The notes under the pieces: generated by a model | Database searches by the model: none | The model's input: only the letters and a program-made list of their open reading frames with translations | What the model was told of the DNA's origin: nothing | Position numbers and translations under genes: made by a program | Shown: positions 1 through 64,000 of the stretch, piece by piece | Layout: each line of letters opens with the position of its first letter | Position numbering within the stretch: position 1 is the stretch's first letter | From: Candidatus Obscuribacterales bacterium | GTDB taxonomy: Bacteria; Cyanobacteriota; Vampirovibrionia; Obscuribacterales; Obscuribacteraceae | Direction of reading: 5' to 3' | NCBI GenBank assembly: GCA_019752635.1 | Contig: JAIELX010000116.1 | Span: 1-64,000 of the forward strand | DNA length: 64,000 bases

Positions 1-277
1 AAATGGTAAGAACGCAGAAATTGAAGGACGTTGTATGCTCGCAGGGAAAAAGTCGAAAACGTTTTTACCTTGCTATATCCCGACGGCAGCTCATAGTCAA
101 AAAACACGCAGCAGCCACACTATACGTCGAACAGTGTAGGTGATAGCCCCCGCATGCCGAACAGAGGCCTTAGCACACCTCGCATTACGTAAACCGCACT
201 CAGTCGGCACGGACAGAGGTCCACGGTAGAGATGAATTCGTTTAACAGTGCAAGGAACGGGCCAGGGTCCACTACGA
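1..277. other. Intergenic/edge sequence, no gene seen
   Basis: Lies 3' of the kinase gene that ends at 278 on the minus strand. I see no convincing ORF, RNA gene or repeat in it. It may hold the terminator of that kinase gene, but no strong hairpin stood out. Confidence 0.5.
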
Positions 278-2755
278 TTAGGTAGAATCAGCTCCTTTGA
301 GTGATGCAGCTGTTGTGCGAAACCGTGCCTCTAATTCTTCCTTTTCGCTGCTCTCTAGCTGTTCAAAACATTTCGTCGCCTGCCCGTAATAGAGCGCGGC
401 TTTGGCAAGCTCTCTCGAGTCGAGCATGCTATCGGTTTTGTACAAGAAAGCGAGTGCTCGCCATTTTTCGGCCACCCTTGAATCAGCAATCGCCAGGTCA
501 AGGTGCTTCGTGGCACCGGGCACTCCGGCCATTATCCCCCAGCGTCCAATGTGCATCCGCGCACACGCCAGAGCGGAATGTTTAGACTCGGCAGGAAACT
601 CTGCAGCCTGTCGCTCCAGTTTTTCCAGAATTTTGGTAGCGGTTGCAAGTTGCCCCAGGGCGTGATACCCATTTGCAAGGCGATAAACACAAATCCACAC
701 CCGGGCTGTGGTTGCTGAATCCAAGCGGTCTACTAGTTGTCGGGTAAAGTCCAGCCAATAGAGTTTCTCTTCTTGCGACTTCAAATTTTCAGTCAACACA
801 CAAAGTCCATCAAGATTGGTGCGCAGGTCGGACGAGCGGCCCAGCTGCCTACCCACAATTTCGCAAATGTTTCGATGTCTTTGAGACCCTTGCAAACTTT
901 GCGCATATCTATCGACCGCTTTCCAGCCAAATGCTGCATTGTCCTGAAGGTGCCACGCCAGAAGGAGACAATCGGCCGCCTCCGAAAATTGCGACCTGGC
1001 ACACAGTGCATCGCCAAGCGCTAAGAGCAATTCAGCATTCTGCTTTTGTTGCGGGCTGCGCCGCAAGTAGCTCCGTATGAAAAGAATTGCCTCTGAGTAC
1101 ATATCTTCTTTCAGAAGCTCGTTGGCTACTGCTACTGCTTCGATTTCGCCACCGCCAAGGAGAACTGTCCTGGCTGATTCTTTCAGTATTTTCGCAGCTT
1201 GCGCTTTACGGTTATGGTCACACAGCCCGCGAGCATATTTAGTTTTTAGCAGAATCGAATTCGGCAGAGCCAGTAAAGCGCTCTTGCTATACATTTCCAT
1301 TCGACTAGACGAATTGTGCACACAAGGGAGATCCAGCAACATCTCAAACATCCGCTCTGCGTCGCTATAACTTAACTGCTTCGCCCATACGCGGGCAGCT
1401 CCGCTCAGAGTCAATTCAGCCGCAGCATGGTCAAAACTAGACTCTATCTCCGCTTTGTGAAATACGATCACCGCGAGCTGCGAATTCACAAGGTGCGGCC
1501 CGGAATTTTTTAAAATTTGATTGAAACGAGCAATGGCCGCTTGCCCCGCTCTCCTTCTTTCGGGACTTCCATTCGGGCAGTTCTTCCAAATCAAAAATAA
1601 TGCCGCTGTCGTTCCATCAGCGTCCTGTTTCCCAAATACTGCCAACCATTTCTCTAGCGCGTTTATTCGCTCTTTGCCCGGCGAGTATCGAGCCAACAGA
1701 TAGTCCTCATGTGGAAGATCGGGGTGCACTCCGATAGATTTTCTGATGCGACTTGCGGAATTGAGCGAAGTTGATCCAGGTGCAAAAGTGTTGGAGTTTC
1801 CTGGTTCGCTCTGGCGATGGCTCCAAGTTTTTGCCGACATTACCGAAATCAGGACAAAAATTCCAAATGAGGCCAGAGCCATTACTAGCACTTGTGTTTT
1901 CTTCACGCTCGCTGCTGACTCATCGTGGCTTCCTTTGCCAACGGCTAAAGAAAACTCGCGCGCAGACTGAAATCTATCTGTCGGCTGCTTAGCTAGCCCT
2001 TTAAGCACGGCGGCCTTCAAACTCGCTTCGCAATTACCGGTGAACTCCGGGACTTCTTCGTGCTTGTGCTTGTAGAGTATTCCAACGAATGTATCGGCCT
2101 GAAATGGCGGATTTCCGTTGATGCATTCATACAAGACGCAACACAAAGAGTAGATGTCGGACCGAGCGTCAGTCGGCTGACCGCACCCTTGCTCAGGTGA
2201 CATGTAGTTTGCTGTCCCCATCAACATGCCTGTAGACGTTAGTTTTTGCTCTTGCACATGATCCGGCGGATAATACAGAGCCAGACCAAAATCAATCAGC
2301 TTCAGGTCCCCCTGTTCGTTGAAGATTATGTTTTCCGGCTTAATGTCTCGATGAATTACTCCGCAACGGTGAGCTTCCTCCAGCGCAAGCGCGCATTGCT
2401 GTGCGATTCTGCGGACTTCGTCGATCTCCTGCACTCCTTGCTCTTGAAGCCTGAAGCGAAGCGTTGTACCTTGCACTAACTCAGTTACCATGTAGGGCAC
2501 TTTGTTCAGCCACAGCCCCATGGCATAAATCTTCAAGATGTTGGGATGATCGAGGGACGAAAGAGCCTTGCATTCTCGCAAAAAGCGCTTACGGCTCTCC
2601 TGATCTGCAGCCAACTCACTCCGAAGAAGCTTTATTGCGACAACACGTTGGCAATCAAGCTGTCTGGCAATGTAGACACGGCTGAATCCGCCTTCGCCGA
2701 GAGCGCTGAGGATCTCGTACTTCTCGTCGAGCAAGAGTCCGGGCTGCATATCCAT
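278..2755 (-). CDS. Membrane-anchored Ser/Thr protein kinase with helical-repeat C-terminus
   Basis: Hanks-type kinase predicted to phosphorylate Ser/Thr on unknown targets, with the kinase domain in the cytoplasm. Visible in the sequence: glycine loop GEGGFSRVY (about residues 20-28), VAIK lysine (about 42), catalytic HRDIKPEN (about 135-142), DFG (about 155) and SPEQ in place of APE. One transmembrane helix follows at about 287-308. About 500 residues of alpha-helical, TPR-like sequence come after it and would lie outside the membrane if the N-terminus is inside. The frame opens at a TTG at 2773. I prefer the ATG at 2755 (or 2749), since paralogues in this window also begin near MQP. It is divergent from the gene at 3049. 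About 825 aa. Confidence 0.9.
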   Translation of the reverse strand: MDMQPGLLLDEKYEILSALGEGGFSRVYIARQLDCQRVVAIKLLRSELAADQESRKRFLRECKALSSLDHPNILKIYAMGLWLNKVPYMVTELVQGTTLRFRLQEQGVQEIDEVRRIAQQCALALEEAHRCGVIHRDIKPENIIFNEQGDLKLIDFGLALYYPPDHVQEQKLTSTGMLMGTANYMSPEQGCGQPTDARSDIYSLCCVLYECINGNPPFQADTFVGILYKHKHEEVPEFTGNCEASLKAAVLKGLAKQPTDRFQSAREFSLAVGKGSHDESAASVKKTQVLVMALASFGIFVLISVMSAKTWSHRQSEPGNSNTFAPGSTSLNSASRIRKSIGVHPDLPHEDYLLARYSPGKERINALEKWLAVFGKQDADGTTAALFLIWKNCPNGSPERRRAGQAAIARFNQILKNSGPHLVNSQLAVIVFHKAEIESSFDHAAAELTLSGAARVWAKQLSYSDAERMFEMLLDLPCVHNSSSRMEMYSKSALLALPNSILLKTKYARGLCDHNRKAQAAKILKESARTVLLGGGEIEAVAVANELLKEDMYSEAILFIRSYLRRSPQQKQNAELLLALGDALCARSQFSEAADCLLLAWHLQDNAAFGWKAVDRYAQSLQGSQRHRNICEIVGRQLGRSSDLRTNLDGLCVLTENLKSQEEKLYWLDFTRQLVDRLDSATTARVWICVYRLANGYHALGQLATATKILEKLERQAAEFPAESKHSALACARMHIGRWGIMAGVPGATKHLDLAIADSRVAEKWRALAFLYKTDSMLDSRELAKAALYYGQATKCFEQLESSEKEELEARFRTTAASLKGADST

Positions 2756-2773
2756 CGAAGTGGCCTTGAACAA

Positions 2774-3048
2774 GGATATATCTTGAAAGATCCTACCCGT
2801 TAAGGTCGCAGAAGAAGCCTGCTCCTCCCCTGTTTGCCTGTTTCGGGTGGGGGCGGCCCGGGTATCGACTCAATAGAACAGCTTCGAAAAGCTGTTGTGG
2901 CGTTTGCCTAGACTAAGCGGTCTGATATAGCATAGCGCCGCAGGTGTTTAGAATCGCGTTCACATGGGGAGCTATTTTGCCGTTGGAGTTCGTTCTCGAT
3001 TGCTGAGGCACATTCGTTGAAGAGTAAAATGCAAGCAAGGAGAAATTC
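2774..3048. promoter_or_regulatory. Divergent intergenic promoter region
   Basis: About 280 bp between a minus-strand kinase and a plus-strand gene, so it must carry promoters for both. No recognisable operator was found. Confidence 0.4.
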
Positions 3049-4092
3049 ATGGTGACAAATTTCGACGACGAAAAATTGGCAAAATTGACATGCGCCAAGG
3101 GACAAGAGGTAACGGCCCTGGCAGATGAACAAGTGCCCGGACTCTTATTTTGTGTGAACGCAAACAACGACAGATACTTTACCTTAGCGTTGTTAGACTC
3201 CAATGTATTTATCCACCAGTTTATAGCTGAGTATCGAAACTGTTCGGTAGCAAGTGCCAGAGAGCGAAGCAAAAGGTACAAGCACAGATTTGACCAGCTC
3301 TATTCAATGGCGCTAGGGCCTCGTTATGAGCCAGGATCGACCATCTCCTTCGGACATAATAATTTCCCGATTCTCAGGAGTGCAAGCTCATCTCAATCAA
3401 CCCAACAAACTACCGATACTACGGAATTGCAAGCAGCGGTTTTTCGCCTGGCCCAATCGATAGAGGAAAAGGAGCAATACGAAGGCGGCAAGAGTGCTCC
3501 TTCTTTTGAACGGTGGCTCGCAGAACTCTTCTTTTGGAACGCTCTTCCTGATTCTGTAAAGCAGCAAACTCCGAAGGTCGATGCTCGATTTGAGTGCTCA
3601 GCCGATTCGGTGCGAGCATACACCTGCAAGGGCGTCAATCATCTTGAGGCGCTAATGCTGTCAGCCTCCATTTTAGCTGAGCAAAACAGATCGGCGCTGC
3701 CTGAATGGCTTTCCCTACAGCCCACAGATGATAATCTCCGAACCAGATTCGTCATTTCCGAGATAAACCTTTCCTACTCACACCTAAGCGACACTGACTT
3801 TGATAAGTTGCACCCGGTTATCCTTGCACTCCCCGACGCATTTACGCTTTCCGTAAAAGGAACGTTGATCACAAATAAATCCATGCACTTACTGGGACAG
3901 CTCGGTAAGGCATGCAGTCACACAATCAATATAAAGAGTCTTGATTTGTCAGAGACCAATGTAAATGATGATGGTTTGCTGGCTTTGAAGAATCTGGCGC
4001 TTGAAAGCCTCACCATCTGCAATACCACTATCAAACTAACGGATAACGAGATTATGAACCATTTCCCAACTTTAAAAGTGATAAATCGATAG
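3049..4092 (+). CDS. Hypothetical protein with C-terminal leucine-rich-repeat-like segment
   Basis: 347 aa, preceded by an AAGGAG-type ribosome-binding site a few bases before the ATG. No signal peptide or membrane segment. The N-terminal two thirds are not recognised. The last 100 residues show LRR-like phasing (SLDLSETNVNDDGLLALKNL and then LESLTI), suggesting a small repeat cap used for protein binding. The next gene starts 8 bp after its stop, so the two are probably cotranscribed. No function can be assigned. Confidence 0.75.
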   Translation: MVTNFDDEKLAKLTCAKGQEVTALADEQVPGLLFCVNANNDRYFTLALLDSNVFIHQFIAEYRNCSVASARERSKRYKHRFDQLYSMALGPRYEPGSTISFGHNNFPILRSASSSQSTQQTTDTTELQAAVFRLAQSIEEKEQYEGGKSAPSFERWLAELFFWNALPDSVKQQTPKVDARFECSADSVRAYTCKGVNHLEALMLSASILAEQNRSALPEWLSLQPTDDNLRTRFVISEINLSYSHLSDTDFDKLHPVILALPDAFTLSVKGTLITNKSMHLLGQLGKACSHTINIKSLDLSETNVNDDGLLALKNLALESLTICNTTIKLTDNEIMNHFPTLKVINR

Positions 4093-4099
4093 GCCCGTC

Positions 4100-4828
4100 A
4101 TGACGTATCAATATGTACTTCACTTAGCCTCTGAGAAGGCTTCCTATGCTCCAGAACCGGCTGCTTTCGCGGCTCTCTTGAGTTTTTTCGTCGAGCAGAA
4201 CTATTGCTCGAACAAATTCTCTTACAGAACACACAAAGAGAAACTTGAGAAGTGCGATGTGCTCAGCCTGAAGAAACTTACTTCGCTTCAGCACGATCTG
4301 GTGCTTACTGAATCGGATTTGGAAGATCTTCCGGCCACCAGCGACATAAAACCTCGAAACGCATTGGTGATAACCGATAAGTTCGGAGCCGTTCTGAACG
4401 AACCTCTTGCCGGTCTACGAATAATCTTGACGAGAGATTACGCTCCCAGAGGTCAATTTGTCAATTTGAAGTATGCCTCCGAAATTGCGGACGCCTTTGA
4501 GCGTGGTTTCAATTGCGCTTGCGGCGCTGAGTTGTGTTATCGGATCGGGCCCTCTTTCGAATCTCCAGTGCGGGTAGCAATGGACTGCCCGCTATGCGGG
4601 AAACCAACCAACATGCAGTCTGTTTCAGGTTTTGAATGCGAGCCGGCTTTTGGCTCTGGTCCGCCGCAGACTCTGGACTTGGCTCCGTATGCTCGGTTTC
4701 GCATTGAGATGGAAGTGACGCGCTATGCTCTAGAAGCTGTACGAGCAATCTCGCTTAGTGAGTCGCTAGTGAAAAAGGCTGGCGAATTGCTTGGCACTAA
4801 TCTTTGCCAATTTGTGACTGCGTTCTAA
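4100..4828 (+). CDS. Hypothetical protein with C-terminal cysteine cluster
   Basis: 242 aa, 8 bp downstream of the LRR-like gene, so very likely the same transcript. The central part contains CACGAELC followed about 30 residues later by CPLCGK, which looks like a zinc ribbon. The N-terminal half is helical and not recognised. No membrane segment or signal peptide. Function unknown. Pairing with the LRR-like protein suggests partners, but that is inference. Confidence 0.7.
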   Translation: MTYQYVLHLASEKASYAPEPAAFAALLSFFVEQNYCSNKFSYRTHKEKLEKCDVLSLKKLTSLQHDLVLTESDLEDLPATSDIKPRNALVITDKFGAVLNEPLAGLRIILTRDYAPRGQFVNLKYASEIADAFERGFNCACGAELCYRIGPSFESPVRVAMDCPLCGKPTNMQSVSGFECEPAFGSGPPQTLDLAPYARFRIEMEVTRYALEAVRAISLSESLVKKAGELLGTNLCQFVTAF

Positions 4829-5515
4829 ATTGTGAATTAGCACTTTCAAGGTCTCCATGAGGGCGCAGATCCTGTCAAGCCCCATCTTTTCGGTCGCTTT
4901 TGTATTTTGAAGCAACAGAATGAGGGAAGAGACCCCCCTTTCCTAGCGCTTTTTGCGATCTTGAGAGCTTCCTGCATTTGAAGCAATCCCTGCGAAAGGC
5001 AACTGGTAGCCTCTTCCAAAGAACTATTCATCTCAACTATCTCCCTGCGCCCTCTAAGAAGACAGTCCATAAAAGCTACAAAGCCAGTAATGGACGCCTT
5101 CTAAAACGCCCCTCCCAACAAGCATCATCTGCTAGTCTTAGCTCGTCCCTTTTGAGGCCCGGTGTTGTTCCCTTCACACAGCCTTGAACACTGGGCACGG
5201 CAGCGATCCTGACGCATGGCAGCAAAAGATGATATTTGATTCGCAAGTGAAAGCTTATGAAAAATCCTAATGTAGATTCACGAGTCTCAGGAGCAACAAG
5301 CTTGCTCTAAAACCTCGTGAAGTGAAATAGTGTTTTATATTGCAGCTCCCTTTCACCGTCAATGAAAATTAGTCACAGCAGTCGAACAGGCCCCCTGATT
5401 ACAGAAGCAGAACCTCACCTTCAATGGTGTGGTTGATTGATCTGTAACGGTCAAGAAGAAGAAGGTCCCGTGAGAGCTTCTCTCTCCGAGGGTCGGCTGT
5501 TCCAGGTGTTTGACC
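4829..5515. other. Non-coding stretch, possible decayed ORF
   Basis: About 690 bp without a convincing gene. A minus-strand ORF at 4846-5070 gives a short helical peptide without a good ribosome-binding site and may be a remnant. Confidence 0.4.
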
Positions 5516-5542
5516 TGCGAGTCTTGGCGCGGGCGCCGCCCG
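5514..5542 (+). promoter_or_regulatory. Conserved 5' leader hairpin of small membrane protein (copy 1)
   Basis: The segment TGCGAGTCTTGG followed by GCGGGCG/CGCCCGC arms lies about 55 bp before the ATG at 5598. The same segment precedes the paralogous gene that starts at 13729. The two genes are on opposite strands 8 kb apart, so shared leader sequence implies common ancestry or shared regulation. Confidence 0.55.
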
Positions 5543-5597
5543 CTGACTTGCGTTTCAAAGGATGCTTGATTGGGGGCACTTCACAACGGAGTAAATC

Positions 5598-5939
5598 ATG
5601 TTCAAGACAGAAGACAACCGCGCCGTATTGGCCTACGCTTCTTCGATTCTATGCTGGTTGCTCGCGGTTCTGGGTACTTTCGCTACAACCGACGGCGTTT
5701 TGCAAGTCTACATCTGCGCTATCGGGTTCATTTTGACAATCGCCACGGTGTGCTCGATTCCCTTTGTCCCTGACAAGGCAAACCTTCATACACTAACGTG
5801 GGGCCTCTTCGCCCACTCGGTACTGGCCCTCGGGTACGGTTGCGTAGTGTTCAAGTGGTGGGGCATCGCCTACTTCGCCGGCGCCCATGCAGCGTTCCTG
5901 GTCAGCTGGACCGTGCGAACCGCCCAAACAACTAAGTAA
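5598..5939 (+). CDS. Small four-helix membrane protein, paralogue of the 13.4 kb gene
   Basis: 113 aa with about four hydrophobic helices (roughly residues 9-29, 33-55, 65-84, 86-107). The ATG follows an ACGGAG ribosome-binding site. The start FKTEDNR, the central PFVPD/E and the WWGIA motif near residue 90 are shared with the minus-strand gene at 13394-13729, so this is a true gene family. Function unknown; integral inner-membrane location inferred from hydropathy. Confidence 0.8.
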   Translation: MFKTEDNRAVLAYASSILCWLLAVLGTFATTDGVLQVYICAIGFILTIATVCSIPFVPDKANLHTLTWGLFAHSVLALGYGCVVFKWWGIAYFAGAHAAFLVSWTVRTAQTTK

Positions 5940-6135
5940 GCCTGTAGTGGTCGCGCCGGAACCGCGCCAACATTGTTTGTGAGAGCCATGACTTTCCAAT
6001 CTGCGCTTAGTGTGGAGATTCCGAATGGGTTTGGTTGCTTGCCCTGGTGGTTGTCTGCGGCAGCGCTGCTCGTCTAAGTTGCATCCACTTCGTTTTTCTG
6101 AAACAAAAGGAAATCCACTAAAACAGGGAAAACAA

Positions 6136-7008
6136 ATGCCTAATCCCAAGATTCAGGAGCTGGAGCTTCGCTTCGGCGTCAAGATTGGCACGAGGGGCGA
6201 TAAGGTTCGCAATCCATTCGCAACGGAATCCGTTGTCCCTCTTATGGCTACTCGCGATCCGACCGATCGTGAGCTCATCAACTTGGAAGGTGCGCTCGAG
6301 CGCTCCGCTCCGAGCGCGGAGGGCAACCTGCGGATCTACTTCCTCGGCTGGATGCCCGGAACGCACTTGCGCAATCGTCGCTGGCAGGCTGCGGGCGTTC
6401 ATTGGCGCGGGACTGTTTACATCGGGCCCGATTGTCCTGGCTATACGGACTTAGTCCAGCGCCAATTGTTCATTCACGAGATTGCACACCACGGGCAGTA
6501 TCATCATCGACTCTTCGATAGCAACTTTGCCAACATCGTCGCGCCGCTGGGCTGGAAGCAAGTTCAGCTAGGCAAGGGGCTCGTGGTCTGGACAATCGAG
6601 GCGTGCTGCGGTCACCGCTACTGGTTCGACAAGCCCGCCGATCTTTGGCACCGCCTCAAAGTTTCTGAGGGCGGGCTTCAGGCTCGCAGTCAGGACAATC
6701 CGCACATTACCTCCTGCGACATGCGCAAGCGCGCTCTGGTGCGTCCGATCAGTGACTATCTCGACAATCCTGTTGAAATGATTACCGAGGGTACCACTGC
6801 GTTCCGCACGGGTGCTGATGAACGCGAGAAGCTTCTGCGAAAGAGTCCGGTGCTTTATCACGTGGTCAAGGATCTCGATCAACGCGAGATTCGTTGCTCC
6901 CACCGGAAGCAGAACCGCATCGGCATTCGCAACATCGACGGCTTCCTTGTTCAACCCGATGAAAATGTTGTTGCTTGGATCGATGCACTTGAGATGGGCA
7001 AGGCCTAA
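6136..7008 (+). CDS. Putative zinc metalloprotein (HExxH) of unknown family
   Basis: About 290 aa from the ATG at 6136, which follows a CAGGGA ribosome-binding site. The frame is open back to 6010 but that part looks non-coding. HEIAHH, near residue 115, matches the HExxH zinc-binding helix of metallopeptidases. An EMITEG segment in the C-terminal half could supply a third ligand. No signal peptide, so probably cytoplasmic. It resembles no peptidase family I can name, and it could be a non-catalytic zincin fold. A strong hairpin follows at 7124-7163. Confidence 0.7.
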   Translation: MPNPKIQELELRFGVKIGTRGDKVRNPFATESVVPLMATRDPTDRELINLEGALERSAPSAEGNLRIYFLGWMPGTHLRNRRWQAAGVHWRGTVYIGPDCPGYTDLVQRQLFIHEIAHHGQYHHRLFDSNFANIVAPLGWKQVQLGKGLVVWTIEACCGHRYWFDKPADLWHRLKVSEGGLQARSQDNPHITSCDMRKRALVRPISDYLDNPVEMITEGTTAFRTGADEREKLLRKSPVLYHVVKDLDQREIRCSHRKQNRIGIRNIDGFLVQPDENVVAWIDALEMGKA

Positions 7009-7123
7009 CGGCATAAACGCACGCGCAGATAACAAGAGAGCCCGACTCCTAGTCCCTTTCGTCATTTTGCAGAACAGGTTCACCACTGGTCCTGAGCATA
7101 GCTACCTCATCTCCAAACCTCCG

Positions 7124-7163
7124 ACAGGGCGCCCGCTGCATCGTAAGGCAGAGGGCGCCCTGT
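7124..7163 (+). terminator. Hairpin after the zincin-like gene
   Basis: Perfect 11-bp arms (ACAGGGCGCCC and its complement) about 115 bp after the stop at 7008. Confidence 0.6.
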
Positions 7164-7341
7164 TCTATGAAGATGGAGTACCACGCTGATTGAGCTGATT
7201 TTGGCCCTGCTGTTGGGCATTGTGCTTCCGCGGTTCTCATCCCCGCACACTTTATGCACGTCAGGTTCGGGGATATCAGGCCATCGCCGAGCGATTGCGC
7301 CTTTGCCAACAACTGCAACAATCAACTTCTTGGAGCGCATC

Positions 7342-7527
7342 ATGCACAAAGAGAACGACCTTGAGGATGGCGGGGCTTTACAGGATTCGTCGCCCGAACG
7401 AGTGTCCGAACCCGTTGTGGCTGCGGAGGCGACCGGTGAACCGACGTGCGAATTCGTCTGGAGTGAGGACATTTACGCTGCGCGCTTGGCCGCGCGCCAG
7501 TTCAATGCCTCGATGGAAGATAACTAG
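7342..7527 (+). CDS. Small acidic hypothetical protein
   Basis: 61 aa from the ATG at 7342, preceded by TTGGAG at normal spacing. The frame is open upstream to 7201 but that part is less protein-like. Acidic, no membrane segment or known motif. Between the zincin-like gene and a terminator at 7817. Real but uncharacterised, or spurious. Confidence 0.45.
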   Translation: MHKENDLEDGGALQDSSPERVSEPVVAAEATGEPTCEFVWSEDIYAARLAARQFNASMEDN

Positions 7528-7630
7528 AACGTCCGCGTCGAGAACCGGAATCTAACAAGAGAACAACTCAGGTGCCGATGACCTAATTCGCGCAAAGGAG
7601 CCGCACGGTCCCTTTGACGTGCTCGGTCGA

Positions 7631-7720
7631 ATGCTTTGCCAATCATTGCTTTTCGGCATGATATTGCTTCTGGCGCTCATGTTTGGGGGCTGCAGCGAGA
7701 AGATCCTGGTTCCATATTAA
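7631..7720 (+). CDS. Possible micro-lipoprotein (29 aa)
   Basis: A very short ORF encodes a hydrophobic stretch ending in FGGC followed by eight residues, which resembles a lipoprotein signal peptide with a tiny mature part (entericidin-like). A GGAG lies upstream but farther away than usual. The plus-strand terminator at 7817-7860 supports a transcript through this point. Tentative. Confidence 0.3.
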   Translation: MLCQSLLFGMILLLALMFGGCSEKILVPY

Positions 7721-8011
7721 CGTCCTGTCGAACCAGACCGAAGCATCCACAGCCTGAAACTGCGTCACGACGCCAATCGTGACGCGCGCCTTCCAGGTTT
7801 GATCGGACAGGTCAGCCTAACACTCCGCTCCCAAGGGTGTTAGGCCGATTTTCTTCTTCTTTTGGTCGCATTGCTATTTACTATAGTATCTTAAGGTATA
7901 GTAGCAACGAATGAAAACAAAGCACATCAGGACGTCACATCAACATGATGGCGGGCGCTTCCACACGAGCCAGAACGACAGTCGCAGTTTTAGTAATCTA
8001 ACCGGCCCGTT
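7721..8011. other. Non-coding stretch before S1-domain gene
   Basis: Holds the terminator at 7817-7860 and an AT-rich segment near 7880-7905 with TATAGTA repeated directly 8 bp apart, a possible regulator site. A 53-codon frame from 7911 lacks a ribosome-binding site. Confidence 0.4.
7817..7860 (+). terminator. Rho-independent terminator
   Basis: CCTAACAC...GTGTTAGG stem followed by a T-rich run on the plus strand. It would end the transcript from the small ORFs upstream. Confidence 0.7.
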
Positions 8012-8034
8012 CCGCAGGGACAAAGTCCCTACGG
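8012..8034 (-). terminator. Hairpin after S1-domain gene
   Basis: AGGGAC-AAA-GTCCCT stem with CCG/CGG flanks about 50 bp past the stop of the minus-strand gene at 8078. Confidence 0.5.
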
Positions 8035-8077
8035 TCTTTCCTGTAGCCTGGCTTGCGCTGCTAGTCAATTGAGTTCT

Positions 8078-8653
8078 TTATTTGCGATAATGTCGAACTG
8101 CAGTCTCCGACAGGGCACAGCGTAGCTTCCCGTTGGCTTCCTCAGTCATTTCCATGACTAAGACTTCCATCGTCTCACCGATTTCAGGCGGAGCAGGTCG
8201 TCGTTCCACCTGCGAAATGTGCACCAACCCGTCTTCGTAATCACTGATGGCGCAAAAGACGCCGAACTTTGCAACGTTTTTTACTGTAACGGAAATGATG
8301 TCACCTACCTGCGGTCGCCAGGCTCGACGCTCGTACTCAGCTTCGCTAAGCTCGATTCTTTCGGACTCCACCTGCTGCACAACTAGCAGCACTGGTTCCG
8401 CATCTGCCAGATTGGTTCCCGGTTCGTGGATTGCATCCAGCAGGGCATCGCGAAGCTCACGGTTGCCTGGAAATTGACGCACAGACTCTTTTCCGATTAC
8501 TCGTCCTTCGACATTAATCGGCTCGTCCAAGAAACTCAATGTGCCATCTGTGGCAACGTTGCCTACCACCTCCTGTATCCGGACAAGTACGCCGGCTGGC
8601 AATGGTTTGAAATAAATGCCTCGCACAACCATTCCTGATTTAACTATCCCCAT
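8078..8653 (-). CDS. S1 RNA-binding-domain protein
   Basis: 191 aa. The C-terminal half is an S1 (OB-fold) domain: GDIISVTVKNVAKFGVFCAI, then EDGLVHISQV, then the hydrophobic VLVMEM strand. The N-terminal half (about 90 residues) is not recognised. S1 domains bind single-stranded RNA and occur in ribosome-associated and RNA-decay factors. The start at 8653 is chosen because GGAGAG precedes it; the longer frame to 8716 has a hydrophobic leader that looks non-coding. Monocistronic. Confidence 0.8.
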   Translation of the reverse strand: MGIVKSGMVVRGIYFKPLPAGVLVRIQEVVGNVATDGTLSFLDEPINVEGRVIGKESVRQFPGNRELRDALLDAIHEPGTNLADAEPVLLVVQQVESERIELSEAEYERRAWRPQVGDIISVTVKNVAKFGVFCAISDYEDGLVHISQVERRPAPPEIGETMEVLVMEMTEEANGKLRCALSETAVRHYRK

Positions 8654-8803
8654 AGTTTCTCTCCGAAAAATAATGACAAAAAGAAAGCACGTCGAAACAT
8701 TCGCAACGTGCAACAAAAACTAGCCCGGCGCAAAGCGCTAATGCTGTGTTCGCCCAGGCATGATTTCGGACACAGCGAAGCCAAAAATCGCTAAACGATA
8801 GCG

Positions 8804-9205
8804 CTACGAGCGGCTCAGTTTACGCACTCCGGGTAGAGCGCTCGTAGGTTGAAAAGGAAAGACTTTGCGCGTTCTAAGCCAGTCCTCAATCGCGGACAAT
8901 GACAGAGCAGGAAAAGGCTCGTGTGACTGGTCCAGGGTTCTGAGACCGTACTCTACCAGTCGCCCGCGCTTTCGCAGTCGCGCCAAGCGCCTACGAGCCA
9001 CTGAGCGAGCCTTCCTGGAGTCTCCAACGACAAGTGCCGATTTGAACCAGGTCAGAACAAACCACCAGCGAGCCATGCGTTGCTCCAGAGATTCACCTTC
9101 AAACGGGAGCAGATTTTCCACCCCCTTCACCAAGGCGACACGAAACTCAAGCTGACCGCCTGCGTTTCGGTTTTTCAAAATGATCATTGTGTTGTCAGCA
9201 CCCAT
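8804..9205 (-). CDS. Hypothetical basic protein
   Basis: 133 aa starting at an ATG with an AGGAG site 6 bp upstream. Contains a strongly basic helix (about residues 65-82, Arg/Lys rich) between two more neutral parts. No membrane segment or known domain. Same orientation as the S1-domain gene, about 150 bp upstream of it. The basic helix could contact nucleic acid, but that is a guess. Confidence 0.6.
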   Translation of the reverse strand: MGADNTMIILKNRNAGGQLEFRVALVKGVENLLPFEGESLEQRMARWWFVLTWFKSALVVGDSRKARSVARRRLARLRKRGRLVEYGLRTLDQSHEPFPALSLSAIEDWLRTRKVFPFQPTSALPGVRKLSRS

Positions 9206-9956
9206 AAAAACTCCTGTTTAGAGTAGAGAGTTAGATTAAGAGAGAAAAAGTGCCGGATTAGACCGTGCACCAAAAGTGGTGCAGACTCGTCACCGCACCG
9301 TATATCCGACAGAACGCAATTCAACGTTCACGACTCAATCCATCAGAAAACGCCAATCGATGCGTCCCTTTGAGCGGTAGTTGCCACAATCGTTTGGTTA
9401 AGAAGTCCAGCAGAGGCTTGGTTTACGGTCCTTGCGAAGATGAAGAAAACTGGCATTTACAACCCAAGCCTAACAATTTGAGAGCACGTTAATCCAGCCT
9501 GCTCAGAGTGACGCAATTGGGCTCTCGTTGCTCAAATCCGGGAACAAATGGGAGCGCACGACTTTTTCAGATGCCGCCGCTCCCAATTTGTTTTCCAGTC
9601 GCCCCCCTAGCGAAGCTGATGCTGAGACTAATCCAACGCATTTGCCGCAAAACCACAGCTACTGCAGTGCCAAATATCAGCTGATTAAGTAAGTGCTTAG
9701 CTGCGCCACAAATAAAGTAAGCAGGGCACGTTAAGCACGACAGTTATTGCTCGCGGCTATCTTTAACTGTAAAGCTGATCACAACGACAATGGGGGGGTA
9801 TTGAGATGGCGTACTTATTGCCTCAATGAGATTTCTAACCATGGCAACCTTGTTGTCTCAGGAAGAGTCTTAATAGGCTAATGCGCCCTCTGGTATCGCG
9901 GGCGGAGCCAGACTTACCGTTAGCGCTCTGGTCAGTCAGGCCTTCCATTGAGCAAC
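9206..9956. other. Non-coding stretch with a plus-strand terminator
   Basis: Contains a weak GTG-started 75-codon frame (9265-9492) with no ribosome-binding site, then the strong hairpin at 9542-9592. The combination could mark a small RNA or an unrecognised small gene on the plus strand. Otherwise nothing is visible. Confidence 0.4.
9542..9592 (+). terminator. Long-stem hairpin followed by T-rich tail
   Basis: Arms AACAAATGGGAGCG and CGCTCCCAATTTGTT pair with one bulge. It sits 50 bp after the end of the doubtful small ORF. Confidence 0.5.
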
Positions 9957-11906
9957 CTAGTCCGCCCTGCGGAGTTCAAGCGACTGAAACCGCTTTCTAA
10001 GATCAGCCAGCTCTAAACCAGCCTGCTTATCGTGGAGATCGAGAGCGCTCGCTTCGGCCTGCTGCAAGGCTCTGTTGACGTTGTTGAAATTGGTAATGTC
10101 GTCGGTTGAGGACAAACAACCCAAACTCAGCTTCAACAATCGAATGCAGCTCCTCAAGTCACTAGTTACTATCGGAACGCTACTCAGAGCAGCGTAGGTC
10201 GAAGCAGCTTCTTTCTCCCTAATCTCCCCATTCTTAAGACATTTAGCCAATCGACACTCCGCGTCAGCAAAGATTCTTCGAGCGGACTCCGCCCTTCCCC
10301 TATTGAACAAGCTTATACAAACTTCGGGCACAGCTTCCAGAGAACGATTCGGCTCTCGAATTCGGTTACTTTCAATTGTGCATTTGCGCAGCCAGTTCTC
10401 AGCAAGCGCAAATTTTCCAGCCTTGGCCGAAAGAATTGAGAGCTGGGTCATCATACTCGCTCTTTCTTCCCTGCTGGCAGTTCCAGGCAAATTCGGATCA
10501 AGCGAAAAGTTTGCTGACGGCTCCCGCTCGATTGCTAAACTCAACGCTTTTTCTAGTTCGCGATAGCCCTCTACATGTTCACCTCTGGCCTCATGAAGCT
10601 CAGCTATATTTCTGCGAATGACACTTTCAGCTAGAAGGTTTTTGGTCTCAACTAGGCCAAGCGCATACCTGAAGGCATCCAACCCCTTGACGCTCCAAGG
10701 ATTTATCGCATCGGACTCAATGTACATCCGTTTCTTGCACAACAAACCATAAAGCTCGTAACCCTGAACCAAAAGAGGAACGTCATCTTTGGAAATTCTG
10801 CAAAGGGTCTGTGCGCATTGGCTCAGCGAACTTTCGACTTGATCGGATGAACAATCTACTAAGTAGTCGCGATACAAGCGGTACAAATCAGCTCGAATAC
10901 TCTTCGGTCGAATGGCGCGAGAGCTTATTGGGCGAACAGCGCTATGCCCGGAAAAGTAGAGGAACGACACTCCAACTGTCACGCAGAGCAAACTCCACAG
11001 CACGCAAGTCAAAAGCCTTTGCCTCGGAGTTGAAGTTGTGTTAGGCGTGCCAACCCTAAGCTGACCACCTTGGCCGCTTGCGACCAACATTAAGTCCGCC
11101 TGCAGTTCAATCGCGGTCTGGTAACGATCGGCTGGTGCTTTTCGAAGCAATCTGGAAACTACTCTCTCAAGCCCAATAGGAACTTCCGTGTCACAAACCA
11201 AAGGCGGCGGCGCCTCTGAGCAATGTTTGCGCAAAAGCCCTATCACCGACGGAGCGCTAAATGGCGGTTTACCGCTGACCAACTCATACAGAATGCAGCC
11301 AAGCGCGTAGAGGTCGGAACGTCGATCTGCTTTATTGCCGGCACATTGCTCCGGACTCATATAGTAGTAGCTGCCCAATAAGGTACCAGATTGAGTTAGA
11401 CTCTGTGTTGGCTCTGCAGTTTTCGCCAAACCGAAATCGATGATTTTAAGCTCGTCAATTTCGTCTCCCGCCAACATTACATTAGCCGGCTTAAGGTCGC
11501 GATGGACCACACCGTGCGAATGTGCATAATGCAAGGCGTCACAAATGCTAGAGACAATGGCAATCGCTTTCGATGGTGGAAATACTTTCTGCTGTTGCAG
11601 CCAATCCTGCAGAGATTGCCCACTGACATACTCCATCGCAAGGTAAGGAAACTGATTCTTCCAGAGCCCATACCTGTAAAGTGTGACCAGGTTCTTGTGC
11701 CTGAGCTTTGAAAGAACACTCGCTTCTCGCTTAAATCTAGCTCTTTGAGCCTCGTCTCCCACTAAACTGGGGTGGAGAAGCTTGACTGCAACAAATCGTT
11801 CCAGCCCTCGCTCTTTGGCCAGATAAACACTTCCCATACCGCCTTCGCCGAGTATAGAGACAATTTCCAAATCATTTATTCTGTCGCCGGGTGAAAGTTC
11901 GATCAT
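9957..11906 (-). CDS. Membrane-anchored Ser/Thr protein kinase with TPR-like C-terminus
   Basis: Hanks-type kinase of about 649 aa. Glycine loop GEGGMGSVY (20-28), VAVK lysine (42), HRDLKPAN (135-142), DFG (157-159), and a SPEQ peptide-positioning motif. A single transmembrane helix lies at about 298-318. The last 330 residues are helical, with TPR-like periodicity (for example ALSLAIERE, LAENWLRKC). An ATG at 11906 is preferred to the TTG just before it. Single gene flanked by intergenic DNA, and not adjacent to a recognisable phosphatase or FHA gene. Substrate unknown. Confidence 0.92.
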   Translation of the reverse strand: MIELSPGDRINDLEIVSILGEGGMGSVYLAKERGLERFVAVKLLHPSLVGDEAQRARFKREASVLSKLRHKNLVTLYRYGLWKNQFPYLAMEYVSGQSLQDWLQQQKVFPPSKAIAIVSSICDALHYAHSHGVVHRDLKPANVMLAGDEIDELKIIDFGLAKTAEPTQSLTQSGTLLGSYYYMSPEQCAGNKADRRSDLYALGCILYELVSGKPPFSAPSVIGLLRKHCSEAPPPLVCDTEVPIGLERVVSRLLRKAPADRYQTAIELQADLMLVASGQGGQLRVGTPNTTSTPRQRLLTCVLWSLLCVTVGVSFLYFSGHSAVRPISSRAIRPKSIRADLYRLYRDYLVDCSSDQVESSLSQCAQTLCRISKDDVPLLVQGYELYGLLCKKRMYIESDAINPWSVKGLDAFRYALGLVETKNLLAESVIRRNIAELHEARGEHVEGYRELEKALSLAIEREPSANFSLDPNLPGTASREERASMMTQLSILSAKAGKFALAENWLRKCTIESNRIREPNRSLEAVPEVCISLFNRGRAESARRIFADAECRLAKCLKNGEIREKEAASTYAALSSVPIVTSDLRSCIRLLKLSLGCLSSTDDITNFNNVNRALQQAEASALDLHDKQAGLELADLRKRFQSLELRRAD

Positions 11907-12016
11907 CAAAGGTCACAATCCGCATAGAGCCTTTATACCTCTCTAGAAACGGTTAAACATGTCATCATTGAACTGATCTTGAGCGATTGGGTGTGACAAA
12001 GTTAGGTGTTAGGTGG

Positions 12017-12610
12017 CTACAAAGAGCCAATCCGCGCTGGCTGATTTCTGCTGCGAAAATGACGAGCCCCGCACACCTGCAGAGTTTTCTGTCGTCCGCG
12101 AACAGTTGATTTTTTATGCCCCTTACCGCTCTTTGTTATTTCGGAGCGTCGCTCCTCACTAGTAGCAATAGGAGCGGATTTGAACGTCGGCGAATCGACT
12201 CCGGGTGGCGGAAAGTTCCAGGCATTAAACAGCGTTGTGGTCAGGTAAAGCGCTGAAGTGCCAGCAATCAAAGCCCCCGCAATCCAAAAGCAGATCAGCT
12301 CGTCCCACTTGTGAAAGCCGAACAGCGCAAATTGAATCCAGTTGGTTGATTCTGGGTCGGTTTCCCTTAATGCGTCGCTCATAAAGATCGTGACAATCAC
12401 GCTGACGAGAAAAATAAGTGCAGCAAGAACCACATCATTAAATTGCCCGCCGAGAATGAGGCATTGAATCATCCTGTCGATCAGCGGAGCCCCAAGGATC
12501 AAAGCAAGCCCCGGAACCAGAGTGATAAAGCGAAACTTCTTCTGCCCGTAATCATAACCCGCGAGTGTAAGACAAACCCCCAGACCTAGAACGAGCCACG
12601 CTAAAGACAT
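12017..12610 (-). CDS. Hypothetical multi-pass membrane protein
   Basis: 197 aa, with hydrophobic helices at about 2-20, 28-47, 57-76 and 105-128, then a basic, polar C-terminal tail of about 60 residues. GGGAG precedes the ATG. No recognised family. About 200 bp downstream of the small membrane protein gene at 12815, on the same strand. The basic tail is likely cytoplasmic. Confidence 0.65.
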   Translation of the reverse strand: MSLAWLVLGLGVCLTLAGYDYGQKKFRFITLVPGLALILGAPLIDRMIQCLILGGQFNDVVLAALIFLVSVIVTIFMSDALRETDPESTNWIQFALFGFHKWDELICFWIAGALIAGTSALYLTTTLFNAWNFPPPGVDSPTFKSAPIATSEERRSEITKSGKGHKKSTVRGRQKTLQVCGARHFRSRNQPARIGSL

Positions 12611-12766
12611 TTAAGTGCTATCTCCCTATCCGTGCAACCACTGAGGCACTATTGTGCGAAGCGATCATGGCAAACTTGTTTCTGCCTAACGAAAGCTTGA
12701 AACCGTATAGATTCGGCCGCTCCGGGATGAAGATCGAAAAGTAAATGCAAAAAAGGCCGAAAAAGG

Positions 12767-12797
12767 ACAGAAAGGGCTGAAGTTCAGCCCTTCCTGT
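12767..12797 (-). terminator. Strong hairpin after 100-aa membrane protein gene
   Basis: AAGGGCTGAA / TTCAGCCCTT arms with a one-base loop, extended by ACAG/CTGT. Just past the stop at 12815 for minus-strand transcription. Confidence 0.65.
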
Positions 12798-12814
12798 TGA
12801 TGAAACTTCAGCCA

Positions 12815-13117
12815 CTATCCCCAGTACATCATTGCCACCACCGTGCACAAGCAGAAACACACGGCAGCACCAACGCCAGCTAAGACAGACAGGCAGGCGA
12901 ACCAAGTCGCGATGCCGATCAGGCAGGCAATGGCCGGCAAAACAGTGCCCCAGAGAAACAGCAGAAGTAATTTCTCTTCACCGGAAGGCAAGTAGGGCAG
13001 AGGCTGGCGCATCTTCCAGAGGCAATAAACAATCACCAATAGCTCCAGCACGAGCAAAACCGTGCATGCGTCCGGATACAAACGCAATAACCACCCACCA
13101 CCGTCTTGAGCGGGCAT
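12815..13117 (-). CDS. Small three-helix membrane protein
   Basis: 100 aa with hydrophobic helices at about 17-36, 48-70 and 72-95. GGGAG lies 8 bp before the ATG. No conserved motif recognised. Followed at once by a strong hairpin, so it is its own transcription unit. Unknown function. Confidence 0.65.
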   Translation of the reverse strand: MPAQDGGGWLLRLYPDACTVLLVLELLVIVYCLWKMRQPLPYLPSGEEKLLLLFLWGTVLPAIACLIGIATWFACLSVLAGVGAAVCFCLCTVVAMMYWG

Positions 13118-13259
13118 ATGCTAACTCCCTGGTTTGAGTTTCTCAGAATGTTTCATTGGTTTTAGAGACCGCTGCTTTACCGCTAAGCGTACGGCAGCAT
13201 AAACGGTCCCGCGAGCAATAACTCGCAGGACCGTGAGCAGGTGTGGGACTTGGTCACCT

Positions 13260-13334
13260 GCGAAGAGCCACCCGCTTCTGCAAGATTTTCCCGTGAAAAT
13301 CTTGCAGGAGACGTCAGGCGGTGCGGCTCTTCGC
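13260..13334 (-). terminator. Compound cruciform containing the shared GCAAGATTTTC hairpin (copy 1)
   Basis: Outer arms GCGAAGAGCC (13260-13269) and GGCTCTTCGC (13325-13334) enclose an inner 13-bp hairpin (CTGCAAGATTTTC / GAAAATCTTGCAG, 13278-13307). The inner hairpin is nearly identical to one at 37070-37097 after an unrelated gene, so it may be a dispersed terminator or repeat. Confidence 0.6.
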
Positions 13335-13393
13335 CAGCAATTCAGTCGCCGCGCAATCGGCAGCGACTATCCGTTGCTGACCGGTTACTTGCT

Positions 13394-13729
13394 TTAGTCC
13401 CGGCTATTGCGCACGGACGAGCTGACCAGGTAGACCACCAGCGTGCCGACGGCGAAAGCGATGCCCCACCACTGGAACACGATACCGCCGTAAACCAACG
13501 CCAGCACGAACTGGAAGAAGACGCCGACGCCGAAGGAGCTACCATCGGTCCTTTCCGGCACGAACGGGTACGAGGCGATCGTGACAGCGGTGAACATGAA
13601 CCCGGCCGCAACCAGGACAAATCCCAGAAACCCGGTTGCAGCGAAGGTGCCCAGAACCGCCAGCAAGATCGACAGGATCGAACCGGCCGCGGCCAGCATG
13701 AGGCGGTTATCTTCGGTCTTGAACAACAT
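13394..13729 (-). CDS. Small four-helix membrane protein, paralogue of the 5.6 kb gene
   Basis: 111 aa, starting MLFKTEDNR with a GGAG site upstream. The longer frame to 13924 is rejected because the paralogue at 5598 begins at the same point and the upstream part reads as leader. Four hydrophobic helices, conserved YPFVPE (about 53-58) and WWGIA (about 88-92). Function unknown. Its leader shares a hairpin element with the paralogue, which lies 8 kb away on the other strand. Confidence 0.8.
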   Translation of the reverse strand: MLFKTEDNRLMLAAAGSILSILLAVLGTFAATGFLGFVLVAAGFMFTAVTIASYPFVPERTDGSSFGVGVFFQFVLALVYGGIVFQWWGIAFAVGTLVVYLVSSSVRNSRD

Positions 13730-13782
13730 GACGCGTACTCCATTAAGTTGGGAGGAATGCGTCCCGGTGCACGACTGAATCC

Positions 13783-13812
13783 GCGGGCGAACGCCCGCTC
13801 CAAGACTCGCAG
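13783..13812 (-). promoter_or_regulatory. Conserved 5' leader hairpin (copy 2)
   Basis: On the minus strand this reads TGCGAGTCTTGGAGCGGGCG and then CGCCCGC, matching the leader at 5514-5542. It lies 55-80 bp before the start codon at 13729. Confidence 0.55.
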
Positions 13813-13907
13813 TCGAACAAGGGAACGCAACGAATGTGGACGATGAGGCCCGTCGTGCGCGTTGGTAGGCACGACGGCTGTGATACTGAACCCGACCTGC
13901 GTGCGGT

Positions 13908-14672
13908 CTACTCCGCACCGTCATCGAGGATTAGCGGCTCGCCGTTCAGGCAGCGCAGCTTGCCGGAGCAGACCAGAGCCACCGCTTCGGCAATTTCCTC
14001 AGGAGGAATGATCCGCTTGCGCGGACTCTTCTCTTCCAGCAGTCGGCGAGCCTCGTCGGCGGTCATGCTCTTGTGGTGCTGCAGATTGCAGACCATCTGG
14101 CTTACCATGTCGGTGTCGACGAACGCCGGACAGATGGGCACCACCGAGATGCCATGCTTGGCGAGTTCTTGCCCGAGGCTGCGTCCCATGCCGACTTGGG
14201 CATGTTTGGTCGCCGCGTAGCAAGAGTCGTACTTCCAGCCGCGCACGCCAAGCGTACTGCTGATCAGCGAGATCGAGCCGCCCTTCTGCTCGATCATCGA
14301 CGGCGTGCACGCCTGGATGAAGTGGAAAGAACCATGGACGTTCACGGCGAACACCCGCTCCCACTTTGCCGGATCGATGGAGGTAATTGCTCCCTTGCCA
14401 CCAATCCCGGCACTACACACCAGATTGCGAACAGTCCAGCCGAGTTCCTTTACGCGGGCAACGGCCGCGATGGCGACGGCGCGATCGGCGACGTCACCAA
14501 CCAGATACTCGGCCTGAGCGCCGGTGGCACGCAAGTCCACGCAGGCGGTCAGAAGATTGGCATCTGTCAGACCAACCAGAAACACCGGACCTTGCGTTGC
14601 CATTTTTCTTGCGCAGGCAAGCCCGATTCCGCGGCTGCCTCCGGTGACTATCGTACAGAGTTTTTCGCTCAT
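13908..14672 (-). CDS. Short-chain dehydrogenase/reductase (SDR)
   Basis: 254 aa, the usual length for a classical SDR. Rossmann motif TGGSRGIG near residue 10, NVHGS strand, catalytic Ser in LISST, and YAATK (Tyr-xxx-Lys) near residue 158. An NAD(P)H-dependent oxidoreductase with unidentified substrate; the FabG-like overall pattern does not prove a role in fatty-acid synthesis. Its start overlaps the stop of the CoaB-like gene by 4 bp (ATGA), so the two are translationally coupled. This is one of few tight couplings in the GC-rich region. Confidence 0.9.
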   Translation of the reverse strand: MSEKLCTIVTGGSRGIGLACARKMATQGPVFLVGLTDANLLTACVDLRATGAQAEYLVGDVADRAVAIAAVARVKELGWTVRNLVCSAGIGGKGAITSIDPAKWERVFAVNVHGSFHFIQACTPSMIEQKGGSISLISSTLGVRGWKYDSCYAATKHAQVGMGRSLGQELAKHGISVVPICPAFVDTDMVSQMVCNLQHHKSMTADEARRLLEEKSPRKRIIPPEEIAEAVALVCSGKLRCLNGEPLILDDGAE

Positions 14673-15394
14673 GAGGCGTCACCTTCCTTCAGTTCCGGTC
14701 GTGGTGCCGGGTTGGTGGCTTGAGGAATGGACGCAGACTCAACAGCCCGGATTGCGCCCTTGATAGTAAAGTCGGTCAGCGCTACCAATGACGCGTCTCG
14801 GTCGGTGGACTGCTGCAAGCAGTCACCTTCCGGTCCGACGATCATGTTGAGCCTGGTACCGGTGTCGTTGACCAGAACAACGCCGCAGCCCGCACCTTCG
14901 AGCAGGTAAGAACCGCGCGTGCGCATGTCATCCGTAGTTGCATGGCACATGGTTTTGAACGCGACCAGAAAGATATCCGGCCGCTTTTCGCGAATGTTGG
15001 AAAGGAACTTGCGCACTCGCTTGGTCTGAATGGTCGGGTTCGGCTGCTCACGGGTCTTCAGGCGCGACCCGTACTTGCCACCGGTGCCACCATCTGCGAT
15101 TTCGCCGTCGTAGTCGACCATGGCGACGTTCATGATGATGATGCCGGTGTCCGGCTCTGCAACCAGCTTATCGAAAAGGGCTTCGACATCGTCGTTCGTT
15201 TCGATTGCGCTGGCACCGCCGCAAGCCATCTTAGTCAGATGGAGGACAACTTCGCCGCCGCATTCGGGATGAGCCCGAAACAGTCGGTCCAGCCGCCTGG
15301 CCGTCTCGCCGTAGGCGGGAGCAGTTAGCGCTAAATGCGGTCGAACGTAACTGACGGTGCCTCCACCGAGAATGTGGACTTTCTTTTGGAACAT
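14669..15394 (-). CDS. CoaB-like (phosphopantothenoylcysteine synthetase-like) protein
   Basis: 241 aa. The order of motifs matches the CoaB Rossmann domain: an N-terminal HILGGGT loop, IIIMNVAMVDYDGEIA where CoaB has MAAAVADY, then FLVAFKT where CoaB has LVGFAAET, and VVLVNDTGT where CoaB has IVANDV. It lacks a fused CoaC decarboxylase domain. CoaB joins phosphopantothenate and cysteine in CoA synthesis; the divergence here means another carboxylate-amine ligation is possible. Coupled by ATGA overlap to the downstream SDR. Confidence 0.65.
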   Translation of the reverse strand: MFQKKVHILGGGTVSYVRPHLALTAPAYGETARRLDRLFRAHPECGGEVVLHLTKMACGGASAIETNDDVEALFDKLVAEPDTGIIIMNVAMVDYDGEIADGGTGGKYGSRLKTREQPNPTIQTKRVRKFLSNIREKRPDIFLVAFKTMCHATTDDMRTRGSYLLEGAGCGVVLVNDTGTRLNMIVGPEGDCLQQSTDRDASLVALTDFTIKGAIRAVESASIPQATNPAPRPELKEGDAS

Positions 15395-15419
15395 GTGACG
15401 GTTCCATCTCTTTCTGACC

Positions 15420-15447
15420 GGAGGCGAGGTCCGAAGACCTCGCCTCC
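15420..15447 (-). terminator. Hairpin after lipoprotein gene
   Basis: Perfect 12-bp stem GGAGGCGAGGTC with CGAA tetraloop, about 40 bp past the stop at 15485. Confidence 0.7.
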
Positions 15448-15484
15448 AGTCGTACTGATTCCGATACCATCTGTAGTGCCGATG

Positions 15485-16153
15485 TCACTTCGGCACGGCA
15501 GTAAGATTTCCCGAAACCATTAGCGGTTCGCGATACCCCGGGACATAGAGGTAAAGCTTGCCGGCACCGGAAGTGTATCGGGTGACCTCCCAAGTGCGAA
15601 CCGTCTTTCCACCGCTGTGGAGAGTAACGGTGTATCGAGTGTTGATCGTCGGATCAGGTGGCGAATTCGCAACCGGCTCGACAATGAACGTGCCGCCGAT
15701 AACGGTGGGTGTTTTGCTTCCGGGCGGATACATGTGCAGCTTGCAGTCCCCCGCAGTGTATTTTTCCGCGTAGAACGTCCGCACCAGTTTGCCGTCGCTG
15801 TAAAGCGACACCTTGTAGCGAACCCGAGTGTCGTCGACTTTCGCAGGGTTGTCCATGTCCGCTCGGGGTTCCAGCACGTATGACCCGCTAAGGACGTACG
15901 GCTCTGTCTGTTGCGGACGGTAGAAGTAGAGCTTACCGTCGCTGGCGGAGAATCGGTCGCTGTCCCAGCTTCCGATTTCCTGACCGCCGCTGTAGTAACT
16001 TACGTGAAATTCTGAGCCTGCCCCGCCACCGGCAGCAGTGGCTGCAGGCGGCGTATCCGGCGCATCACTGTTGCTGCTGCGACAACCTTCGCAGCCGGCC
16101 GTGAATGCTAGAGCCAGAGCGGTGATGACACCGCTCAGGGTGTAGTCGCGCAT
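15485..16153 (-). CDS. Secreted lipoprotein with three internal repeats
   Basis: 222 aa. The N-terminus has a signal peptide ending in a lipobox (FTAGC, Cys about 21), then a Pro/Ala/Gly-rich linker. The rest is three tandem repeats of about 55 residues. Each has an S(G/D)G turn, an aromatic/basic strand and a G/C-KL-x-x-Y strand (KLYFY, KLHMY, KLYLY), followed by a SG/GG-x-x-x-VEP-like end. Beta-rich, probably displayed on the cell surface or in the periplasm. Family not recognised. Confidence 0.75.
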   Translation of the reverse strand: MRDYTLSGVITALALAFTAGCEGCRSSNSDAPDTPPAATAAGGGAGSEFHVSYYSGGQEIGSWDSDRFSASDGKLYFYRPQQTEPYVLSGSYVLEPRADMDNPAKVDDTRVRYKVSLYSDGKLVRTFYAEKYTAGDCKLHMYPPGSKTPTVIGGTFIVEPVANSPPDPTINTRYTVTLHSGGKTVRTWEVTRYTSGAGKLYLYVPGYREPLMVSGNLTAVPK

Positions 16154-16317
16154 TTCAAAGATGTCCTCACTTTTGCGCCCCTCGAGGCGATTGTTGTTTT
16201 GAGCGCAGCTAATTGCGTTGGCATCCGTGACCGAACGTCCAACCAGTCAACTACGCCGTTCTCAAACCAATGCAGCCGGTCAACCGAGTGACCGGACGGC
16301 AGGCTTGAGCCTCATAC

Positions 16318-16340
16318 GAAGCGGCGTCCGCCACCGCTTC
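16318..16340 (-). terminator. Hairpin after radical SAM gene
   Basis: GAAGCGG / CCGCTTC arms, 13 bp past the stop at 16353. Confidence 0.5.
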
Positions 16341-16352
16341 AAAACGCAACGA

Positions 16353-17345
16353 TTACTTGGCGGTGTCAGCGTCGGCAACCGGCACCACCTTCGGTGCGAG
16401 AGCGCCGAGCTGAATCACGTCTGGAGCCTTCGCTTCCTCGACCGCCGGCAGCTGGTAGAGCACGGCCGCCGCGTATTCCCAGTCGTAGGCGATGGTGCCC
16501 GGCGGCAGGAAGATCAGCTGTCGGCTGTCGTCCGTGTTGGGGGTGTGCGTCAGGCAGTAGTTGAGGCAGAGGTTCTGCCCGTTCATGTCGTAGACCGTGC
16601 CGCCCCAGGGCAGGGTGCGGACGAGCTTGCCGTCCTTCTTGCAGAAGTCGATGATGCCGGAGAGCTGCTCGGGCGTGAGCAACGAATCCAGCGCAGCCTG
16701 GTAGGCGTCGGCGTTACGGCTGTCGCCCGGCTTGTTCACCGGCAAGACCGTGACCTGGTCGGCGCGGATTTCTTTCGCCCACTTCAAGAACTCCTTGAGC
16801 TTGTCGGCGCAGTCCACGTCGCCCTTCTGCATGATGCAGGTAAGGCGTACGTTGTACCGCATCTTGTGCAGCTTGGCGATCAGCGCCGCGACGTCGTAGT
16901 AGTTCCCCTTGTGCGGGAAGTAGTGCTGCGCGTTGCGAGCGGGGTCGGTCGAAACCATGCTGATGCAAATGTGCGTCATGCCGAGCTCGGCCCAGTTCTG
17001 CATCTGCTGCCGGGTGACGCGGTCTTCGTCGGCCAGGTGGCGGCCGTGCGTCTGCAGTTCGACGAAGGTGAACCCGTTAACATCCCGCATGTACGGCTGC
17101 AGGTGCGTCAGGTACTGAGTAATCTGATCGGGGAAGATGGTCGGCTCCCCCTTGCCGGTGATGCGCACCGTATCGAGGCGGCTCTGCATCGCCATGCGGC
17201 AGGCCTTGCGAAACGTTTCCGGGTCGACGTCGCCGGCCTTGCCGAAGCCGACGCCCATCGAGGGGGTCATTGACGAAACGCACCACTTGCAGCGCGCCGT
17301 GCAAACCTGGTTTCCGGCGACGATGCAGAAGGTATTGAACTTCAT
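16353..17345 (-). CDS. Radical SAM enzyme
   Basis: 330 aa. CTARCKWC near residue 15 is the CxxxCxxC [4Fe-4S]-binding motif, and TGKGEPTIFP near residue 65 matches the GGEPT SAM-binding motif. The start at 17345 follows GGAGATC. Cys pairs near the C-terminus (NLCLNYCLT) could contribute to a partial second cluster. It would cleave SAM to a 5'-deoxyadenosyl radical; the substrate is unknown. Neighbours are a repeat lipoprotein and the NadE-PncA gene, with separate transcription units suggested by hairpins on both sides. Confidence 0.88.
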   Translation of the reverse strand: MKFNTFCIVAGNQVCTARCKWCVSSMTPSMGVGFGKAGDVDPETFRKACRMAMQSRLDTVRITGKGEPTIFPDQITQYLTHLQPYMRDVNGFTFVELQTHGRHLADEDRVTRQQMQNWAELGMTHICISMVSTDPARNAQHYFPHKGNYYDVAALIAKLHKMRYNVRLTCIMQKGDVDCADKLKEFLKWAKEIRADQVTVLPVNKPGDSRNADAYQAALDSLLTPEQLSGIIDFCKKDGKLVRTLPWGGTVYDMNGQNLCLNYCLTHTPNTDDSRQLIFLPPGTIAYDWEYAAAVLYQLPAVEEAKAPDVIQLGALAPKVVPVADADTAK

Positions 17346-17400
17346 GTGAAGAGATCTCCGTTTGAGGCGATATTCAATCGCAGGATTGAGCAGGAGGAAA

Positions 17401-17428
17401 ACCCGCAAGCCAGCTAAGACTTGCGGGT
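17401..17428 (-). terminator. Hairpin after nadE-pncA
   Basis: ACCCGCAAG / CTTGCGGGT arms 55-80 bp past the stop at 17482. Confidence 0.6.
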
Positions 17429-17481
17429 CAGTTCAACAGCAGACGCGCGGCACTATGAGGCCACCGTCTGGGAGTATCCAG

Positions 17482-20400
17482 TTACACGCGCCCGTGCAGC
17501 ACGTCGTCACCTTCGACGATCTCGACGCCTTCGGCCTTGAGCCACTTCAGGTGGCGTTCGTAAGCTTCCGGCGTCTGGTCGAACGCCTTGCAGACGTCGT
17601 GGATGACCCGCGCGCGAATCTTGGTGCCGCGGTACGCGACCGTGGTCGCGTCGATGGCGCTGAAGCCGACGCAGTACTCCAGCGCCAGCCCGAGGAAGTC
17701 CATGTGGATTTCATCGCAGCCGCGCTTTTCGGCTTCGGCAATCAGGAACTCGGCCAAGCCCGTGGACTGCCCGAGGAACGGGTGAGCAGCCAGGACAGCG
17801 GCAGAGGCCTTACGACCGTTGTCGAAGAAACAGCTGTAGCTGTCCACGCGGCTGTCGCGCCCTTTGCCCCACGCGCGGTGGCTAACCGATGCGTCGAGCT
17901 TTGGGTGGAACTTCCAGCCGTCGGTGTTCTTGACGCTGTGCTTGGCCCACAGCTTCTGCAAGATGCCATAGAGCGTGATTTCATCGACGAAGGCAGTCTT
18001 GCCCTCGTGGTTGCACGCAAACGAGCCGTGGTCGTCGTCGTGGTCGTCGAACGTATCAATCACCAGGTCGTAACCGCCGTAACGAGCCAGGCAGTTAGCC
18101 ATCATGATGATCTCGTCGCCCTGCGTCACGCCCATAGGCCCACCAGGCATGAAGTCCTTCTGCATGTCGATGCGACCGAGGACGCGCAGCACCCGCCGAA
18201 GGTGGGGCGGCACGATGCCGCTAGTGGGCGGCCGACGACGCGTGATCAGGCTCACCCACGAAGGGGAAATCAGGTTAACGGCCGGTGCGGGCACGACCGT
18301 GTTGTTCAGCGGTCGGCCGTCAACGCCTACCAGCGTCCCCGTGCCCTCGGCCGGCTCGCCGACCAAGACGATTTGCACACCACCGGTCGGCGTGACCGGA
18401 ACCGGCGGCTGCGAAGCCTGCCACGCGGCGGTGTCAGCATCCAAGTCTTTCAAGAGAGCCTCCCCCACCATATCGGAGACATGGTGCCACTTGTAACGCG
18501 GGTTAAGACTGACCGACCCGACCAGCGGACCACCCGGCTGGCACTCAGGCTTGAAGCGCTGGTCGAAGAACCGCTCGATGAACACGCGCAGCCACTTGCG
18601 AATCTCTGTTTCAGTGTAGTCGTTGTAAAACTTCGCGCGCTTGCACAGTTGGACAATTTTGCCGGGGCGGCTGCCCCAGCGAACCATGTGGTAAAGAAAG
18701 AAGTCTCGTAAGTCCGCAGGACCGATGGTCTCGTTGGTCTTCTGCGCGATCTTGCCGTCCGGTCCGGGCGGCAACAGCTCGGGGCTGACTTCCGTTTCGG
18801 CAATGTCGATGAGCACGCGGCGCAGCTCGCCGTCAAACTCGTTCTCCGCCACCCACTTGATCAGGAAGTTCACCAGCGTCTTGGGCACCCCGGCGTTGGG
18901 ATTATACATGCTCATGTGGTCGGCGTTGTACGTCGCCCACCCGGCAGCTTGCTCCGACAGGTCACCGGTCCCGATCACGAAGCCGGCGTTCATCAGGATG
19001 TCGGTCCTGGCGCGCGCTTGCTTGTTCTCGAAGCCGAGGTCCTTGCTTCCCTTGGGCAACTTCTTCAGCAGCTCGACGAACGCCTCCAGGGTCATGCCGG
19101 TGACATCGATCCCGAACGGCTTGTATCCCTCTTCCTGCCAGGCCAGCAGGCAGCGAGCGCGGATGTTCACTTCCTTCATTGTGACGCCCAGCAACTTCAT
19201 CAGGACGATGGAGTTGTCGTACGTCTTCCTCGTGGTGCCGAACCCGGGCAGCGCGTAGCAGTGCAGGAACTCGCGCGGAATGCCCAGCTCGTCGAAGGCT
19301 TTGACCGCCACCACGAGCACCTCGGTGGAATCGGCTCCGCCGGAGACGCCCATGACCGCTAGGGGCTTGCCACTGGTCTTCATCCACGCGATGGACTTCT
19401 CGATGGAACCGAAGCGTTTGAGCAGGTACTTGAGCCGCTTGCGCAGCCCACGCACCATGATCTTGAAGACCTGGCGACAGCGCTTGTTCAGCATCGGACC
19501 AGCCGACGGAACGAAGGGACGCGCGTCGACGAACCGCTGCAGGTCCGCCGGTTCGCCAGCCTCGACGTTGAACCCGATGCGCTCGAAACCAATCGAGTCG
19601 CACATGGGCTTGAAGAAGTCCGCGCAGTCGGCGAACGAGTTGATGCGTTCCCGCTCGTGCAGCAAGTGCTCAACGTCCATGTCAGCGGTAATCAGCGGGT
19701 CGTCTTCGTCGCCGAGCGGCTCGCGATGAGCCAGCATGATGCCCAGCTCGCCGATCATGAGATGCCCGCCATAGACGACGTCCACGGTAGATTCGCCTTC
19801 GCCGGCCGAGGCGTAGATGTAGCCGCCGAGCGCTTCGCTCGAGTGACCAGTGACGAGCTGCTCGCGGTAGACGTCTTTGCCGATCGTCTCGTTGGAAGCC
19901 GAGAGATTGCCGAAGATGGTCGCGCCGCAAAGCGCCTGCAGACGGTGCGGCGGAATGACCGCCCAGGCGTCTTCACAGATTTCGATGCCGAGAACCAGAC
20001 CAGGGAAGTCGACCGCTTCGAACAGCAAGTCGATACCGATGCGAACGCGCTGGCCGTTCAGCTCCATGGTCTGCTTGCGCAGCAGGAGACCGGAGCGGAA
20101 CCAGACGCCTTCGTGGAATTCGCCATAAGTGGGCAGGTAGCACTTCGGCACCACGCCGAGAACCTTGCCCTTGTGAATGACGACCGCGCAGTTGTACAGT
20201 TTGCCTTCCACCGCCAACGGTGCACCGATGACGACGACTCCGGTGTAGACACTTTCCGATGCGACGCGCACCTTCTCGATCGCTTCGCGGGCACCGTCCT
20301 GCAGCGCTTGCTGCCGGAAGAGGTCGCCGCAAGAGTAACCGGTGACGCCCAGTTCGTTCAGGAAGAGGATGCGAACCTTCTTCTCCTGAGCGCGGCCCAT

Positions 20401-20508
20401 CATGCGGATGATGCTCTCAGCGTTGTAGGTGCAGTTACCGACGTCAACGCTGTGGCTGCCGGCACCGACCTTCACCATCCCTAAGTTCTTTCGACGAGGA
20501 TTCTCCAT
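17482..20508 (-). CDS. nadE: Glutamine-dependent NAD+ synthetase fused to nicotinamidase
   Basis: 1008 aa, where a usual glutamine-dependent NadE has about 550-680. Residues 1-330 are a CN-hydrolase glutaminase domain with the expected Glu (NELG, 52), Lys (PKCYLP, 122) and Cys (IEICEDAW, 178). Residues about 370-690 are the NAD synthetase domain, with the ATP loop SGGADS (389-394) and GTGDLSEQAAGW (513-524). A linker follows, and residues about 775-1008 are a PncA-type nicotinamidase: Asp781 in IDMQKDF, metal site DDHDDDH (821-827), Lys882 in KG, Cys946 in GLALEYCV. One polypeptide would deamidate nicotinamide and amidate NaAD to NAD. The start at 20508 begins MENPRRK; the longer frame to 20595 is unlikely. 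Confidence 0.93.
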   Translation of the reverse strand: MENPRRKNLGMVKVGAGSHSVDVGNCTYNAESIIRMMGRAQEKKVRILFLNELGVTGYSCGDLFRQQALQDGAREAIEKVRVASESVYTGVVVIGAPLAVEGKLYNCAVVIHKGKVLGVVPKCYLPTYGEFHEGVWFRSGLLLRKQTMELNGQRVRIGIDLLFEAVDFPGLVLGIEICEDAWAVIPPHRLQALCGATIFGNLSASNETIGKDVYREQLVTGHSSEALGGYIYASAGEGESTVDVVYGGHLMIGELGIMLAHREPLGDEDDPLITADMDVEHLLHERERINSFADCADFFKPMCDSIGFERIGFNVEAGEPADLQRFVDARPFVPSAGPMLNKRCRQVFKIMVRGLRKRLKYLLKRFGSIEKSIAWMKTSGKPLAVMGVSGGADSTEVLVVAVKAFDELGIPREFLHCYALPGFGTTRKTYDNSIVLMKLLGVTMKEVNIRARCLLAWQEEGYKPFGIDVTGMTLEAFVELLKKLPKGSKDLGFENKQARARTDILMNAGFVIGTGDLSEQAAGWATYNADHMSMYNPNAGVPKTLVNFLIKWVAENEFDGELRRVLIDIAETEVSPELLPPGPDGKIAQKTNETIGPADLRDFFLYHMVRWGSRPGKIVQLCKRAKFYNDYTETEIRKWLRVFIERFFDQRFKPECQPGGPLVGSVSLNPRYKWHHVSDMVGEALLKDLDADTAAWQASQPPVPVTPTGGVQIVLVGEPAEGTGTLVGVDGRPLNNTVVPAPAVNLISPSWVSLITRRRPPTSGIVPPHLRRVLRVLGRIDMQKDFMPGGPMGVTQGDEIIMMANCLARYGGYDLVIDTFDDHDDDHGSFACNHEGKTAFVDEITLYGILQKLWAKHSVKNTDGWKFHPKLDASVSHRAWGKGRDSRVDSYSCFFDNGRKASAAVLAAHPFLGQSTGLAEFLIAEAEKRGCDEIHMDFLGLALEYCVGFSAIDATTVAYRGTKIRARVIHDVCKAFDQTPEAYERHLKWLKAEGVEIVEGDDVLHGRV

Positions 20509-20607
20509 GATAGAACTCCGTGTTTGTAGTCGCGGGGACCTCCGAGTGCGGAACGACGCTTTCGCACCGGCTCCGGTCGGCTCTGCCGCAACCATGTGAC
20601 TGCGAGA

Positions 20608-20636
20608 CTGAGCCGCCGCAACGCTGCTGGCGGCTC
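20608..20636 (-). terminator. Hairpin after PRPP synthetase gene
   Basis: TGAGCCGCC / GGCGGCTCA arms about 16-44 bp past the stop at 20652. Confidence 0.6.
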
Positions 20637-20651
20637 ATGAGAAAGGGCGGA

Positions 20652-22232
20652 CTAGCCAAGCGTGCGCGTGGCGAAGAAGCCGCGGCCGGTGAGGTGGTCC
20701 ACGATGATGTCGGCAACAGACTCCACGCGGAGGAATTCCGGGAACTCGGCCGCAAGCTGCACGGCACGCGGGTGCGTATCGGTGACGATGATTTGGCGGA
20801 AGTTTCCCGACGCCTTGAGCTTCGCCAATGCGCCACCGGGCATGGCACCGTGAGTGGCGATCATGTCCACGCTGGTCGCGCCTTTGGGCTGGACTTCACC
20901 ATCCTTCGGCGGATTCAAGTACCCGCCCGCAGCACCTATTGCACTGCCGCCGGTGCGGATGATGTCGTCGAACATGCGCACGGCACGCCCGCCAACATCG
21001 CCTACTTGACCCACAACGCGCGTCTCGCCGTCCTTGCGGACTTTGAGCGTGTAGGCGGTATCGACGCCGCCGTCCTTGGCCATGGATTCGACCCACTTGA
21101 TGCGGTTGATGTCGGCGCTAGCCAAGACCCAGTCTCGCGACTCGGCAGCCAGGCGCTGCACGATTACCTTTCCGCAGTAGAGGTGCACCGGCTTGAGGCC
21201 GGCCTCGAAGCAGCCGGGCATGGCCTCGGCGTGCAGGTCGCACATGACGATGCGGTTGCCCATCGGGCAACGCGGGACCGACGAGAGCAGCCGTGCGCGA
21301 ATCTTCGCCTTGATCGCCTCGCCAAACTTGGCCTTGCGCTCCATGGTGGAGTAGCCGTAGTACGGCACGATCATGGTGATGCTCAGCGCACCACCTTCGA
21401 AGACTGCGTTGGCCAGGCGCAGGAGGTCCATCGTGTCAGGGTCGTTGATGGTACCGGCGACGATGACGACGTGCCGACCGGCGACCGACGTCTTGAGCTT
21501 ACTGAACGGCTCGCGCGCCGACAGCGGGTGCGAGACTTCCGTCGGTTCGTTGTCGGCGGCGGCGGACAGGCGAAGCAGCTCCTCGCGCGGAATCGACTTT
21601 TGCTTGTTCTGGAAGCGGTTCATGAGCAGCTCGCGCTCGAAGTCGCTCGGTATGGCGGCCTTGCGCTCGGTGCGAACAACTTCGCCGCGCTCAAACTGAT
21701 CGCCACCGGCGGCGACGATGCGGTCGGCCAGGTAGTCGTAGCTGGAAATACTTAACACCAGCTTGCGCGCGTTCGGGTTCGCCAGTTCCAGCGCAGCCTT
21801 GCGACGGCGCGGGTCGCAGCCGGCGCTGTGCCCGTTGTAGTGTTCGAACAGCGGTGCGACCGGGCTGGACGGGTCACACATCACTACCCGATTGCCGCGC
21901 GGCGAAGACGGGATGGAAGAGAACGCACGCTGGCGAACGCGCTTCTCGAAGGCGCTTTCCTTGCCGCTGCGCGAGCCGGCGATGGTGATGCGCAGGGCAT
22001 CTTCGTCATAGGCGGCCGACGCGGTGTCATACACCCGCAGGAAACCGATGTCGGTGTCCATGTCGCCGGTGACATAGACTTCACGCCCTTCAACCAGCGT
22101 GACGAGCCGATTGTAGACCTCGAAGTCGGCAAAGTAGCTCTGCACCACAGCACCGCGAGCGAACTCCGGATCAGCGAGCAGACGGGCGGCCAGCGCGGGG
22201 CTGCCCACATCGAAAACCAGTTTCTGTGACAT
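20652..22232 (-). CDS. prs: Ribose-phosphate pyrophosphokinase with duplicated, degenerate N-terminal domain
   Basis: 526 aa, much longer than the usual 310-320. The C-terminal 300 residues carry PRPP synthetase features: IVPYYGYSTMERK (288-300), CDLHAEAMPG (331-340) and the PRPP loop MFDDIIRTGGS (420-430). Residues 1-200 align by eye to the first domain of the same enzyme: ITIAGSRSGKESAFEKR against ITMIVPYYGYSTMERK, and NRVVMCDPSSP against NRIVMCDLHAE. The catalytic DLH is lost there. It makes PRPP from ribose 5-phosphate and ATP, needed by the neighbouring nicotinate phosphoribosyltransferase. The start at 22232 is chosen over a longer frame. Confidence 0.88.
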   Translation of the reverse strand: MSQKLVFDVGSPALAARLLADPEFARGAVVQSYFADFEVYNRLVTLVEGREVYVTGDMDTDIGFLRVYDTASAAYDEDALRITIAGSRSGKESAFEKRVRQRAFSSIPSSPRGNRVVMCDPSSPVAPLFEHYNGHSAGCDPRRRKAALELANPNARKLVLSISSYDYLADRIVAAGGDQFERGEVVRTERKAAIPSDFERELLMNRFQNKQKSIPREELLRLSAAADNEPTEVSHPLSAREPFSKLKTSVAGRHVVIVAGTINDPDTMDLLRLANAVFEGGALSITMIVPYYGYSTMERKAKFGEAIKAKIRARLLSSVPRCPMGNRIVMCDLHAEAMPGCFEAGLKPVHLYCGKVIVQRLAAESRDWVLASADINRIKWVESMAKDGGVDTAYTLKVRKDGETRVVGQVGDVGGRAVRMFDDIIRTGGSAIGAAGGYLNPPKDGEVQPKGATSVDMIATHGAMPGGALAKLKASGNFRQIIVTDTHPRAVQLAAEFPEFLRVESVADIIVDHLTGRGFFATRTLG

Positions 22233-22390
22233 GTAATTCGTTCTCCAGAATGAAATCTTCAGCTGTCGCGACGCATAGGTCAACCTTGCCGTTGGTTGCG
22301 CGCGGCGCTGGCAGATTGTTGGATGATGGAATCAGGACACACGAACCGAATTCCTCGGCTCGTGTAATGCGTTGCACTGGGCACTCGCTA

Positions 22391-22978
22391 TCACTGACCG
22401 CCAGTGGGCCACCCGGCGCGCGCCAGGGCCGCGCCGACGATCGCCCACTGTTCAGGGGTATCCCACTGAGGATCGTTGGTGTGACCGATGAGACCCGCAT
22501 CGCCCCGCATCAGATCATCAGGCAGCTCAACGATTGGCAGCGACCGCGCGTGCTCCGATACCGGCTCGCCAGTACTCGGCGACGGCCACGGCTCATCGAT
22601 GTGATGCGTTATCGTTCCGGTGCGTCGCCCCTGCGGCTTGGCGACAGGCCGCTTCGAGACGAGCACCTGATCGTCCGCTTCGAAGATCATCGTGGTTTCT
22701 TTCGGCTCGCGAACGGTGATGTTTCGCGATACGCCCTGCTCGTGCGGATGCTCTTCCCGACGCTCGGACAGCGTGACGTAGACCAGGTGGTACTTGTCGC
22801 CGACTTTGGTGATACCGGCGATGTGCTCCCAAGTGTAGTCACGCCACTGCGGCACGAAAACACCTAGCCCGGCCCCGGCAGACACAAGGTCGCTTGCCTT
22901 GATTAACTGCCCGTCGCCTCCGCTTCGCAGCGTGAACTTCGCTTCGTCACCCTGAAACTGACTTGTGTTGGTGCCCAT
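22391..22978 (-). CDS. Hypothetical protein between PRPP synthetase and NAPRT genes
   Basis: 195 aa, soluble, no signal peptide. Contains a beta-rich first 120 residues (aromatic VFVPQWRDYTWEHIAGI) and a proline-rich acidic middle. No domain recognised. Its position inside the NAD island, on the same strand, suggests an accessory role, but the gene has its own surroundings of about 100-160 bp. The ATG at 22978 lacks a strong Shine-Dalgarno. Confidence 0.6.
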   Translation of the reverse strand: MGTNTSQFQGDEAKFTLRSGGDGQLIKASDLVSAGAGLGVFVPQWRDYTWEHIAGITKVGDKYHLVYVTLSERREEHPHEQGVSRNITVREPKETTMIFEADDQVLVSKRPVAKPQGRRTGTITHHIDEPWPSPSTGEPVSEHARSLPIVELPDDLMRGDAGLIGHTNDPQWDTPEQWAIVGAALARAGWPTGGQ

Positions 22979-23030
22979 TTATCAACGCTTTCGTTATGGC
23001 GGCAGATTGCCACCAAGGTGGTTAGAGGGA

Positions 23031-23061
23031 GATGAGGGCGGCTCCGTTAGCCGCCCTCATC
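23031..23061 (-). terminator. Hairpin after NAPRT gene
   Basis: GATGAGGGCGGCT / AGCCGCCCTCATC, a perfect 13-bp stem just past the stop at 23077. Confidence 0.7.
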
Positions 23062-23076
23062 ATCGTGGTCCGTCAG

Positions 23077-24618
23077 TTACTTCGCGGCGCGCAGGCGGCG
23101 GCGCTCGTCGAAGCGAGCACGAGCAGCGGTGCGCTCGACTTCGCGCTTTTCGCTGAAGCTCTTGATCCAGCCGGCGACCAGCGGCGACAGCTCCATGCGC
23201 GTGTACTTGCCCCAGGTGGCGTCCGAACGCTTCGCCTGAGCCTGGAAGCTCTCGTCGTACACGATGCGCCCCTGCTTCACAAGCTGCACGAACAGCGCCT
23301 CGCCATCCACGTTCTCGGTGACGTCGGCAATGTACATGACGTCGCCCCGCCCGTAGACACGGATGTTGCCGGGGATGCTCTCCTTGCCGGGCGAGTTACT
23401 GAACTTGATGTTCGGCTTGCCCCCCGTCTGGCTGCGCTTGAACCCGGTGGAGAGAACGTCGCGATGGACACCTTTCCACCAGTAGCCGCCAGCGCCGGGG
23501 AAAAGCTTGTCCGAAGGCAAGCCGGTCTCGGCCTCGAAGTGCCGGTAGACACGCTCGGTGGTCTCCGGCGTGACCTCGTCCTCGAAGACGATGTCGCGGG
23601 GCGGTGTGATGCCGGCGTAGCTCATCTCCTGGTGGTAGAGAACCGTCTGACCTGCGATGTCGCCCGAGTCCAAGCGCGCGCCGGCCTTCACCTTGGACGG
23701 GTGAGCCAGTAGCGCCTTGATCACGTTCTCCAGCCCGATCGTCTCCGCGTCAACCAGGTCAGGCAGCAGCTTGGCGTTGTGCAGCTTGCGAACCGCCAGC
23801 TCCATCATCTCGTACTCGCAGTCACCCAGGGCGCGCTCCAGGTCCTGATTCGAGCACATGAACTCGTGCCCGATCGTACCGATGGCACCAAACAGATCCG
23901 GCCACATGAACTCGGCCGTGTCGTTCGAGGTGAGCTGGCCACGCCCGCCGGAGCCGATGTACCGCGCTTGCAGGAGCACGATGTTGGCCAGCTCGTTCAC
24001 CGCGGCGCGCAGACCGAACTCGGCGTCACGGTCTGTGACCATGCCCATGAGCCGGGCCTTGGTCGCCTGAATCACAGGCGCGAAGTACCGACACATCGCC
24101 GGCTCGAGGTAGGAGATCAGCCCGCCGTAGGGGCTCTCGAACGTGATGCAAGGCACGCCCTTGAGGAACGCCTGACCACCGGGGAAGCCCCACACATCCA
24201 CCGGCAGGTAGATGTTCTGCTTGCCCTTCTGGTCGGACAGAATTCGATCCCAGAGCGCCACAGGGAACGACCGCACGCGCGAACCGGTCAGGCACCATTC
24301 CTTGGCGATGAGGACGTCGCGCCGCTTGAGCGGGCGATTGAACCACTGGTGCAACATCGGCTCGTGGCCGGCCATGATCATCTGGTCGCCGGCCCCCTTC
24401 TCAGTGGGCGCGCGGCGCATAGTGACGTGGTAGGCGGCAGGGGTGAGCGAGAAGTGCTCGCTGGCCTCGCCCATCGGGCGCTTGTAGGTATCGGTCGCGG
24501 TGATCATGCCGCCGAGCATGTACATCTTCGAGTAAAACTCGGCGATCATTTCCGCGCGCTTGGAAGCGATCAGCTTCTGCAACCGTCGCGACTTGGCAGT
24601 AGTGTTTTTGACCGTCAT
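23077..24618 (-). CDS. pncB: Nicotinate phosphoribosyltransferase
   Basis: 513 aa. Converts nicotinate and PRPP to nicotinate mononucleotide, the committed Preiss-Handler step. Motifs in order: PVDVWGFPGGQAFLKGVP (139-156) and EFGLR (200-204), then SNDTAEF and GTIGH with the family His (247-251). GARLDSGD (313-320) has Leu-Asp as in nicotinate enzymes rather than the RPDSGD of nicotinamide enzymes. KFSNSPGKESIPG matches the K-S-K-PG phosphate-binding region. The start at 24618 follows AGGAGC. The frame to 24825 would run through the repeat element and is rejected. Some nicotinamide use cannot be excluded. Confidence 0.87.
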   Translation of the reverse strand: MTVKNTTAKSRRLQKLIASKRAEMIAEFYSKMYMLGGMITATDTYKRPMGEASEHFSLTPAAYHVTMRRAPTEKGAGDQMIMAGHEPMLHQWFNRPLKRRDVLIAKEWCLTGSRVRSFPVALWDRILSDQKGKQNIYLPVDVWGFPGGQAFLKGVPCITFESPYGGLISYLEPAMCRYFAPVIQATKARLMGMVTDRDAEFGLRAAVNELANIVLLQARYIGSGGRGQLTSNDTAEFMWPDLFGAIGTIGHEFMCSNQDLERALGDCEYEMMELAVRKLHNAKLLPDLVDAETIGLENVIKALLAHPSKVKAGARLDSGDIAGQTVLYHQEMSYAGITPPRDIVFEDEVTPETTERVYRHFEAETGLPSDKLFPGAGGYWWKGVHRDVLSTGFKRSQTGGKPNIKFSNSPGKESIPGNIRVYGRGDVMYIADVTENVDGEALFVQLVKQGRIVYDESFQAQAKRSDATWGKYTRMELSPLVAGWIKSFSEKREVERTAARARFDERRRLRAAK

Positions 24619-24697
24619 GTCAAAGCTCCTGAATGAAGTTAGAGAAGCCACCGCTAACGGTGGCGTACGAGACTCCAGATACGCACTCCGGCAGCGT

Positions 24698-24776
24698 CGG
24701 CAAGCCTCCTTGCCTCCGCGCCATGAGAGCGGCGCTTCGCCCTCACGGCGGTAAACCGCCGCTCGAGGCTTGCTTG
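24698..24776 (-). repeat. Intergenic structured element, copy A (upstream of pncB)
   Basis: About 78 bp sharing CGGCAAGCCTCCTTGCC, TCCGCGC and CGGCGGTAAACCGCCGCTC with copies at 26686, 28105 and 63131. In the transcript it forms a GGCAAG/CTTGCC hairpin with a GAGG loop and a GCGGTTTACCGC hairpin. The 3' GAGGCTTGC can also pair with the 5' GCAAGCCTC. Lies 3' of nadD and about 80 bp upstream of pncB. Confidence 0.7.
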
Positions 24777-24795
24777 TCCTTCTCTGTCCGGGACA

Positions 24796-24823
24796 GCGGG
24801 CGCGAGTTTGCGTTCGCGCCCGC
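24796..24823 (-). terminator. Hairpin after nadD
   Basis: GCGGGCGCGA / TCGCGCCCGC, directly after the stop at 24832. Confidence 0.65.
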
Positions 24824-24831
24824 AACCGCTC

Positions 24832-25425
24832 TCAGTCGCGGTAGAGTTCGTGACGCATGATCATCTCCTCGACCTCGGGCGGCACCATGTACTTGATGGT
24901 CTTGCGCAGCCGCACGCGCTCGCGGATGAGCGAGCTGGAGATGGAGGACGTCGGGCAGTCGATCACGTCGAAGTCCGTGTCGCACGGCAGCGCCTTGCGG
25001 ATCTTGTCCTTGTCCGCCAGCTCGTGGTAGCGAGGCGCGACCAACAATCGCACCATGTGCAGCACCTCGTGCGCACCGTGCCAAGTCATGATCGGCTCGA
25101 CCGTATCGAGACCGATGATGAGGTTGAGCCGGCAGTCCTGCCCGTACTGGCGCTTCACTTCCTTGAGCGTGTCCAGCATGAAGGACTTGCCGGGACGGTC
25201 GACTTCGATGCGCGAGGCACGGAAGTAGGGATTGCTTGCGCAGCCGGCGGCCAACATGCCCCAGCGCAGTTCTTTGTCGGTGCGCCCGGACTTGTGGACA
25301 GGGTCGCCGTTGGAGATGAAGAGGGTCTCGTGGAAGCCGAACTGGTCACGCGCACACTCGCCGACAAGCAAGTGCCAGTTGTGAACCGGGTCGTACGTAC
25401 CACCGGAGATACCGATTTCGAGCAT
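24832..25425 (-). CDS. nadD: Nicotinate-nucleotide adenylyltransferase
   Basis: 197 aa, normal for the family. Adenylates NaMN to NaAD with ATP. The nucleotidyltransferase signature GGTYDPVHNWHL spans residues 8-19. LIIGLDTVEPIMTWH corresponds to the family's GxDxxxxxxxW region. TSSISSSLIRERV near 160-172 is the C-terminal ISSTxIR motif. An AAGGA site precedes the ATG. It acts between the phosphoribosyltransferase downstream and NadE; all these genes share one strand. Confidence 0.93.
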   Translation of the reverse strand: MLEIGISGGTYDPVHNWHLLVGECARDQFGFHETLFISNGDPVHKSGRTDKELRWGMLAAGCASNPYFRASRIEVDRPGKSFMLDTLKEVKRQYGQDCRLNLIIGLDTVEPIMTWHGAHEVLHMVRLLVAPRYHELADKDKIRKALPCDTDFDVIDCPTSSISSSLIRERVRLRKTIKYMVPPEVEEMIMRHELYRD

Positions 25426-25547
25426 CGGATTATCCTTGTGTTTGCATCAGCTTTGCGATGGGTCGCTCCGAGGCTTTAGCCGAAGAGCGATGATTCGCGC
25501 TGATGCATGTTTAGTTGGTAGAACTCCGCGTCTTGAACGCGGGATAA

Positions 25548-25570
25548 CGGCGACGCTACGAGCGTCGCCG
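25548..25570 (-). terminator. Hairpin after nadK
   Basis: CGGCGACGCT / AGCGTCGCCG stem with 3-nt loop. A second hairpin (GAGCC/GGCTC) overlaps the stop codon at 25589. Confidence 0.6.
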
Positions 25571-25588
25571 CATACGAGCCGGGTCGGC

Positions 25589-26533
25589 TCATTTTTTTCC
25601 CATGTACCAGTCGTGACAGCGCGGGCTGACGAATGCCGTCAACGGCTGATCGGCGACGCGCACCACAAGCTCAGCACCGAGAGGGAAGGGAAACTTGATG
25701 TGCTTGCCGTCGACGTGCAGCAGCATTTTCGGCATGCCGGAGATGACCCGCACTTCAGAGCGAGCCGGCAGCAGTCCTCCTGGCAAGAAGAGCTTTTCGT
25801 CCGGCTCGAGGAACGGCAGCATAGCCTTGTACTGGAAGCGCTTCGCCAAGATGGGCTGAATGATGCCCTTCATCGAGCGCATCAGCCCCGTGGAACCGGC
25901 GGGCGTGCAGACGACCAGCGCCGACCCCTTCTGCTTCTCCGTCCGACCGTTGATGGTGACCTGGTACTTGTTCGTGCCGGAGATGTCCAGCTCTGCGATC
26001 ATCACTTCGTTCACCACATAAAGTGGCAGCTGCTTGCCCTCGACAAACATCACCAGCCGCACCAACTCGCGGGTGCGAAGCTTGCCGGAAAGAATCTGCT
26101 GCAGCACCTCTGGGAACGTGACCTCGTTGGCCATGCAGAAGTGGCCGTGCGAGGTTGCCGCAGACTTGACTCCAAGCAGCGGGATGCCGCTCTTGATGTT
26201 GTGCGCGGCATCAATGAAACTGCCGTCACCGCCGACTGTGATAACCAGGTCAACCTTGTTGTAGGCGACGCCGGCTTCGTGGCGGTAGATGCTGCGGAAC
26301 GGGATGCGAGCCTGCGCCAACGCCGCTTCGACTTGGTCGGCACAGCGCTCGCTCTCTTCGTGGGTGTCCTTGACGCCGGCGACGGAGCTGTGCCCTTCTT
26401 CGACGAGGCGCAAGGCCTCGTGGTCGTTCCGAGCAGTCATCTCCATCAAGCACGTGGTCTTGCGAATCACCAGAACATTCTTCGGTTCGAAGGGCTTTCG
26501 CCCGCTCGTCCTTTTCGGTTGAATGGCTTTCAT
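25589..26533 (-). CDS. nadK: NAD kinase
   Basis: About 314 aa. Phosphorylates NAD to NADP with ATP or polyphosphate. GGDGS (101-105) and the NE pair (175-176) are the family's catalytic and NAD-binding motifs, and TPAGSTG (210-216) is the glycine-rich TPTGSTAY equivalent. The ATG at 26533 follows GAGGTG; a GTG 12 bp upstream is possible but sits before this site. It ends the linear route to NADP in this cluster. A structured repeat (copy B) lies upstream. Confidence 0.92.
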   Translation of the reverse strand: MKAIQPKRTSGRKPFEPKNVLVIRKTTCLMEMTARNDHEALRLVEEGHSSVAGVKDTHEESERCADQVEAALAQARIPFRSIYRHEAGVAYNKVDLVITVGGDGSFIDAAHNIKSGIPLLGVKSAATSHGHFCMANEVTFPEVLQQILSGKLRTRELVRLVMFVEGKQLPLYVVNEVMIAELDISGTNKYQVTINGRTEKQKGSALVVCTPAGSTGLMRSMKGIIQPILAKRFQYKAMLPFLEPDEKLFLPGGLLPARSEVRVISGMPKMLLHVDGKHIKFPFPLGAELVVRVADQPLTAFVSPRCHDWYMGKK

Positions 26534-26685
26534 GCACCACCTCACGGGTAGGTCAAATGTCGAGAATCACGCGCGCTTCGCCAGTGACGGTGCGCGCATG
26601 TGAGGGTTCGCTTCACAGCGTCCCTACGTTCGGTTCGATCAACTCTCGGTCGGGAGAGCAGTGTTTAAAGGCGCTCAGTCTCGTT

Positions 26686-26760
26686 CGGCAAGGCTCCTCG
26701 TCTCCGCGCCTAGACCACGGCGCATCCCTCCGAGCGGCGGTAAACCGCCGCTCGAGCTTC
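26686..26760 (-). repeat. Intergenic structured element, copy B (upstream of nadK)
   Basis: CGGCAAGGCTCC, TCTCCGCGC, GGCGCATCCCTC and GCGGCGGTAAACCGCCGC followed by CTCGAGCTTC. The first hairpin is degenerate here but the second is perfect. Flanks TCAGT (5') and ACTGA (3') can close the element. Lies 3' of the Nudix gene and about 150 bp before nadK. Confidence 0.7.
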
Positions 26761-26800
26761 ACTGAATCCGTGACCATCGGCAGCAACGCGAGTGAAGAGG

Positions 26801-27472
26801 TCAGCTCGCTGCGCTGTTCTTCAGAACGCCGAGCTGCACGCACTCGGCAATGATTTCCCGGTGGGTCGAGAACGGCATCTCGGGGAGCTGGTCCACGAAG
26901 TACGGCTTGGCGTCCTTCGACTCGGGGCCGGGCACGATCACGCCGTCGCACGGCGCGGCCAGATAGAACATCAGCATGTTGTTGCGCCCGGGCGTCATCA
27001 CGACCTTGAGTAGACGCACGATGGTGACGTCCAAACCAGTTTCTTCCTTCGCCTCGCGCTTGGCTGCGACTTCCGGCGATTCGAAGGCGTCGACGAAACC
27101 ACCGGGCAAAGCCCAGCTGCCGATCGCCGGAGCGATACCGCGCTGAACAAGAACAATGCTGCCGTCCGAACGAGGGATCACGGCCACCGCGACGGGAATC
27201 GGATTGTTCCAGTTGATGTAGCCGCAAGAGCAATGCAGACGCTCTTTCTTGCCTTCGACCGGACCGAGCTTCAGCTCGGCTGCACACCAGGGGCAGTGCT
27301 TGAACGCACCGCCGGCAGGCGGCTTCTTAGCAGCGGCGGCCTTGCCATTCAGATTCTGCCGATGCAGAAAGCCCCAGAGCACACACAGCGCAATCTGAGA
27401 AGCAACCAGAAACAAAACGGTCAGGACCAGCGAACCGGATCCGGCCAGGAACGAGAACAGTAGCAAGAACAT
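26801..27472 (-). CDS. Membrane-anchored zinc-ribbon Nudix hydrolase
   Basis: 223 aa. Residues 1-37 are strongly hydrophobic (one long or two short membrane helices). A zinc ribbon follows (CPWC about 60-63, CSCG about 81-84), then the Nudix box GGFVDAFESP...REAKEETGL (about 124-147). The ribbon-plus-Nudix order recalls NADH pyrophosphatase NudC, but the SQPWPFPxS signature of that enzyme is not evident, so an ADP-ribose or NDP-sugar substrate is equally possible. The ATG at 27472 is 5 bp after GGAG. Context suggests turnover of NAD-related dinucleotides. Confidence 0.83.
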   Translation of the reverse strand: MFLLLFSFLAGSGSLVLTVLFLVASQIALCVLWGFLHRQNLNGKAAAAKKPPAGGAFKHCPWCAAELKLGPVEGKKERLHCSCGYINWNNPIPVAVAVIPRSDGSIVLVQRGIAPAIGSWALPGGFVDAFESPEVAAKREAKEETGLDVTIVRLLKVVMTPGRNNMLMFYLAAPCDGVIVPGPESKDAKPYFVDQLPEMPFSTHREIIAECVQLGVLKNSAAS

Positions 27473-27515
27473 GACCAACTCCTAATCCGCAAGGCGGATT
27501 TTCAGATGGAAAACT

Positions 27516-27536
27516 CGGGCGCAAAAGCCGCCCGAA
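27516..27536 (-). terminator. Hairpin after gamma-glutamylcyclotransferase gene
   Basis: TCGGGCG / CGCCCGA arms about 40 bp past the stop at 27575. Confidence 0.55.
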
Positions 27537-27574
27537 CTTGAATCTCGAAATGACGCGACTACCGTCGCACAAGG

Positions 27575-28069
27575 CTACAGCAACGCTTCGGCGGCCACCC
27601 TTCGACTGTCGTCGGGGTCGGACTTGGAACGCTGAGCCTGAATCAAGGCAATGCTCGCAGCCGGAAGCTGATGCTCGATTGCCCCCTGCAACACGAACTC
27701 CTTGTACCAGTGGTACGGGAGCAGTGCTGCATCTGTGTTTGTTGCGATGTAAGCCGTTGCAGCCACCGGTGCGCCGTTCGCGCTCACATCGATGAGGTCT
27801 TCGCGATAGCCGTGCCCGAGACCTTCGGCCGCATCCAGCTTTGCTTTCTCGCTTGTGGCGATGGAAAAGAGCACACCGTAGACTCTGCCGTTGCCGACAG
27901 GCTCTAGATGGCACTTCCCCGATCCGTCCTTGCTCACCTTGCTAAAAGTGAGCTGCTTTCCTTCGACGAATGCCACGCCCAGAGGACGCGCTGAAGGGCA
28001 GCGTCGAGCGAGCCGGCGGGTCAACATGTTCGACCCGTAGGCGAAGTAGAGAAACGTTGGCTGTTGCAT
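27575..28069 (-). CDS. Gamma-glutamylcyclotransferase-family protein
   Basis: 164 aa. YFAYGSNM (8-15) is the conserved substrate-binding loop, and Glu82 in DAAEGLGHGYRE fits the catalytic acid. The family releases 5-oxoproline from gamma-glutamyl amino acids or amines. A GGAGG ribosome-binding site lies just before the ATG. Monocistronic between two hairpins; repeat element copy C lies about 35 bp upstream. Confidence 0.85.
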   Translation of the reverse strand: MQQPTFLYFAYGSNMLTRRLARRCPSARPLGVAFVEGKQLTFSKVSKDGSGKCHLEPVGNGRVYGVLFSIATSEKAKLDAAEGLGHGYREDLIDVSANGAPVAATAYIATNTDAALLPYHWYKEFVLQGAIEHQLPAASIALIQAQRSKSDPDDSRRVAAEALL

Positions 28070-28104
28070 TTCTTCGCCTCCTTCTTCTAGGCGCTACAGC
28101 TCCT

Positions 28105-28185
28105 CGGCAAGCCTCGCTCGCCTCCGCGCGTAGACAATGGCGCATCCCTCCTGGCGGCGGTCCCCCCCCGCTCGAGCTGCGCTTC
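28105..28185 (-). repeat. Intergenic structured element, copy C (upstream of the GGCT gene)
   Basis: CGGCAAGCCTCGCTCGCC, TCCGCGC, GGCGCATCCCTCC and CCGCTCGAGCTGCGCTTC. CAGCTC just before it pairs with GAGCTG at its end. The second hairpin has a run of eight C in place of TAAACC, so it is altered. Between the M28 peptidase stop and the GGCT start. Confidence 0.7.
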
Positions 28186-28229
28186 GAGTTACTCAACAAT
28201 CCGCGTTAGTGCACCCGCGTAAGTACACC

Positions 28230-29210
28230 TTACTTCTCATTCCCCAGCTCTTTCACCAGCCGCTGAACACCGGCGGTGACCAGCGCGAACCGGTCGAAGT
28301 TGAGCTTGTCCAGCGTGTCCTCCATCGTGTGATAGAGGGGGAACCGGAAGTTCGACGTGTCGGTGATCATCAGCGCCGGGTAGTTGAAGAGCCAGAACGG
28401 CAGGTGATCCGAACGAGTTGCGTCCTTCACCCAGTCCGGTGCGGCGACACCTTCGCAGGGGAACTTCGTGTCGCGGCGGAAAAGCTCGACACATCGCCGC
28501 GTGAAGTCGCGCGACGCGGTGTTGCCTACAAATCCGATGAAGTTACCCTTCGTCGGATAGAACAGCTTGAACGGCCAGGGGTACTTCTGGCTGCCCTCGT
28601 CGTCGCTATAGACGCCCATCATCTCCAAACTGAGCATGCCGACGATCTTCTCGCCGCGGTCGTGGCACCGCTTGGCGTAGTCGTAGCTGCCCATGTTGTT
28701 GGTGACTTTGGTTTCTTCTCGCGCGAAGCCGACGAAGCGCAAGCTGCGACGGCAGGGGTGGAAGGCGAATCGGCGCGCCAGATGCAACATCGCAGCGACA
28801 CCGGTAGCGTTGTCGTCCGCACCGGGAGTTCCCGGAACCGTGTCGTAGTGCGCCCCAACAACCAGTACTTCGTTAGGAAGCTCGGTGCCTTCGACGCGCA
28901 CTTCCAAGTTGCGAAGGTCGTAACCTTCGTAGTTGAAAGGCTGCTCGTCGAACCCCGAATAGCCGGCCGCCAGGAATTCCTCGCCGATGTAATCGGCAGC
29001 CTGGTTCAAGCCGGGCATATTGAGAACGCTGCGATCGCCGATCTTCTCAGCGAGCATGCGCACATGTCGTACCAGATGAGTGCGAGTGAGCTTGTCATCA
29101 TCGGTCAGTTCAGGTAGCGGGCCTCGGTACGAGCGCCCGGGCATCCCGACGTAGGGTCGAAAGAAAGGGTAAAGAACGGATGCCAGGACTTTGTCCCATA
29201 ACCGCTTCAT
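28230..29210 (-). CDS. M28-family zinc aminopeptidase
   Basis: 326 aa. Metal-site motifs in order: GAHYD (H121, D123), GADDN (D132/D133), EE (165-166, catalytic), a later SLEMMG and a C-terminal YHTMEDT His. These match the M28 co-catalytic di-zinc fold, which releases N-terminal residues from peptides. The first 20 residues are moderately hydrophobic but not a clear signal peptide, so location is uncertain. The ATG at 29210 is chosen because the upstream TTG-started extension looks non-coding. Confidence 0.88.
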   Translation of the reverse strand: MKRLWDKVLASVLYPFFRPYVGMPGRSYRGPLPELTDDDKLTRTHLVRHVRMLAEKIGDRSVLNMPGLNQAADYIGEEFLAAGYSGFDEQPFNYEGYDLRNLEVRVEGTELPNEVLVVGAHYDTVPGTPGADDNATGVAAMLHLARRFAFHPCRRSLRFVGFAREETKVTNNMGSYDYAKRCHDRGEKIVGMLSLEMMGVYSDDEGSQKYPWPFKLFYPTKGNFIGFVGNTASRDFTRRCVELFRRDTKFPCEGVAAPDWVKDATRSDHLPFWLFNYPALMITDTSNFRFPLYHTMEDTLDKLNFDRFALVTAGVQRLVKELGNEK

Positions 29211-29250
29211 AGCATGACTCTCTTGCAGTTTGCTCTCATTGGGCAGTATC

Positions 29251-30108
29251 TCATGCCTCGGCTGGAGCGGTCCTCTGCAATGGATCGAGTTCAAGAACCT
29301 TTTTCCGCAGAAACTCAGTAGCCTCGGTGTCGTCTGCGGGGAGCTCATCCGTGCTGATCGGTTTGCCGAACACCACAGTAGCGCCTTTGCGGAAAAATCT
29401 TGCAAGAAGGAAGAGAATCGCGAACTGCACCGGCGACGACCATCTCAAGATGCGTTGACCGGGGTATGCGCCGTAGAGCACGTACGTCGGAACGATGTAT
29501 GCCGGACGACCAAGGATCGCAGCGACACGTCGAGTGATCCGCACCGCGCCCTTCTTGAAGGGACGGACGCCACCATCCAGCCAGGCGTAGCCCTCGGGGA
29601 ACATGACCAGGAGCTGCCCGGTCGTCAAAACTTTCACTGCGGCATCAGCAGCGTCGCCACCTTGACCCTTGTTCAGGTTCACAGCAAACGCGCCGCCGGC
29701 GGCAGCCATCAACGCCATCAACCCGCCCCCCGTCTGAAACACACCTTGCGCAGCCATGAAGCGCGCCGGCTTTTCCAGAATCAGGGGGAACAGAAGCGGA
29801 TCGATGAAGTGCCCGTGGTTGGGCGCAATCAGGGTCGGTCCGTCTGTTTTCAGGTTCTCTGCGCCAATCACTCTCACTGCGCCGACTTGCCAGCCAACAA
29901 GGGCCTGGCAGTATCGTCGAGCGAACCAGCGACCGAAGCCGCTTGGAGGATCGGGCAGATAGCCGCTGGTCGCCGCTTTTCTGATGAAGTCTCGCTTCCA
30001 CCAGAGCAGCAATACCAGCAGGAACGCAATAACACCCAGTATTATGAGTGTCAGGATCAAGCGATCTTGTCCTATGTGCGAGCTTATCCGAGCACCGTTA
30101 CGCGGCAC
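29251..30108 (-). CDS. 1-acyl-sn-glycerol-3-phosphate acyltransferase-like (PlsC) protein
   Basis: 285 aa. N-terminal transmembrane helix (about 17-37), NHGHFID at 97-103 (the HX4D catalytic motif) and FPEG near 170. Transfers an acyl chain to lysophosphatidate or a related acceptor at the inner membrane. The start is a GTG with a weak upstream site, so it may be off. A paralogue lies at 30796, separated by one unknown gene. Confidence 0.85.
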   Translation of the reverse strand: MPRNGARISSHIGQDRLILTLIILGVIAFLLVLLLWWKRDFIRKAATSGYLPDPPSGFGRWFARRYCQALVGWQVGAVRVIGAENLKTDGPTLIAPNHGHFIDPLLFPLILEKPARFMAAQGVFQTGGGLMALMAAAGGAFAVNLNKGQGGDAADAAVKVLTTGQLLVMFPEGYAWLDGGVRPFKKGAVRITRRVAAILGRPAYIVPTYVLYGAYPGQRILRWSSPVQFAILFLLARFFRKGATVVFGKPISTDELPADDTEATEFLRKKVLELDPLQRTAPAEA

Positions 30109-30170
30109 TCGGCTATTTGGCGAATAACCGTCGCCACGGGTCTGCGCGAGATAAGGTCTCTACCGCGGAA

Positions 30171-30680
30171 CTAGCGCAACTGGAGCGCAACGTGACAGAC
30201 CCGGCCGGCGCGGAAGAACACTGGCAGCACTTCCACCATGCGCTCAAACGCGAGAGCCTGCAGCACGATTGCCTCGGCAGTCAGCTCCGCGGTGTGTGCG
30301 ACAAGAGCGGTCTGCCCCTCCGGCATTGCGGTGTTGTTGCTTTCCCCCTGAGGCAGCCCACGCTTCTTCTGAGCCTGCATCACGAGCGCCCGTGCCGCCG
30401 CAGTGACCTGCTGCACCGCCGGTGCGGCAAGATCCGGCAGCGCATCAACGCGCTGCATGAAGCTAACTCCCAGCTCAGCATTCACCACAAGGGTGGACTT
30501 TCCAGCGGCCGCACTCGGCGTCTCCATGAGAATCCACAGAGCGTCCACTTCCGCCATGAAGCTAGTCAACATTGACAGCGCCATCTCGGACTGAGGTCCA
30601 CCGCCTGCGATCAGGAAGGCGGACTTGAACGCGGCGACGTACTTCTGCAAGCCAACGATGTGTTCAGCCAAACAGAACAT
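30171..30680 (-). CDS. Hypothetical helical protein between two PlsC genes
   Basis: 169 aa, predominantly alanine-rich helices, with moderately hydrophobic ends but no clear transmembrane segment. No recognised domain. GGGAC lies before the ATG. Same strand as the acyltransferases on either side, 60-115 bp away, so a role in lipid metabolism is a contextual guess only. Confidence 0.55.
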   Translation of the reverse strand: MFCLAEHIVGLQKYVAAFKSAFLIAGGGPQSEMALSMLTSFMAEVDALWILMETPSAAAGKSTLVVNAELGVSFMQRVDALPDLAAPAVQQVTAAARALVMQAQKKRGLPQGESNNTAMPEGQTALVAHTAELTAEAIVLQALAFERMVEVLPVFFRAGRVCHVALQLR

Positions 30681-30731
30681 GTTATTAGTCCCGGCTCATG
30701 AGCAGCCAAGTAATGTGATGGATAGCGCGCA

Positions 30732-30759
30732 CCGACGCCTCGGCGAACCGAGGCGTCGG
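30732..30759 (-). terminator. Hairpin after second plsC-like gene
   Basis: CCGACGCCTCGG stem of 12 bp with a CGAA tetraloop, 35 bp past the stop at 30796. Confidence 0.7.
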
Positions 30760-30795
30760 CGCCGCTTCGCGGGATCAGCGGACGATCCGCCGAAC

Positions 30796-31620
30796 CTATT
30801 TCACAACCAGCGCACCGTCTTCACCGCGCGCGTAAGCCAGCATGCGTTCGATGCGTTGACGCACCAGAGCAGTGGCTTCGCTCGGGTCCTCCGGCAGATC
30901 CTTCACCAGGATCGGTTCACCGATGACGACGATGCCACCGTAATTGGTGACACCCCACCAGCGCCGCAGCGGCGCAAGCAGGAAGTGGGTCCAGTGACGA
31001 TCGCGTACGTCGCGAAGATACAGCAGCGCCATCGGCAGCACTGCCATATCGTCAGCATCGGTCTCTGCCGCAGTGCGATGCGAGATTTTCGCAAAGCCCC
31101 AGCGGAAATCTTCCGGTCGAATCACATTGTCACGCACAAGCTTCCCTTGAGGGAACATGAGCATCTTCGCGACCGGACTCGACTTGAACATGTTGACCGC
31201 CGCATCCACGGCGGCGTCACCACCACCTTTCTTCTCCGGTTCCACCGGGATAGCGCCGGTCCAGGCACCAAGAATGCCCTGGAAACCGCGCAATTGGTGC
31301 GTGTGGGTCATGAACCGAAAGCCGAAGCCCAGTGCGCGCCGGACCATTGCGAAGTCCAGCTCGAAAGTGTGATTTGGCGTGATGAGCAAACGTCCGCGGT
31401 GTCGGCGCGCGTTCTCCGCTCCAATTACTTTGACAGGACCGACACCCAGGAAAAGAAGAAGTCGACTCGCAAAGCCCAGGGTCAACCTGGCGCACCGAGT
31501 CGGCTCAGGTGGCAAGAAGCCACTCTGGCGCATCTTGCGACCTTGCCGAACCCAGTAAGCGACTCGCCACACGAGGTAACACGCTAAGGCGATTACCGCC
31601 CCATACAGCGCCCATTCCAT
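30796..31620 (-). CDS. PlsC-like acyltransferase, paralogue
   Basis: 274 aa. N-terminal membrane helix (2-22), NHTFELD at 83-89 (HX4D) and FPQG near 157 in place of FPEG. Resembles the 29.3 kb gene in order of motifs (VIGAEN before the HX4D block, KGG/KGQGGDAA before FP-G), so the two are probably an old duplication. Acyl donor and acceptor unknown. Confidence 0.85.
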   Translation of the reverse strand: MEWALYGAVIALACYLVWRVAYWVRQGRKMRQSGFLPPEPTRCARLTLGFASRLLLFLGVGPVKVIGAENARRHRGRLLITPNHTFELDFAMVRRALGFGFRFMTHTHQLRGFQGILGAWTGAIPVEPEKKGGGDAAVDAAVNMFKSSPVAKMLMFPQGKLVRDNVIRPEDFRWGFAKISHRTAAETDADDMAVLPMALLYLRDVRDRHWTHFLLAPLRRWWGVTNYGGIVVIGEPILVKDLPEDPSEATALVRQRIERMLAYARGEDGALVVK

Positions 31621-31639
31621 TTCACTGCGTCTCCGTGCC

Positions 31640-32428
31640 GCTTCTCAGCCGTACAACAGCATTTTTCAATCAATGCGCCGTTGCACCTCAGGTCGGACAG
31701 CTACACTCGAACAGAACCCACAGCCTCAACCCGGGCGCATTAATACCGCCAGGCAGATGAGTTTTTTATGCTGCAAAGTGTTCGTGCCGGGTGTTTCGTG
31801 CTGCTGAAGAAGGGTCGGAATAAGACAACACACCATCCCGTACCGGAGGTGGTCTGTTCAATCGATGTAAAGAGACAGCGTTTTATAGATCTGCTTAAGG
31901 ATCCTATGAGATCCTTTAAGCGCGGCGGCTACACCATCAGCCCCCACAGCCCGGGGCGTAGATGAGTGTATTCTTCTCCGAACACTGCGCTGGCAGAGCT
32001 TCCGCGAAGCTCTACTGAGCGCTCATTCTGAGCTACAGCTAATCCCGAGCCGTTTCAGCCCCGTGCGAACAGCGCCACTATATGCGATACCAATCTTGGA
32101 CTGGCCAAGCAGACCGCACAATCACCCTCACCCGGGACGGACTTACACGCACGACGCTGTTGGGGCAGCCACCGGCGAACGTCGCGGCTTGAAGTAACGC
32201 GAGGGCGCGCGGGCGCCCGTGTTGCTCTTCGGATGGGTTGGTGTTCACGCCTACGTCCTGCACCTGGCGGGTCCGAACCTCCAGAACGGGACAGAACGAA
32301 CTACGGCCGCCATGAGCGCGAAAGCAGGACCGGCAGTAACGATTGCCTTTTGGCTCCACCTACTAGGTGTTGGCGTAAAAAAAAAGGAAAGAAATCAAAG
32401 ACGTAGGGAGGATTTTCACAGCGAAAAG
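31640..32428. other. Non-coding stretch with hairpins
   Basis: About 800 bp with no convincing gene. It holds a CTTAAGGATC...GATCCTTTAAG inverted repeat at 31894-31920 and AGAGCTTC-CGC-GAAGCTCT near 31996-32014. Either could be a terminator or small RNA part. No repeat shared with other intergenic regions was noticed. Confidence 0.4.
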
Positions 32429-32462
32429 CCCTCCAACCCATCGTCGCCAAAGGGTGGGAGGG
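32429..32462 (-). terminator. Hairpin after PrcB-like gene
   Basis: CCCTCC-ACCC / GGGT-GGGAGGG stem about 55 bp past the stop at 32518. Confidence 0.55.
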
Positions 32463-32517
32463 TGGAGCCGCTCACGCAGCTCCGTGGTGAATTTGCGCTC
32501 AGTCACACGTACACAAG

Positions 32518-32958
32518 TTACTTGTTCGTCGTGGTCGCGATAAAGTAAACCGGTCCGGTATATCGCGGAACCTTGACGAGATGGTAAGGCGCGGACATGG
32601 CCGCAGTGGTAAACGAGCCGGGCGGCGGATTGTAATTCGTGTAGTACACGTAGGTCGCCCCGTCGCGCCTTTCAACGCGCGTAACGCGAATACTGTACCC
32701 ACCGCTGGATCGCTGGCCCATGAAAACGGCAACGATCATCTCTTTGCGGAAGTCCACGTCCGGAGCAGGAGGCTGAGGTCGCACGTTCGAATGCTTCTTG
32801 TACACCTTCTGCCACCGCGCGTCATCCGAGATGACTTCTCGCGCAGCCGTCGTGATGCCGCTGTTCCAACCGGATTCGACGGTAACCATCGGAATGCCGG
32901 GCTGAAACTGCGGGGATTCCATGGCAAGAGCAGCCATGAAAGAGAGAAGAAGTGACAT
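32518..32958 (-). CDS. Secreted PrcB-C-domain protein
   Basis: 146 aa. A short hydrophobic N-terminus looks like a signal peptide (cleavage perhaps around 12-20). The body matches the PrcB C-terminal family: DFRKEMIVAVFMGQRSSGGY, then IRVTRVE and a NPPPGSF segment. PrcB is a companion of the dentilisin-type surface protease in treponemes; here no subtilisin-like protease is adjacent. GGAAGG precedes the ATG. Confidence 0.75.
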   Translation of the reverse strand: MSLLLSFMAALAMESPQFQPGIPMVTVESGWNSGITTAAREVISDDARWQKVYKKHSNVRPQPPAPDVDFRKEMIVAVFMGQRSSGGYSIRVTRVERRDGATYVYYTNYNPPPGSFTTAAMSAPYHLVKVPRYTGPVYFIATTTNK

Positions 32959-34143
32959 TGGTATTTTCCTTCCGGGCGCGGTTGCGCCGGTGAAACAGGG
33001 GCATGCTAGAGGAGAAACCGGGGTTTGGTAGAAAACCTCCGAAGCGAAAGAAAAAGACTGAGCGTTAACGCAAGCTATGACAAAAGAGCAGTCTCAGTCA
33101 TTCGAGAGCGCGCAAACAGCGAGTTCTCAAGAGAAGATGACTCCGCTTTCGGATGCGTGACATCGCAGTTGCTCAGCTATCAACGCTCGCACAACATATG
33201 TAACCCTCTAAGGTCTGCATCCCCATCGCCTTCAGTGACAATAGTTTCCGCGGTACTCATCTCTCGTCCGATTGAAAAATACAACGCGGCAAATCTGGAG
33301 TTTTTGTGGACATAACTTACACCCAACACGTTAACTCGGCGCGCATCACCCCCGCATAGCCTTATTCAACAACACTCTTCAGGACTCACACCGACGCTTG
33401 CGCAACGGTGCTATGCACAAGACAGTTGTGGAGTTTTTGTGGAGACAACGAAACTCGCTACCTGCGTCAGACTCTTTGATACTGGAGCCGTCCCCACATC
33501 CTTATGTAGCAAAGCATCACAGCAACTCAACTCATTTGCGCAAATGCACACGGATCTGGAGTATTTATGGAGAAAATGCTTAAATGTCGCACATTTTTGA
33601 AAAATCACACTACTCAGTCTATTGCCAAGAGAAGTCCCTTTTCGGCTCATCCTAGAGCGCTTCCCAGAGCCGGCGCACAGCAGAGGGGTTCATTGGATGC
33701 CATGCAGATATATAGGATTGCCAGCTTCGGTAAAATAGGTTCCGCCCTAAACACATAGATTTGGATAATTTATGGAGATCGGCAAAAAGTTTCCAAACAT
33801 TTCAAAGATGCGGTACCGATTAGTCCATTTTGCGATCCTCGTCACGTTGCGCTAAGTTAGCTCATCTTCAGACGAACAAATTCTACAAATTCTTCAAATG
33901 GACCGTTTAGTACTCTTGCTTTTGCTGAATGCCGAAGCGTATGGTCTGAGTTATCTACGTTTTCCGTTCCAGCCAGAGAAATCACACCACTAAGTCCAGT
34001 TCAACAGCAATTACAGCAACCGCAAGCAACTCCTAGTGTGTTGATACCTCGTACAGCCACTCGACTAACGCTCCCGCGAGCCTAATCGAGGTGCGAACGG
34101 AAACCCGTTTCTTAGTTTCAAACAGGCATCGGGCGATCATTTA
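32959..34143. promoter_or_regulatory. 1.2 kb non-coding strand-switch region
   Basis: Transcription diverges here: minus-strand genes to the left, plus-strand genes to the right. It is less GC-rich than the neighbours, has no convincing ORF and carries four spaced copies of a TGGAGTTTTTGTGGAGA-like motif. It could hold regulatory sites, a small RNA or a replication-related region; nothing decides between these. Confidence 0.5.
33296..33778 (+). repeat. Four spaced copies of a TGGAG-T/A-rich-TGGAGA motif
   Basis: Copies near 33296, 33429, 33557 and 33762 (spacing about 133, 128 and 205 bp), all on the plus strand. They share TGGAG, five to six A/T-rich bases, then TGTGGA or TATGGA. Parts resemble degenerate DnaA boxes (the fourth contains TTTGGATAA). 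Confidence 0.5.
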
Positions 34144-34147
34144 ATGT

Positions 34148-34938
34148 TCGCCTCTATCCCAAGAAGAGAGATTCACATGAACTTCACCTTCCTCGGCACC
34201 GGTAGCGCCTTCACGAACGAGAACTTCCAGAGCAACGCCGTCATCGAAGTCAACGGCAAGAAGCTCCTCATCGACGCCGGTGGCGACATCCGCCGCTCCC
34301 TCAAGGCGGCCGGCGTCAACCTGTGGGACCTCGACGGCGTCTACGTCACCCACCTCCACTCCGACCACTGGGGCGGCGCGGAGTTCCTCGCCTACGCCTC
34401 CTTCTTCAACCCCATGTTCGTCGTCAACGGAAAGCGCCGCCGCCTCAAGCTCTACGCCCACCCCACCGTCCGTGAGGGGCTGTGGAACAGCATGAAGGAC
34501 AGCACGGTCCTTCCGGGCAAGAGCGCCACCCTGAACGACTACTTCGACGTCCAGGAGTTCGACGGCGAGTCCTTCCAGTGGGAAGGCGTGCAGTTCGACA
34601 TGGTCAAGACGATCCACTGCCTGGACGACAGCGACCCGATGCCCTGCTTCGGCCTGTCGTGGCGCACCGAGAGCGGCAAGCAGGTGTGGTTCAGCGCTGA
34701 CGCCACCCTCGACCGCGACCAGCCGCTGTTCAACACCGCCGACGTGATCTTCCACGACTGCGAGACCGGCTTCAAGACCGGCGTCCACGCCCACTACGAC
34801 GAGCTGCTCACGCTGCCCGCCAACGTGCGCGCCAAGATCACCAACTACCACTACAACGACGGCCCCAAGGCCGACTGCAAGGCCGCCGGTTTCGCCGGCT
34901 GGGCCGTCCAGGGCGAGAAGATCGCCCTGTAATACGGC
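34148..34938 (+). repeat. Tandem duplication, unit 1
   Basis: Matches 35045-35835 almost base for base, from the ribosome-binding site through the stop of the metallo-hydrolase gene; about four substitutions seen by eye. Confidence 0.9.
34177..34932 (+). CDS. Metallo-beta-lactamase-fold hydrolase, copy 1
   Basis: 251 aa. HLHSDHWGG (59-67) is the zinc-binding HxHxDH motif. A later KTIHC His, SADATL Asp and NYHYND His supply the remaining ligands, as in RNase Z/phosphodiesterase-like members. Cytoplasmic. Predicted substrate: a phosphodiester or ester, not resolved. Extreme C/G third-position bias suggests strong expression. The start at 34177 (not 34144) matches copy 2 and follows AGAGAG. The protein is identical to copy 2 by eye. 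Confidence 0.88.
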   Translation: MNFTFLGTGSAFTNENFQSNAVIEVNGKKLLIDAGGDIRRSLKAAGVNLWDLDGVYVTHLHSDHWGGAEFLAYASFFNPMFVVNGKRRRLKLYAHPTVREGLWNSMKDSTVLPGKSATLNDYFDVQEFDGESFQWEGVQFDMVKTIHCLDDSDPMPCFGLSWRTESGKQVWFSADATLDRDQPLFNTADVIFHDCETGFKTGVHAHYDELLTLPANVRAKITNYHYNDGPKADCKAAGFAGWAVQGEKIAL

Positions 34939-35044
34939 GCGATGACGGGCAAGGATGGCTCGCCCCAGGCAATCTCGACATCAGCCCTGTCAAGACCGAT
35001 TCTTCCTTTCTAAACCCGAGACCAAACGGCGACCCTTAAACGAG

Positions 35045-35835
35045 TCGCCTCTATCCCAAGAAAAGAGATTCACATGAACTTCACCTTCCTCGGTACCGGC
35101 AGCGCCTTCACGAACGAGAACTTCCAGAGCAACGCCGTCATCGAAGTCAACGGCAAGAAGCTCCTCATCGACGCCGGTGGCGACATCCGCCGCTCCCTCA
35201 AGGCGGCCGGCGTCAACCTGTGGGACCTCGACGGCGTCTACGTCACCCACCTCCACTCCGACCACTGGGGCGGCGCGGAGTTCCTCGCCTACGCCTCCTT
35301 CTTCAACCCCATGTTCGTCGTCAACGGAAAGCGCCGCCGCCTCAAGCTCTACGCCCACCCCACCGTCCGTGAGGGGCTGTGGAACAGCATGAAGGACAGC
35401 ACGGTCCTTCCGGGCAAGAGCGCCACCCTGAACGACTACTTCGACGTCCAGGAGTTCGACGGCGAGTCCTTCCAGTGGGAAGGCGTGCAGTTCGACATGG
35501 TCAAGACGATCCACTGCCTGGACGACAGCGACCCGATGCCCTGCTTCGGCCTGTCGTGGCGCACCGAGAGCGGCAAGCAGGTGTGGTTCAGCGCTGACGC
35601 CACCCTCGACCGCGACCAGCCGCTGTTCAACACCGCCGACGTGATCTTCCACGACTGCGAGACCGGCTTCAAGACCGGCGTCCACGCCCACTACGACGAG
35701 CTGCTCACGCTGCCCGCCAACGTGCGCGCCAAGATCACCAACTACCACTACAACGACGGCCCCAAGGCCGACTGCAAGGCCGCCGGTTTCGCCGGCTGGG
35801 CCGTCCAGGGCGAGAAGATCGCTCTGTAATACGGA
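35045..35835 (+). repeat. Tandem duplication, unit 2
   Basis: Second copy of the unit at 34148-34938, offset 897 bp, with a unique spacer of about 106 bp between them. Confidence 0.9.
35074..35829 (+). CDS. Metallo-beta-lactamase-fold hydrolase, copy 2
   Basis: 251 aa with the same predicted protein as the gene 897 bp upstream. The few differences are synonymous (GGC/GGT, GGT/GGC, GCC/GCT). All zinc ligands are intact, so neither copy is decaying. Both keep an A/G-rich ribosome-binding site. A strong hairpin follows this copy, whereas only a weak one follows the first, so copy 1 may be cotranscribed with copy 2. Confidence 0.88.
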   Translation: MNFTFLGTGSAFTNENFQSNAVIEVNGKKLLIDAGGDIRRSLKAAGVNLWDLDGVYVTHLHSDHWGGAEFLAYASFFNPMFVVNGKRRRLKLYAHPTVREGLWNSMKDSTVLPGKSATLNDYFDVQEFDGESFQWEGVQFDMVKTIHCLDDSDPMPCFGLSWRTESGKQVWFSADATLDRDQPLFNTADVIFHDCETGFKTGVHAHYDELLTLPANVRAKITNYHYNDGPKADCKAAGFAGWAVQGEKIAL

Positions 35836-35857
35836 CACGTTCCGTCGCGTCTACTAA

Positions 35858-35896
35858 GACCAGGGCGGGCAAGCCTGATAGCTGCCCGCCCTGGTC
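35858..35896 (+). terminator. Hairpin after second metallo-hydrolase gene
   Basis: Perfect 14-bp arms (GACCAGGGCGGGCA and complement) with an 11-nt loop about 30 bp past the stop. Confidence 0.75.
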
Positions 35897-35933
35897 GGTC
35901 TGATCATTTTGCAAAACACAATGGAGCAAACAC

Positions 35934-36632
35934 ATGAAAAGCGCATTCCTGATGCGAAAGGGGGTGAAGACTAGCATCGATTCCCTTCGCGAACACGTGC
36001 GCGACTCTTTGCTTGACCAAGAATCACGCATGGAGCGAGCCGCGATGCGCCCAGACGAAGCCGCCAGCTGTCGCTGGGTTGGTTTCGGGTTGGGCAAGGG
36101 CGTCACCAGCGTCAATCGCGACATCTCTGTTTTCGGAGTCCCGGGCAAGATGGGCAGCGGATGGCACGCCGAACTGGTGAAAGACTTCCCGGAAGTCGAT
36201 CCTTCTCCGCTTTGCTACGAACCACATCACACCAAGGGGTTCGCCGATTTCGCCCGATGGGTATACTTCGCCAATCCGGCGGGAACAGGCGACTTCATCG
36301 GTGTTGACTTCGGTCTGAAGGAGCGGCCAACGGCGGGAGTGGCCGAAACGATGTATCGCGTGGCTCAAGTCGCGAAAGCCTGCCTTCGCCATGGATTGCC
36401 CGGCGAAACGGAACTGGTCATGCTGCACCCGCGAATGGTCGAACTGCCGGAACTTACACAACTGCGTCAGTCACTCGGTCTTAACCGAGTCGCGGACTGG
36501 GCGGCAAACGGCGATCGATTGTTCGCACCACTGACGGGCACTCGCTGCCCTGCTTGCGGACTGAACACGCGCGGTCCGGAATACCGCTTCTGCTACCGCT
36601 GCGACCACGAATTCCTGCGAGCAGTCGCATAA
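35934..36632 (+). CDS. Hypothetical protein with C-terminal zinc ribbon
   Basis: 232 aa. The last 30 residues hold CPACG...CYRC, a zinc ribbon. The N-terminal 190 residues are not recognised. GGAG precedes the ATG. It is about 90 bp upstream of a second zinc-ribbon gene, and the two may act together. No membrane segment. Confidence 0.65.
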   Translation: MKSAFLMRKGVKTSIDSLREHVRDSLLDQESRMERAAMRPDEAASCRWVGFGLGKGVTSVNRDISVFGVPGKMGSGWHAELVKDFPEVDPSPLCYEPHHTKGFADFARWVYFANPAGTGDFIGVDFGLKERPTAGVAETMYRVAQVAKACLRHGLPGETELVMLHPRMVELPELTQLRQSLGLNRVADWAANGDRLFAPLTGTRCPACGLNTRGPEYRFCYRCDHEFLRAVA

Positions 36633-36718
36633 ACAAGTAGAGCGTCGCGCCGTCGACACATGCGCCAACGGCGCTGCTTCTTCCATTCCACAATCCAAGC
36701 TTCATCAAGGAGACAGTC

Positions 36719-37060
36719 ATGGCTTACGGTGGCTACGGCAAGAATTCGCCCGACTACGGTCACACCCATCGGCCCTACACCCCGGCTCCGACTCCGACGC
36801 CGGTTCCGGCTCCGGCCACTCTCCCCGCCCCGGTCCGACCGACACCGATGCCACGGGTAGAGCCGACCGCTACCGGCGAGCACGAGCACTGCCCGGGCTG
36901 CGCCCGCAAGGTACATCTGGACTTCCTGGTGTGCCCGTACTGCCGGCACGACCTGGATGCGGCGCGAAAGGCGCGAAAGGCGCACCAGTGCACATGCGGA
37001 GCACCGCGCCTAGCGGGCGACCAGCACTGCTTCAAGTGCGGCACCAAGCACGCACAGTAG
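36719..37060 (+). CDS. Double zinc-ribbon protein with Pro-rich linker
   Basis: 113 aa. A Pro/Ala/Thr-rich disordered first half (about 20-55) precedes two zinc ribbons: CPGC...CPYC (about 61-79) and CTCG...CFKCG (about 93-108). Such small double-ribbon proteins are usually adaptors binding protein or nucleic acid. AAGGAG before the ATG. A dispersed hairpin follows the stop. Confidence 0.75.
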   Translation: MAYGGYGKNSPDYGHTHRPYTPAPTPTPVPAPATLPAPVRPTPMPRVEPTATGEHEHCPGCARKVHLDFLVCPYCRHDLDAARKARKAHQCTCGAPRLAGDQHCFKCGTKHAQ

Positions 37061-37069
37061 TCTTTCGCA

Positions 37070-37097
37070 CGCAAGATTTTCCCGGGAAAATCTTGCG
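37070..37097 (+). terminator. Shared GCAAGATTTTC hairpin (copy 2)
   Basis: A perfect 28-bp palindrome centred on CCCGGG, starting 10 bp after the stop at 37060. The arms match the inner hairpin at 13278-13307. Confidence 0.65.
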
Positions 37098-37273
37098 ACA
37101 GCTACCCGAAGACGGCGGACCCGGGAACCACCGAGTCCGCCGTTTCTTCTTTTCGTCTTGCTACTATGCTATACAGTAAGCCTAACTACAGAGAAACGAT
37201 CGGAAGAACGAGAAGATTGCATGGTGTTCGCCTGCTAAGATGTTTCGCGTAAGGAACGAAAGGACCCAGAGCA

Positions 37274-38758
37274 ATGCCTAATCCGGACCACCTGCTGGCG
37301 ATTGGAGTTATGACAGGTAATTCGCTTGATGGCGTCGACGTGGTGCTAACGAGATTCACGAAAGACGGCGTTATAGAAGATCTCGTTTCGCACGGTACGG
37401 ACCTCGACGCCAGCTTAGCTAACGACCTGCGCCGCGTCAGAGCCGCCATCAACGACTGCCAGGGAAACATGGAGAAGGCGATTGGCCAAATCGGCACATC
37501 TGAGTACTGGCGAATTCATGACAGTTATATGAACGAAATTGTGATCGCTATCGACGGTTTGCGCGCAAAGGCAGCATCATTACCGGAACCAATTGAGCCA
37601 TCGCAGATTGACGTAATCGGCTTGCACGGGCAAACTTGCGCACACCTGCCGCCCTCGGTGGCGAAAACCAGCGACGCGAAGAACGTCTACACAGTCCAAA
37701 TCGGCAGCGGTCAAAAATTGGCAGACCTTACCAACACTACCGTCATTTACGACTTTCGCTCGGATGATGTGATGAACGGCGGCGAAGGTGCACCTCTGGC
37801 TCCAATGCACCACTTCCACCTTGCAGACAGTGCTCGAAAGAAAGGGCACTTCCCTCTGGCATTTTGCAATGCCGGTAATACCGGAAACATCACTGTCATA
37901 TCGGAATTTACCGGAAGTGGCAAGTTGGCACTCTTCGGTTGGGATACGGGCCCGTTCAACAATTATCCCGACAGGCTAATGCAAGCGGAACGCGGCGTCC
38001 AATGCGACTTCGACGGCAAAGCAGGCGCCGCAGGGCAAGTCAATCTGGAACTCTTGAAACTGCTGTTCGAACGAGCAGTGATAACCACGGACGGTGCCAA
38101 TTTCTTAGAGAAGCATCCGCCCAAGTCTTCCGACCCGCAATGGTACCTTCTTCTACCTGAGCTGTTGGGGTCTGCTCCGGTAGCAGGACAGGCACTCTCG
38201 TTTGAAGACCGAATCAGAACTGCGGAGTACTTCTCCGCATACATCTTCGCGCAATCGCTCTCGCTGATTCCGAACGATGTCGTGATCCCCTCTACTTACG
38301 CCATTTGCGGAGGCGGCTGGAAAAATCCGGTTGCGCGCAGACATTTCGAAGATCTGCTGCAAGGCCGTTTCGGAAACGAGAATCCGATCCTTCCAAACCA
38401 TGAAGAGTTCTTCCGCACACTGAAGAACCGCATGCCAAAACCAGCCACAGTAGTCAATTCCGAAGAAGTGGGATTTGACAGCACGGCTATGGAAGCGCGC
38501 ATTTTTGCAGACGCAGCAGTTGCCAGAGTAAAGGGAGAGCCGTTCACTAGTCCGGATACGACCGGCTGCAGGGCAGCCACAGTATGCGGTATTCTGCGTT
38601 TTCCCGGTGGCGACATCAACAACGCCACAGCCAATCTGAAAGGCTGGCTGAATAGCCACAACAGCCTGAATCGGACTTCGGACTTTGCTACAGGCGAAGC
38701 GCAGGGTTGGAGCCGAGCTGCAGCAGGATGGCAGGAACGGCTCAGTCTTTGCAAATAG
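37274..38758 (+). CDS. anmK: Anhydro-N-acetylmuramic acid kinase
   Basis: 494 aa, longer than the usual 370. Family landmarks: GVMTGNSLDGVD near residue 11, GLHGQT near 115, DFRSDDVMNGGEGAPLAP near 160, and NAGNTGNITVI near 199 (canonical GGIANIT). Phosphorylates and opens 1,6-anhydroMurNAc to MurNAc-6-phosphate in cell-wall recycling. The extra length is in loops and the C-terminus. No MurQ or other recycling gene is adjacent. AGGA lies upstream of the ATG. Confidence 0.87.
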   Translation: MPNPDHLLAIGVMTGNSLDGVDVVLTRFTKDGVIEDLVSHGTDLDASLANDLRRVRAAINDCQGNMEKAIGQIGTSEYWRIHDSYMNEIVIAIDGLRAKAASLPEPIEPSQIDVIGLHGQTCAHLPPSVAKTSDAKNVYTVQIGSGQKLADLTNTTVIYDFRSDDVMNGGEGAPLAPMHHFHLADSARKKGHFPLAFCNAGNTGNITVISEFTGSGKLALFGWDTGPFNNYPDRLMQAERGVQCDFDGKAGAAGQVNLELLKLLFERAVITTDGANFLEKHPPKSSDPQWYLLLPELLGSAPVAGQALSFEDRIRTAEYFSAYIFAQSLSLIPNDVVIPSTYAICGGGWKNPVARRHFEDLLQGRFGNENPILPNHEEFFRTLKNRMPKPATVVNSEEVGFDSTAMEARIFADAAVARVKGEPFTSPDTTGCRAATVCGILRFPGGDINNATANLKGWLNSHNSLNRTSDFATGEAQGWSRAAAGWQERLSLCK

Positions 38759-38772
38759 CTAGAACATACGAG

Positions 38773-38792
38773 CGGAGGCAAGTAAGCCTCCG
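38773..38792. terminator. Hairpin between convergent genes
   Basis: CGGAGGC / GCCTCCG stem 14 bp after the anmK stop; the minus-strand histidine kinase gene ends at 38937. Confidence 0.5.
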
Positions 38793-38936
38793 AAACAAAG
38801 CCGCAGGAAGCAGCATTTACGGGCATCGCCACGCGTTAACTCCTGATATAAGCCCGAGGGGTAGGCGGAGATCATAAGGCCTCTAGCGCCCCGGGTATAA
38901 GACCGACACTTGAAACTAGCGCCAAACGTTTCCTGG

Positions 38937-40679
38937 CTAGGCGACCGGCAACCTGAGCCAGACCCGCGTACCGGCACTCGATGAATTCAGTCCGATTTTC
39001 CCACCCATGCGCTCGATCAACATCTTCGATATTCGCAGACCAATACCTCGCCCGCCGCTCTGCGACGTCACCGGAGTACCCGTTAGAATTGCCGATTGCA
39101 CCGACTCTGCGATTCCACTACCAGAGTCTTCTACGCTGATGTTGAGATGGCCGGGCTCCGCGACCCATTCGATTTTTATATCACTTCCCGGAGGCGAGAA
39201 CTTAATACCGTTGCTCAGAAAGTTACCCAGAACCTGCTTCACTCGCGAGGGATCGCACAGTATGCGAACATCCTCGGTTGAATTGATGCGAACAGATATT
39301 CCTTTCTCTTCCACCAGACCTCGCAAGGACTCCACCACTTCGTTTACTACTTGCAAGGCTGATACAGCCTTGATCTCCAACTTCATTTGCCCGGTTTGAA
39401 GCTGGTCTATATCAAGCAAATCTTCACTCAGTGAGGCAATGGACATCAGCGTCTTTTTGATCGCCATCAACTTATCCTTGCTACTTGCAGCGCTCTCCTC
39501 AAGACGCACCATACGCTCGATGGTAGTCGTGACAGCCGCGAGCGGGCTGCGAATATCGTGACTGAGCGTCATGAGCATCTCGTCCTTAAAGCGATCAGCT
39601 TGTCTTGTACTTGTGACATCGTTAGCAACGCAAAAGAATGAGCTGTCACTCTTCGACCATGCCAAGGTCCACTCTAGCTCCCGAATTCTGCCGGCCCCGT
39701 CTTGCGCGGACAGCTCGATCTTTCGAAGCGGTTCGTCGTTCTCCGCCATGTCAGTCAGCGTCTGTGCGAAGTAGTCCGCATCGTCTCCAAGATAATCAAC
39801 AAGCCTGAGTTCGGGCACATCGGGGGATAGCCTGAAAAATTCCCGCGTGAATGGATTGGATTTTTTGATCTTGGAATCTCGATCAAGACTTACAATGATC
39901 TGCTTGGAATTAGCTGCCAATGAGACTTCTCGAAAGCGCAACTCATGAACCTCCGACACCAGAGCCTGCGAGAGATCGTCAACTCGCGCGATATCGTCAT
40001 TCCTCCAATCATCATCTGCCCCGGCTGCGCTATGCAAGCCGGCCTCGGACAATCGATCCGCAACACGACGCACCGGCAGCGACACCATTCTCGCAAAGCA
40101 GAAGTACGATGCCACAAGGGCGCCAAGAAAGAGAATGAAATCCAACACAATCGCGTTCGCGATAATAACTACCTCTTGTTGCTGTGCTGTCACCAGTGCG
40201 TTCTGAGCGGACTCCAAATCTCGCAGAACCATCGCACTGACGTCTATAAGCTCGTCATGGGTTAGAACAGCACGGTCCTTGCCTTCCTGCAAGTCCGGAC
40301 GCTGAGCCAACGCCCGCAATTCCTGCTTGACGCCTCGCCACAGATCCGAAAAACTCTTGCTCTGGTGATGAGTTTGCTCGAAAGACTTCAAAGTTTGAAC
40401 AATCTGCTCGCCATTCGCGATCCGCTCCGACAATCTATCTGAACCCGGAAGCGAATCCCTCGCCCCGGTGATTATCGCCGCACGTAGAGCATCGGCAGAC
40501 AAAACGGACAACAGATTTACGTCTCGGATGTGAGCCGCGTTTGTAGAAAGCGCACTGTTGCGGCTGGCTATCTTCGATAACGAATCAAAGACAAACACGC
40601 TAAACACAAGCTGAAGCAACAACGGGATAGCAAACATCACAACTAGCAATTGCACAGGCACACCAATGAGACGCTTCAT
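38937..40679 (-). CDS. Membrane sensor histidine kinase with PAS-like domain
   Basis: 580 aa. Two membrane helices (about 8-30 and 169-194) bracket a helical extracytoplasmic sensor. A HAMP-like segment and a PAS-like region (about 250-355) follow. LSHDIRSP with His374 is the phosphoacceptor. The ATPase N box is near LGNFLSNGIKF, with G boxes DSGSGIAES and GGRGIGLRIS. The ATG overlaps the stop of the upstream STPK gene (ATGA), so the two are translationally coupled. Likely phosphorylates the response regulator at 42832. Confidence 0.93.
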   Translation of the reverse strand: MKRLIGVPVQLLVVMFAIPLLLQLVFSVFVFDSLSKIASRNSALSTNAAHIRDVNLLSVLSADALRAAIITGARDSLPGSDRLSERIANGEQIVQTLKSFEQTHHQSKSFSDLWRGVKQELRALAQRPDLQEGKDRAVLTHDELIDVSAMVLRDLESAQNALVTAQQQEVVIIANAIVLDFILFLGALVASYFCFARMVSLPVRRVADRLSEAGLHSAAGADDDWRNDDIARVDDLSQALVSEVHELRFREVSLAANSKQIIVSLDRDSKIKKSNPFTREFFRLSPDVPELRLVDYLGDDADYFAQTLTDMAENDEPLRKIELSAQDGAGRIRELEWTLAWSKSDSSFFCVANDVTSTRQADRFKDEMLMTLSHDIRSPLAAVTTTIERMVRLEESAASSKDKLMAIKKTLMSIASLSEDLLDIDQLQTGQMKLEIKAVSALQVVNEVVESLRGLVEEKGISVRINSTEDVRILCDPSRVKQVLGNFLSNGIKFSPPGSDIKIEWVAEPGHLNISVEDSGSGIAESVQSAILTGTPVTSQSGGRGIGLRISKMLIERMGGKIGLNSSSAGTRVWLRLPVA

Positions 40680-42823
40680 TTCGCCGCCTCCGCTGGCAGG
40701 TCCATGCCTCGCTGCTGCATTAGCCTCTTGATGCGATTCAATTCCGCCTCAACCTCTTCACCTGTGCATTGTTGCACCTTCTCCACCGCAGGTACAAAAT
40801 GATATGGTAGAAGCCTGAATTCTTTGTCTTGCAATAATGAAATCAAGATAGCGGCAGCTTCCTTGCATCGATGCTGCCCTACCAGGGACTCAGCAAGAAA
40901 CTCGTGAAGAATTTCTGCCTGCACGTCTTTCTCTGGCTCAGTCAGAAGGAATCTTCGCGCGAGCAACTCCGCATCGGCGAACTTTCCTTTTCCCAGCCGC
41001 AACAGCACCAGGGATTTATACGTAGGCGTGCTCGCCTCATTGCGCGAAAGCAGGCGCTCAAGATGAGGCACCAGCTTTTCCGCCTCGGCGGTCTCACCGC
41101 AGGATACAAGAGTGTCACAACTGGTGCACAAAGCTCGCTCTGTATCTGGATCCTCGCTGTTCAATGCACGGGCGGTCAGCTTTGGGGCTTGCTCCGGCAC
41201 TCGTTCCGGATTGACTTCGTGCAAAACAACTAGCCGCAGCTGCAGCGAGTAAAGAGTGTTCTTGACCATTGACGGATAGCGTTTGAAATAGCGATCCATT
41301 TCATCAGTCAGAGTCAACACCTCTGCATAACGATGATTGCCAATCATTCCCTCACAAGCGGCCAGAAGGTACTTAGCGTCCTCTCGGCGAGGCTCCAAAT
41401 GAGCGAGAATGAATTTGGAAACTACTCCATAGGCCACCGGCATAACTTCAGGTGAGTACCACTGCCGCATCGCATCAATAACTTTGCGCACCTGCCACTC
41501 GAAAAGATCATCAGGTCGACTGACCACCTCATCGGATAGCTTGCACAACTTCTCAAAGAGTTCGAGTGATTGCTTCGGTTGGTCGAGCGGCAACTGATCA
41601 AAGCCTGCCACAAGCCATTCTCGTCGTTCCCGCCCGGCTAGTTTTCGGTCCGCGGCAAACCGCAGGCACAGTCGCGCAGCTGCGAGTTTATCTTGACCGG
41701 AAGATTGCAGCATTCTCAATCGAAACTGATGCACCGTAGTCTTATCGCCCATCTCCTCCAGCTGTTTCAGCAAGCCTGAACTGATGGTAGTTCGCAAAGG
41801 ATCCGTCCCCACCAAGGGCAGCTCAGCGGCAGACCACGTCACAACACTTCGCCACTGCAGCAAGACCGCCAACGCGCAGACAATCAGTAAAGCAATAGAC
41901 CCGTTGCGCGCAACCCTGCGGCGAGTCAAACGCTCGGCTACTGCCGGTGTCAGATTGGGTGGCAGACCATCACGGCAAAGTTCGATGTCTCGAGCCAGTT
42001 CTTCCATTGAGGAATAACGAGCAGCCGGATCTTTGGCCAGGCAGGTCAAAACAACTGACTCAACCCCGCGCGGTAGACCATTCGCAACGGACTTTGGCAA
42101 CGGAGCAGGCTCAACTGAAGTATGCTTGACCATCATCGCTGTCAGGTTGCTTGCCTGATGAGGCAAGCAACCACTGAGGCATCGGTAGAGTATGCATCCA
42201 AGGCTGTAAACATCTGAAGCTGGAGTTGCCGGTCGACCACTGTAAACCTCTGGACTCATGTACTGTGGTGTTCCCAGAACATCGCCGGTTTGCGTCAATT
42301 TCTGCATGTCTGCGCGTGCGGCAAGACCAAAATCGATCAAGCGAACACTGCCTTTCTCAATCCGTCCAGACTCCAGCAAAATGTTGCGGGGACTAAGATC
42401 GCGGTGCTTCACGCCTTCCTTATGCAAATAGGTCATCAAAGAACAGATCTGCAAAGCCAGACTAGACACTTGCTCCCACGGCAAACGCGGTTGCTGATTC
42501 AGCAACGCTGCGAGACTGCAGCCATCTATGAATTCCATAACAATGTATGGAAAGAGATTTTGGCACAACCCAAATGAGTAGAACTTGGGAAGTCCGCTGT
42601 GCGCTAATCCTGAGAGGATCTTCGCTTCGCGATGAAAGCGTGATCGACTACCAGAAGAGTTCTCCGGCAACTCTGCTTGCATCACTTTTACAGCCACAAT
42701 TCGCGCAAGATCGCTTTGCCGGCATTTGAATACGACGCCGGCGGCTCCGGAACCAATGGTCTCTAAGACTTCGACGCCGGGGTTTTCGGCTACAAACAAT
42801 CCAATAATCGCGTCCGGCTGCAT
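40676..42823 (-). CDS. Membrane-anchored Ser/Thr protein kinase inside a two-component operon
   Basis: 715 aa. Glycine loop GSGAAGVVF (24-32), VAVK lysine (46), HRDLSPRN (140-147; Ser replaces the usual Lys after Leu), DFG (164-166) and SPE. One transmembrane helix near 305-325, then helical repeats. ATG 6 bp after the response-regulator stop and a 4-bp overlap with the histidine kinase. The Lys-to-Ser change in HRDLKxxN resembles HRDLTPNN in the 50.9 kb kinase, so it may be a subgroup. Conserved Asp and Asn remain. Confidence 0.93.
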   Translation of the reverse strand: MQPDAIIGLFVAENPGVEVLETIGSGAAGVVFKCRQSDLARIVAVKVMQAELPENSSGSRSRFHREAKILSGLAHSGLPKFYSFGLCQNLFPYIVMEFIDGCSLAALLNQQPRLPWEQVSSLALQICSLMTYLHKEGVKHRDLSPRNILLESGRIEKGSVRLIDFGLAARADMQKLTQTGDVLGTPQYMSPEVYSGRPATPASDVYSLGCILYRCLSGCLPHQASNLTAMMVKHTSVEPAPLPKSVANGLPRGVESVVLTCLAKDPAARYSSMEELARDIELCRDGLPPNLTPAVAERLTRRRVARNGSIALLIVCALAVLLQWRSVVTWSAAELPLVGTDPLRTTISSGLLKQLEEMGDKTTVHQFRLRMLQSSGQDKLAAARLCLRFAADRKLAGRERREWLVAGFDQLPLDQPKQSLELFEKLCKLSDEVVSRPDDLFEWQVRKVIDAMRQWYSPEVMPVAYGVVSKFILAHLEPRREDAKYLLAACEGMIGNHRYAEVLTLTDEMDRYFKRYPSMVKNTLYSLQLRLVVLHEVNPERVPEQAPKLTARALNSEDPDTERALCTSCDTLVSCGETAEAEKLVPHLERLLSRNEASTPTYKSLVLLRLGKGKFADAELLARRFLLTEPEKDVQAEILHEFLAESLVGQHRCKEAAAILISLLQDKEFRLLPYHFVPAVEKVQQCTGEEVEAELNRIKRLMQQRGMDLPAEAAK

Positions 42824-42831
42824 CAATACCT

Positions 42832-43500
42832 CTAGCCGCTCAGCCTGTAACCGGAGTCGCGACTATATTCTATGATTGCCTGCGAGCCCCCCTTTTTTAG
42901 ATTGGAGCGAAGACGACTGACAGAGCATAATAATGCATTCTTAGCATCCTCCGCCGCGGAACCGAAGATCTCCCGCAGAAGCACATCTTGCGATACGGCG
43001 GAGCCGCCGCTTTCAACCAGGTATAGTAGCAATTTAAAATCCCGCGGCGCTATACGGACTTCGCTGCCGCAGACGAACACTTTATGTGCTTGCGGATCCA
43101 CGGAAATCCCGTGCAATTCCAACAGGCTCGATGCCGTGCGTTCACGTTTCAGCAACGACCGCAGACGCGCAGCAAGTTCATCAAACTCGAACGGTTTTGC
43201 CAGGTAGTCATCGGCACCACTGTCTAATCCGGTTATCTTGTCAGCGATTCCACTGCGTGCAGTCAACATCAATACCCTTGGTTTGTGAGCTTGCTTGCCG
43301 AGGTAACCCAGCAAACTCACCCCATGCCCGTCCGGCAGCTCCCAGTCAAGCACAACAACATCGTAATTGAATCTTTCTAGAAACAGCCCGGCATCAGCCA
43401 AAGTAGGAGCAAGATCCACATTGTGACGCTCTTTACGCCAGAGGTCCAGCAACGATCGCGCTATTTTGTCGTCGTCTTCAACTAAGAGTATTTTCGCCAC
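42832..43500 (-). CDS. OmpR-family response regulator
   Basis: 222 aa. Receiver domain with the acidic pair ED(D) (8-10), phosphoacceptor Asp52 (VVVLDWELPD), Thr in MLTAR and Lys near 101 in YLAKPF. A winged-helix DNA-binding domain follows (about 125-220). The start codon is GTG. First gene of the regulator-STPK-histidine kinase operon, 54 bp after the truncated recombinase stop. Target promoters unknown. Confidence 0.93.
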   Translation of the reverse strand: MAKILLVEDDDKIARSLLDLWRKERHNVDLAPTLADAGLFLERFNYDVVVLDWELPDGHGVSLLGYLGKQAHKPRVLMLTARSGIADKITGLDSGADDYLAKPFEFDELAARLRSLLKRERTASSLLELHGISVDPQAHKVFVCGSEVRIAPRDFKLLLYLVESGGSAVSQDVLLREIFGSAAEDAKNALLCSVSRLRSNLKKGGSQAIIEYSRDSGYRLSG

Positions 43501-43554
43501 AACCAGCTCAAGAATCGGGCTTAAGCGCTTAGCATTGTAGCATCGGAATAAGCC

Positions 43555-44301
43555 TTATGACGCAACGAATACCCCTGCATCCCACGGTTGTTTGCAAGTG
43601 TAGCGCAGTACCCTTGAGTTGAGCACCAGGTTTGCGCGCCAGCCACAAGAGCGAATAACGTGATCTATGCCGTCAACGCTCATTTGACGGAAATCTCGGG
43701 TGCAGAACAATGCCCCTTCGACAGTGCGGCCGCGTGCTTTGACCCAACGTCGTACGGAATCGGCAACCGTCGCGTCGAGCCTGACATACTGGACGCCTCG
43801 CCCCTTAGGGATCGGCAGAGCGATATGCAGCTCAGTCCCGGTATCCATGACATCGACGATTCTCAAGCTTCGCAGCTCACGCAGCCGAAATCCATGTATC
43901 AACGCGAGCAGCAGAATACTGCGATCGCGATTGGATACTAAGGATGAAACAATCGTCATCAAACCGGCTGTTTCACCATCAGTCAGAGCCATTTCTTCTC
44001 TGGTCTTCGCGGAATCGCTTGCGCTGCTGAGGCGGGTTATCTTGACCGGTGAACCGCAGTAGGCAAGGTAATGTTCAACGGAAGAAATGTGATTGTTTAC
44101 GCTTCTTACATCCAACGTTTGCCGCAAGAACTGAATGTAGCCGTCCAGCAGCAAACTCATCGGCGCACCGGCTGGAAAGTTTCCCTTACTAAGGTATCCG
44201 GTAAACATGCTTAACCGACGTCTATAAGCTCGTAAGGACTCTTTGGAGTAGTCTCTTTCCAATAAATATTCGAGAAAATGGTTCATCAAGTCGCCATTCA
44301 T
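43555..44301 (-). pseudogene. Truncated tyrosine recombinase lacking the catalytic Tyr
   Basis: 248 aa. N-terminal SAM-like core-binding domain (about 5-95) and part of the catalytic domain, with Arg I in HGFRLRELRSL and a degenerate RVLRYTCKQPWDAG in place of HxLRHT...G. It stops about 25-30 residues before the nucleophilic Tyr would occur, and the His of box II is Ser. Probably inactive. Upstream is an EF-hand gene and two strong palindromes; downstream is a GTG-started response regulator. Confidence 0.75.
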
Positions 44302-44365
44302 TACGCGCCCTCCTGAGGTTGCGCCATCAAAATCAAAAAAGTACTGCAGATTGAATTGCCCGAGG

Positions 44366-45157
44366 TCACTTCAGCTTCAGTCTGAGCCGAAAGTGATCGC
44401 CATCTATGTTGAAAGTTCCGGATTTGCAGTAGCGATTAAGATCTGCGTCTTGGGCTATCTGCTCCTTCAGAGAGAAGAGGTGGTCCTGCTGTTGGTAGTA
44501 GCCATATGCGAATGCACCTAACGTGAGAGCATAGCCGGCGAGGCGAAGCTTTCCGTTCATGGGTACTCCGCGCATCGCACAGCCCAGTTCTGCCGCGCCC
44601 GTTAGCGCCAGGGAGCCTAAACCGATGTAGCCGGAAGTGGTAGACATCGTTGAAGCCAATGCTCGCCGGCGAATCTCCATATCACTACCGGCGGTGACAT
44701 CTCGAAGAGTGCTCAAATCGCGCCACGAAAGCTTTCCATCGCCTTCGCGACCGTCGTTCTTCGATAGGACGCCTGCATGTCTGGCCAGGTAGCGGTTGAA
44801 TCCGCCTGCGTCGATCAGTTCATCAGTGCTCAGAAAATTATCGTTATTCGTATCAATCGCGCCGAAGTTATTCGTGGACTTGGAAGAGAGCTCGGAAGCT
44901 CGTTTCAAGCGTTCTGCCGGTGTCACCTCGTATGTGATCGCCAGCCGTCCCTGACTCTGTTTCACTTCGACTGCACGGTCCGACACGGTCAGCTCCGGCA
45001 AAGGCGATGGCGATGACGCCATCAGCGACATGTTTTCGTTCAACCTCAATCTGCCTGCTAAAGCGTGGTCCTCGCCTCGCTTCCAATCGACATTTTGTAT
45101 GTTGTCGATCTTAGGCAGATTGCGTTTCGCCGTCTCTAGTTCAAAACCTGGTTCCAT
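44366..45157 (-). CDS. EF-hand protein with hydrophobic helices
   Basis: 263 aa. DTNNDNFLSTDE (near 101-112) is a good EF-hand calcium loop; DGREGDGKLSWRD about 34 residues later is a degenerate partner. Two hydrophobic segments (about 174-190 and 205-222) follow, so it is probably membrane-associated. No signal peptide at the extreme N-terminus. Same strand as the recombinase but separated from it by about 65 bp. Function unknown. Confidence 0.7.
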   Translation of the reverse strand: MEPGFELETAKRNLPKIDNIQNVDWKRGEDHALAGRLRLNENMSLMASSPSPLPELTVSDRAVEVKQSQGRLAITYEVTPAERLKRASELSSKSTNNFGAIDTNNDNFLSTDELIDAGGFNRYLARHAGVLSKNDGREGDGKLSWRDLSTLRDVTAGSDMEIRRRALASTMSTTSGYIGLGSLALTGAAELGCAMRGVPMNGKLRLAGYALTLGAFAYGYYQQQDHLFSLKEQIAQDADLNRYCKSGTFNIDGDHFRLRLKLK

Positions 45158-45189
45158 GAGTAACTCCCCCTAGATCGGACCATCACCGT

Positions 45190-45231
45190 CGTTTCACTGT
45201 AGACAGTGCTCACTGTCGAAATCGTGAAACG
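45190..45231. promoter_or_regulatory. Nested palindrome upstream of EF-hand gene
   Basis: CGTTTCAC...GTGAAACG encloses GACAGTG-CT-CACTGTC. Lies 30-75 bp upstream of the EF-hand start, where an operator would be; it could also be an end of a mobile element. Confidence 0.5.
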
Positions 45232-45331
45232 CTAAAGGGAATTCAACCTCTGCGTTTGAAGCAGAAAGCCCCCCTGAAAGAGACGACGTCGCAGAGAGAA
45301 CACCAAAAGCTTGATTTTTATTGCAGGCAGA

Positions 45332-45382
45332 CCACACGAATACGATACGAAAAAACGCAATTTTCGTATCGTATTCGTGTGG
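45332..45382. repeat. Perfect 22-bp inverted repeat with 7-nt loop
   Basis: Arms CCACACGAATACGATACG plus AAAA and its exact complement. It is AT-rich at the centre and about 1 kb from the truncated recombinase. Possible terminator for the 45506 gene, or a recombination site. Confidence 0.65.
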
Positions 45383-45467
45383 ACGCCAGAGGCACGATCC
45401 GCTGCCCCCCCTTACTCTGTCAGCATTTCAGGGCTCACGTCAGCATATAGTAGGACGAGGGAGAAAG

Positions 45468-45494
45468 AACCGAGGAGGGGGAGCCCCCTCGGTT
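45468..45494 (-). terminator. Hairpin after 69-aa gene
   Basis: AACCGAGGAGG / CCCCCTCGGTT type stem just past the stop at 45506. Confidence 0.6.
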
Positions 45495-45505
45495 TCGGTC
45501 CTGCG

Positions 45506-45715
45506 TTAGCGCAGGCGCGGGCGAGGGGTGGCTTGCGGCGGGTAAGCCTGCAGGGCCTCCTCGAACTCCAGGTTCGCCTGCACGGCGCGCAAGAACTCCG
45601 GGCGCTCCTTGATGCCGTAGAAGTCCTTGCCGCCGCGGCCGGACTCGCAGCCGTGCGAGCGGTTCTTGATGCGCTTGAGCTTGCCGCCGGGCAGGATCTT
45701 GAAGACGCGAGCCAT
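45506..45715 (-). CDS. Small basic hypothetical protein
   Basis: 69 aa. Gly/Lys-rich first half and a helical, acidic second half. GGAG precedes the ATG, and a terminator follows. No domain recognised. Not membrane-bound. It lies downstream of the serpin cluster on the same strand. Confidence 0.5.
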   Translation of the reverse strand: MARVFKILPGGKLKRIKNRSHGCESGRGGKDFYGIKERPEFLRAVQANLEFEEALQAYPPQATPRPRLR

Positions 45716-45868
45716 CGGGCTCTCCGGTAGAGAGCGCGTTCAGCAGGGCCGATGCGGCCCGTGAGTCACTGACGCACTTCAACCGAGAGCTTGGGACAGA
45801 TGCAACATCCGAGGCCTCCTTGGTTTACGGAACGGTTTTCTGATTTCGCAGTCGAGAACGACCGCTCA

Positions 45869-46303
45869 CTACCGGTTCCATCCCACCGTCACGACCAGGT
45901 CGCCCTTGTTGTAGACGAGGAAGTTCCCCGTGTACATGGAGGTGGAGTGCCAGTCCGCCACCCCGTCGCGAATCGCCCGAACGACGCTGAAGCCGTTGGA
46001 GTCCAGATACCGAGCGAAAGCATCCAACGGCTCGGGCACGACGGGAAGCGTGAAGCTCGAATCGAGCGGCCCCCGATAGGTCAGCACGGTGCTGAAGTAG
46101 GCCATGGCGCAGCTGAGCCCGCCATAGAAGATGTTGACCTGCCGGCGACCGGGACGGATCTTCACCACCGACTCTCGCTGAACGTACTCCACTTGCGCAC
46201 CCGGATCGCAAGCCTTGACCTCGCGAACCAACTCCAACACGGCATCCGGCACGACTAGCGGACCGGCTCTTTGCTCGACTTCCTCAGCCTCATTTCCACA
46301 CAT
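45869..46303 (-). CDS. Hypothetical protein downstream of serpins
   Basis: 144 aa, alpha/beta, no signal peptide. VKIRPGRRQVNIFYGG and a C-terminal NFLVYNKGDLVVTVGW look like beta hairpins. GAGG 5 bp before the ATG. No family recognised. Same strand as the serpin genes but separated from them by a strong hairpin at 46346-46371. Confidence 0.6.
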   Translation of the reverse strand: MCGNEAEEVEQRAGPLVVPDAVLELVREVKACDPGAQVEYVQRESVVKIRPGRRQVNIFYGGLSCAMAYFSTVLTYRGPLDSSFTLPVVPEPLDAFARYLDSNGFSVVRAIRDGVADWHSTSMYTGNFLVYNKGDLVVTVGWNR

Positions 46304-46345
46304 ATTGCCTCACTGATTGATAAAGGGAAACGGTCTTGCCACCGA

Positions 46346-46371
46346 GGAGCGCACCACTCTTGGTGCGCTCC
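46346..46371 (-). terminator. Hairpin after serpin 1
   Basis: GGAGCGCACCA / TGGTGCGCTCC, 55-80 bp after the stop at 46426. Confidence 0.7.
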
Positions 46372-46425
46372 GATTTCGTTACGCGTTAGCCCTCAGTCAG
46401 GCTCAGCGGGCGACCAGCGCCGTGC

Positions 46426-47631
46426 TTAGTCCTCGCCGCCGACCTCGTCGGTCTCGTCGGCGAAGCCGGCCGGCTCCTTCGGGTCCACGGTGGTGCTGGC
46501 GAACAGGATGTCGCCCGCGCCCTCGACGAACCACGCGTACGGCCGGTTCACCAGCACGTCGAACGTCTTCTTCGGGCCGCCGGGGCGAACCGACGTTGAC
46601 CGCATCATGCCGACCAGGGTGACGGCCGCGCCCTCGAAGCCCTTGCGCATGAACTTCGTGTAGGTCTTGTGCTTGACACACCCAATCCTGATCCCGCCGG
46701 TGCACAGGTCGTTGAAGTCCGCCGCGTCGCTGAAGGCCAGGCTCAGCCCCATCTGCGACAGAGCCGCCTTCATCTCACCGCCCCACTCCTGCTCGTTCGG
46801 CGCGAGCCGCAGCCGCCCCTCGGCCATCTCAAGCGCGGCCTTCCAGCCGAGCCAGTTATCGGCGGTCAGGCTATTGACCGCGGCGTCCAGGGTGCTGGTC
46901 GCCGACGGCAGCACGATGTAAGCGTTGAACACGCCGTGCTCGCCGAACGGGAACTGCAGCACTTCGACGCCGTCACCCTCGAAGTAGCGGAACTTGCCGT
47001 GCGGGTTGGTCATGAAGGTCACGTCCTTCTCGCTGCCGCCGGCGAGCTTGAACTTGCCCTTGGTGTCGTTGCGCTTGTAAAAGCGCTTCGCCGCTGGGGT
47101 CTTCATGTACAAGGCGTCGGTGAGGAACGCCTGCGCCTCGTCGGGCATCTGGTCGAGGATCTTGGTGATCTTGCCCTTGGTGTTCTTGTTGCACCACTCG
47201 TTGATCTCGGCCAGGGTCGAGTCGTCCATCGGCAGATTGTCGCGAACGGTCGCGCCGTAGTACTGCTGGTTCGCAGCGATGAACGGCTGCTGGAAGACGT
47301 AGCCGTCGCCGTCGTCCTTGCGCAGCCAGAGCGCGTTGGCGATGGAGATCTCGGTCGGACACTTGCCCTTGCTCTCGGCGGTGAGCAGGTAGTTGGCGAC
47401 CTCCTGGTTCGCGGCGTGGAAGTCGGCGATGCTGTCACCCTTGGCCAGCGCGAAGGCCTCGCGGAAGCCCTGGAGCGTTTCGCCGCGAGCGCCGAGGGCG
47501 GTCATGCCGAGAGCACGCCGGATGCTGAACGGGCTGAGCTGGACCTTCTTGTCGGCGGTCGCGCCGTAGGTCCGCCGGAAGAGGTCGAGAGCGAAGGTGG
47601 TGTTCTGCTTGGCGAACTTGGACTGGCTCAT
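46426..47631 (-). CDS. Serpin 1 (cytoplasmic serine-protease-inhibitor fold)
   Basis: 401 aa, standard serpin length. N-terminal helix A (NTTFALDLFRRTYG), breach/shutter region VQLSPFSIRRALGM, FLTDALYMKTPAAKRFYKR, and the C-terminal FDVLVNRPYAWFVEGAGDIL. Reactive-loop hinge KGFEGAAVTLVGMMRS: P14 is Phe and P12 Gly where classical inhibitors have Thr/Ser and Ala, so loop insertion may be slower. The likely P4-P1' zone is MMRS-T. No signal peptide, so cytoplasmic. First of three tandem paralogues. Confidence 0.9.
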   Translation of the reverse strand: MSQSKFAKQNTTFALDLFRRTYGATADKKVQLSPFSIRRALGMTALGARGETLQGFREAFALAKGDSIADFHAANQEVANYLLTAESKGKCPTEISIANALWLRKDDGDGYVFQQPFIAANQQYYGATVRDNLPMDDSTLAEINEWCNKNTKGKITKILDQMPDEAQAFLTDALYMKTPAAKRFYKRNDTKGKFKLAGGSEKDVTFMTNPHGKFRYFEGDGVEVLQFPFGEHGVFNAYIVLPSATSTLDAAVNSLTADNWLGWKAALEMAEGRLRLAPNEQEWGGEMKAALSQMGLSLAFSDAADFNDLCTGGIRIGCVKHKTYTKFMRKGFEGAAVTLVGMMRSTSVRPGGPKKTFDVLVNRPYAWFVEGAGDILFASTTVDPKEPAGFADETDEVGGED

Positions 47632-47693
47632 GTGTTTTCCTTTGGTCGTTGTTTGATCAGTGCTTGAGGGAAGAAACGAGAGGCACGAGTGAA

Positions 47694-47724
47694 GACTGCA
47701 CTGCGCACTGCGCGCGGTGCAGTC
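47694..47724 (-). terminator. Hairpin after serpin 2
   Basis: GACTGCAC / GTGCAGTC arms about 40-65 bp past the stop at 47761. Confidence 0.55.
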
Positions 47725-47760
47725 CGAGACGAAACCGGTTTGCCACGCTGGCCGCGCGGC

Positions 47761-48972
47761 TTAGAAATCCAAGTCGCTGGTCTCTTCGTCGTCGGTCTCG
47801 GCGGCGAAGCTGCCCGGCTCCTTCGGCGACAGGGTCGTGCTGGCGAAGAGGATCTCGTCACGCCCCTCGACCAGCCAGATGTACGGCCGGTCCACGGTGA
47901 TGTCGAACGTCGCCAGCGGGGTGGTCGGGATGCAGAAGCTCTCGCGCATGACGACAGCGGTGACGGCCGCGCCCTCGAAGCCCTTGCGCGTGAACTTGGT
48001 GTAGGTCTTATGGTTGACACCGCCGATCTGGAGCGGGTCGGAGCACATGAGCGAGAAGTCGGCCGCGTTGGTGAACGCCGCGCCCAGACCCAGGTCGGCC
48101 AGGACGTCCTTCAGGTCCTCGCTGTACTCCTGCTCGTTCGGCGCGATGCGGAACTTGCCCTTGCCCTTGACCAGCGCGGACTTCATGCCGGTCCACTTGT
48201 CGCCGGTCAGCTTGGCGATGGTGCCGTCGAGCGTGGCGTCAGCATCGGGCAGCACGAGGTAGTAGTTGAACACGCCGCGCTGGCCGAACGGGAACTGCAG
48301 CACCTGCACGCCGTCGCCGGCGTGGTAGTTGAACTCGCAGTTCGGGTTGGTCATGTATGTGACGTCCAGCTCGGTGCCGTCGCCCTGCTTGAACTTGCCC
48401 TGCGTGTCATTGCGCTTGTAGAAGCGCTTGTTCGCAGGGGTTTTCATGTACAAGGCATCGGTGAGCACCGCCCGCGACCCGCGCGGCAGGTCCTCGATGA
48501 TGCGGCTGATCTTGCCCTTGGTCGCCTTGTCGCACCAGGCGTTGATGGCGTCCTTGGTGCTGTCGTCGAACGGCAGGTTGTCCTGCACCGTCGCGTCGTA
48601 CCAGCGCTTGTTGGCGTCGACGAACGAGGGCAGGAACCGGTAGCGCCCGCCGGTCGACAGCTTCAACCAGAGCGCGTTGGCCGTCTCGATGGTCGTGGGT
48701 GACTTCGAGCGCGCCTCGACTTCCTGCAGCCCCTTCAGCACCTGCTGGTTGTACCGGTGGACGCCGATGAGGTCGGTGCCCCGCGGCAGCTCAAACAGGT
48801 CGTAGAAGCCGTCCAGCGTGAGGCCGTTCGCGCCGATGGCGGCCATGGTCAGGGCGCGGCGGACGCTGAACGGGCTAACCTGCACCGGCTTGCCCTTGGC
48901 GGCGGAGTGCGCCTGGCGAAGCAGATTGAGGCCGAAGGTGGTGTTGGCGGCGGCGAAGTTCGGGGTCGTCAT
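47761..48972 (-). CDS. Serpin 2
   Basis: 403 aa starting MTTPNFAAANTTFGL at 48972; the extension to 49098 is rejected as non-coding. Full serpin core. The hinge is KGFEGAAVTAVVM and the reactive zone about MRES-F, so the predicted P1 and P1' differ from serpins 1 and 3. No signal peptide. A strong codon bias suggests high expression. Own ribosome-binding site (GAAGAAAG) and own hairpin, so probably not one operon with the others. Confidence 0.9.
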   Translation of the reverse strand: MTTPNFAAANTTFGLNLLRQAHSAAKGKPVQVSPFSVRRALTMAAIGANGLTLDGFYDLFELPRGTDLIGVHRYNQQVLKGLQEVEARSKSPTTIETANALWLKLSTGGRYRFLPSFVDANKRWYDATVQDNLPFDDSTKDAINAWCDKATKGKISRIIEDLPRGSRAVLTDALYMKTPANKRFYKRNDTQGKFKQGDGTELDVTYMTNPNCEFNYHAGDGVQVLQFPFGQRGVFNYYLVLPDADATLDGTIAKLTGDKWTGMKSALVKGKGKFRIAPNEQEYSEDLKDVLADLGLGAAFTNAADFSLMCSDPLQIGGVNHKTYTKFTRKGFEGAAVTAVVMRESFCIPTTPLATFDITVDRPYIWLVEGRDEILFASTTLSPKEPGSFAAETDDEETSDLDF

Positions 48973-49073
48973 GTTTGCGATTCTTTCTTCAGGTCTGGTT
49001 TTGAGTGGGTTGAAACACACCGACAGCCGCACCGCACGGGCGGCGCGGCGACTACCGATGGGCGATGAGCAAT

Positions 49074-49095
49074 CCCGCTTGCGCAAACAAGCGGG
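49074..49095 (-). terminator. Hairpin after serpin 3
   Basis: CCCGCTTG / CAAGCGGG with CGCAAA loop, between the serpin 3 stop (49139) and serpin 2 start. Confidence 0.6.
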
Positions 49096-49138
49096 CACCT
49101 TCCACTAGCAGATTCTTACTCTGTCGTCCAGCTCCGCG

Positions 49139-50332
49139 TTACGCGAACGTGTCGTCGTCGTCAGTCTCGGCGTCGAAGCCGGCCGGCTCCTTCGGGTCCA
49201 CCGTGGTGCTGGCGAAGAGGATCTCGTCGCCACCCTCGACGAACCAGGCGTACGGGCGGTCGACGGTGATGTCGAACCGCGGCTTCGGGTCGGTCGGAAT
49301 CCAGACGCACTCGATCATACCGACCGCGGTGACCGCCGCGCCCTCGAAGCCCTTACGGGTGAACTTCGTGAACGTCTTGTGGTTGACCGCGCCGATCTTC
49401 AGCCCGCCGGTGCACATGGCGGAGAAATCCGCCGCGTCGGAGAAGGCGTTCGCCAGCCCAAGGGCGCACAGCGCCTTCTTCAGCTCCTCGCCGTACTCCT
49501 GCTCGTTCGGGGCCAGGCGCAGCGAACCTTCGCCCTCGACCATCGCGCCCTTCCAGCCGAGCCAGTTCTCGACGGTCAGCGCCGCGACCGTCTCGTCGAG
49601 CGTCCGGTCCGCCTTGGGCAGCACCAGGTAGTAGTTGAAATTGCCGGACTCGCCGAACGGGAACTGCAACACCTCGACGCCGTCGCCGTTGAAGTAGTTG
49701 AACTCGCCGTGCGGGTTGGTCATGAAGGTGACGTCCTTCTCGCTGCCGTCGGCGAGCTTGAACTTGCCCTGCGTGTCGTTGCGCTTGTAGAACCGCTGCT
49801 TGGCCGGCGTCTTCATGTACAACGCATCGGTCAACACCGCGTGCGCCCCGCCCGGCAGCTCCTCGAGAATCCGCTCGATCTTGCCCTTGGTGTTTTCCTT
49901 GCACCAGGCGTTGATTGCGTCGAGCGTGGTCTGGTCGAACGGCAGGTTGTCGTTGGCGACCGCGCCGTAGTACTGCGCGTTGGCCGCGATGAACGCTGGC
50001 AGGATGCCGTAGCCACCGTCATTCTTCCGCAACCACAGCGCGTTGGCCACCGCAATGTCGGTCTTGGCCTCGGCGTGCCGCTCCGAGGCGAGTAGCGCGG
50101 CGAGGACCTCCTGGTTGTGCTTGTGCACGGCCACCAGGTCGGTGCCACGCGCCAGCTGGAAGGTGTCGCGGAAAGAGTCGAGGGTCGCGCCACGCGCGCC
50201 GAGGGCGGTCATGCTGAGGGCGCGCCGGACGCTGAACGGACTGACCTGGACAGGCTTGCCGGCAGCGTTGGAGTGGGCGGTGCGCAGGAGGTTGAGACCG
50301 AAAGCGGTGTTGGCTTTGGCGAAATTGCTCAT
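49139..50332 (-). CDS. Serpin 3
   Basis: 397 aa starting MSNFAKANTAFGL at 50332 after GGAG. Closest to serpins 1 and 2 throughout, including the KGFEGAAVTAV hinge. The reactive zone is about MIEC-V, giving a Cys near P1. Such a loop could favour targets other than trypsin-like proteases, or be redox sensitive. No signal peptide. The upstream 530 bp separates it from the divergent kinase gene. Confidence 0.9.
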   Translation of the reverse strand: MSNFAKANTAFGLNLLRTAHSNAAGKPVQVSPFSVRRALSMTALGARGATLDSFRDTFQLARGTDLVAVHKHNQEVLAALLASERHAEAKTDIAVANALWLRKNDGGYGILPAFIAANAQYYGAVANDNLPFDQTTLDAINAWCKENTKGKIERILEELPGGAHAVLTDALYMKTPAKQRFYKRNDTQGKFKLADGSEKDVTFMTNPHGEFNYFNGDGVEVLQFPFGESGNFNYYLVLPKADRTLDETVAALTVENWLGWKGAMVEGEGSLRLAPNEQEYGEELKKALCALGLANAFSDAADFSAMCTGGLKIGAVNHKTFTKFTRKGFEGAAVTAVGMIECVWIPTDPKPRFDITVDRPYAWFVEGGDEILFASTTVDPKEPAGFDAETDDDDTFA

Positions 50333-50865
50333 GCTCTGGTTTCTCCGAGTTTCAAGTTCAAGCGGGACATTGTGATGACGACTGACTTTCGGACGCACAC
50401 ATACCCACCAGCGGGCGACGCTGATGTTTATCTGGCATTAGTAGCGAGAGAGCTTTGGTGAAGCTTATTTTGCCGAAATGGAAGTGTGCGGAAAGAGACA
50501 ACTCACACTAACCGTTACGGGTGTGCCGTTATCAACCCAAGTAACTATTAGTGTTGGTCCAGCGATGCGAAAAACCGCTCATAAATGAGTGGCTCGCGAA
50601 ACCAAATCGGAATTAAACCTGAAGACACACCAACAAACCTTGTGCGACAGAGCCTTACGACGTTTTACAACACTTCAATAATGCGCGACCTTAGCGCAAC
50701 GCATACGAGTTACACAGCTTAACTCACACTGCTGGATGCAAACTAGACCCAGTTCATCCCTGCGAGCCGTTTACCGGCAGATGCCGCCCAAGAGGCTCCG
50801 ACCGGCACCGATCTCCTTTAGAATCCCGCCAGTTCGGGCAGAATGTTCAAAGAGGCATCAGGATC
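50333..50865. promoter_or_regulatory. Divergent intergenic region between serpin 3 and kinase
   Basis: About 530 bp of lower-GC DNA with no gene. Must hold the serpin 3 and kinase promoters. No conserved repeat noted. Confidence 0.4.
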
Positions 50866-53800
50866 ATGCAGCCGGGCGACTTCGTAGGTCAAATTATTGA
50901 CGACAAGTATCAAATCGAAAGCCTTATCGGCTTCGGTGGAATGGGCAGCGTCTATCTTTGCCGGCACCTCGAATTAGACAGAATGGTGGCAGTGAAACTT
51001 CTGTTGCCGGAGCTATTCAACAACGCGGAGTCAGTCGCCCGCTTTGAACGAGAAGCGCAAATCTTATCCAGTATCAGACATCCAAACGTCGTCGAATTCT
51101 ACAGTTGGGGATACTGGCACTCGCACCCGTATCTGGTGATGGAATATCTGCAAGGCGAATCACTCAGAAGCTGGATGGACAAACAGGGCAAGATAGCCTG
51201 GAAGACAGCAGCCGTGCTAGGCATAGCAGTATGCAAGGCGCTGTCTGCTTTGCATAATAACGGTATTGTGCATCGTGATCTAACTCCGAACAATATCTTC
51301 CTGCTGAGCGATGTTACCGAGATTAAGTTAATCGATTTCGGACTGGCTCGCGCAGTTGAGAGCGCCGGCAAACAGACATTGACACGGACAGGAGCGCTAA
51401 TCGGTTCCGTACACTATCTCAGCCCTGAAATCTGCGAGGGAAAGAAAGCGATTTCTCAATCCGATATCTACTCGCTTGGTTGCATACTGTACGAGTTGAT
51501 CGCGGGAAAAAAAGCACTGGACTGCGACAACCCTGTTGGACTCGTCTTTAAGCATGCAAACGAGTATCCGCCCTCTCTCGTTTCGGTAGCCAATGTACCT
51601 GAAGTAATCGACAACATTGTTTTCAAAGCGATCAGAAAACCTTTGACCGAGCGCTATGCCAGCGCCGATGCACTGGAAGACGACCTGGAAGCAGTTTGCA
51701 CCAGCGAGTTTAGCGCCGTAGCGATAGAGAAGCGAAAGAACTCAAAACAGCCAAAGAACCCCGTAGTAATTCTAGCCACAATTACGACCTTGAGTCTGTT
51801 CGCCATCACTTTCGTTCGGCTAACCACCACCAAGACTCAACAGGACGAGTGGAAAGCGCAGTATGCACCCACAAATGAATCAGCAGAAATCGGACACCGC
51901 GATAATGGTGCTATAGCTGTTTCGGTCAAGAGTCCAACCGCACTCAACTCAGTCCCCTACGTTATTTCACTTGTCAAAGCAGCGAAAGAACTGATGGGTT
52001 CCGGGCAGTGGCAGGAAGCTTTGACGGAACTGAAAAAAGCAGAGAATGCACTGAGCGAGCCCAAAACAGAGAAAGCTAGAGGTCTGAGACTCACCGTTCT
52101 GGCTGACCTTGCAAACACGGCCTATGAAATGAACAACCTTCACGATGCCACGGGTTACGCAAAGCGGAGCCTGGCGGAACTTGAAGGCAAAGACGACAAG
52201 GTTTCAAGAATCTTTGTCATCGCTGCCTTGCAACAGTTGGGATTCGTGGAGAAACGAAGAGGCAAACTCCAATCCGCACAAAATTTTTTTGAAGAAGCGT
52301 TGCATCGATGGTTCGAATCGGATCAGCGCTTTCTTCGTCCCGCAGAACAAGCACAATTGGCACAGCTTCTTTTGAATGCCGGTAAAACTGCAGACAGCGT
52401 TGCCATGGCTGCTACTGCAGTTGCAGCAATTGCGAAGAGTTCCTCGCCTACAGACAAGGACTGCTATGATTCGGCAGTTGCAACTCTTGTTGTTGGCGAA
52501 TTGAAGCTAGGTAAATTGGACCACTGGAACCTGCTGATTGAGCCACAAACTAGGCAACTAGACGCAATCAGGCAAGTTACCATACGAGAGTGCCTTGGCG
52601 AACTGCTAGGCAGCGGAGTTCCCTGGAAGAATCCCGCTGCTGCTGCTCACGTGCTGGATAACCTGCTCCGCAGCGGTATGCTCGAGGATGAGACACGATT
52701 ACATGCCCTCAAAATTGCGGCGTTGTGCAAGCTGTCCGCCAAACAGGATGCTGAATTTACCCGACTGGCAAAAGAATCGATCATCCTGCACCGAAAAAAT
52801 CCGGGCAAGAACGGTGACTTGCTGCCATTTCTAGAGCTTTTGTCGATTGCACCCGTTAGTAGTAGAGATGCCGGAACGCAAAAACTCGTCGCTGACGTAA
52901 TAATGTTCGCTGACGACGGACCAAATTCCACCATCAAAGGTAATGGCAATATACTTAATTTCTTGACCGAAGCAATGATTAACTCAACCAAACACGCTCT
53001 GGCGCAACCGGCGGAACTAGAATCGCTTTTAGACAAGGTCATCTTGATTCACCAACAATGCAAGAACCCTGCAGAGTTTACGGTCGGCAAGTTGCTAGAG
53101 TTCTGCCTGGCGCACCATTCCGCGAACACTGCCGAATCAACGGTCAACACTATCATCAAGCAAGAGAAAAACAAGTTCGGCAGCATGAACACTCGTATCT
53201 CACGCTGGGATGAACTTCTGGGTCCGTGGTATGAGTCAAACAAGAACTACGATAAGGCAATGGCGGCTTACGCCCGTTGCGCAAAAGCAAGTCCGGCAGG
53301 CTCGCCTAACCAAGCGCAATGGTTCCTGGACGCCGCACGCATGGCGATCCTGCTGCAAGACCCGCACCGAAAATCCTTTGTTGCGGAAGCAATAGCCAGT
53401 ACCGATCGCATAGCGCAAGACACGGACAAAACGCAAGCTCTTCGACGCCTAGCAGAGGTGTTGATAGCGCTACAAGACTTTGAGCCGGCTAGCGCAGCAA
53501 TTGAAAAGGCTCTGGCGATTCAGAAGATACGCAAGCCCGAGCAAACATCTGAGCGACTAAATCTTCAGCTAACCAAGTCAACGATACTGATTGCAAAAGG
53601 GAGGCTCAAAGAAGCCGAAGGGATCGCAAATTCAATACTGCATGACTTGCCAGGCATTGACAAAACGCTTGCTGCCAAAGAGAACGGCGGGCTGCGCCTC
53701 AGGTGTTTATGGAACTGCCTGAGCGCGCAGTTGTTGCAGAATGACTCTAAGGGAGCTGCTAAAACTTCTAGCGAGCTTTTCATGGAACTCAAGAAAACCA

Positions 53801-54201
53801 AAGACCAGTCGGCTCGTCTCATCAGCTACCGCTTCCTCGGCATGGTATATGCCGAAACCGGGCGGTTAAGCGAAGCAGAGAAGATTGCACAAGAAGGACT
53901 AAAAGTATTTAAAGCAGGAAATTATCCGGCATTTTATGAAGCTTCGCTCAAACTAACTCTAGCCGAATGTTTTGCAGCAAAAGGAAAAAGAGCTGAAGCA
54001 CAAGAGTCTTTGGAACAAGTACGCAAACACTTTGAGAAGGAAACGTTCGGCAGCAACGGTGTCGGACCAACGATGCTTCTTTCCGCTAGTGCACTTGCGC
54101 GAGTCCACCGGAAACTCGGGCAGTCCGGCGAAGCGGCCCGATATGAAGAGCAAGCAAACGACTTACGCAAGAAATGGCATCTAGCTAGCAACCACGGGTA
54201 A
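50866..54201 (+). CDS. Large membrane-anchored Ser/Thr protein kinase with TPR-rich C-terminus
   Basis: 1111 aa. Glycine loop GFGGMGSVY (22-30), VAVK lysine (44), HRDLTPNN (136-143; Thr in place of Lys), DFG (157-159) and SPE. A transmembrane helix lies near 298-320. From about 370 to the end, repeated helices of TPR type occur (for example LTELKKAENAL, AQNFFEEALHRW, EAEKIAQEGLKVF). Such C-termini usually bind partner proteins. Single gene; a convergent hairpin follows the stop. Confidence 0.93.
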   Translation: MQPGDFVGQIIDDKYQIESLIGFGGMGSVYLCRHLELDRMVAVKLLLPELFNNAESVARFEREAQILSSIRHPNVVEFYSWGYWHSHPYLVMEYLQGESLRSWMDKQGKIAWKTAAVLGIAVCKALSALHNNGIVHRDLTPNNIFLLSDVTEIKLIDFGLARAVESAGKQTLTRTGALIGSVHYLSPEICEGKKAISQSDIYSLGCILYELIAGKKALDCDNPVGLVFKHANEYPPSLVSVANVPEVIDNIVFKAIRKPLTERYASADALEDDLEAVCTSEFSAVAIEKRKNSKQPKNPVVILATITTLSLFAITFVRLTTTKTQQDEWKAQYAPTNESAEIGHRDNGAIAVSVKSPTALNSVPYVISLVKAAKELMGSGQWQEALTELKKAENALSEPKTEKARGLRLTVLADLANTAYEMNNLHDATGYAKRSLAELEGKDDKVSRIFVIAALQQLGFVEKRRGKLQSAQNFFEEALHRWFESDQRFLRPAEQAQLAQLLLNAGKTADSVAMAATAVAAIAKSSSPTDKDCYDSAVATLVVGELKLGKLDHWNLLIEPQTRQLDAIRQVTIRECLGELLGSGVPWKNPAAAAHVLDNLLRSGMLEDETRLHALKIAALCKLSAKQDAEFTRLAKESIILHRKNPGKNGDLLPFLELLSIAPVSSRDAGTQKLVADVIMFADDGPNSTIKGNGNILNFLTEAMINSTKHALAQPAELESLLDKVILIHQQCKNPAEFTVGKLLEFCLAHHSANTAESTVNTIIKQEKNKFGSMNTRISRWDELLGPWYESNKNYDKAMAAYARCAKASPAGSPNQAQWFLDAARMAILLQDPHRKSFVAEAIASTDRIAQDTDKTQALRRLAEVLIALQDFEPASAAIEKALAIQKIRKPEQTSERLNLQLTKSTILIAKGRLKEAEGIANSILHDLPGIDKTLAAKENGGLRLRCLWNCLSAQLLQNDSKGAAKTSSELFMELKKTKDQSARLISYRFLGMVYAETGRLSEAEKIAQEGLKVFKAGNYPAFYEASLKLTLAECFAAKGKRAEAQESLEQVRKHFEKETFGSNGVGPTMLLSASALARVHRKLGQSGEAARYEEQANDLRKKWHLASNHG

Positions 54202-54235
54202 TAAGTATTCGAGGGCGTATAGTAGGATTGGGCAT

Positions 54236-54275
54236 AAGCAGAAAGGGTCGTCTTTGGAGACGCCCCTCTCTGCTT
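54236..54275. terminator. Bidirectional hairpin between convergent genes
   Basis: AAGCAGA...TCTGCTT outer arms with inner GGG-CGTCT / AGACG-CCC pairs. Between the kinase stop (54201) and the minus-strand stop at 54384. Confidence 0.6.
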
Positions 54276-54383
54276 GCGCTGTGGCGATGAGCGCATCGCT
54301 GCATTTGGTGCTCGCGCGCCTCGTTCCCAAAGCCAGGGCGCCCCCCGTCATGAGAACCGCACTCTTGCTGCATGGTCTCGATG

Positions 54384-55067
54384 TTACTTGCTTGCCGGAA
54401 GCTCCGCCTTGGCGTTGGCGGCTACCGTATCGTTGCGACTCCAGCGCCTCAAGAATAGGTGCGTGGGCACGAAGATCAGCGCGAACAGCGCCGCGCTGTA
54501 GACCGCCACGTAGAGATTCTGATCCATCCACGTCTGCGGTGTCGCGCCAACGCCGTAAACGAAGTTGACGTTCACAGGCAAGTGCGAACCAGCCGGTGCC
54601 GGCGGCGGCGGAATAAAGGCGTAACTGATGCCAATCAACGCAATCGCAACCGCGGTCCAGCTGAACAGCGCACGCCGATCATAGCCCATGCGGTAAACAC
54701 CGTAGAGCAAGACGAACGGCAACCAACCGTGGAAGAGCGACAGCAGCCGCGGTGCCAGCGGAGTGTCGGGATTGAACATGTAGGACGTCATCCCGAGCAA
54801 CTTGAAGCCGGCACATTCGCACGCCACATCCACCACCCAGATCAGCTGAGGCAGCACGATGCCGACGGCAGGAGCCGACACCAGCAACTTATTCCCGGTC
54901 CACATGCCGATCAGCGCGGAGAACAGCGCCACATCGCAGAAGAACAGGAAGTTGGTCGGTCCGTAAACGGACCAGTAGACCACCACCAGAACGATTGTCC
55001 AGGCGGTGCAAGCGAGCTTGAGCCACAGGGGAATCCCGGCGGCCTTGTTAGACGAAGTCGTCGTCAT
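54384..55067 (-). CDS. Hypothetical multi-pass membrane protein
   Basis: 227 aa with about six hydrophobic segments spread from residue 13 to 210. WYSVYG-like and FNPDTP loops are visible but no family is recognised. The overall pattern (aromatic helices, a PPPPAP loop near 165) resembles membrane proteins of unknown function rather than a transporter. GGGAG lies before the ATG at 55067. Confidence 0.65.
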   Translation of the reverse strand: MTTTSSNKAAGIPLWLKLACTAWTIVLVVVYWSVYGPTNFLFFCDVALFSALIGMWTGNKLLVSAPAVGIVLPQLIWVVDVACECAGFKLLGMTSYMFNPDTPLAPRLLSLFHGWLPFVLLYGVYRMGYDRRALFSWTAVAIALIGISYAFIPPPPAPAGSHLPVNVNFVYGVGATPQTWMDQNLYVAVYSAALFALIFVPTHLFLRRWSRNDTVAANAKAELPASK

Positions 55068-55251
55068 GGAGAAAAACTCCCGTCTCATAAAGCGACTGGT
55101 TCTTCCAGCCGAAGGACCCGAGTGCGCTTGCAATGCGCACCAGGGCTTGTCCATTTACACGAGACACACCAGCATAGGTGGTCCCGCGACCGGTAGCATC
55201 GCCAACCGGTCCATGTAGTACGGGGCGGTCTTCCGGACCGCAGAACCAGCG

Positions 55252-55282
55252 CCCGGGCGCCGGCTTCCAGCCGGCACCCGGG
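55252..55282 (-). terminator. Hairpin after permuted NlpC/P60-like gene
   Basis: CCCGGG-GCCGGC / GCCGGC-CCCGGG stem with TTCCA loop and one mismatch, 35 bp past the stop at 55316. Confidence 0.7.
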
Positions 55283-55315
55283 GCTTCGAGACTTCCGCAC
55301 ATGCGCACGCGCGGC

Positions 55316-56377
55316 TTACACCGGCGATTCGTACGATGACTGAACGCCGGTGTGAGTCCTTTCGAACTCTTCGCGGTGCGCTTCCGACAACAGCTCGAGC
55401 TTGGGATCGGACACGAAGCGAATCGGCATGATCGGGTTGAAGAACCCGGTGCCCAGACCAAGTAAGCCGGTGCCGTACTTGCGCAGCTTCACACCGTTCC
55501 GGCGGTACCACTCGATACAGCCGGCAACGCATGTCCAGCGGCCGGGACCGTAGACGCCGACAAAGAGCCCGACCCAGTCGTAGCCGTCCGCCTTAGTCTT
55601 CTTAATCAACCAGTTTTTGATCGAGCGCGGCAGCCACAGCTTGTTGATGAAAGCAGGACGCGCAGTGTTGACCTTCTCGATCCACTCGACGTTTTCCGCC
55701 ACCATTTGCTCGGCGATCTCTTGTCCGAGGGCAATCTGCTGCACACTGAGCGGCGTACGCAGGCGCATGACGATGTAGTCGCCCTTCCAAGTGCGTTTCG
55801 ACGTGACGGTCTCTACACGGTGAGTGAGCGCGCCCTTTTTCATGTAGGACGTGAACGTGTAGAGCTTACCGTCGGAACCGAGGAAGACCACTTCGCCGTG
55901 CCCGACGCTGTCGCGCAGCGTGTTTGCCATGTTGCCGCTGGTGAGAATCATGTCACCGGGACGCAATGCCAAGGGCGTGGGACTGATCCACGCCCCCTTC
56001 GGCAGCAGACCTCGTCCCATCTTCTCGAAGTTGGCGCGATTGCGACGATAGGCGATGTAGATCGCCAACCAGGCAACCACTTCCACGCCGGCGATGACGT
56101 GCATGGACCAGTGTCCGTTGCAGAACAGCGCGATCGCTGCCAGCAACAGTCCGAGAGTCGTTGGCACCAGAACTCGGAGCCGCGACATGCGGTCGAAGTA
56201 GGTGGTGAACAGCGACCGCAGCCAGAAAACCGTTAAGCCCAGCCAGCAGCCCCCGACGGCGAGCGCTCCGGACATGAGCGCCCAGTCAAGCTGTCCGAAG
56301 AGCAACTTGTAAGTAAGCCAGAAACAGACGATGTACAACGAGACGTTGATCGTCTTTAGAATGCGGAAATTGTTCAT
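55316..56377 (-). CDS. Four-helix membrane protein with C-terminal YiiX/NlpC-P60-like domain
   Basis: 353 aa. Four hydrophobic helices (about 10-28, 35-55, 68-88, 92-110), then a soluble domain. That domain begins GDMILTSGN and GHGEVVFLG with a candidate His, and ends WTCVAGCIEWY with a candidate Cys. This order fits the permuted papain-like (YiiX/NlpC-P60) amidase group, but the match is weak. Likely faces the cytoplasm or periplasm depending on topology. A GAGGAAAGG stretch precedes the ATG. Confidence 0.55.
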   Translation of the reverse strand: MNNFRILKTINVSLYIVCFWLTYKLLFGQLDWALMSGALAVGGCWLGLTVFWLRSLFTTYFDRMSRLRVLVPTTLGLLLAAIALFCNGHWSMHVIAGVEVVAWLAIYIAYRRNRANFEKMGRGLLPKGAWISPTPLALRPGDMILTSGNMANTLRDSVGHGEVVFLGSDGKLYTFTSYMKKGALTHRVETVTSKRTWKGDYIVMRLRTPLSVQQIALGQEIAEQMVAENVEWIEKVNTARPAFINKLWLPRSIKNWLIKKTKADGYDWVGLFVGVYGPGRWTCVAGCIEWYRRNGVKLRKYGTGLLGLGTGFFNPIMPIRFVSDPKLELLSEAHREEFERTHTGVQSSYESPV

Positions 56378-56466
56378 TGGAACCTTTCCTCGGGCAGTGG
56401 ATTCCACTGAATCGCCCGGATGTGTTTGAGTTCGCCTGCCGCCGGCAGGACGATTTAGAATGGAAG

Positions 56467-56494
56467 CACCGCCCTGCTGATGCGAACAGAGCGG
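56467..56494 (-). terminator. Hairpin after nucleoside hydrolase gene 1
   Basis: CACCGC / GCGGTG arms with a long loop, past the stop at 56541. Confidence 0.4.
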
Positions 56495-56540
56495 TGTCGA
56501 GCGATCAGACCAAGTCTGCGCCCCTTGTATGCCTGTTGCC

Positions 56541-57632
56541 TTAGGGCACCATTATCGGCGCTTGTATCGGCGATACCACAACATCCTCACCAAGCGCGCC
56601 AGTGAGGTTTTCGAGCAAGAACTCGATAACAGCTTCTCGGTCTTTCACGCCCGTATTGTTCGGCGACACGCCAATCACACGGTGAGAGACCCCGTTAACC
56701 AGCACCACGTGCGGTGCATACAATCTCTGGCAGAGCTCCGGAATTGCTGCCAATAGCGCCATGGGATCGGCAGCTACAGCATCACATACCAGGTCAATGA
56801 TCGAATCGGCAGCGGTGCGCTCCTGCCCCTTACCACCGCAGAAGGTTTTGAGGAATAACTCGCGATTCCATCGCGCAGGCAATCCGTCATGTTCGAGCGC
56901 CCCCGGCGGCGAGTTTACCGCGCGCCAGAAATCGTTGATGAACGCCTCGTAACTACTTCCCAGATGCTTGCCGACCGGGTGACCGGTCTGAGCTAATGTC
57001 TGGTAAAGCGCACGAGGAACCTTGCAAGTGTATGTCGCGTATCGCGTAAGCACGGTCATCGGAATGCCGATCTCTTGCAACTTGCGATAGAGGAAGCGCG
57101 ACGCCATCACGTCGTAGTGGTTATTGACCGCCGAGTCCGGAGTCATGTATCCATCGGCGTCGAGCGCAACCTCGTCACCGTGATGCACGACACCACCCAT
57201 GATTACCACCGATGAAACCTTCGCACGCACCAATGCTTCATGCTTGTGCAATAGCGCTGCCGCATCGGTCAATGCGGAAACCAGAAGCAGCGTGATGCTG
57301 CCGTCCGCTGCCTGCTCCAGACTGGAGTGCAGCAGCTTGGCACCATCGACCACTTCCAACTCACTGCTGAGGTGAGCGATACGCAGCAGCTCTACTTCGG
57401 ACTGAACCGGAAGGCTGACAACACCTGTACCGACACCTACCGGCACGCCGGGCAATCCCACTGCCTTGAGCGTGCCGCGCGCCAGCCGCGCTCGCAATGC
57501 AGACGGCATCAGATTGCATACCACGGCAACCACTTCGGCGAGTTGATTCTTGACCAAGCGCGAAAGGACGAGGAGCATTTCCTCGTCGTCCAGAGCTTTT
57601 CCAGGATCGGTTATGACAATGAGTTTAGGCAT
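56541..57632 (-). CDS. Nucleoside hydrolase-like protein 1
   Basis: 363 aa. ITDPGKALDDEEM near residue 6-18 is the N-terminal Asp cluster of inosine-uridine nucleoside hydrolases, here with an inserted Ala-Leu between GK and DD. A later DAAALL helix and VIMGGVV match the calcium-site and substrate loops. Such enzymes cleave the N-glycosidic bond of ribonucleosides. The altered Asp cluster may change specificity. It sits about 150 bp from a second, more divergent relative. Confidence 0.75.
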   Translation of the reverse strand: MPKLIVITDPGKALDDEEMLLVLSRLVKNQLAEVVAVVCNLMPSALRARLARGTLKAVGLPGVPVGVGTGVVSLPVQSEVELLRIAHLSSELEVVDGAKLLHSSLEQAADGSITLLLVSALTDAAALLHKHEALVRAKVSSVVIMGGVVHHGDEVALDADGYMTPDSAVNNHYDVMASRFLYRKLQEIGIPMTVLTRYATYTCKVPRALYQTLAQTGHPVGKHLGSSYEAFINDFWRAVNSPPGALEHDGLPARWNRELFLKTFCGGKGQERTAADSIIDLVCDAVAADPMALLAAIPELCQRLYAPHVVLVNGVSHRVIGVSPNNTGVKDREAVIEFLLENLTGALGEDVVVSPIQAPIMVP

Positions 57633-57728
57633 GAAGTAGCCCCCACCTCGTCGACCGCGATTTATCCTACGGCATAACGTCTGTCGAAAAAAGAGTCTCG
57701 GTCTCCCACAGTTACGCTATTTGACTGC

Positions 57729-57779
57729 GCCGGTGCCGCATCCGCAAGTGCTTGCGCATTGCAGAATTGCGGCACCGGC
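57729..57779 (-). terminator. Y-shaped hairpin after nucleoside hydrolase gene 2
   Basis: Outer arms GCCGGTGCCGCA / TGCGGCACCGGC enclose an inner CGCAAG-TG-CTTGCG hairpin. Just past the stop at 57802. Confidence 0.65.
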
Positions 57780-57801
57780 TCTACAGTCTGTTAGCGCCTG
57801 C

Positions 57802-58851
57802 TTAAACCGAGAGGCACTTCTTCAGCGCGTCGAGGTATTTGGCGGCTCCACCTTCCTTCAGCGAAAGCCCCGCGTAACGAGTGCTCGGCTTGTCCGTTTT
57901 GGTCATGAGCACCTTGCCCCAATCCTTGTAATCTCGGTACAGGTGCGGCACCGAGGTGATTTCCACCGGCACGACCTCGTAGATGCCGTTGCGCAGCTCG
58001 TCGTCGAGGCTGAACGTGGCGACCAGGTCGTGGATGAAAATCCATTCATCCGGATTCTTTTCCTGCCGCGGTCGAACCGCAGCGTCGTACCAGAGCGCGT
58101 ACAGGTTGTAGAGCGCCCGGCTGCCGGAGTTCTGCGGCAGGTAAGCCAGCAGCGATTGCGCGTTCTGGAATCCAATCTCCTTCACGCGCGTCACCTCAGA
58201 CGGCATCAGGTAGATCGGGCAGTCCAGCCCATACAGCACTTCGTGCGCAGCGTGCGGGTCACACGCCACGTTGAACTGCAGCGCACCACGCGGCGCGTCG
58301 CCCATCTGCATGAGCTGCACAGTGCCCCATGTCGCGTACATCGCATGCACGCTTTTCAGTCGGGTCGAAACCTCGGGGCATCGCACCAGCACCTGGTGCA
58401 ATCCCGTCATCGGACCGCCGACCGCGATGTCGCAAGAACCCGCGTCCATGTCCATCATCAGGCGGCACAGATCCTCTTGCGGCTCCAGCTCGCTGTGGCG
58501 AATCGCCGCGAGAGGGTCCACGTCCAGGAACTTGTAGTACTCGCTGAAGTGGATGTGGTGCGGCACCAGGGTGCGAGGCGCGATACCACCGTCATAGATA
58601 CGCAGATTCTTGACGCCGAAGTGCCGCAGGAAATTCGTCAGGCGCATCGCAGACGCTTCTTGCGCCATGCGAGACGACACCATATCAAAATCCCACAGCT
58701 TGCATTCTTTGGTTGCGTTGAACTTGACCGGTCGCCCCGTGAGACACAGGTGAATGTTGGCGTCCGGGTTAAGGCGCGCCAGCGCAATCACCATCACGAA
58801 GTTATCCGGGTCCGGCGCGTCGATAAACGCGACGATGTTTTTCTTTGCCAT
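57802..58851 (-). CDS. Nucleoside hydrolase-like protein 2
   Basis: 349 aa, starting MAKKNIVAFIDAPDPDNF at 58851. VGGPMTGLHQVL (family: ALGPLTN) and NVACDPHAAHEVL (family: N-x-DPEAA) keep the order of nucleoside hydrolase motifs, while the N-terminal Asp cluster is reduced to DAPDPDN. It may hydrolyse nicotinamide riboside-like or other ribosides, or have lost activity. Own hairpin; adjacent to a Nudix gene upstream. Confidence 0.65.
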   Translation of the reverse strand: MAKKNIVAFIDAPDPDNFVMVIALARLNPDANIHLCLTGRPVKFNATKECKLWDFDMVSSRMAQEASAMRLTNFLRHFGVKNLRIYDGGIAPRTLVPHHIHFSEYYKFLDVDPLAAIRHSELEPQEDLCRLMMDMDAGSCDIAVGGPMTGLHQVLVRCPEVSTRLKSVHAMYATWGTVQLMQMGDAPRGALQFNVACDPHAAHEVLYGLDCPIYLMPSEVTRVKEIGFQNAQSLLAYLPQNSGSRALYNLYALWYDAAVRPRQEKNPDEWIFIHDLVATFSLDDELRNGIYEVVPVEITSVPHLYRDYKDWGKVLMTKTDKPSTRYAGLSLKEGGAAKYLDALKKCLSV

Positions 58852-58957
58852 GTGGACCCCTTGCGCCGCTTCTCGATGAAGCGCGCGCTTACGTTTTGCG
58901 TTGAAGTGGAGAGAGCCCGGCATCATTACCGGGCTCGTTATCGCGAAGCGGCGCGCG

Positions 58958-58976
58958 ACACGGCGAGGAGCCGTGT
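58958..58976 (-). terminator. Hairpin after Nudix gene 2
   Basis: ACACGGC / GCCGTGT stem with a GAGGA loop, about 70 bp past the stop at 59045. Confidence 0.5.
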
Positions 58977-59044
58977 TCGGACACCGTCGTTGACGCGCGG
59001 ATGCGACCGACGCTTGCGGAGGGCGCCGGAGCGCCTAAAATAAA

Positions 59045-60010
59045 TTACTTCGCCGCAACAACAGCGGGGGCGCGCTTGAGCGCTTCCCGCAAGAGGTCCT
59101 CGTGGTCGAACGCGATCTTGCCGGACAACACCTCGTCCACCGGCACGAAGCCGGCGCTGCCGGGCTTGGCGTCGTCGCCGGCCTTGGCTGCCGCCAGAAC
59201 CGCGGACTTCTGATCGGCCGGCACGAACCAGGCATAGCCGTGGTCGATAACGTGCCCGCGCTCGTCACGCGTCGGCTTGGAGCGTACGTCGATCAGCACC
59301 AGCTCTTCCGGCTTCGGATGGAGATGGCACTCTTCGCCCAGCTCACGAGCGGCGCACGTCGGCAGGTCTTCCAGATGGATGTTCAGGAAGCCGCCGGGCA
59401 GGCTGGTGAAGTCCTTGAACGGGTTGCGGTCGCGCACGATGCGCAGCACCTTCGCGTCCGGCGTGCCGGCGTCGACGAGCACCACGGTGGTCGTGGTCGA
59501 GTCGCACTTCGGGTACGCGTACATCATGTGACGACGCTGCTTCACCAGCGGGGTGAGCGCGCCGACCACAGCCAGCTGCACGACGCCGTAGAAAGTCCAG
59601 CCGCCATCCGGCGGATTGTGCTGGTGCTTCAGGCCTTCGTTCCACTCGACGAACAGCGGACGCAGCTCGGTCGGGTTCTCGAAGGCATCGACCACCAGAA
59701 TGAAGTCCTGGTCTCGGCCGGCCAGCAGAACCACCGCCTTGCGCAACTGCTCGGGCGTGGGATTGCCGCCGATCAGCATGACAGTGTCGTCGGGCACTTG
59801 CTGGATCGGGAACTCCCTGTCCCCCATGAACCCTTCCGGCGGACCGACGAGGTCGGCCTCGGTGTAGGCTTTCAACCCGGTGTTGCGGCCCATGTTGACC
59901 AGTTTGTCGATCGCCGGCGTGTCGGTCTTGACCGGAGGCACGCAGGTGGGCGTATCGGCACCGGCAACGGTGGGACGATTCAGGATGAGGGTTGCGAACG
60001 TTCGTTTCAT
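59045..60010 (-). CDS. Nudix hydrolase with large N-terminal domain
   Basis: 321 aa. The Nudix box GGFLNIHLED...ARELGEEC lies near residues 215-238, with one extra residue between G and E. The first 130 residues (AFENPTELRPLF, GGNPTPEQLRKA) are an unrecognised alpha/beta domain that might bind nucleotide. Cuts X-diphosphate-nucleoside bonds; ADP-ribose or NAD(H) are possible substrates. An AGGAC site precedes the ATG. Context with nucleoside hydrolases suggests nucleotide turnover. Confidence 0.75.
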   Translation of the reverse strand: MKRTFATLILNRPTVAGADTPTCVPPVKTDTPAIDKLVNMGRNTGLKAYTEADLVGPPEGFMGDREFPIQQVPDDTVMLIGGNPTPEQLRKAVVLLAGRDQDFILVVDAFENPTELRPLFVEWNEGLKHQHNPPDGGWTFYGVVQLAVVGALTPLVKQRRHMMYAYPKCDSTTTTVVLVDAGTPDAKVLRIVRDRNPFKDFTSLPGGFLNIHLEDLPTCAARELGEECHLHPKPEELVLIDVRSKPTRDERGHVIDHGYAWFVPADQKSAVLAAAKAGDDAKPGSAGFVPVDEVLSGKIAFDHEDLLREALKRAPAVVAAK

Positions 60011-60064
60011 TTACGTTGTCCTAAAATGTCGGCATGAGGCCGAACTTATTGTATTTGGAAGAAG

Positions 60065-60079
60065 CGGTCGGAGCGACCG
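60065..60079 (-). terminator. Hairpin after tldE
   Basis: CGGTCG-GAG-CGACCG, about 35 bp past the stop at 60114. Confidence 0.5.
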
Positions 60080-60113
60080 TGCCCCGATTCCATGTCTGTG
60101 GCACGCGCCTAAA

Positions 60114-61463
60114 TCAAAACGTTGTGGTGGAAGCAAAGTTGAACTGCTCCACCTTCATCGCGGGCATGACGTTAGGAGCGCCTTCCTCACCGGCGGTGCG
60201 CTCAGATGGTCCGAGTTCAACCACGTGGTTGAGCATCTCAATGAGGCTTTGATTGAAACGCAGGTTTTTCACGGCGCGCACCAGCGAGCCGTTCTCCACC
60301 AGAAAAGTACCATCGCGAGTCATACCGGTGACAATCTTGCTGGTCTGGTCGACTTCGCGAACATACCAGACACGCGTCAGCAAAATTGCGCGTTCGGTCC
60401 GGGCGATAATGTCTTCCAGCGATCGGTTGCCACCGCAAACGATGATGTTGGAGGCCACTTCACCATCTGTGTTCGGCTCTGCTAATCCGTGGCCGGTAGG
60501 CTCGACGCCGGACTTGCTAGCACTGCGGCGACCGTAGACCAGCGACTGCACCACTCCATCTTTGACGAGATCGACCGCTTGCCGCAGCTGTCCTTCGCCA
60601 TCGAATGGTGCACCGGACTGCGACGGATGATAAACATCGTCTCGGATGGAGATGTTCTTGCCGAACATCTGCGTCCCGAGTTTACCCAGGAAGCAGGAGA
60701 GCTTGTCGTTGTAGCTGGTGCCTGAGAAGTCGCTCCAGAGGAAGGCGAGCAAATCGAGCACCGCCGACGGTTCCAGAATTACCGTGTATTTACCGGGAGG
60801 AATCTCCACCGGATTGACATTACTCACGGCTTTTCCAGCCGCCCTCAGCGCCAATTCATCGACATCCAGGTCGTTGAAGCTGAGCTGATGCGCTTTGCTC
60901 CACCCAGTGGCGTCGCCACCACTCATGGTGATAGAACAGTAGGCTTCCGTTTCGCTATGGAACTGGTACAAGCCACGCGAGTTGCCTATGGCTTGAGTGA
61001 TAGCACCCGTGGCCACTTCACCGGAAGCGGAGAGCTTGCACTCTTTCGCTACCGAGATAATGCGACGCACGGCGTCGGCCCTGCCATCAGCACTCATGCG
61101 AGCGGTGTCTTTGCAAAAGCGATGCACCGGAGTGATCTTCTTTCGTCCCTTGCCGGGCAATGGCAACGTATCCGGATCTGCAGCCAGATAAGACGCGGCC
61201 GTCAAGGCATCGTCCACCAAGCGTCGCACCGCCGCCGGCGCGAGATTGTCCGAACTGAGTCGCACTTGCCGCCCGTTCTTCATTAGTCGCACCGACACTT
61301 CCGTGCACGGACGACATTGGTTCTGCGTCATCGCATTGACAGCGAAGCGCGAACTGGAGAGATCGTTGCTGGTCACGGTGACTTCCGTGCCCTGCGCTTT
61401 GCCCTTGGCGTAGTCGAGGGCCAGGTCGATGATTCCGGCGATTTTTGATTCGTTCAGTGACAT
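60114..61463 (-). CDS. pmbA: TldE/PmbA-like metalloprotease subunit
   Basis: 449 aa. TldE features: PFDGEGQLRQAV near 290, and the C-terminal GxFLVENG-like segment that is shared with TldD. It lacks the HExxxH of TldD, as expected for the non-catalytic partner. TldD and TldE form a zinc heteroprotease that trims peptides such as microcin precursors and CcdA. A perfect AGGAGGT lies 6 bp before the ATG, which is 10 bp after the TldD stop: one operon. Confidence 0.85.
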   Translation of the reverse strand: MSLNESKIAGIIDLALDYAKGKAQGTEVTVTSNDLSSSRFAVNAMTQNQCRPCTEVSVRLMKNGRQVRLSSDNLAPAAVRRLVDDALTAASYLAADPDTLPLPGKGRKKITPVHRFCKDTARMSADGRADAVRRIISVAKECKLSASGEVATGAITQAIGNSRGLYQFHSETEAYCSITMSGGDATGWSKAHQLSFNDLDVDELALRAAGKAVSNVNPVEIPPGKYTVILEPSAVLDLLAFLWSDFSGTSYNDKLSCFLGKLGTQMFGKNISIRDDVYHPSQSGAPFDGEGQLRQAVDLVKDGVVQSLVYGRRSASKSGVEPTGHGLAEPNTDGEVASNIIVCGGNRSLEDIIARTERAILLTRVWYVREVDQTSKIVTGMTRDGTFLVENGSLVRAVKNLRFNQSLIEMLNHVVELGPSERTAGEEGAPNVMPAMKVEQFNFASTTTF

Positions 61464-61472
61464 GGTTACCTC

Positions 61473-62927
61473 CTAACCCGCGTGAGCGATGCCGACGGTG
61501 ATGTTACGGAATCGCGAGGGTGAGGCACCGTGCCCCGTCCACATTGTCTGCATCGGCTGGCCTTTGCCACAGTTTGGCACGCCCCAGTCGATGTAATCTC
61601 TGCGGTCGGCGATTGCGTCGCAGGAGTTCCAAAATTGCGGCGTGATACCGGCGTAGCTGCAGTTCTTCAGCATGCGCCCGCGTTTGCCGTTCTTGATCTC
61701 CCAGCCGATTTCGGTGGAAAACTGGAACTGATACCGCAACTGGTCAATCGACCAGGAGCGATTCGTTTCCATGAAGATTCCATCGTCGGTGTCGGCGATG
61801 ATATCTTCCAAAGTCCCCGAATTGCCGGGCAAGAGAGAGACGTTGGTCATGCGGATGATGGGCGTAAAGTTCCACGACTCGGCACGCATCATGCCGCCGG
61901 ATCGCCCCAACCCGATCAACGGCGCAGTTTCCCTTGAGCTCAAGTAGCCGCAGAAGACGCCATTCTTAACCATGTGAACGCACTGCGCCTGAACGCCTTC
62001 ATCGTCGAAGCCGAAGGATCCCAACGCACCGGGAGTGGTGGCATCCGCAACCAGATTCACCAGCGGCGATCCATATTGCAAATTCTTCAACTTGTCCGGA
62101 GTCAAGAACGACGCGCCCGCGAAGTTGACTTCCCATCCCAGCGCTCGATCCAGCTCGCCGGGATGCCCCATACTCTCGTGGATTTGCAGCGCAAGCTGCG
62201 AGCCACCGAGAATCAGATCCGTATCTCTCTGCGGGCAAGCCGGAGCGGAAAGCAGCGCCACAGCTTCTTCAGCGATTTGCTGCGCATTCCCGGGCAGGTC
62301 CCACCGCAAAATCATCTCCCAGCCGGCAAGCTCGTGCTGCCCGCCGGAGGAACTGGGATACGAACGCTTCTGCCGGTCATTCTTGCCGGTAGCGTAGGCT
62401 TCGATGCCGCAACTGGAGCGGATAAAGGTTTGATGGATACGGCTCCCCGCGCTGGACGCGAAGAACTTCGTGTCCTTGATGAAGCTCATGAAGCCGTGCG
62501 CAAGGGTAATACCCTTGACCGCGAGAATGGTGGTCGCCGCCTTAAGCAGCACTCCGACCTTGTCTTCTATGCTGACCGTGAAGGGATCAATCAGATGAGG
62601 TGACACCCAGGTCGCGTTGTAGACCGGTTCGTCGGCCATGCGCACTGCCTCGGGACGGCAGGTTGAACTTGCCTTACCCGTAGCCACGGCGCGCTTCACC
62701 GCCGCAGCGACACCTGCGCGAGTGAGCTGCTGCGTTGAAGCGAAGCCCCAGCCGCCTTTGACCAGAACTCGAACACCAATTCCGGCGCTGGACCCTTGCG
62801 CCAATCGTGCCACCGTCTGGTCTTTGGTGACGATTTCCTGTGACTGTTGCTCGACGCACCGCACATCGGAGTACGAGGCTCCGAGTTGCTTTGCCAGGTC
62901 CAGAGCGTATTCTGCGAGTTTTTGCAT
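61473..62927 (-). CDS. tldD: TldD-like metalloprotease subunit
   Basis: 484 aa. HESMGH (near 260) is the HExxxH zinc motif of the family. GVRVLVKGGWGFAST near 50-65 matches the N-terminal domain. The start at 62927 follows AGGAG; the upstream frame to 63065 is rejected. Forms the catalytic half with the downstream TldE. No obvious ribosomal-peptide precursor is adjacent, so the substrate is unknown. Confidence 0.88.
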   Translation of the reverse strand: MQKLAEYALDLAKQLGASYSDVRCVEQQSQEIVTKDQTVARLAQGSSAGIGVRVLVKGGWGFASTQQLTRAGVAAAVKRAVATGKASSTCRPEAVRMADEPVYNATWVSPHLIDPFTVSIEDKVGVLLKAATTILAVKGITLAHGFMSFIKDTKFFASSAGSRIHQTFIRSSCGIEAYATGKNDRQKRSYPSSSGGQHELAGWEMILRWDLPGNAQQIAEEAVALLSAPACPQRDTDLILGGSQLALQIHESMGHPGELDRALGWEVNFAGASFLTPDKLKNLQYGSPLVNLVADATTPGALGSFGFDDEGVQAQCVHMVKNGVFCGYLSSRETAPLIGLGRSGGMMRAESWNFTPIIRMTNVSLLPGNSGTLEDIIADTDDGIFMETNRSWSIDQLRYQFQFSTEIGWEIKNGKRGRMLKNCSYAGITPQFWNSCDAIADRRDYIDWGVPNCGKGQPMQTMWTGHGASPSRFRNITVGIAHAG

Positions 62928-63130
62928 GGTTAGCAACTCCTTTCGGCATGCACGAGCGCGAGCGTAGCAGGAACTGGATGTCAGCAGCCTGCAAGCGCGT
63001 ACCGAGTATGATACGGCTCGTGCATACGATTTACCAGCTGAAGTCGACGGGGCCACTCCCGTCACGGGGCGTGGCCTCGGTGTCCGGCTGTGAGCGCCAA
63101 ATGGATTTTCTGTAAGCGCTCCGGCTACGT

Positions 63131-63207
63131 CGGCAAGCCTCCTTGCCTCCGCGCGAAGAGCTCGACGCTACGCTCTTTGCGGCTCCTCGCCGCTCGAGCT
63201 GCGCTTC
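63131..63207 (-). repeat. Intergenic structured element, copy D (upstream of tldD)
   Basis: CGGCAAGCCTCCTTGCC, TCCGCGC, CGCCGCTCGAGCTGCGCTTC. AAGCGC at 63113-63118 pairs with GCGCTT at 63201-63206, closing the element. Lies 3' of the propeller-like gene and about 205 bp upstream of tldD, as the other three copies lie relative to their genes. Confidence 0.7.
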
Positions 63208-63249
63208 TCCGTTCTAACGAGACTAAGCGTGCCCTGAAGAGGCCAAGCC

Positions 63250-63987
63250 TCAAACTTCGCGGGCGATGAGCAGCTTGCCGTTGGCTCGGCACGCCGCGAA
63301 AATGCGGCGGCTGGGCGAAGTACGATGCCCTTGAGCGTGGAGCAGCTTCAGGGGCGCGAGGTTCCACACTTCCAGCCCGTGATCGCCCACCACCACCAAC
63401 TCCTTCGGCGCCGTCAGGTAGAGTTGGGCGATGCTGGCACCGGAGTCCGAGTCGATGAATGCGCACTTCTCCGAGTCGGCACACGGCAGGTAGATGCGCT
63501 TCTGCAGCGCATACTGGCTACCGATGCCGGGCGAACCATCCAACTCCCAGCCGGACAGAGGGAAACCGTCTCCGGCGCTGTACTCGTCCGACGGGTCGAG
63601 CTGGAACGGCATGCTCACCAACCATATGCGGTTACCGTCACCAGCCATGGCAACGCCGTTATGCGCGTCCGTCGCGGCGGCGGTGTAGCAATCCCACTTC
63701 GTTCCCCGGGCGTTGAGCGGCTCCCTGGAACCATCTCCGAGGTCGACGATGAACTGGCTGCCACAGCCGCTGGCAGCATAGAGCATGCCTGCGCGTGAGA
63801 ACGCCAGAGAGTAGATGCTGCTCTCCATCGGTCTCTTGTTGTAGACCACCTGCGGGGTTACTCCCGCGAAATTCCACACGCAGATGTTGCCGAAGCTGTC
63901 CCCCGCGGCGACCATCGGTCCCCAATCCGAATCGGCATACGCCGGTCCGGTCTGCACCAGAGACATCAGGTCGTACCCCTGTGGCAT
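63250..63987 (-). CDS. Beta-propeller-like protein, probably cut by the window edge
   Basis: At least 245 aa. Repeated blades of about 40-50 residues with DG or GD turns (VAAGDSFGNICVWNF, SLAFSRAGMLYAASG, VVVGDHGLEVWNL) suggest a WD40-like propeller. The frame is open beyond the first ATG at 63987 towards 64000, so the true start may lie outside the window. Role unknown; usually a protein-interaction scaffold. Confidence 0.65.
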   Translation of the reverse strand: MPQGYDLMSLVQTGPAYADSDWGPMVAAGDSFGNICVWNFAGVTPQVVYNKRPMESSIYSLAFSRAGMLYAASGCGSQFIVDLGDGSREPLNARGTKWDCYTAAATDAHNGVAMAGDGNRIWLVSMPFQLDPSDEYSAGDGFPLSGWELDGSPGIGSQYALQKRIYLPCADSEKCAFIDSDSGASIAQLYLTAPKELVVVGDHGLEVWNLAPLKLLHAQGHRTSPSRRIFAACRANGKLLIAREV

Positions 63988-64000
63988 GCGCAGGGGCGGC

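Follow-up and report, generated by a model that had tools for sequence, protein, structure and literature searches.

A predicted chromosomal Preiss-Handler gene block with a NadE-PncA fusion in Obscuribacterales

Three described systems come close to the locus analysed here. The Preiss-Handler pathway (PncA-PncB-NadD-NadE) uses PncA and NadE in an ATP-costly four-step route (PMC9316036). Octameric glutamine-dependent NadE of the Mycobacterium tuberculosis type (PDB 3dla, PRK02628) takes free ammonia as well as the ammonia tunnelled to it (PMC6946656). The phage pathway NARP1 rebuilds NAD from breakdown products by means of Adps and Namat (PMC12774641).

In the Obscuribacterales block, PncA, NAPRT, NadD and NadE are encoded together, i.e., all four Preiss-Handler enzymes are present and the route is identical. 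Unlike the usual set, the block adds a PRPP-synthetase (PRS)-like gene and NadK, fuses PncA to NadE, and has divergent NAPRT and PRS members. Its NadE shares the catalytic motifs of the M. tuberculosis type but bears a C-terminal nicotinamidase domain. Like NARP1, it would rebuild NAD from breakdown products; the enzymes differ, however, the block is chromosomal, and viral relatives were not found. We consider it likely that the block is a chromosomal Preiss-Handler operon of Obscuribacteraceae whose role is to recycle nicotinamide and in which PncA is bound to its own pathway. The fusion joins the first enzyme of the pathway to the last, and it is this joining that is unusual, the pathway being ordinary.

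Gene content of the block

The host genome is a 9.2-Mb MAG in 159 contigs that belongs to Obscuribacterales (Melainabacteria), a non-photosynthetic relative of the cyanobacteria. Since the MAG is 86% complete and 6% contaminated, copy counts are provisional. The window, i.e., the whole stretch of DNA that was analysed, is the 64-kb segment 1-64000 of contig C28. The NAD block occupies 16.3-26.5 kb on the minus strand and contains NadK, NadD, NAPRT, the PRS-like gene, NadE-PncA and, behind the nadE-pncA ORF, a radical-SAM gene. The features, including a neighbouring Nudix gene, are as follows.

26801..27472, minus strand: Nudix hydrolase (PF00293, E=6e-19)
25589..26533, minus strand: nadK, NAD kinase (Pfam PF01513, E=5e-8, above cut-off; NCBIfam NAD kinases)
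24832..25425, minus strand: nadD, nicotinate-nucleotide adenylyltransferase (NCBIfam PRK00071.1-3, E=3.5e-46, and TIGR00482, both equivalogs above cut-off)
23077..24618, minus strand: divergent, predicted nicotinate phosphoribosyltransferase (TIGR01513, E=1.4e-14, below cut-off; ATG at 24618 behind AGGAG)
22979..23076, minus strand: G+C-rich hairpin of 13 pairs, no U-tract (MFE -43.6 versus -24.2 for shuffles, z=-6.8)
22391..22978, minus strand: unknown 195-aa protein inside the block (a 32% identical homologue adjoins NadE-PncA in locus L018)
20652..22232, minus strand: PRPP-synthetase-like protein of a cluster-specific family (TIGR01251, E=3e-41, above cut-off; ATG at 22232 behind GGAG)
17482..20508, minus strand: nadE-pncA fusion, glutaminase and NAD synthetase followed by a nicotinamidase domain (single ORF, PRK02628 and PRK11609)
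18211..20508, minus strand: NadE part plus linker (motifs and PDB match)
17482..18210, minus strand: PncA part (triad D810, K911, C975; metal ligands D850, H852, H856)
17358..17481, minus strand: terminator-like hairpin with a U-tail behind nadE-pncA (ACCCGCAAGTC...GGCTTGCGGGTTTTCC, z=-3.9)
16353..17345, minus strand: radical-SAM gene (Pfam Radical_SAM, E=1e-6, 0.2 bits under cut-off)

Profile searches (Pfam, NCBIfam) found every enzyme named in the original prediction, all on the minus strand, and the domain matches agree with its linked nicotinamide-to-NADP set with a PRS-like gene of its own. Active-site motifs were intact, and include GGDG at residue 105 of NadK and GGTYDPVH and SSSLIR in NadD. 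Likely starts preceded by Shine-Dalgarno-like sequences were found at 24618 (NAPRT), 22232 (PRS), 20508 (nadE-pncA) and 17345 (radical SAM). The 195-aa protein gave no match in Pfam, NCBIfam, PHROG or PADLOC searches.

The NadE half of the fusion ORF matched the NCBIfam NAD(+) synthase PRK02628 over residues 35-720 (E=4.5e-204), and the PncA half matched nicotinamidase PRK11609 over residues 805-1032 (E=6.6e-34). The NadE part aligned end to end with octameric M. tuberculosis NadE (3dla, E=1e-119) and carries the motifs NELGVTGY, VPK, ICED and SGGADS at ORF residues 80, 149, 206 and 418; the PncA part matched the nicotinamidase of PDB entry 2wt9 (E=1e-22). The glutaminase retains its E, K and C residues, the synthetase its SGGxDS loop, and the PncA domain both its triad and its metal ligands. 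We found no description of a NadE-PncA fusion in the literature searched, which covered few subscription papers.

The NAPRT is remote, with no match in a Pfam search or a PDB sequence search. An AlphaFold (AF2) model reached a pLDDT of 95.5 with 36 input sequences, as compared to 48.7 with six, and the best solved Foldseek match of this model was E. faecalis NAPRT (2f7f, E=1e-22). The model is predicted to have the NAPRT/NAMPT fold with the catalytic His and PRPP-site residues; the protein carries the TSN motif, and the catalytic His and R-x-DSGD are conserved across the 36 homologues. Pfam-recognised NAPRTs occupy the same slot in sister cassettes. The TSN motif and the gene context speak for NAPRT rather than NAMPT; Foldseek E-values of the two folds are close, and the product of 23077..24618 is a predicted NAPRT.

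The PRS-like protein scored 141 bits against TIGR01251 (curated cut-off 113). Its N-terminal domain is duplicated; a second, degenerate N-terminal domain is present in the window, L074 and L154 copies. In an alignment of 12 cassette copies, most read GYSTMER and DD[IM]xR at the sites where the housekeeping PRS of the genome (contig C87) carries the two usual motifs, ARQDRK and DDMVDTAGT. Because the usual ARQDRK and DxxDT motifs are absent from the cassette family, PRPP synthesis by the cassette enzyme is uncertain, and we infer this activity from family membership.

Between 15.4 and 27.6 kb there are ten gaps, nine of which fold better than shuffles (z <= -1.6, down to -7.2). Elsewhere in the window 6 of 20 gaps reached z <= -3 (down to -6.0), so the hairpins are not special to the NAD cluster. 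A U-tract is missing from most block hairpins, the one behind nadE-pncA having a U-tail. The suggestion that each gene has its own hairpin, for independent tuning, stands as to the hairpins; tuning does not follow from the hairpins themselves. With ~100-250 bp between genes and strong hairpins in these gaps, co-transcription may be interrupted. An Rfam search of the window for riboswitches or other known RNAs gave zero matches.

Conservation of the cassette and partners of PncA

Relatives carry a core of NadD-NAPRT-PRS-NadE-PncA, mostly in that order, which is seen in G010, G007, G005, G011, G028 and G019, among others. PRS precedes NAPRT in the G021 core and at locus L014, and the core order is partly kept in eight further genomes (G024, G012, G008, G004, G015, G016, G032 and G072). 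An 805-kb contig of G007 reads LPLAT-LPLAT-M28-Nudix ... NadK-NadD-NAPRT-PRS-RNA ligase-MFS-radical SAM-NadE-PncA, and both the flank (LPLAT-LPLAT-M28-Nudix) and the core are common to G007 and the window. These two are also the only cases with nadK within the block, the G007 copy being in the same place and 38-39% identical. The Nudix gene, initially counted with the NAD set, groups in G007 with M28/LPLAT at ~8 kb from nadK and is rather a member of that flank. Since the synteny comparison in relatives showed that linkage is conserved, chance clustering was ruled out.

The same gene order is assembled from different enzyme families in relatives, which is unusual. NadE type A (window, L013, L014, L015, L018, L059-L062, L065, L067, L068, L153, L154, L156 and L157) and type B (L025, L063, L064, L069 and L074) are ~25% identical. 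There are three NAPRT types, i.e., the window type, the C8 type (~27% identity to the window enzyme) and a third, and L074 mixes type-B NadE with window-type NAPRT. The window NAPRT type matched 8 of 60 searched genomes, the host's own included and two of them remote. Within Planctomycetota it is frequent in Gemmataceae and Isosphaeraceae, NAPRT and NadE being neighbours in Gemmataceae and other planctomycetes; most planctomycete loci long enough to show it have NadE downstream. Two archaeal MAGs carry remote copies.

The partners of PncA vary as well. It is fused to NadE-A in the window and in seven further loci (L018, L059, L060, L061, L062, L156 and L157), and to NadE-B in L063 and L064; one other genus has it joined to C8-type NAPRT, at the C-terminus of that enzyme (L150, L151, L158 and L159). 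Free PncA lies beside NadE in L013, L014, L015, L067, L069, L074, L153 and L154. Three different partners imply at least three joinings. Fused and unfused copies are intermixed in the NadE-A tree, indicating repeated fusion or repeated splitting of an ancestral fusion, and the two copies of the host genome fall in different clades, each fully supported. By these comparisons the PncA fusion arose more than once.

A fusion of this kind might pass ammonia: NH3 released by PncA on deamidation of nicotinamide would reach the synthetase domain of NadE, so that the amide nitrogen is reused and glutamine is spared. This is possible in principle, as octameric NadE accepts free ammonia (PMC6946656) and PncA is joined to two NadE types, but the fused copies retain their glutaminase residues and the idea makes no sense for the NAPRT-PncA fusion of the other genus. 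We regard it as improbable, and these two points speak against it as a general reason for the fusion.

Two further families are linked to the cassette. The radical-SAM family, of which the >60% identical homologue L153 scores above the Pfam cut-off, adjoins the cassette in the window, L014, L015, L069, L153 and L154, and adjoins NadK in L172, L174, L175 and L180, giving 10 NAD-linked loci; L173, L176, L177, L178, L179 and L181 have no visible NAD link. NadE also has a T4 Rnl1-type RNA ligase at ~7 kb or less in G007, G010, G011, G005, G021 and on host contig C129. These are 6 of the 9 ligase copies that the scanned genomes of the family yielded, the exact number depending on fragmented MAGs. 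It is also near NadE in G028 and G035, and absent near the window's own block.

Other NAD genes of the host and rival explanations

The genes nadA and nadC are absent within the 64-kb window and present elsewhere in the genome, adjacent on contig C25 (59433-60912). The original prediction that de novo genes are missing is therefore true of the window only, and the reliance on vitamin B3 salvage derived from it was rejected. Nor is the set self-contained in the sense of sole copies: further NAPRTs are found on C8 and C70, two NadDs beside another PRS on C98, and further NadKs on C24 and, as a weak match, C56. Both clear NadE genes found in the MAG, a count that leaves out other, weak or partial PF02540 matches, are NadE-PncA fusions (window and C129), so the block probably also serves the de novo route.

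An origin from a phage or other mobile element likewise failed the searches. A NAPRT scan of IMG/VR gave zero viral relatives, and tblastn against phage and plasmid records returned NadE or PncA portions only, never the full-length fusion; on these results a phage origin was rejected. The patchy occurrence of the NAPRT type (8 of 60 genomes, two remote) would fit the vitamin-B3 auxotrophy island or mobile element proposed earlier. With nadC-nadA in the genome, the flank in common with the G007 chromosome and no phage or plasmid match to the whole fusion, that proposal is highly improbable.

The block could instead be a kit that quickly rebuilds NAD after an NADase has acted, be it from phage defence or from a contact toxin, while the ligase linked to it in relatives repairs RNA. 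A PRPP source within the block, several NAD loci in a single genome and the location of 6 of 9 ligase copies near NadE agree with this. However, the block itself has no RNA ligase nearby, viral relatives are absent from the IMG/VR NAPRT scan, and PncA/NadE is an ATP-costly route, unlike the known phage NARP1 pair. PADLOC returned a generic Nudix match and nothing else, and membership of a defence system was rejected on that result. We consider such a kit unlikely.

Proposed function

For the preferred reading, a nicotinamide-recycling Preiss-Handler operon, the steps would be as follows. PncA would convert nicotinamide, obtained by salvage or set free when enzymes consume NAD, to nicotinate, which NAPRT would combine with PRPP from the dedicated PRS-like enzyme. 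NadD would carry out the adenylation step, NadE would re-amidate NaAD to NAD, and NadK would convert NAD to NADP; NadD and NadE would also complete the de novo route begun by nadA/nadC elsewhere. The simplest reason for tethering PncA, whether to NadE or, in relatives, to the other NadE type or to NAPRT, would be a fixed ratio and co-location. The pathway assignment rests on protein families; the enzyme activities, co-transcription and a benefit of tethering are predictions.

A bolder, unlikely extension is a physically organised NAD-recycling complex, with PncA grafted repeatedly onto other enzymes of the pathway, that acts together with RNA repair by the T4-type ligase and with a radical-SAM reaction so far unexplained, i.e., a module for recovery from NAD and RNA damage built repeatedly from different enzyme families. 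The linkage flags the radical-SAM gene and the RNA ligase as two unstudied partners. The natural fusions are ready material for substrate-channelling tests in NAD synthesis, and the repeated fusion of PncA, together with a gene order rebuilt from different families, is direct evidence from genomes that selection in this lineage favours nicotinamide recycling as a single physical unit.

Radical-SAM family and NAD gene fusions

At ten loci, an uncharacterised radical-SAM family is linked to NadK, NadD or NadE-PncA; a PDB sequence search with this family returned no match. Members include (L-numbers denote loci from other genomes or contigs):

Window 16353-17345, minus strand
L153:8585-9547
L174:9488-10417
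L180:9725-10585

NAPRT-PncA fusions were found at:

L150:8242-10497, 751 aa
L159:2648-4963, 771 aa

At L151:316-4104, a NAPRT-PncA ORF, truncated at the contig end, runs on into a PmbA/TldD domain; the extended ORF could be an artefact of assembly or reading frame. L072:5360-6661 encodes a NadD-NadD tandem fusion (433 aa), and L131, L174 and L175 carry NadDs in tandem as separate genes.

Other genes of the window

At 13908-15394, an SDR gene overlaps the gene for a 241-aa protein that weakly resembles phosphopantothenate-cysteine ligase (CoaB) and PHROG 35624 (E=1e-32). Three serpin genes lie in a row at 46426-50398. Of four large Ser/Thr protein kinases, one has many TPR repeats and two have weak TPR matches:

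278-2773
9957-11909
40676-42826
50866-54201

RNA ligase beside the cassette

A T4 RNA ligase 1 family gene is a recurrent neighbour of the Obscuribacterales NAD cassette, often followed by an endonuclease/exonuclease/phosphatase-family gene. It adjoins the cassette at:

L013:16752-17894
L014:18662-19876
L015:7294-8532
L059:13448-15280
L061:4734-5936
L062:6108-7316
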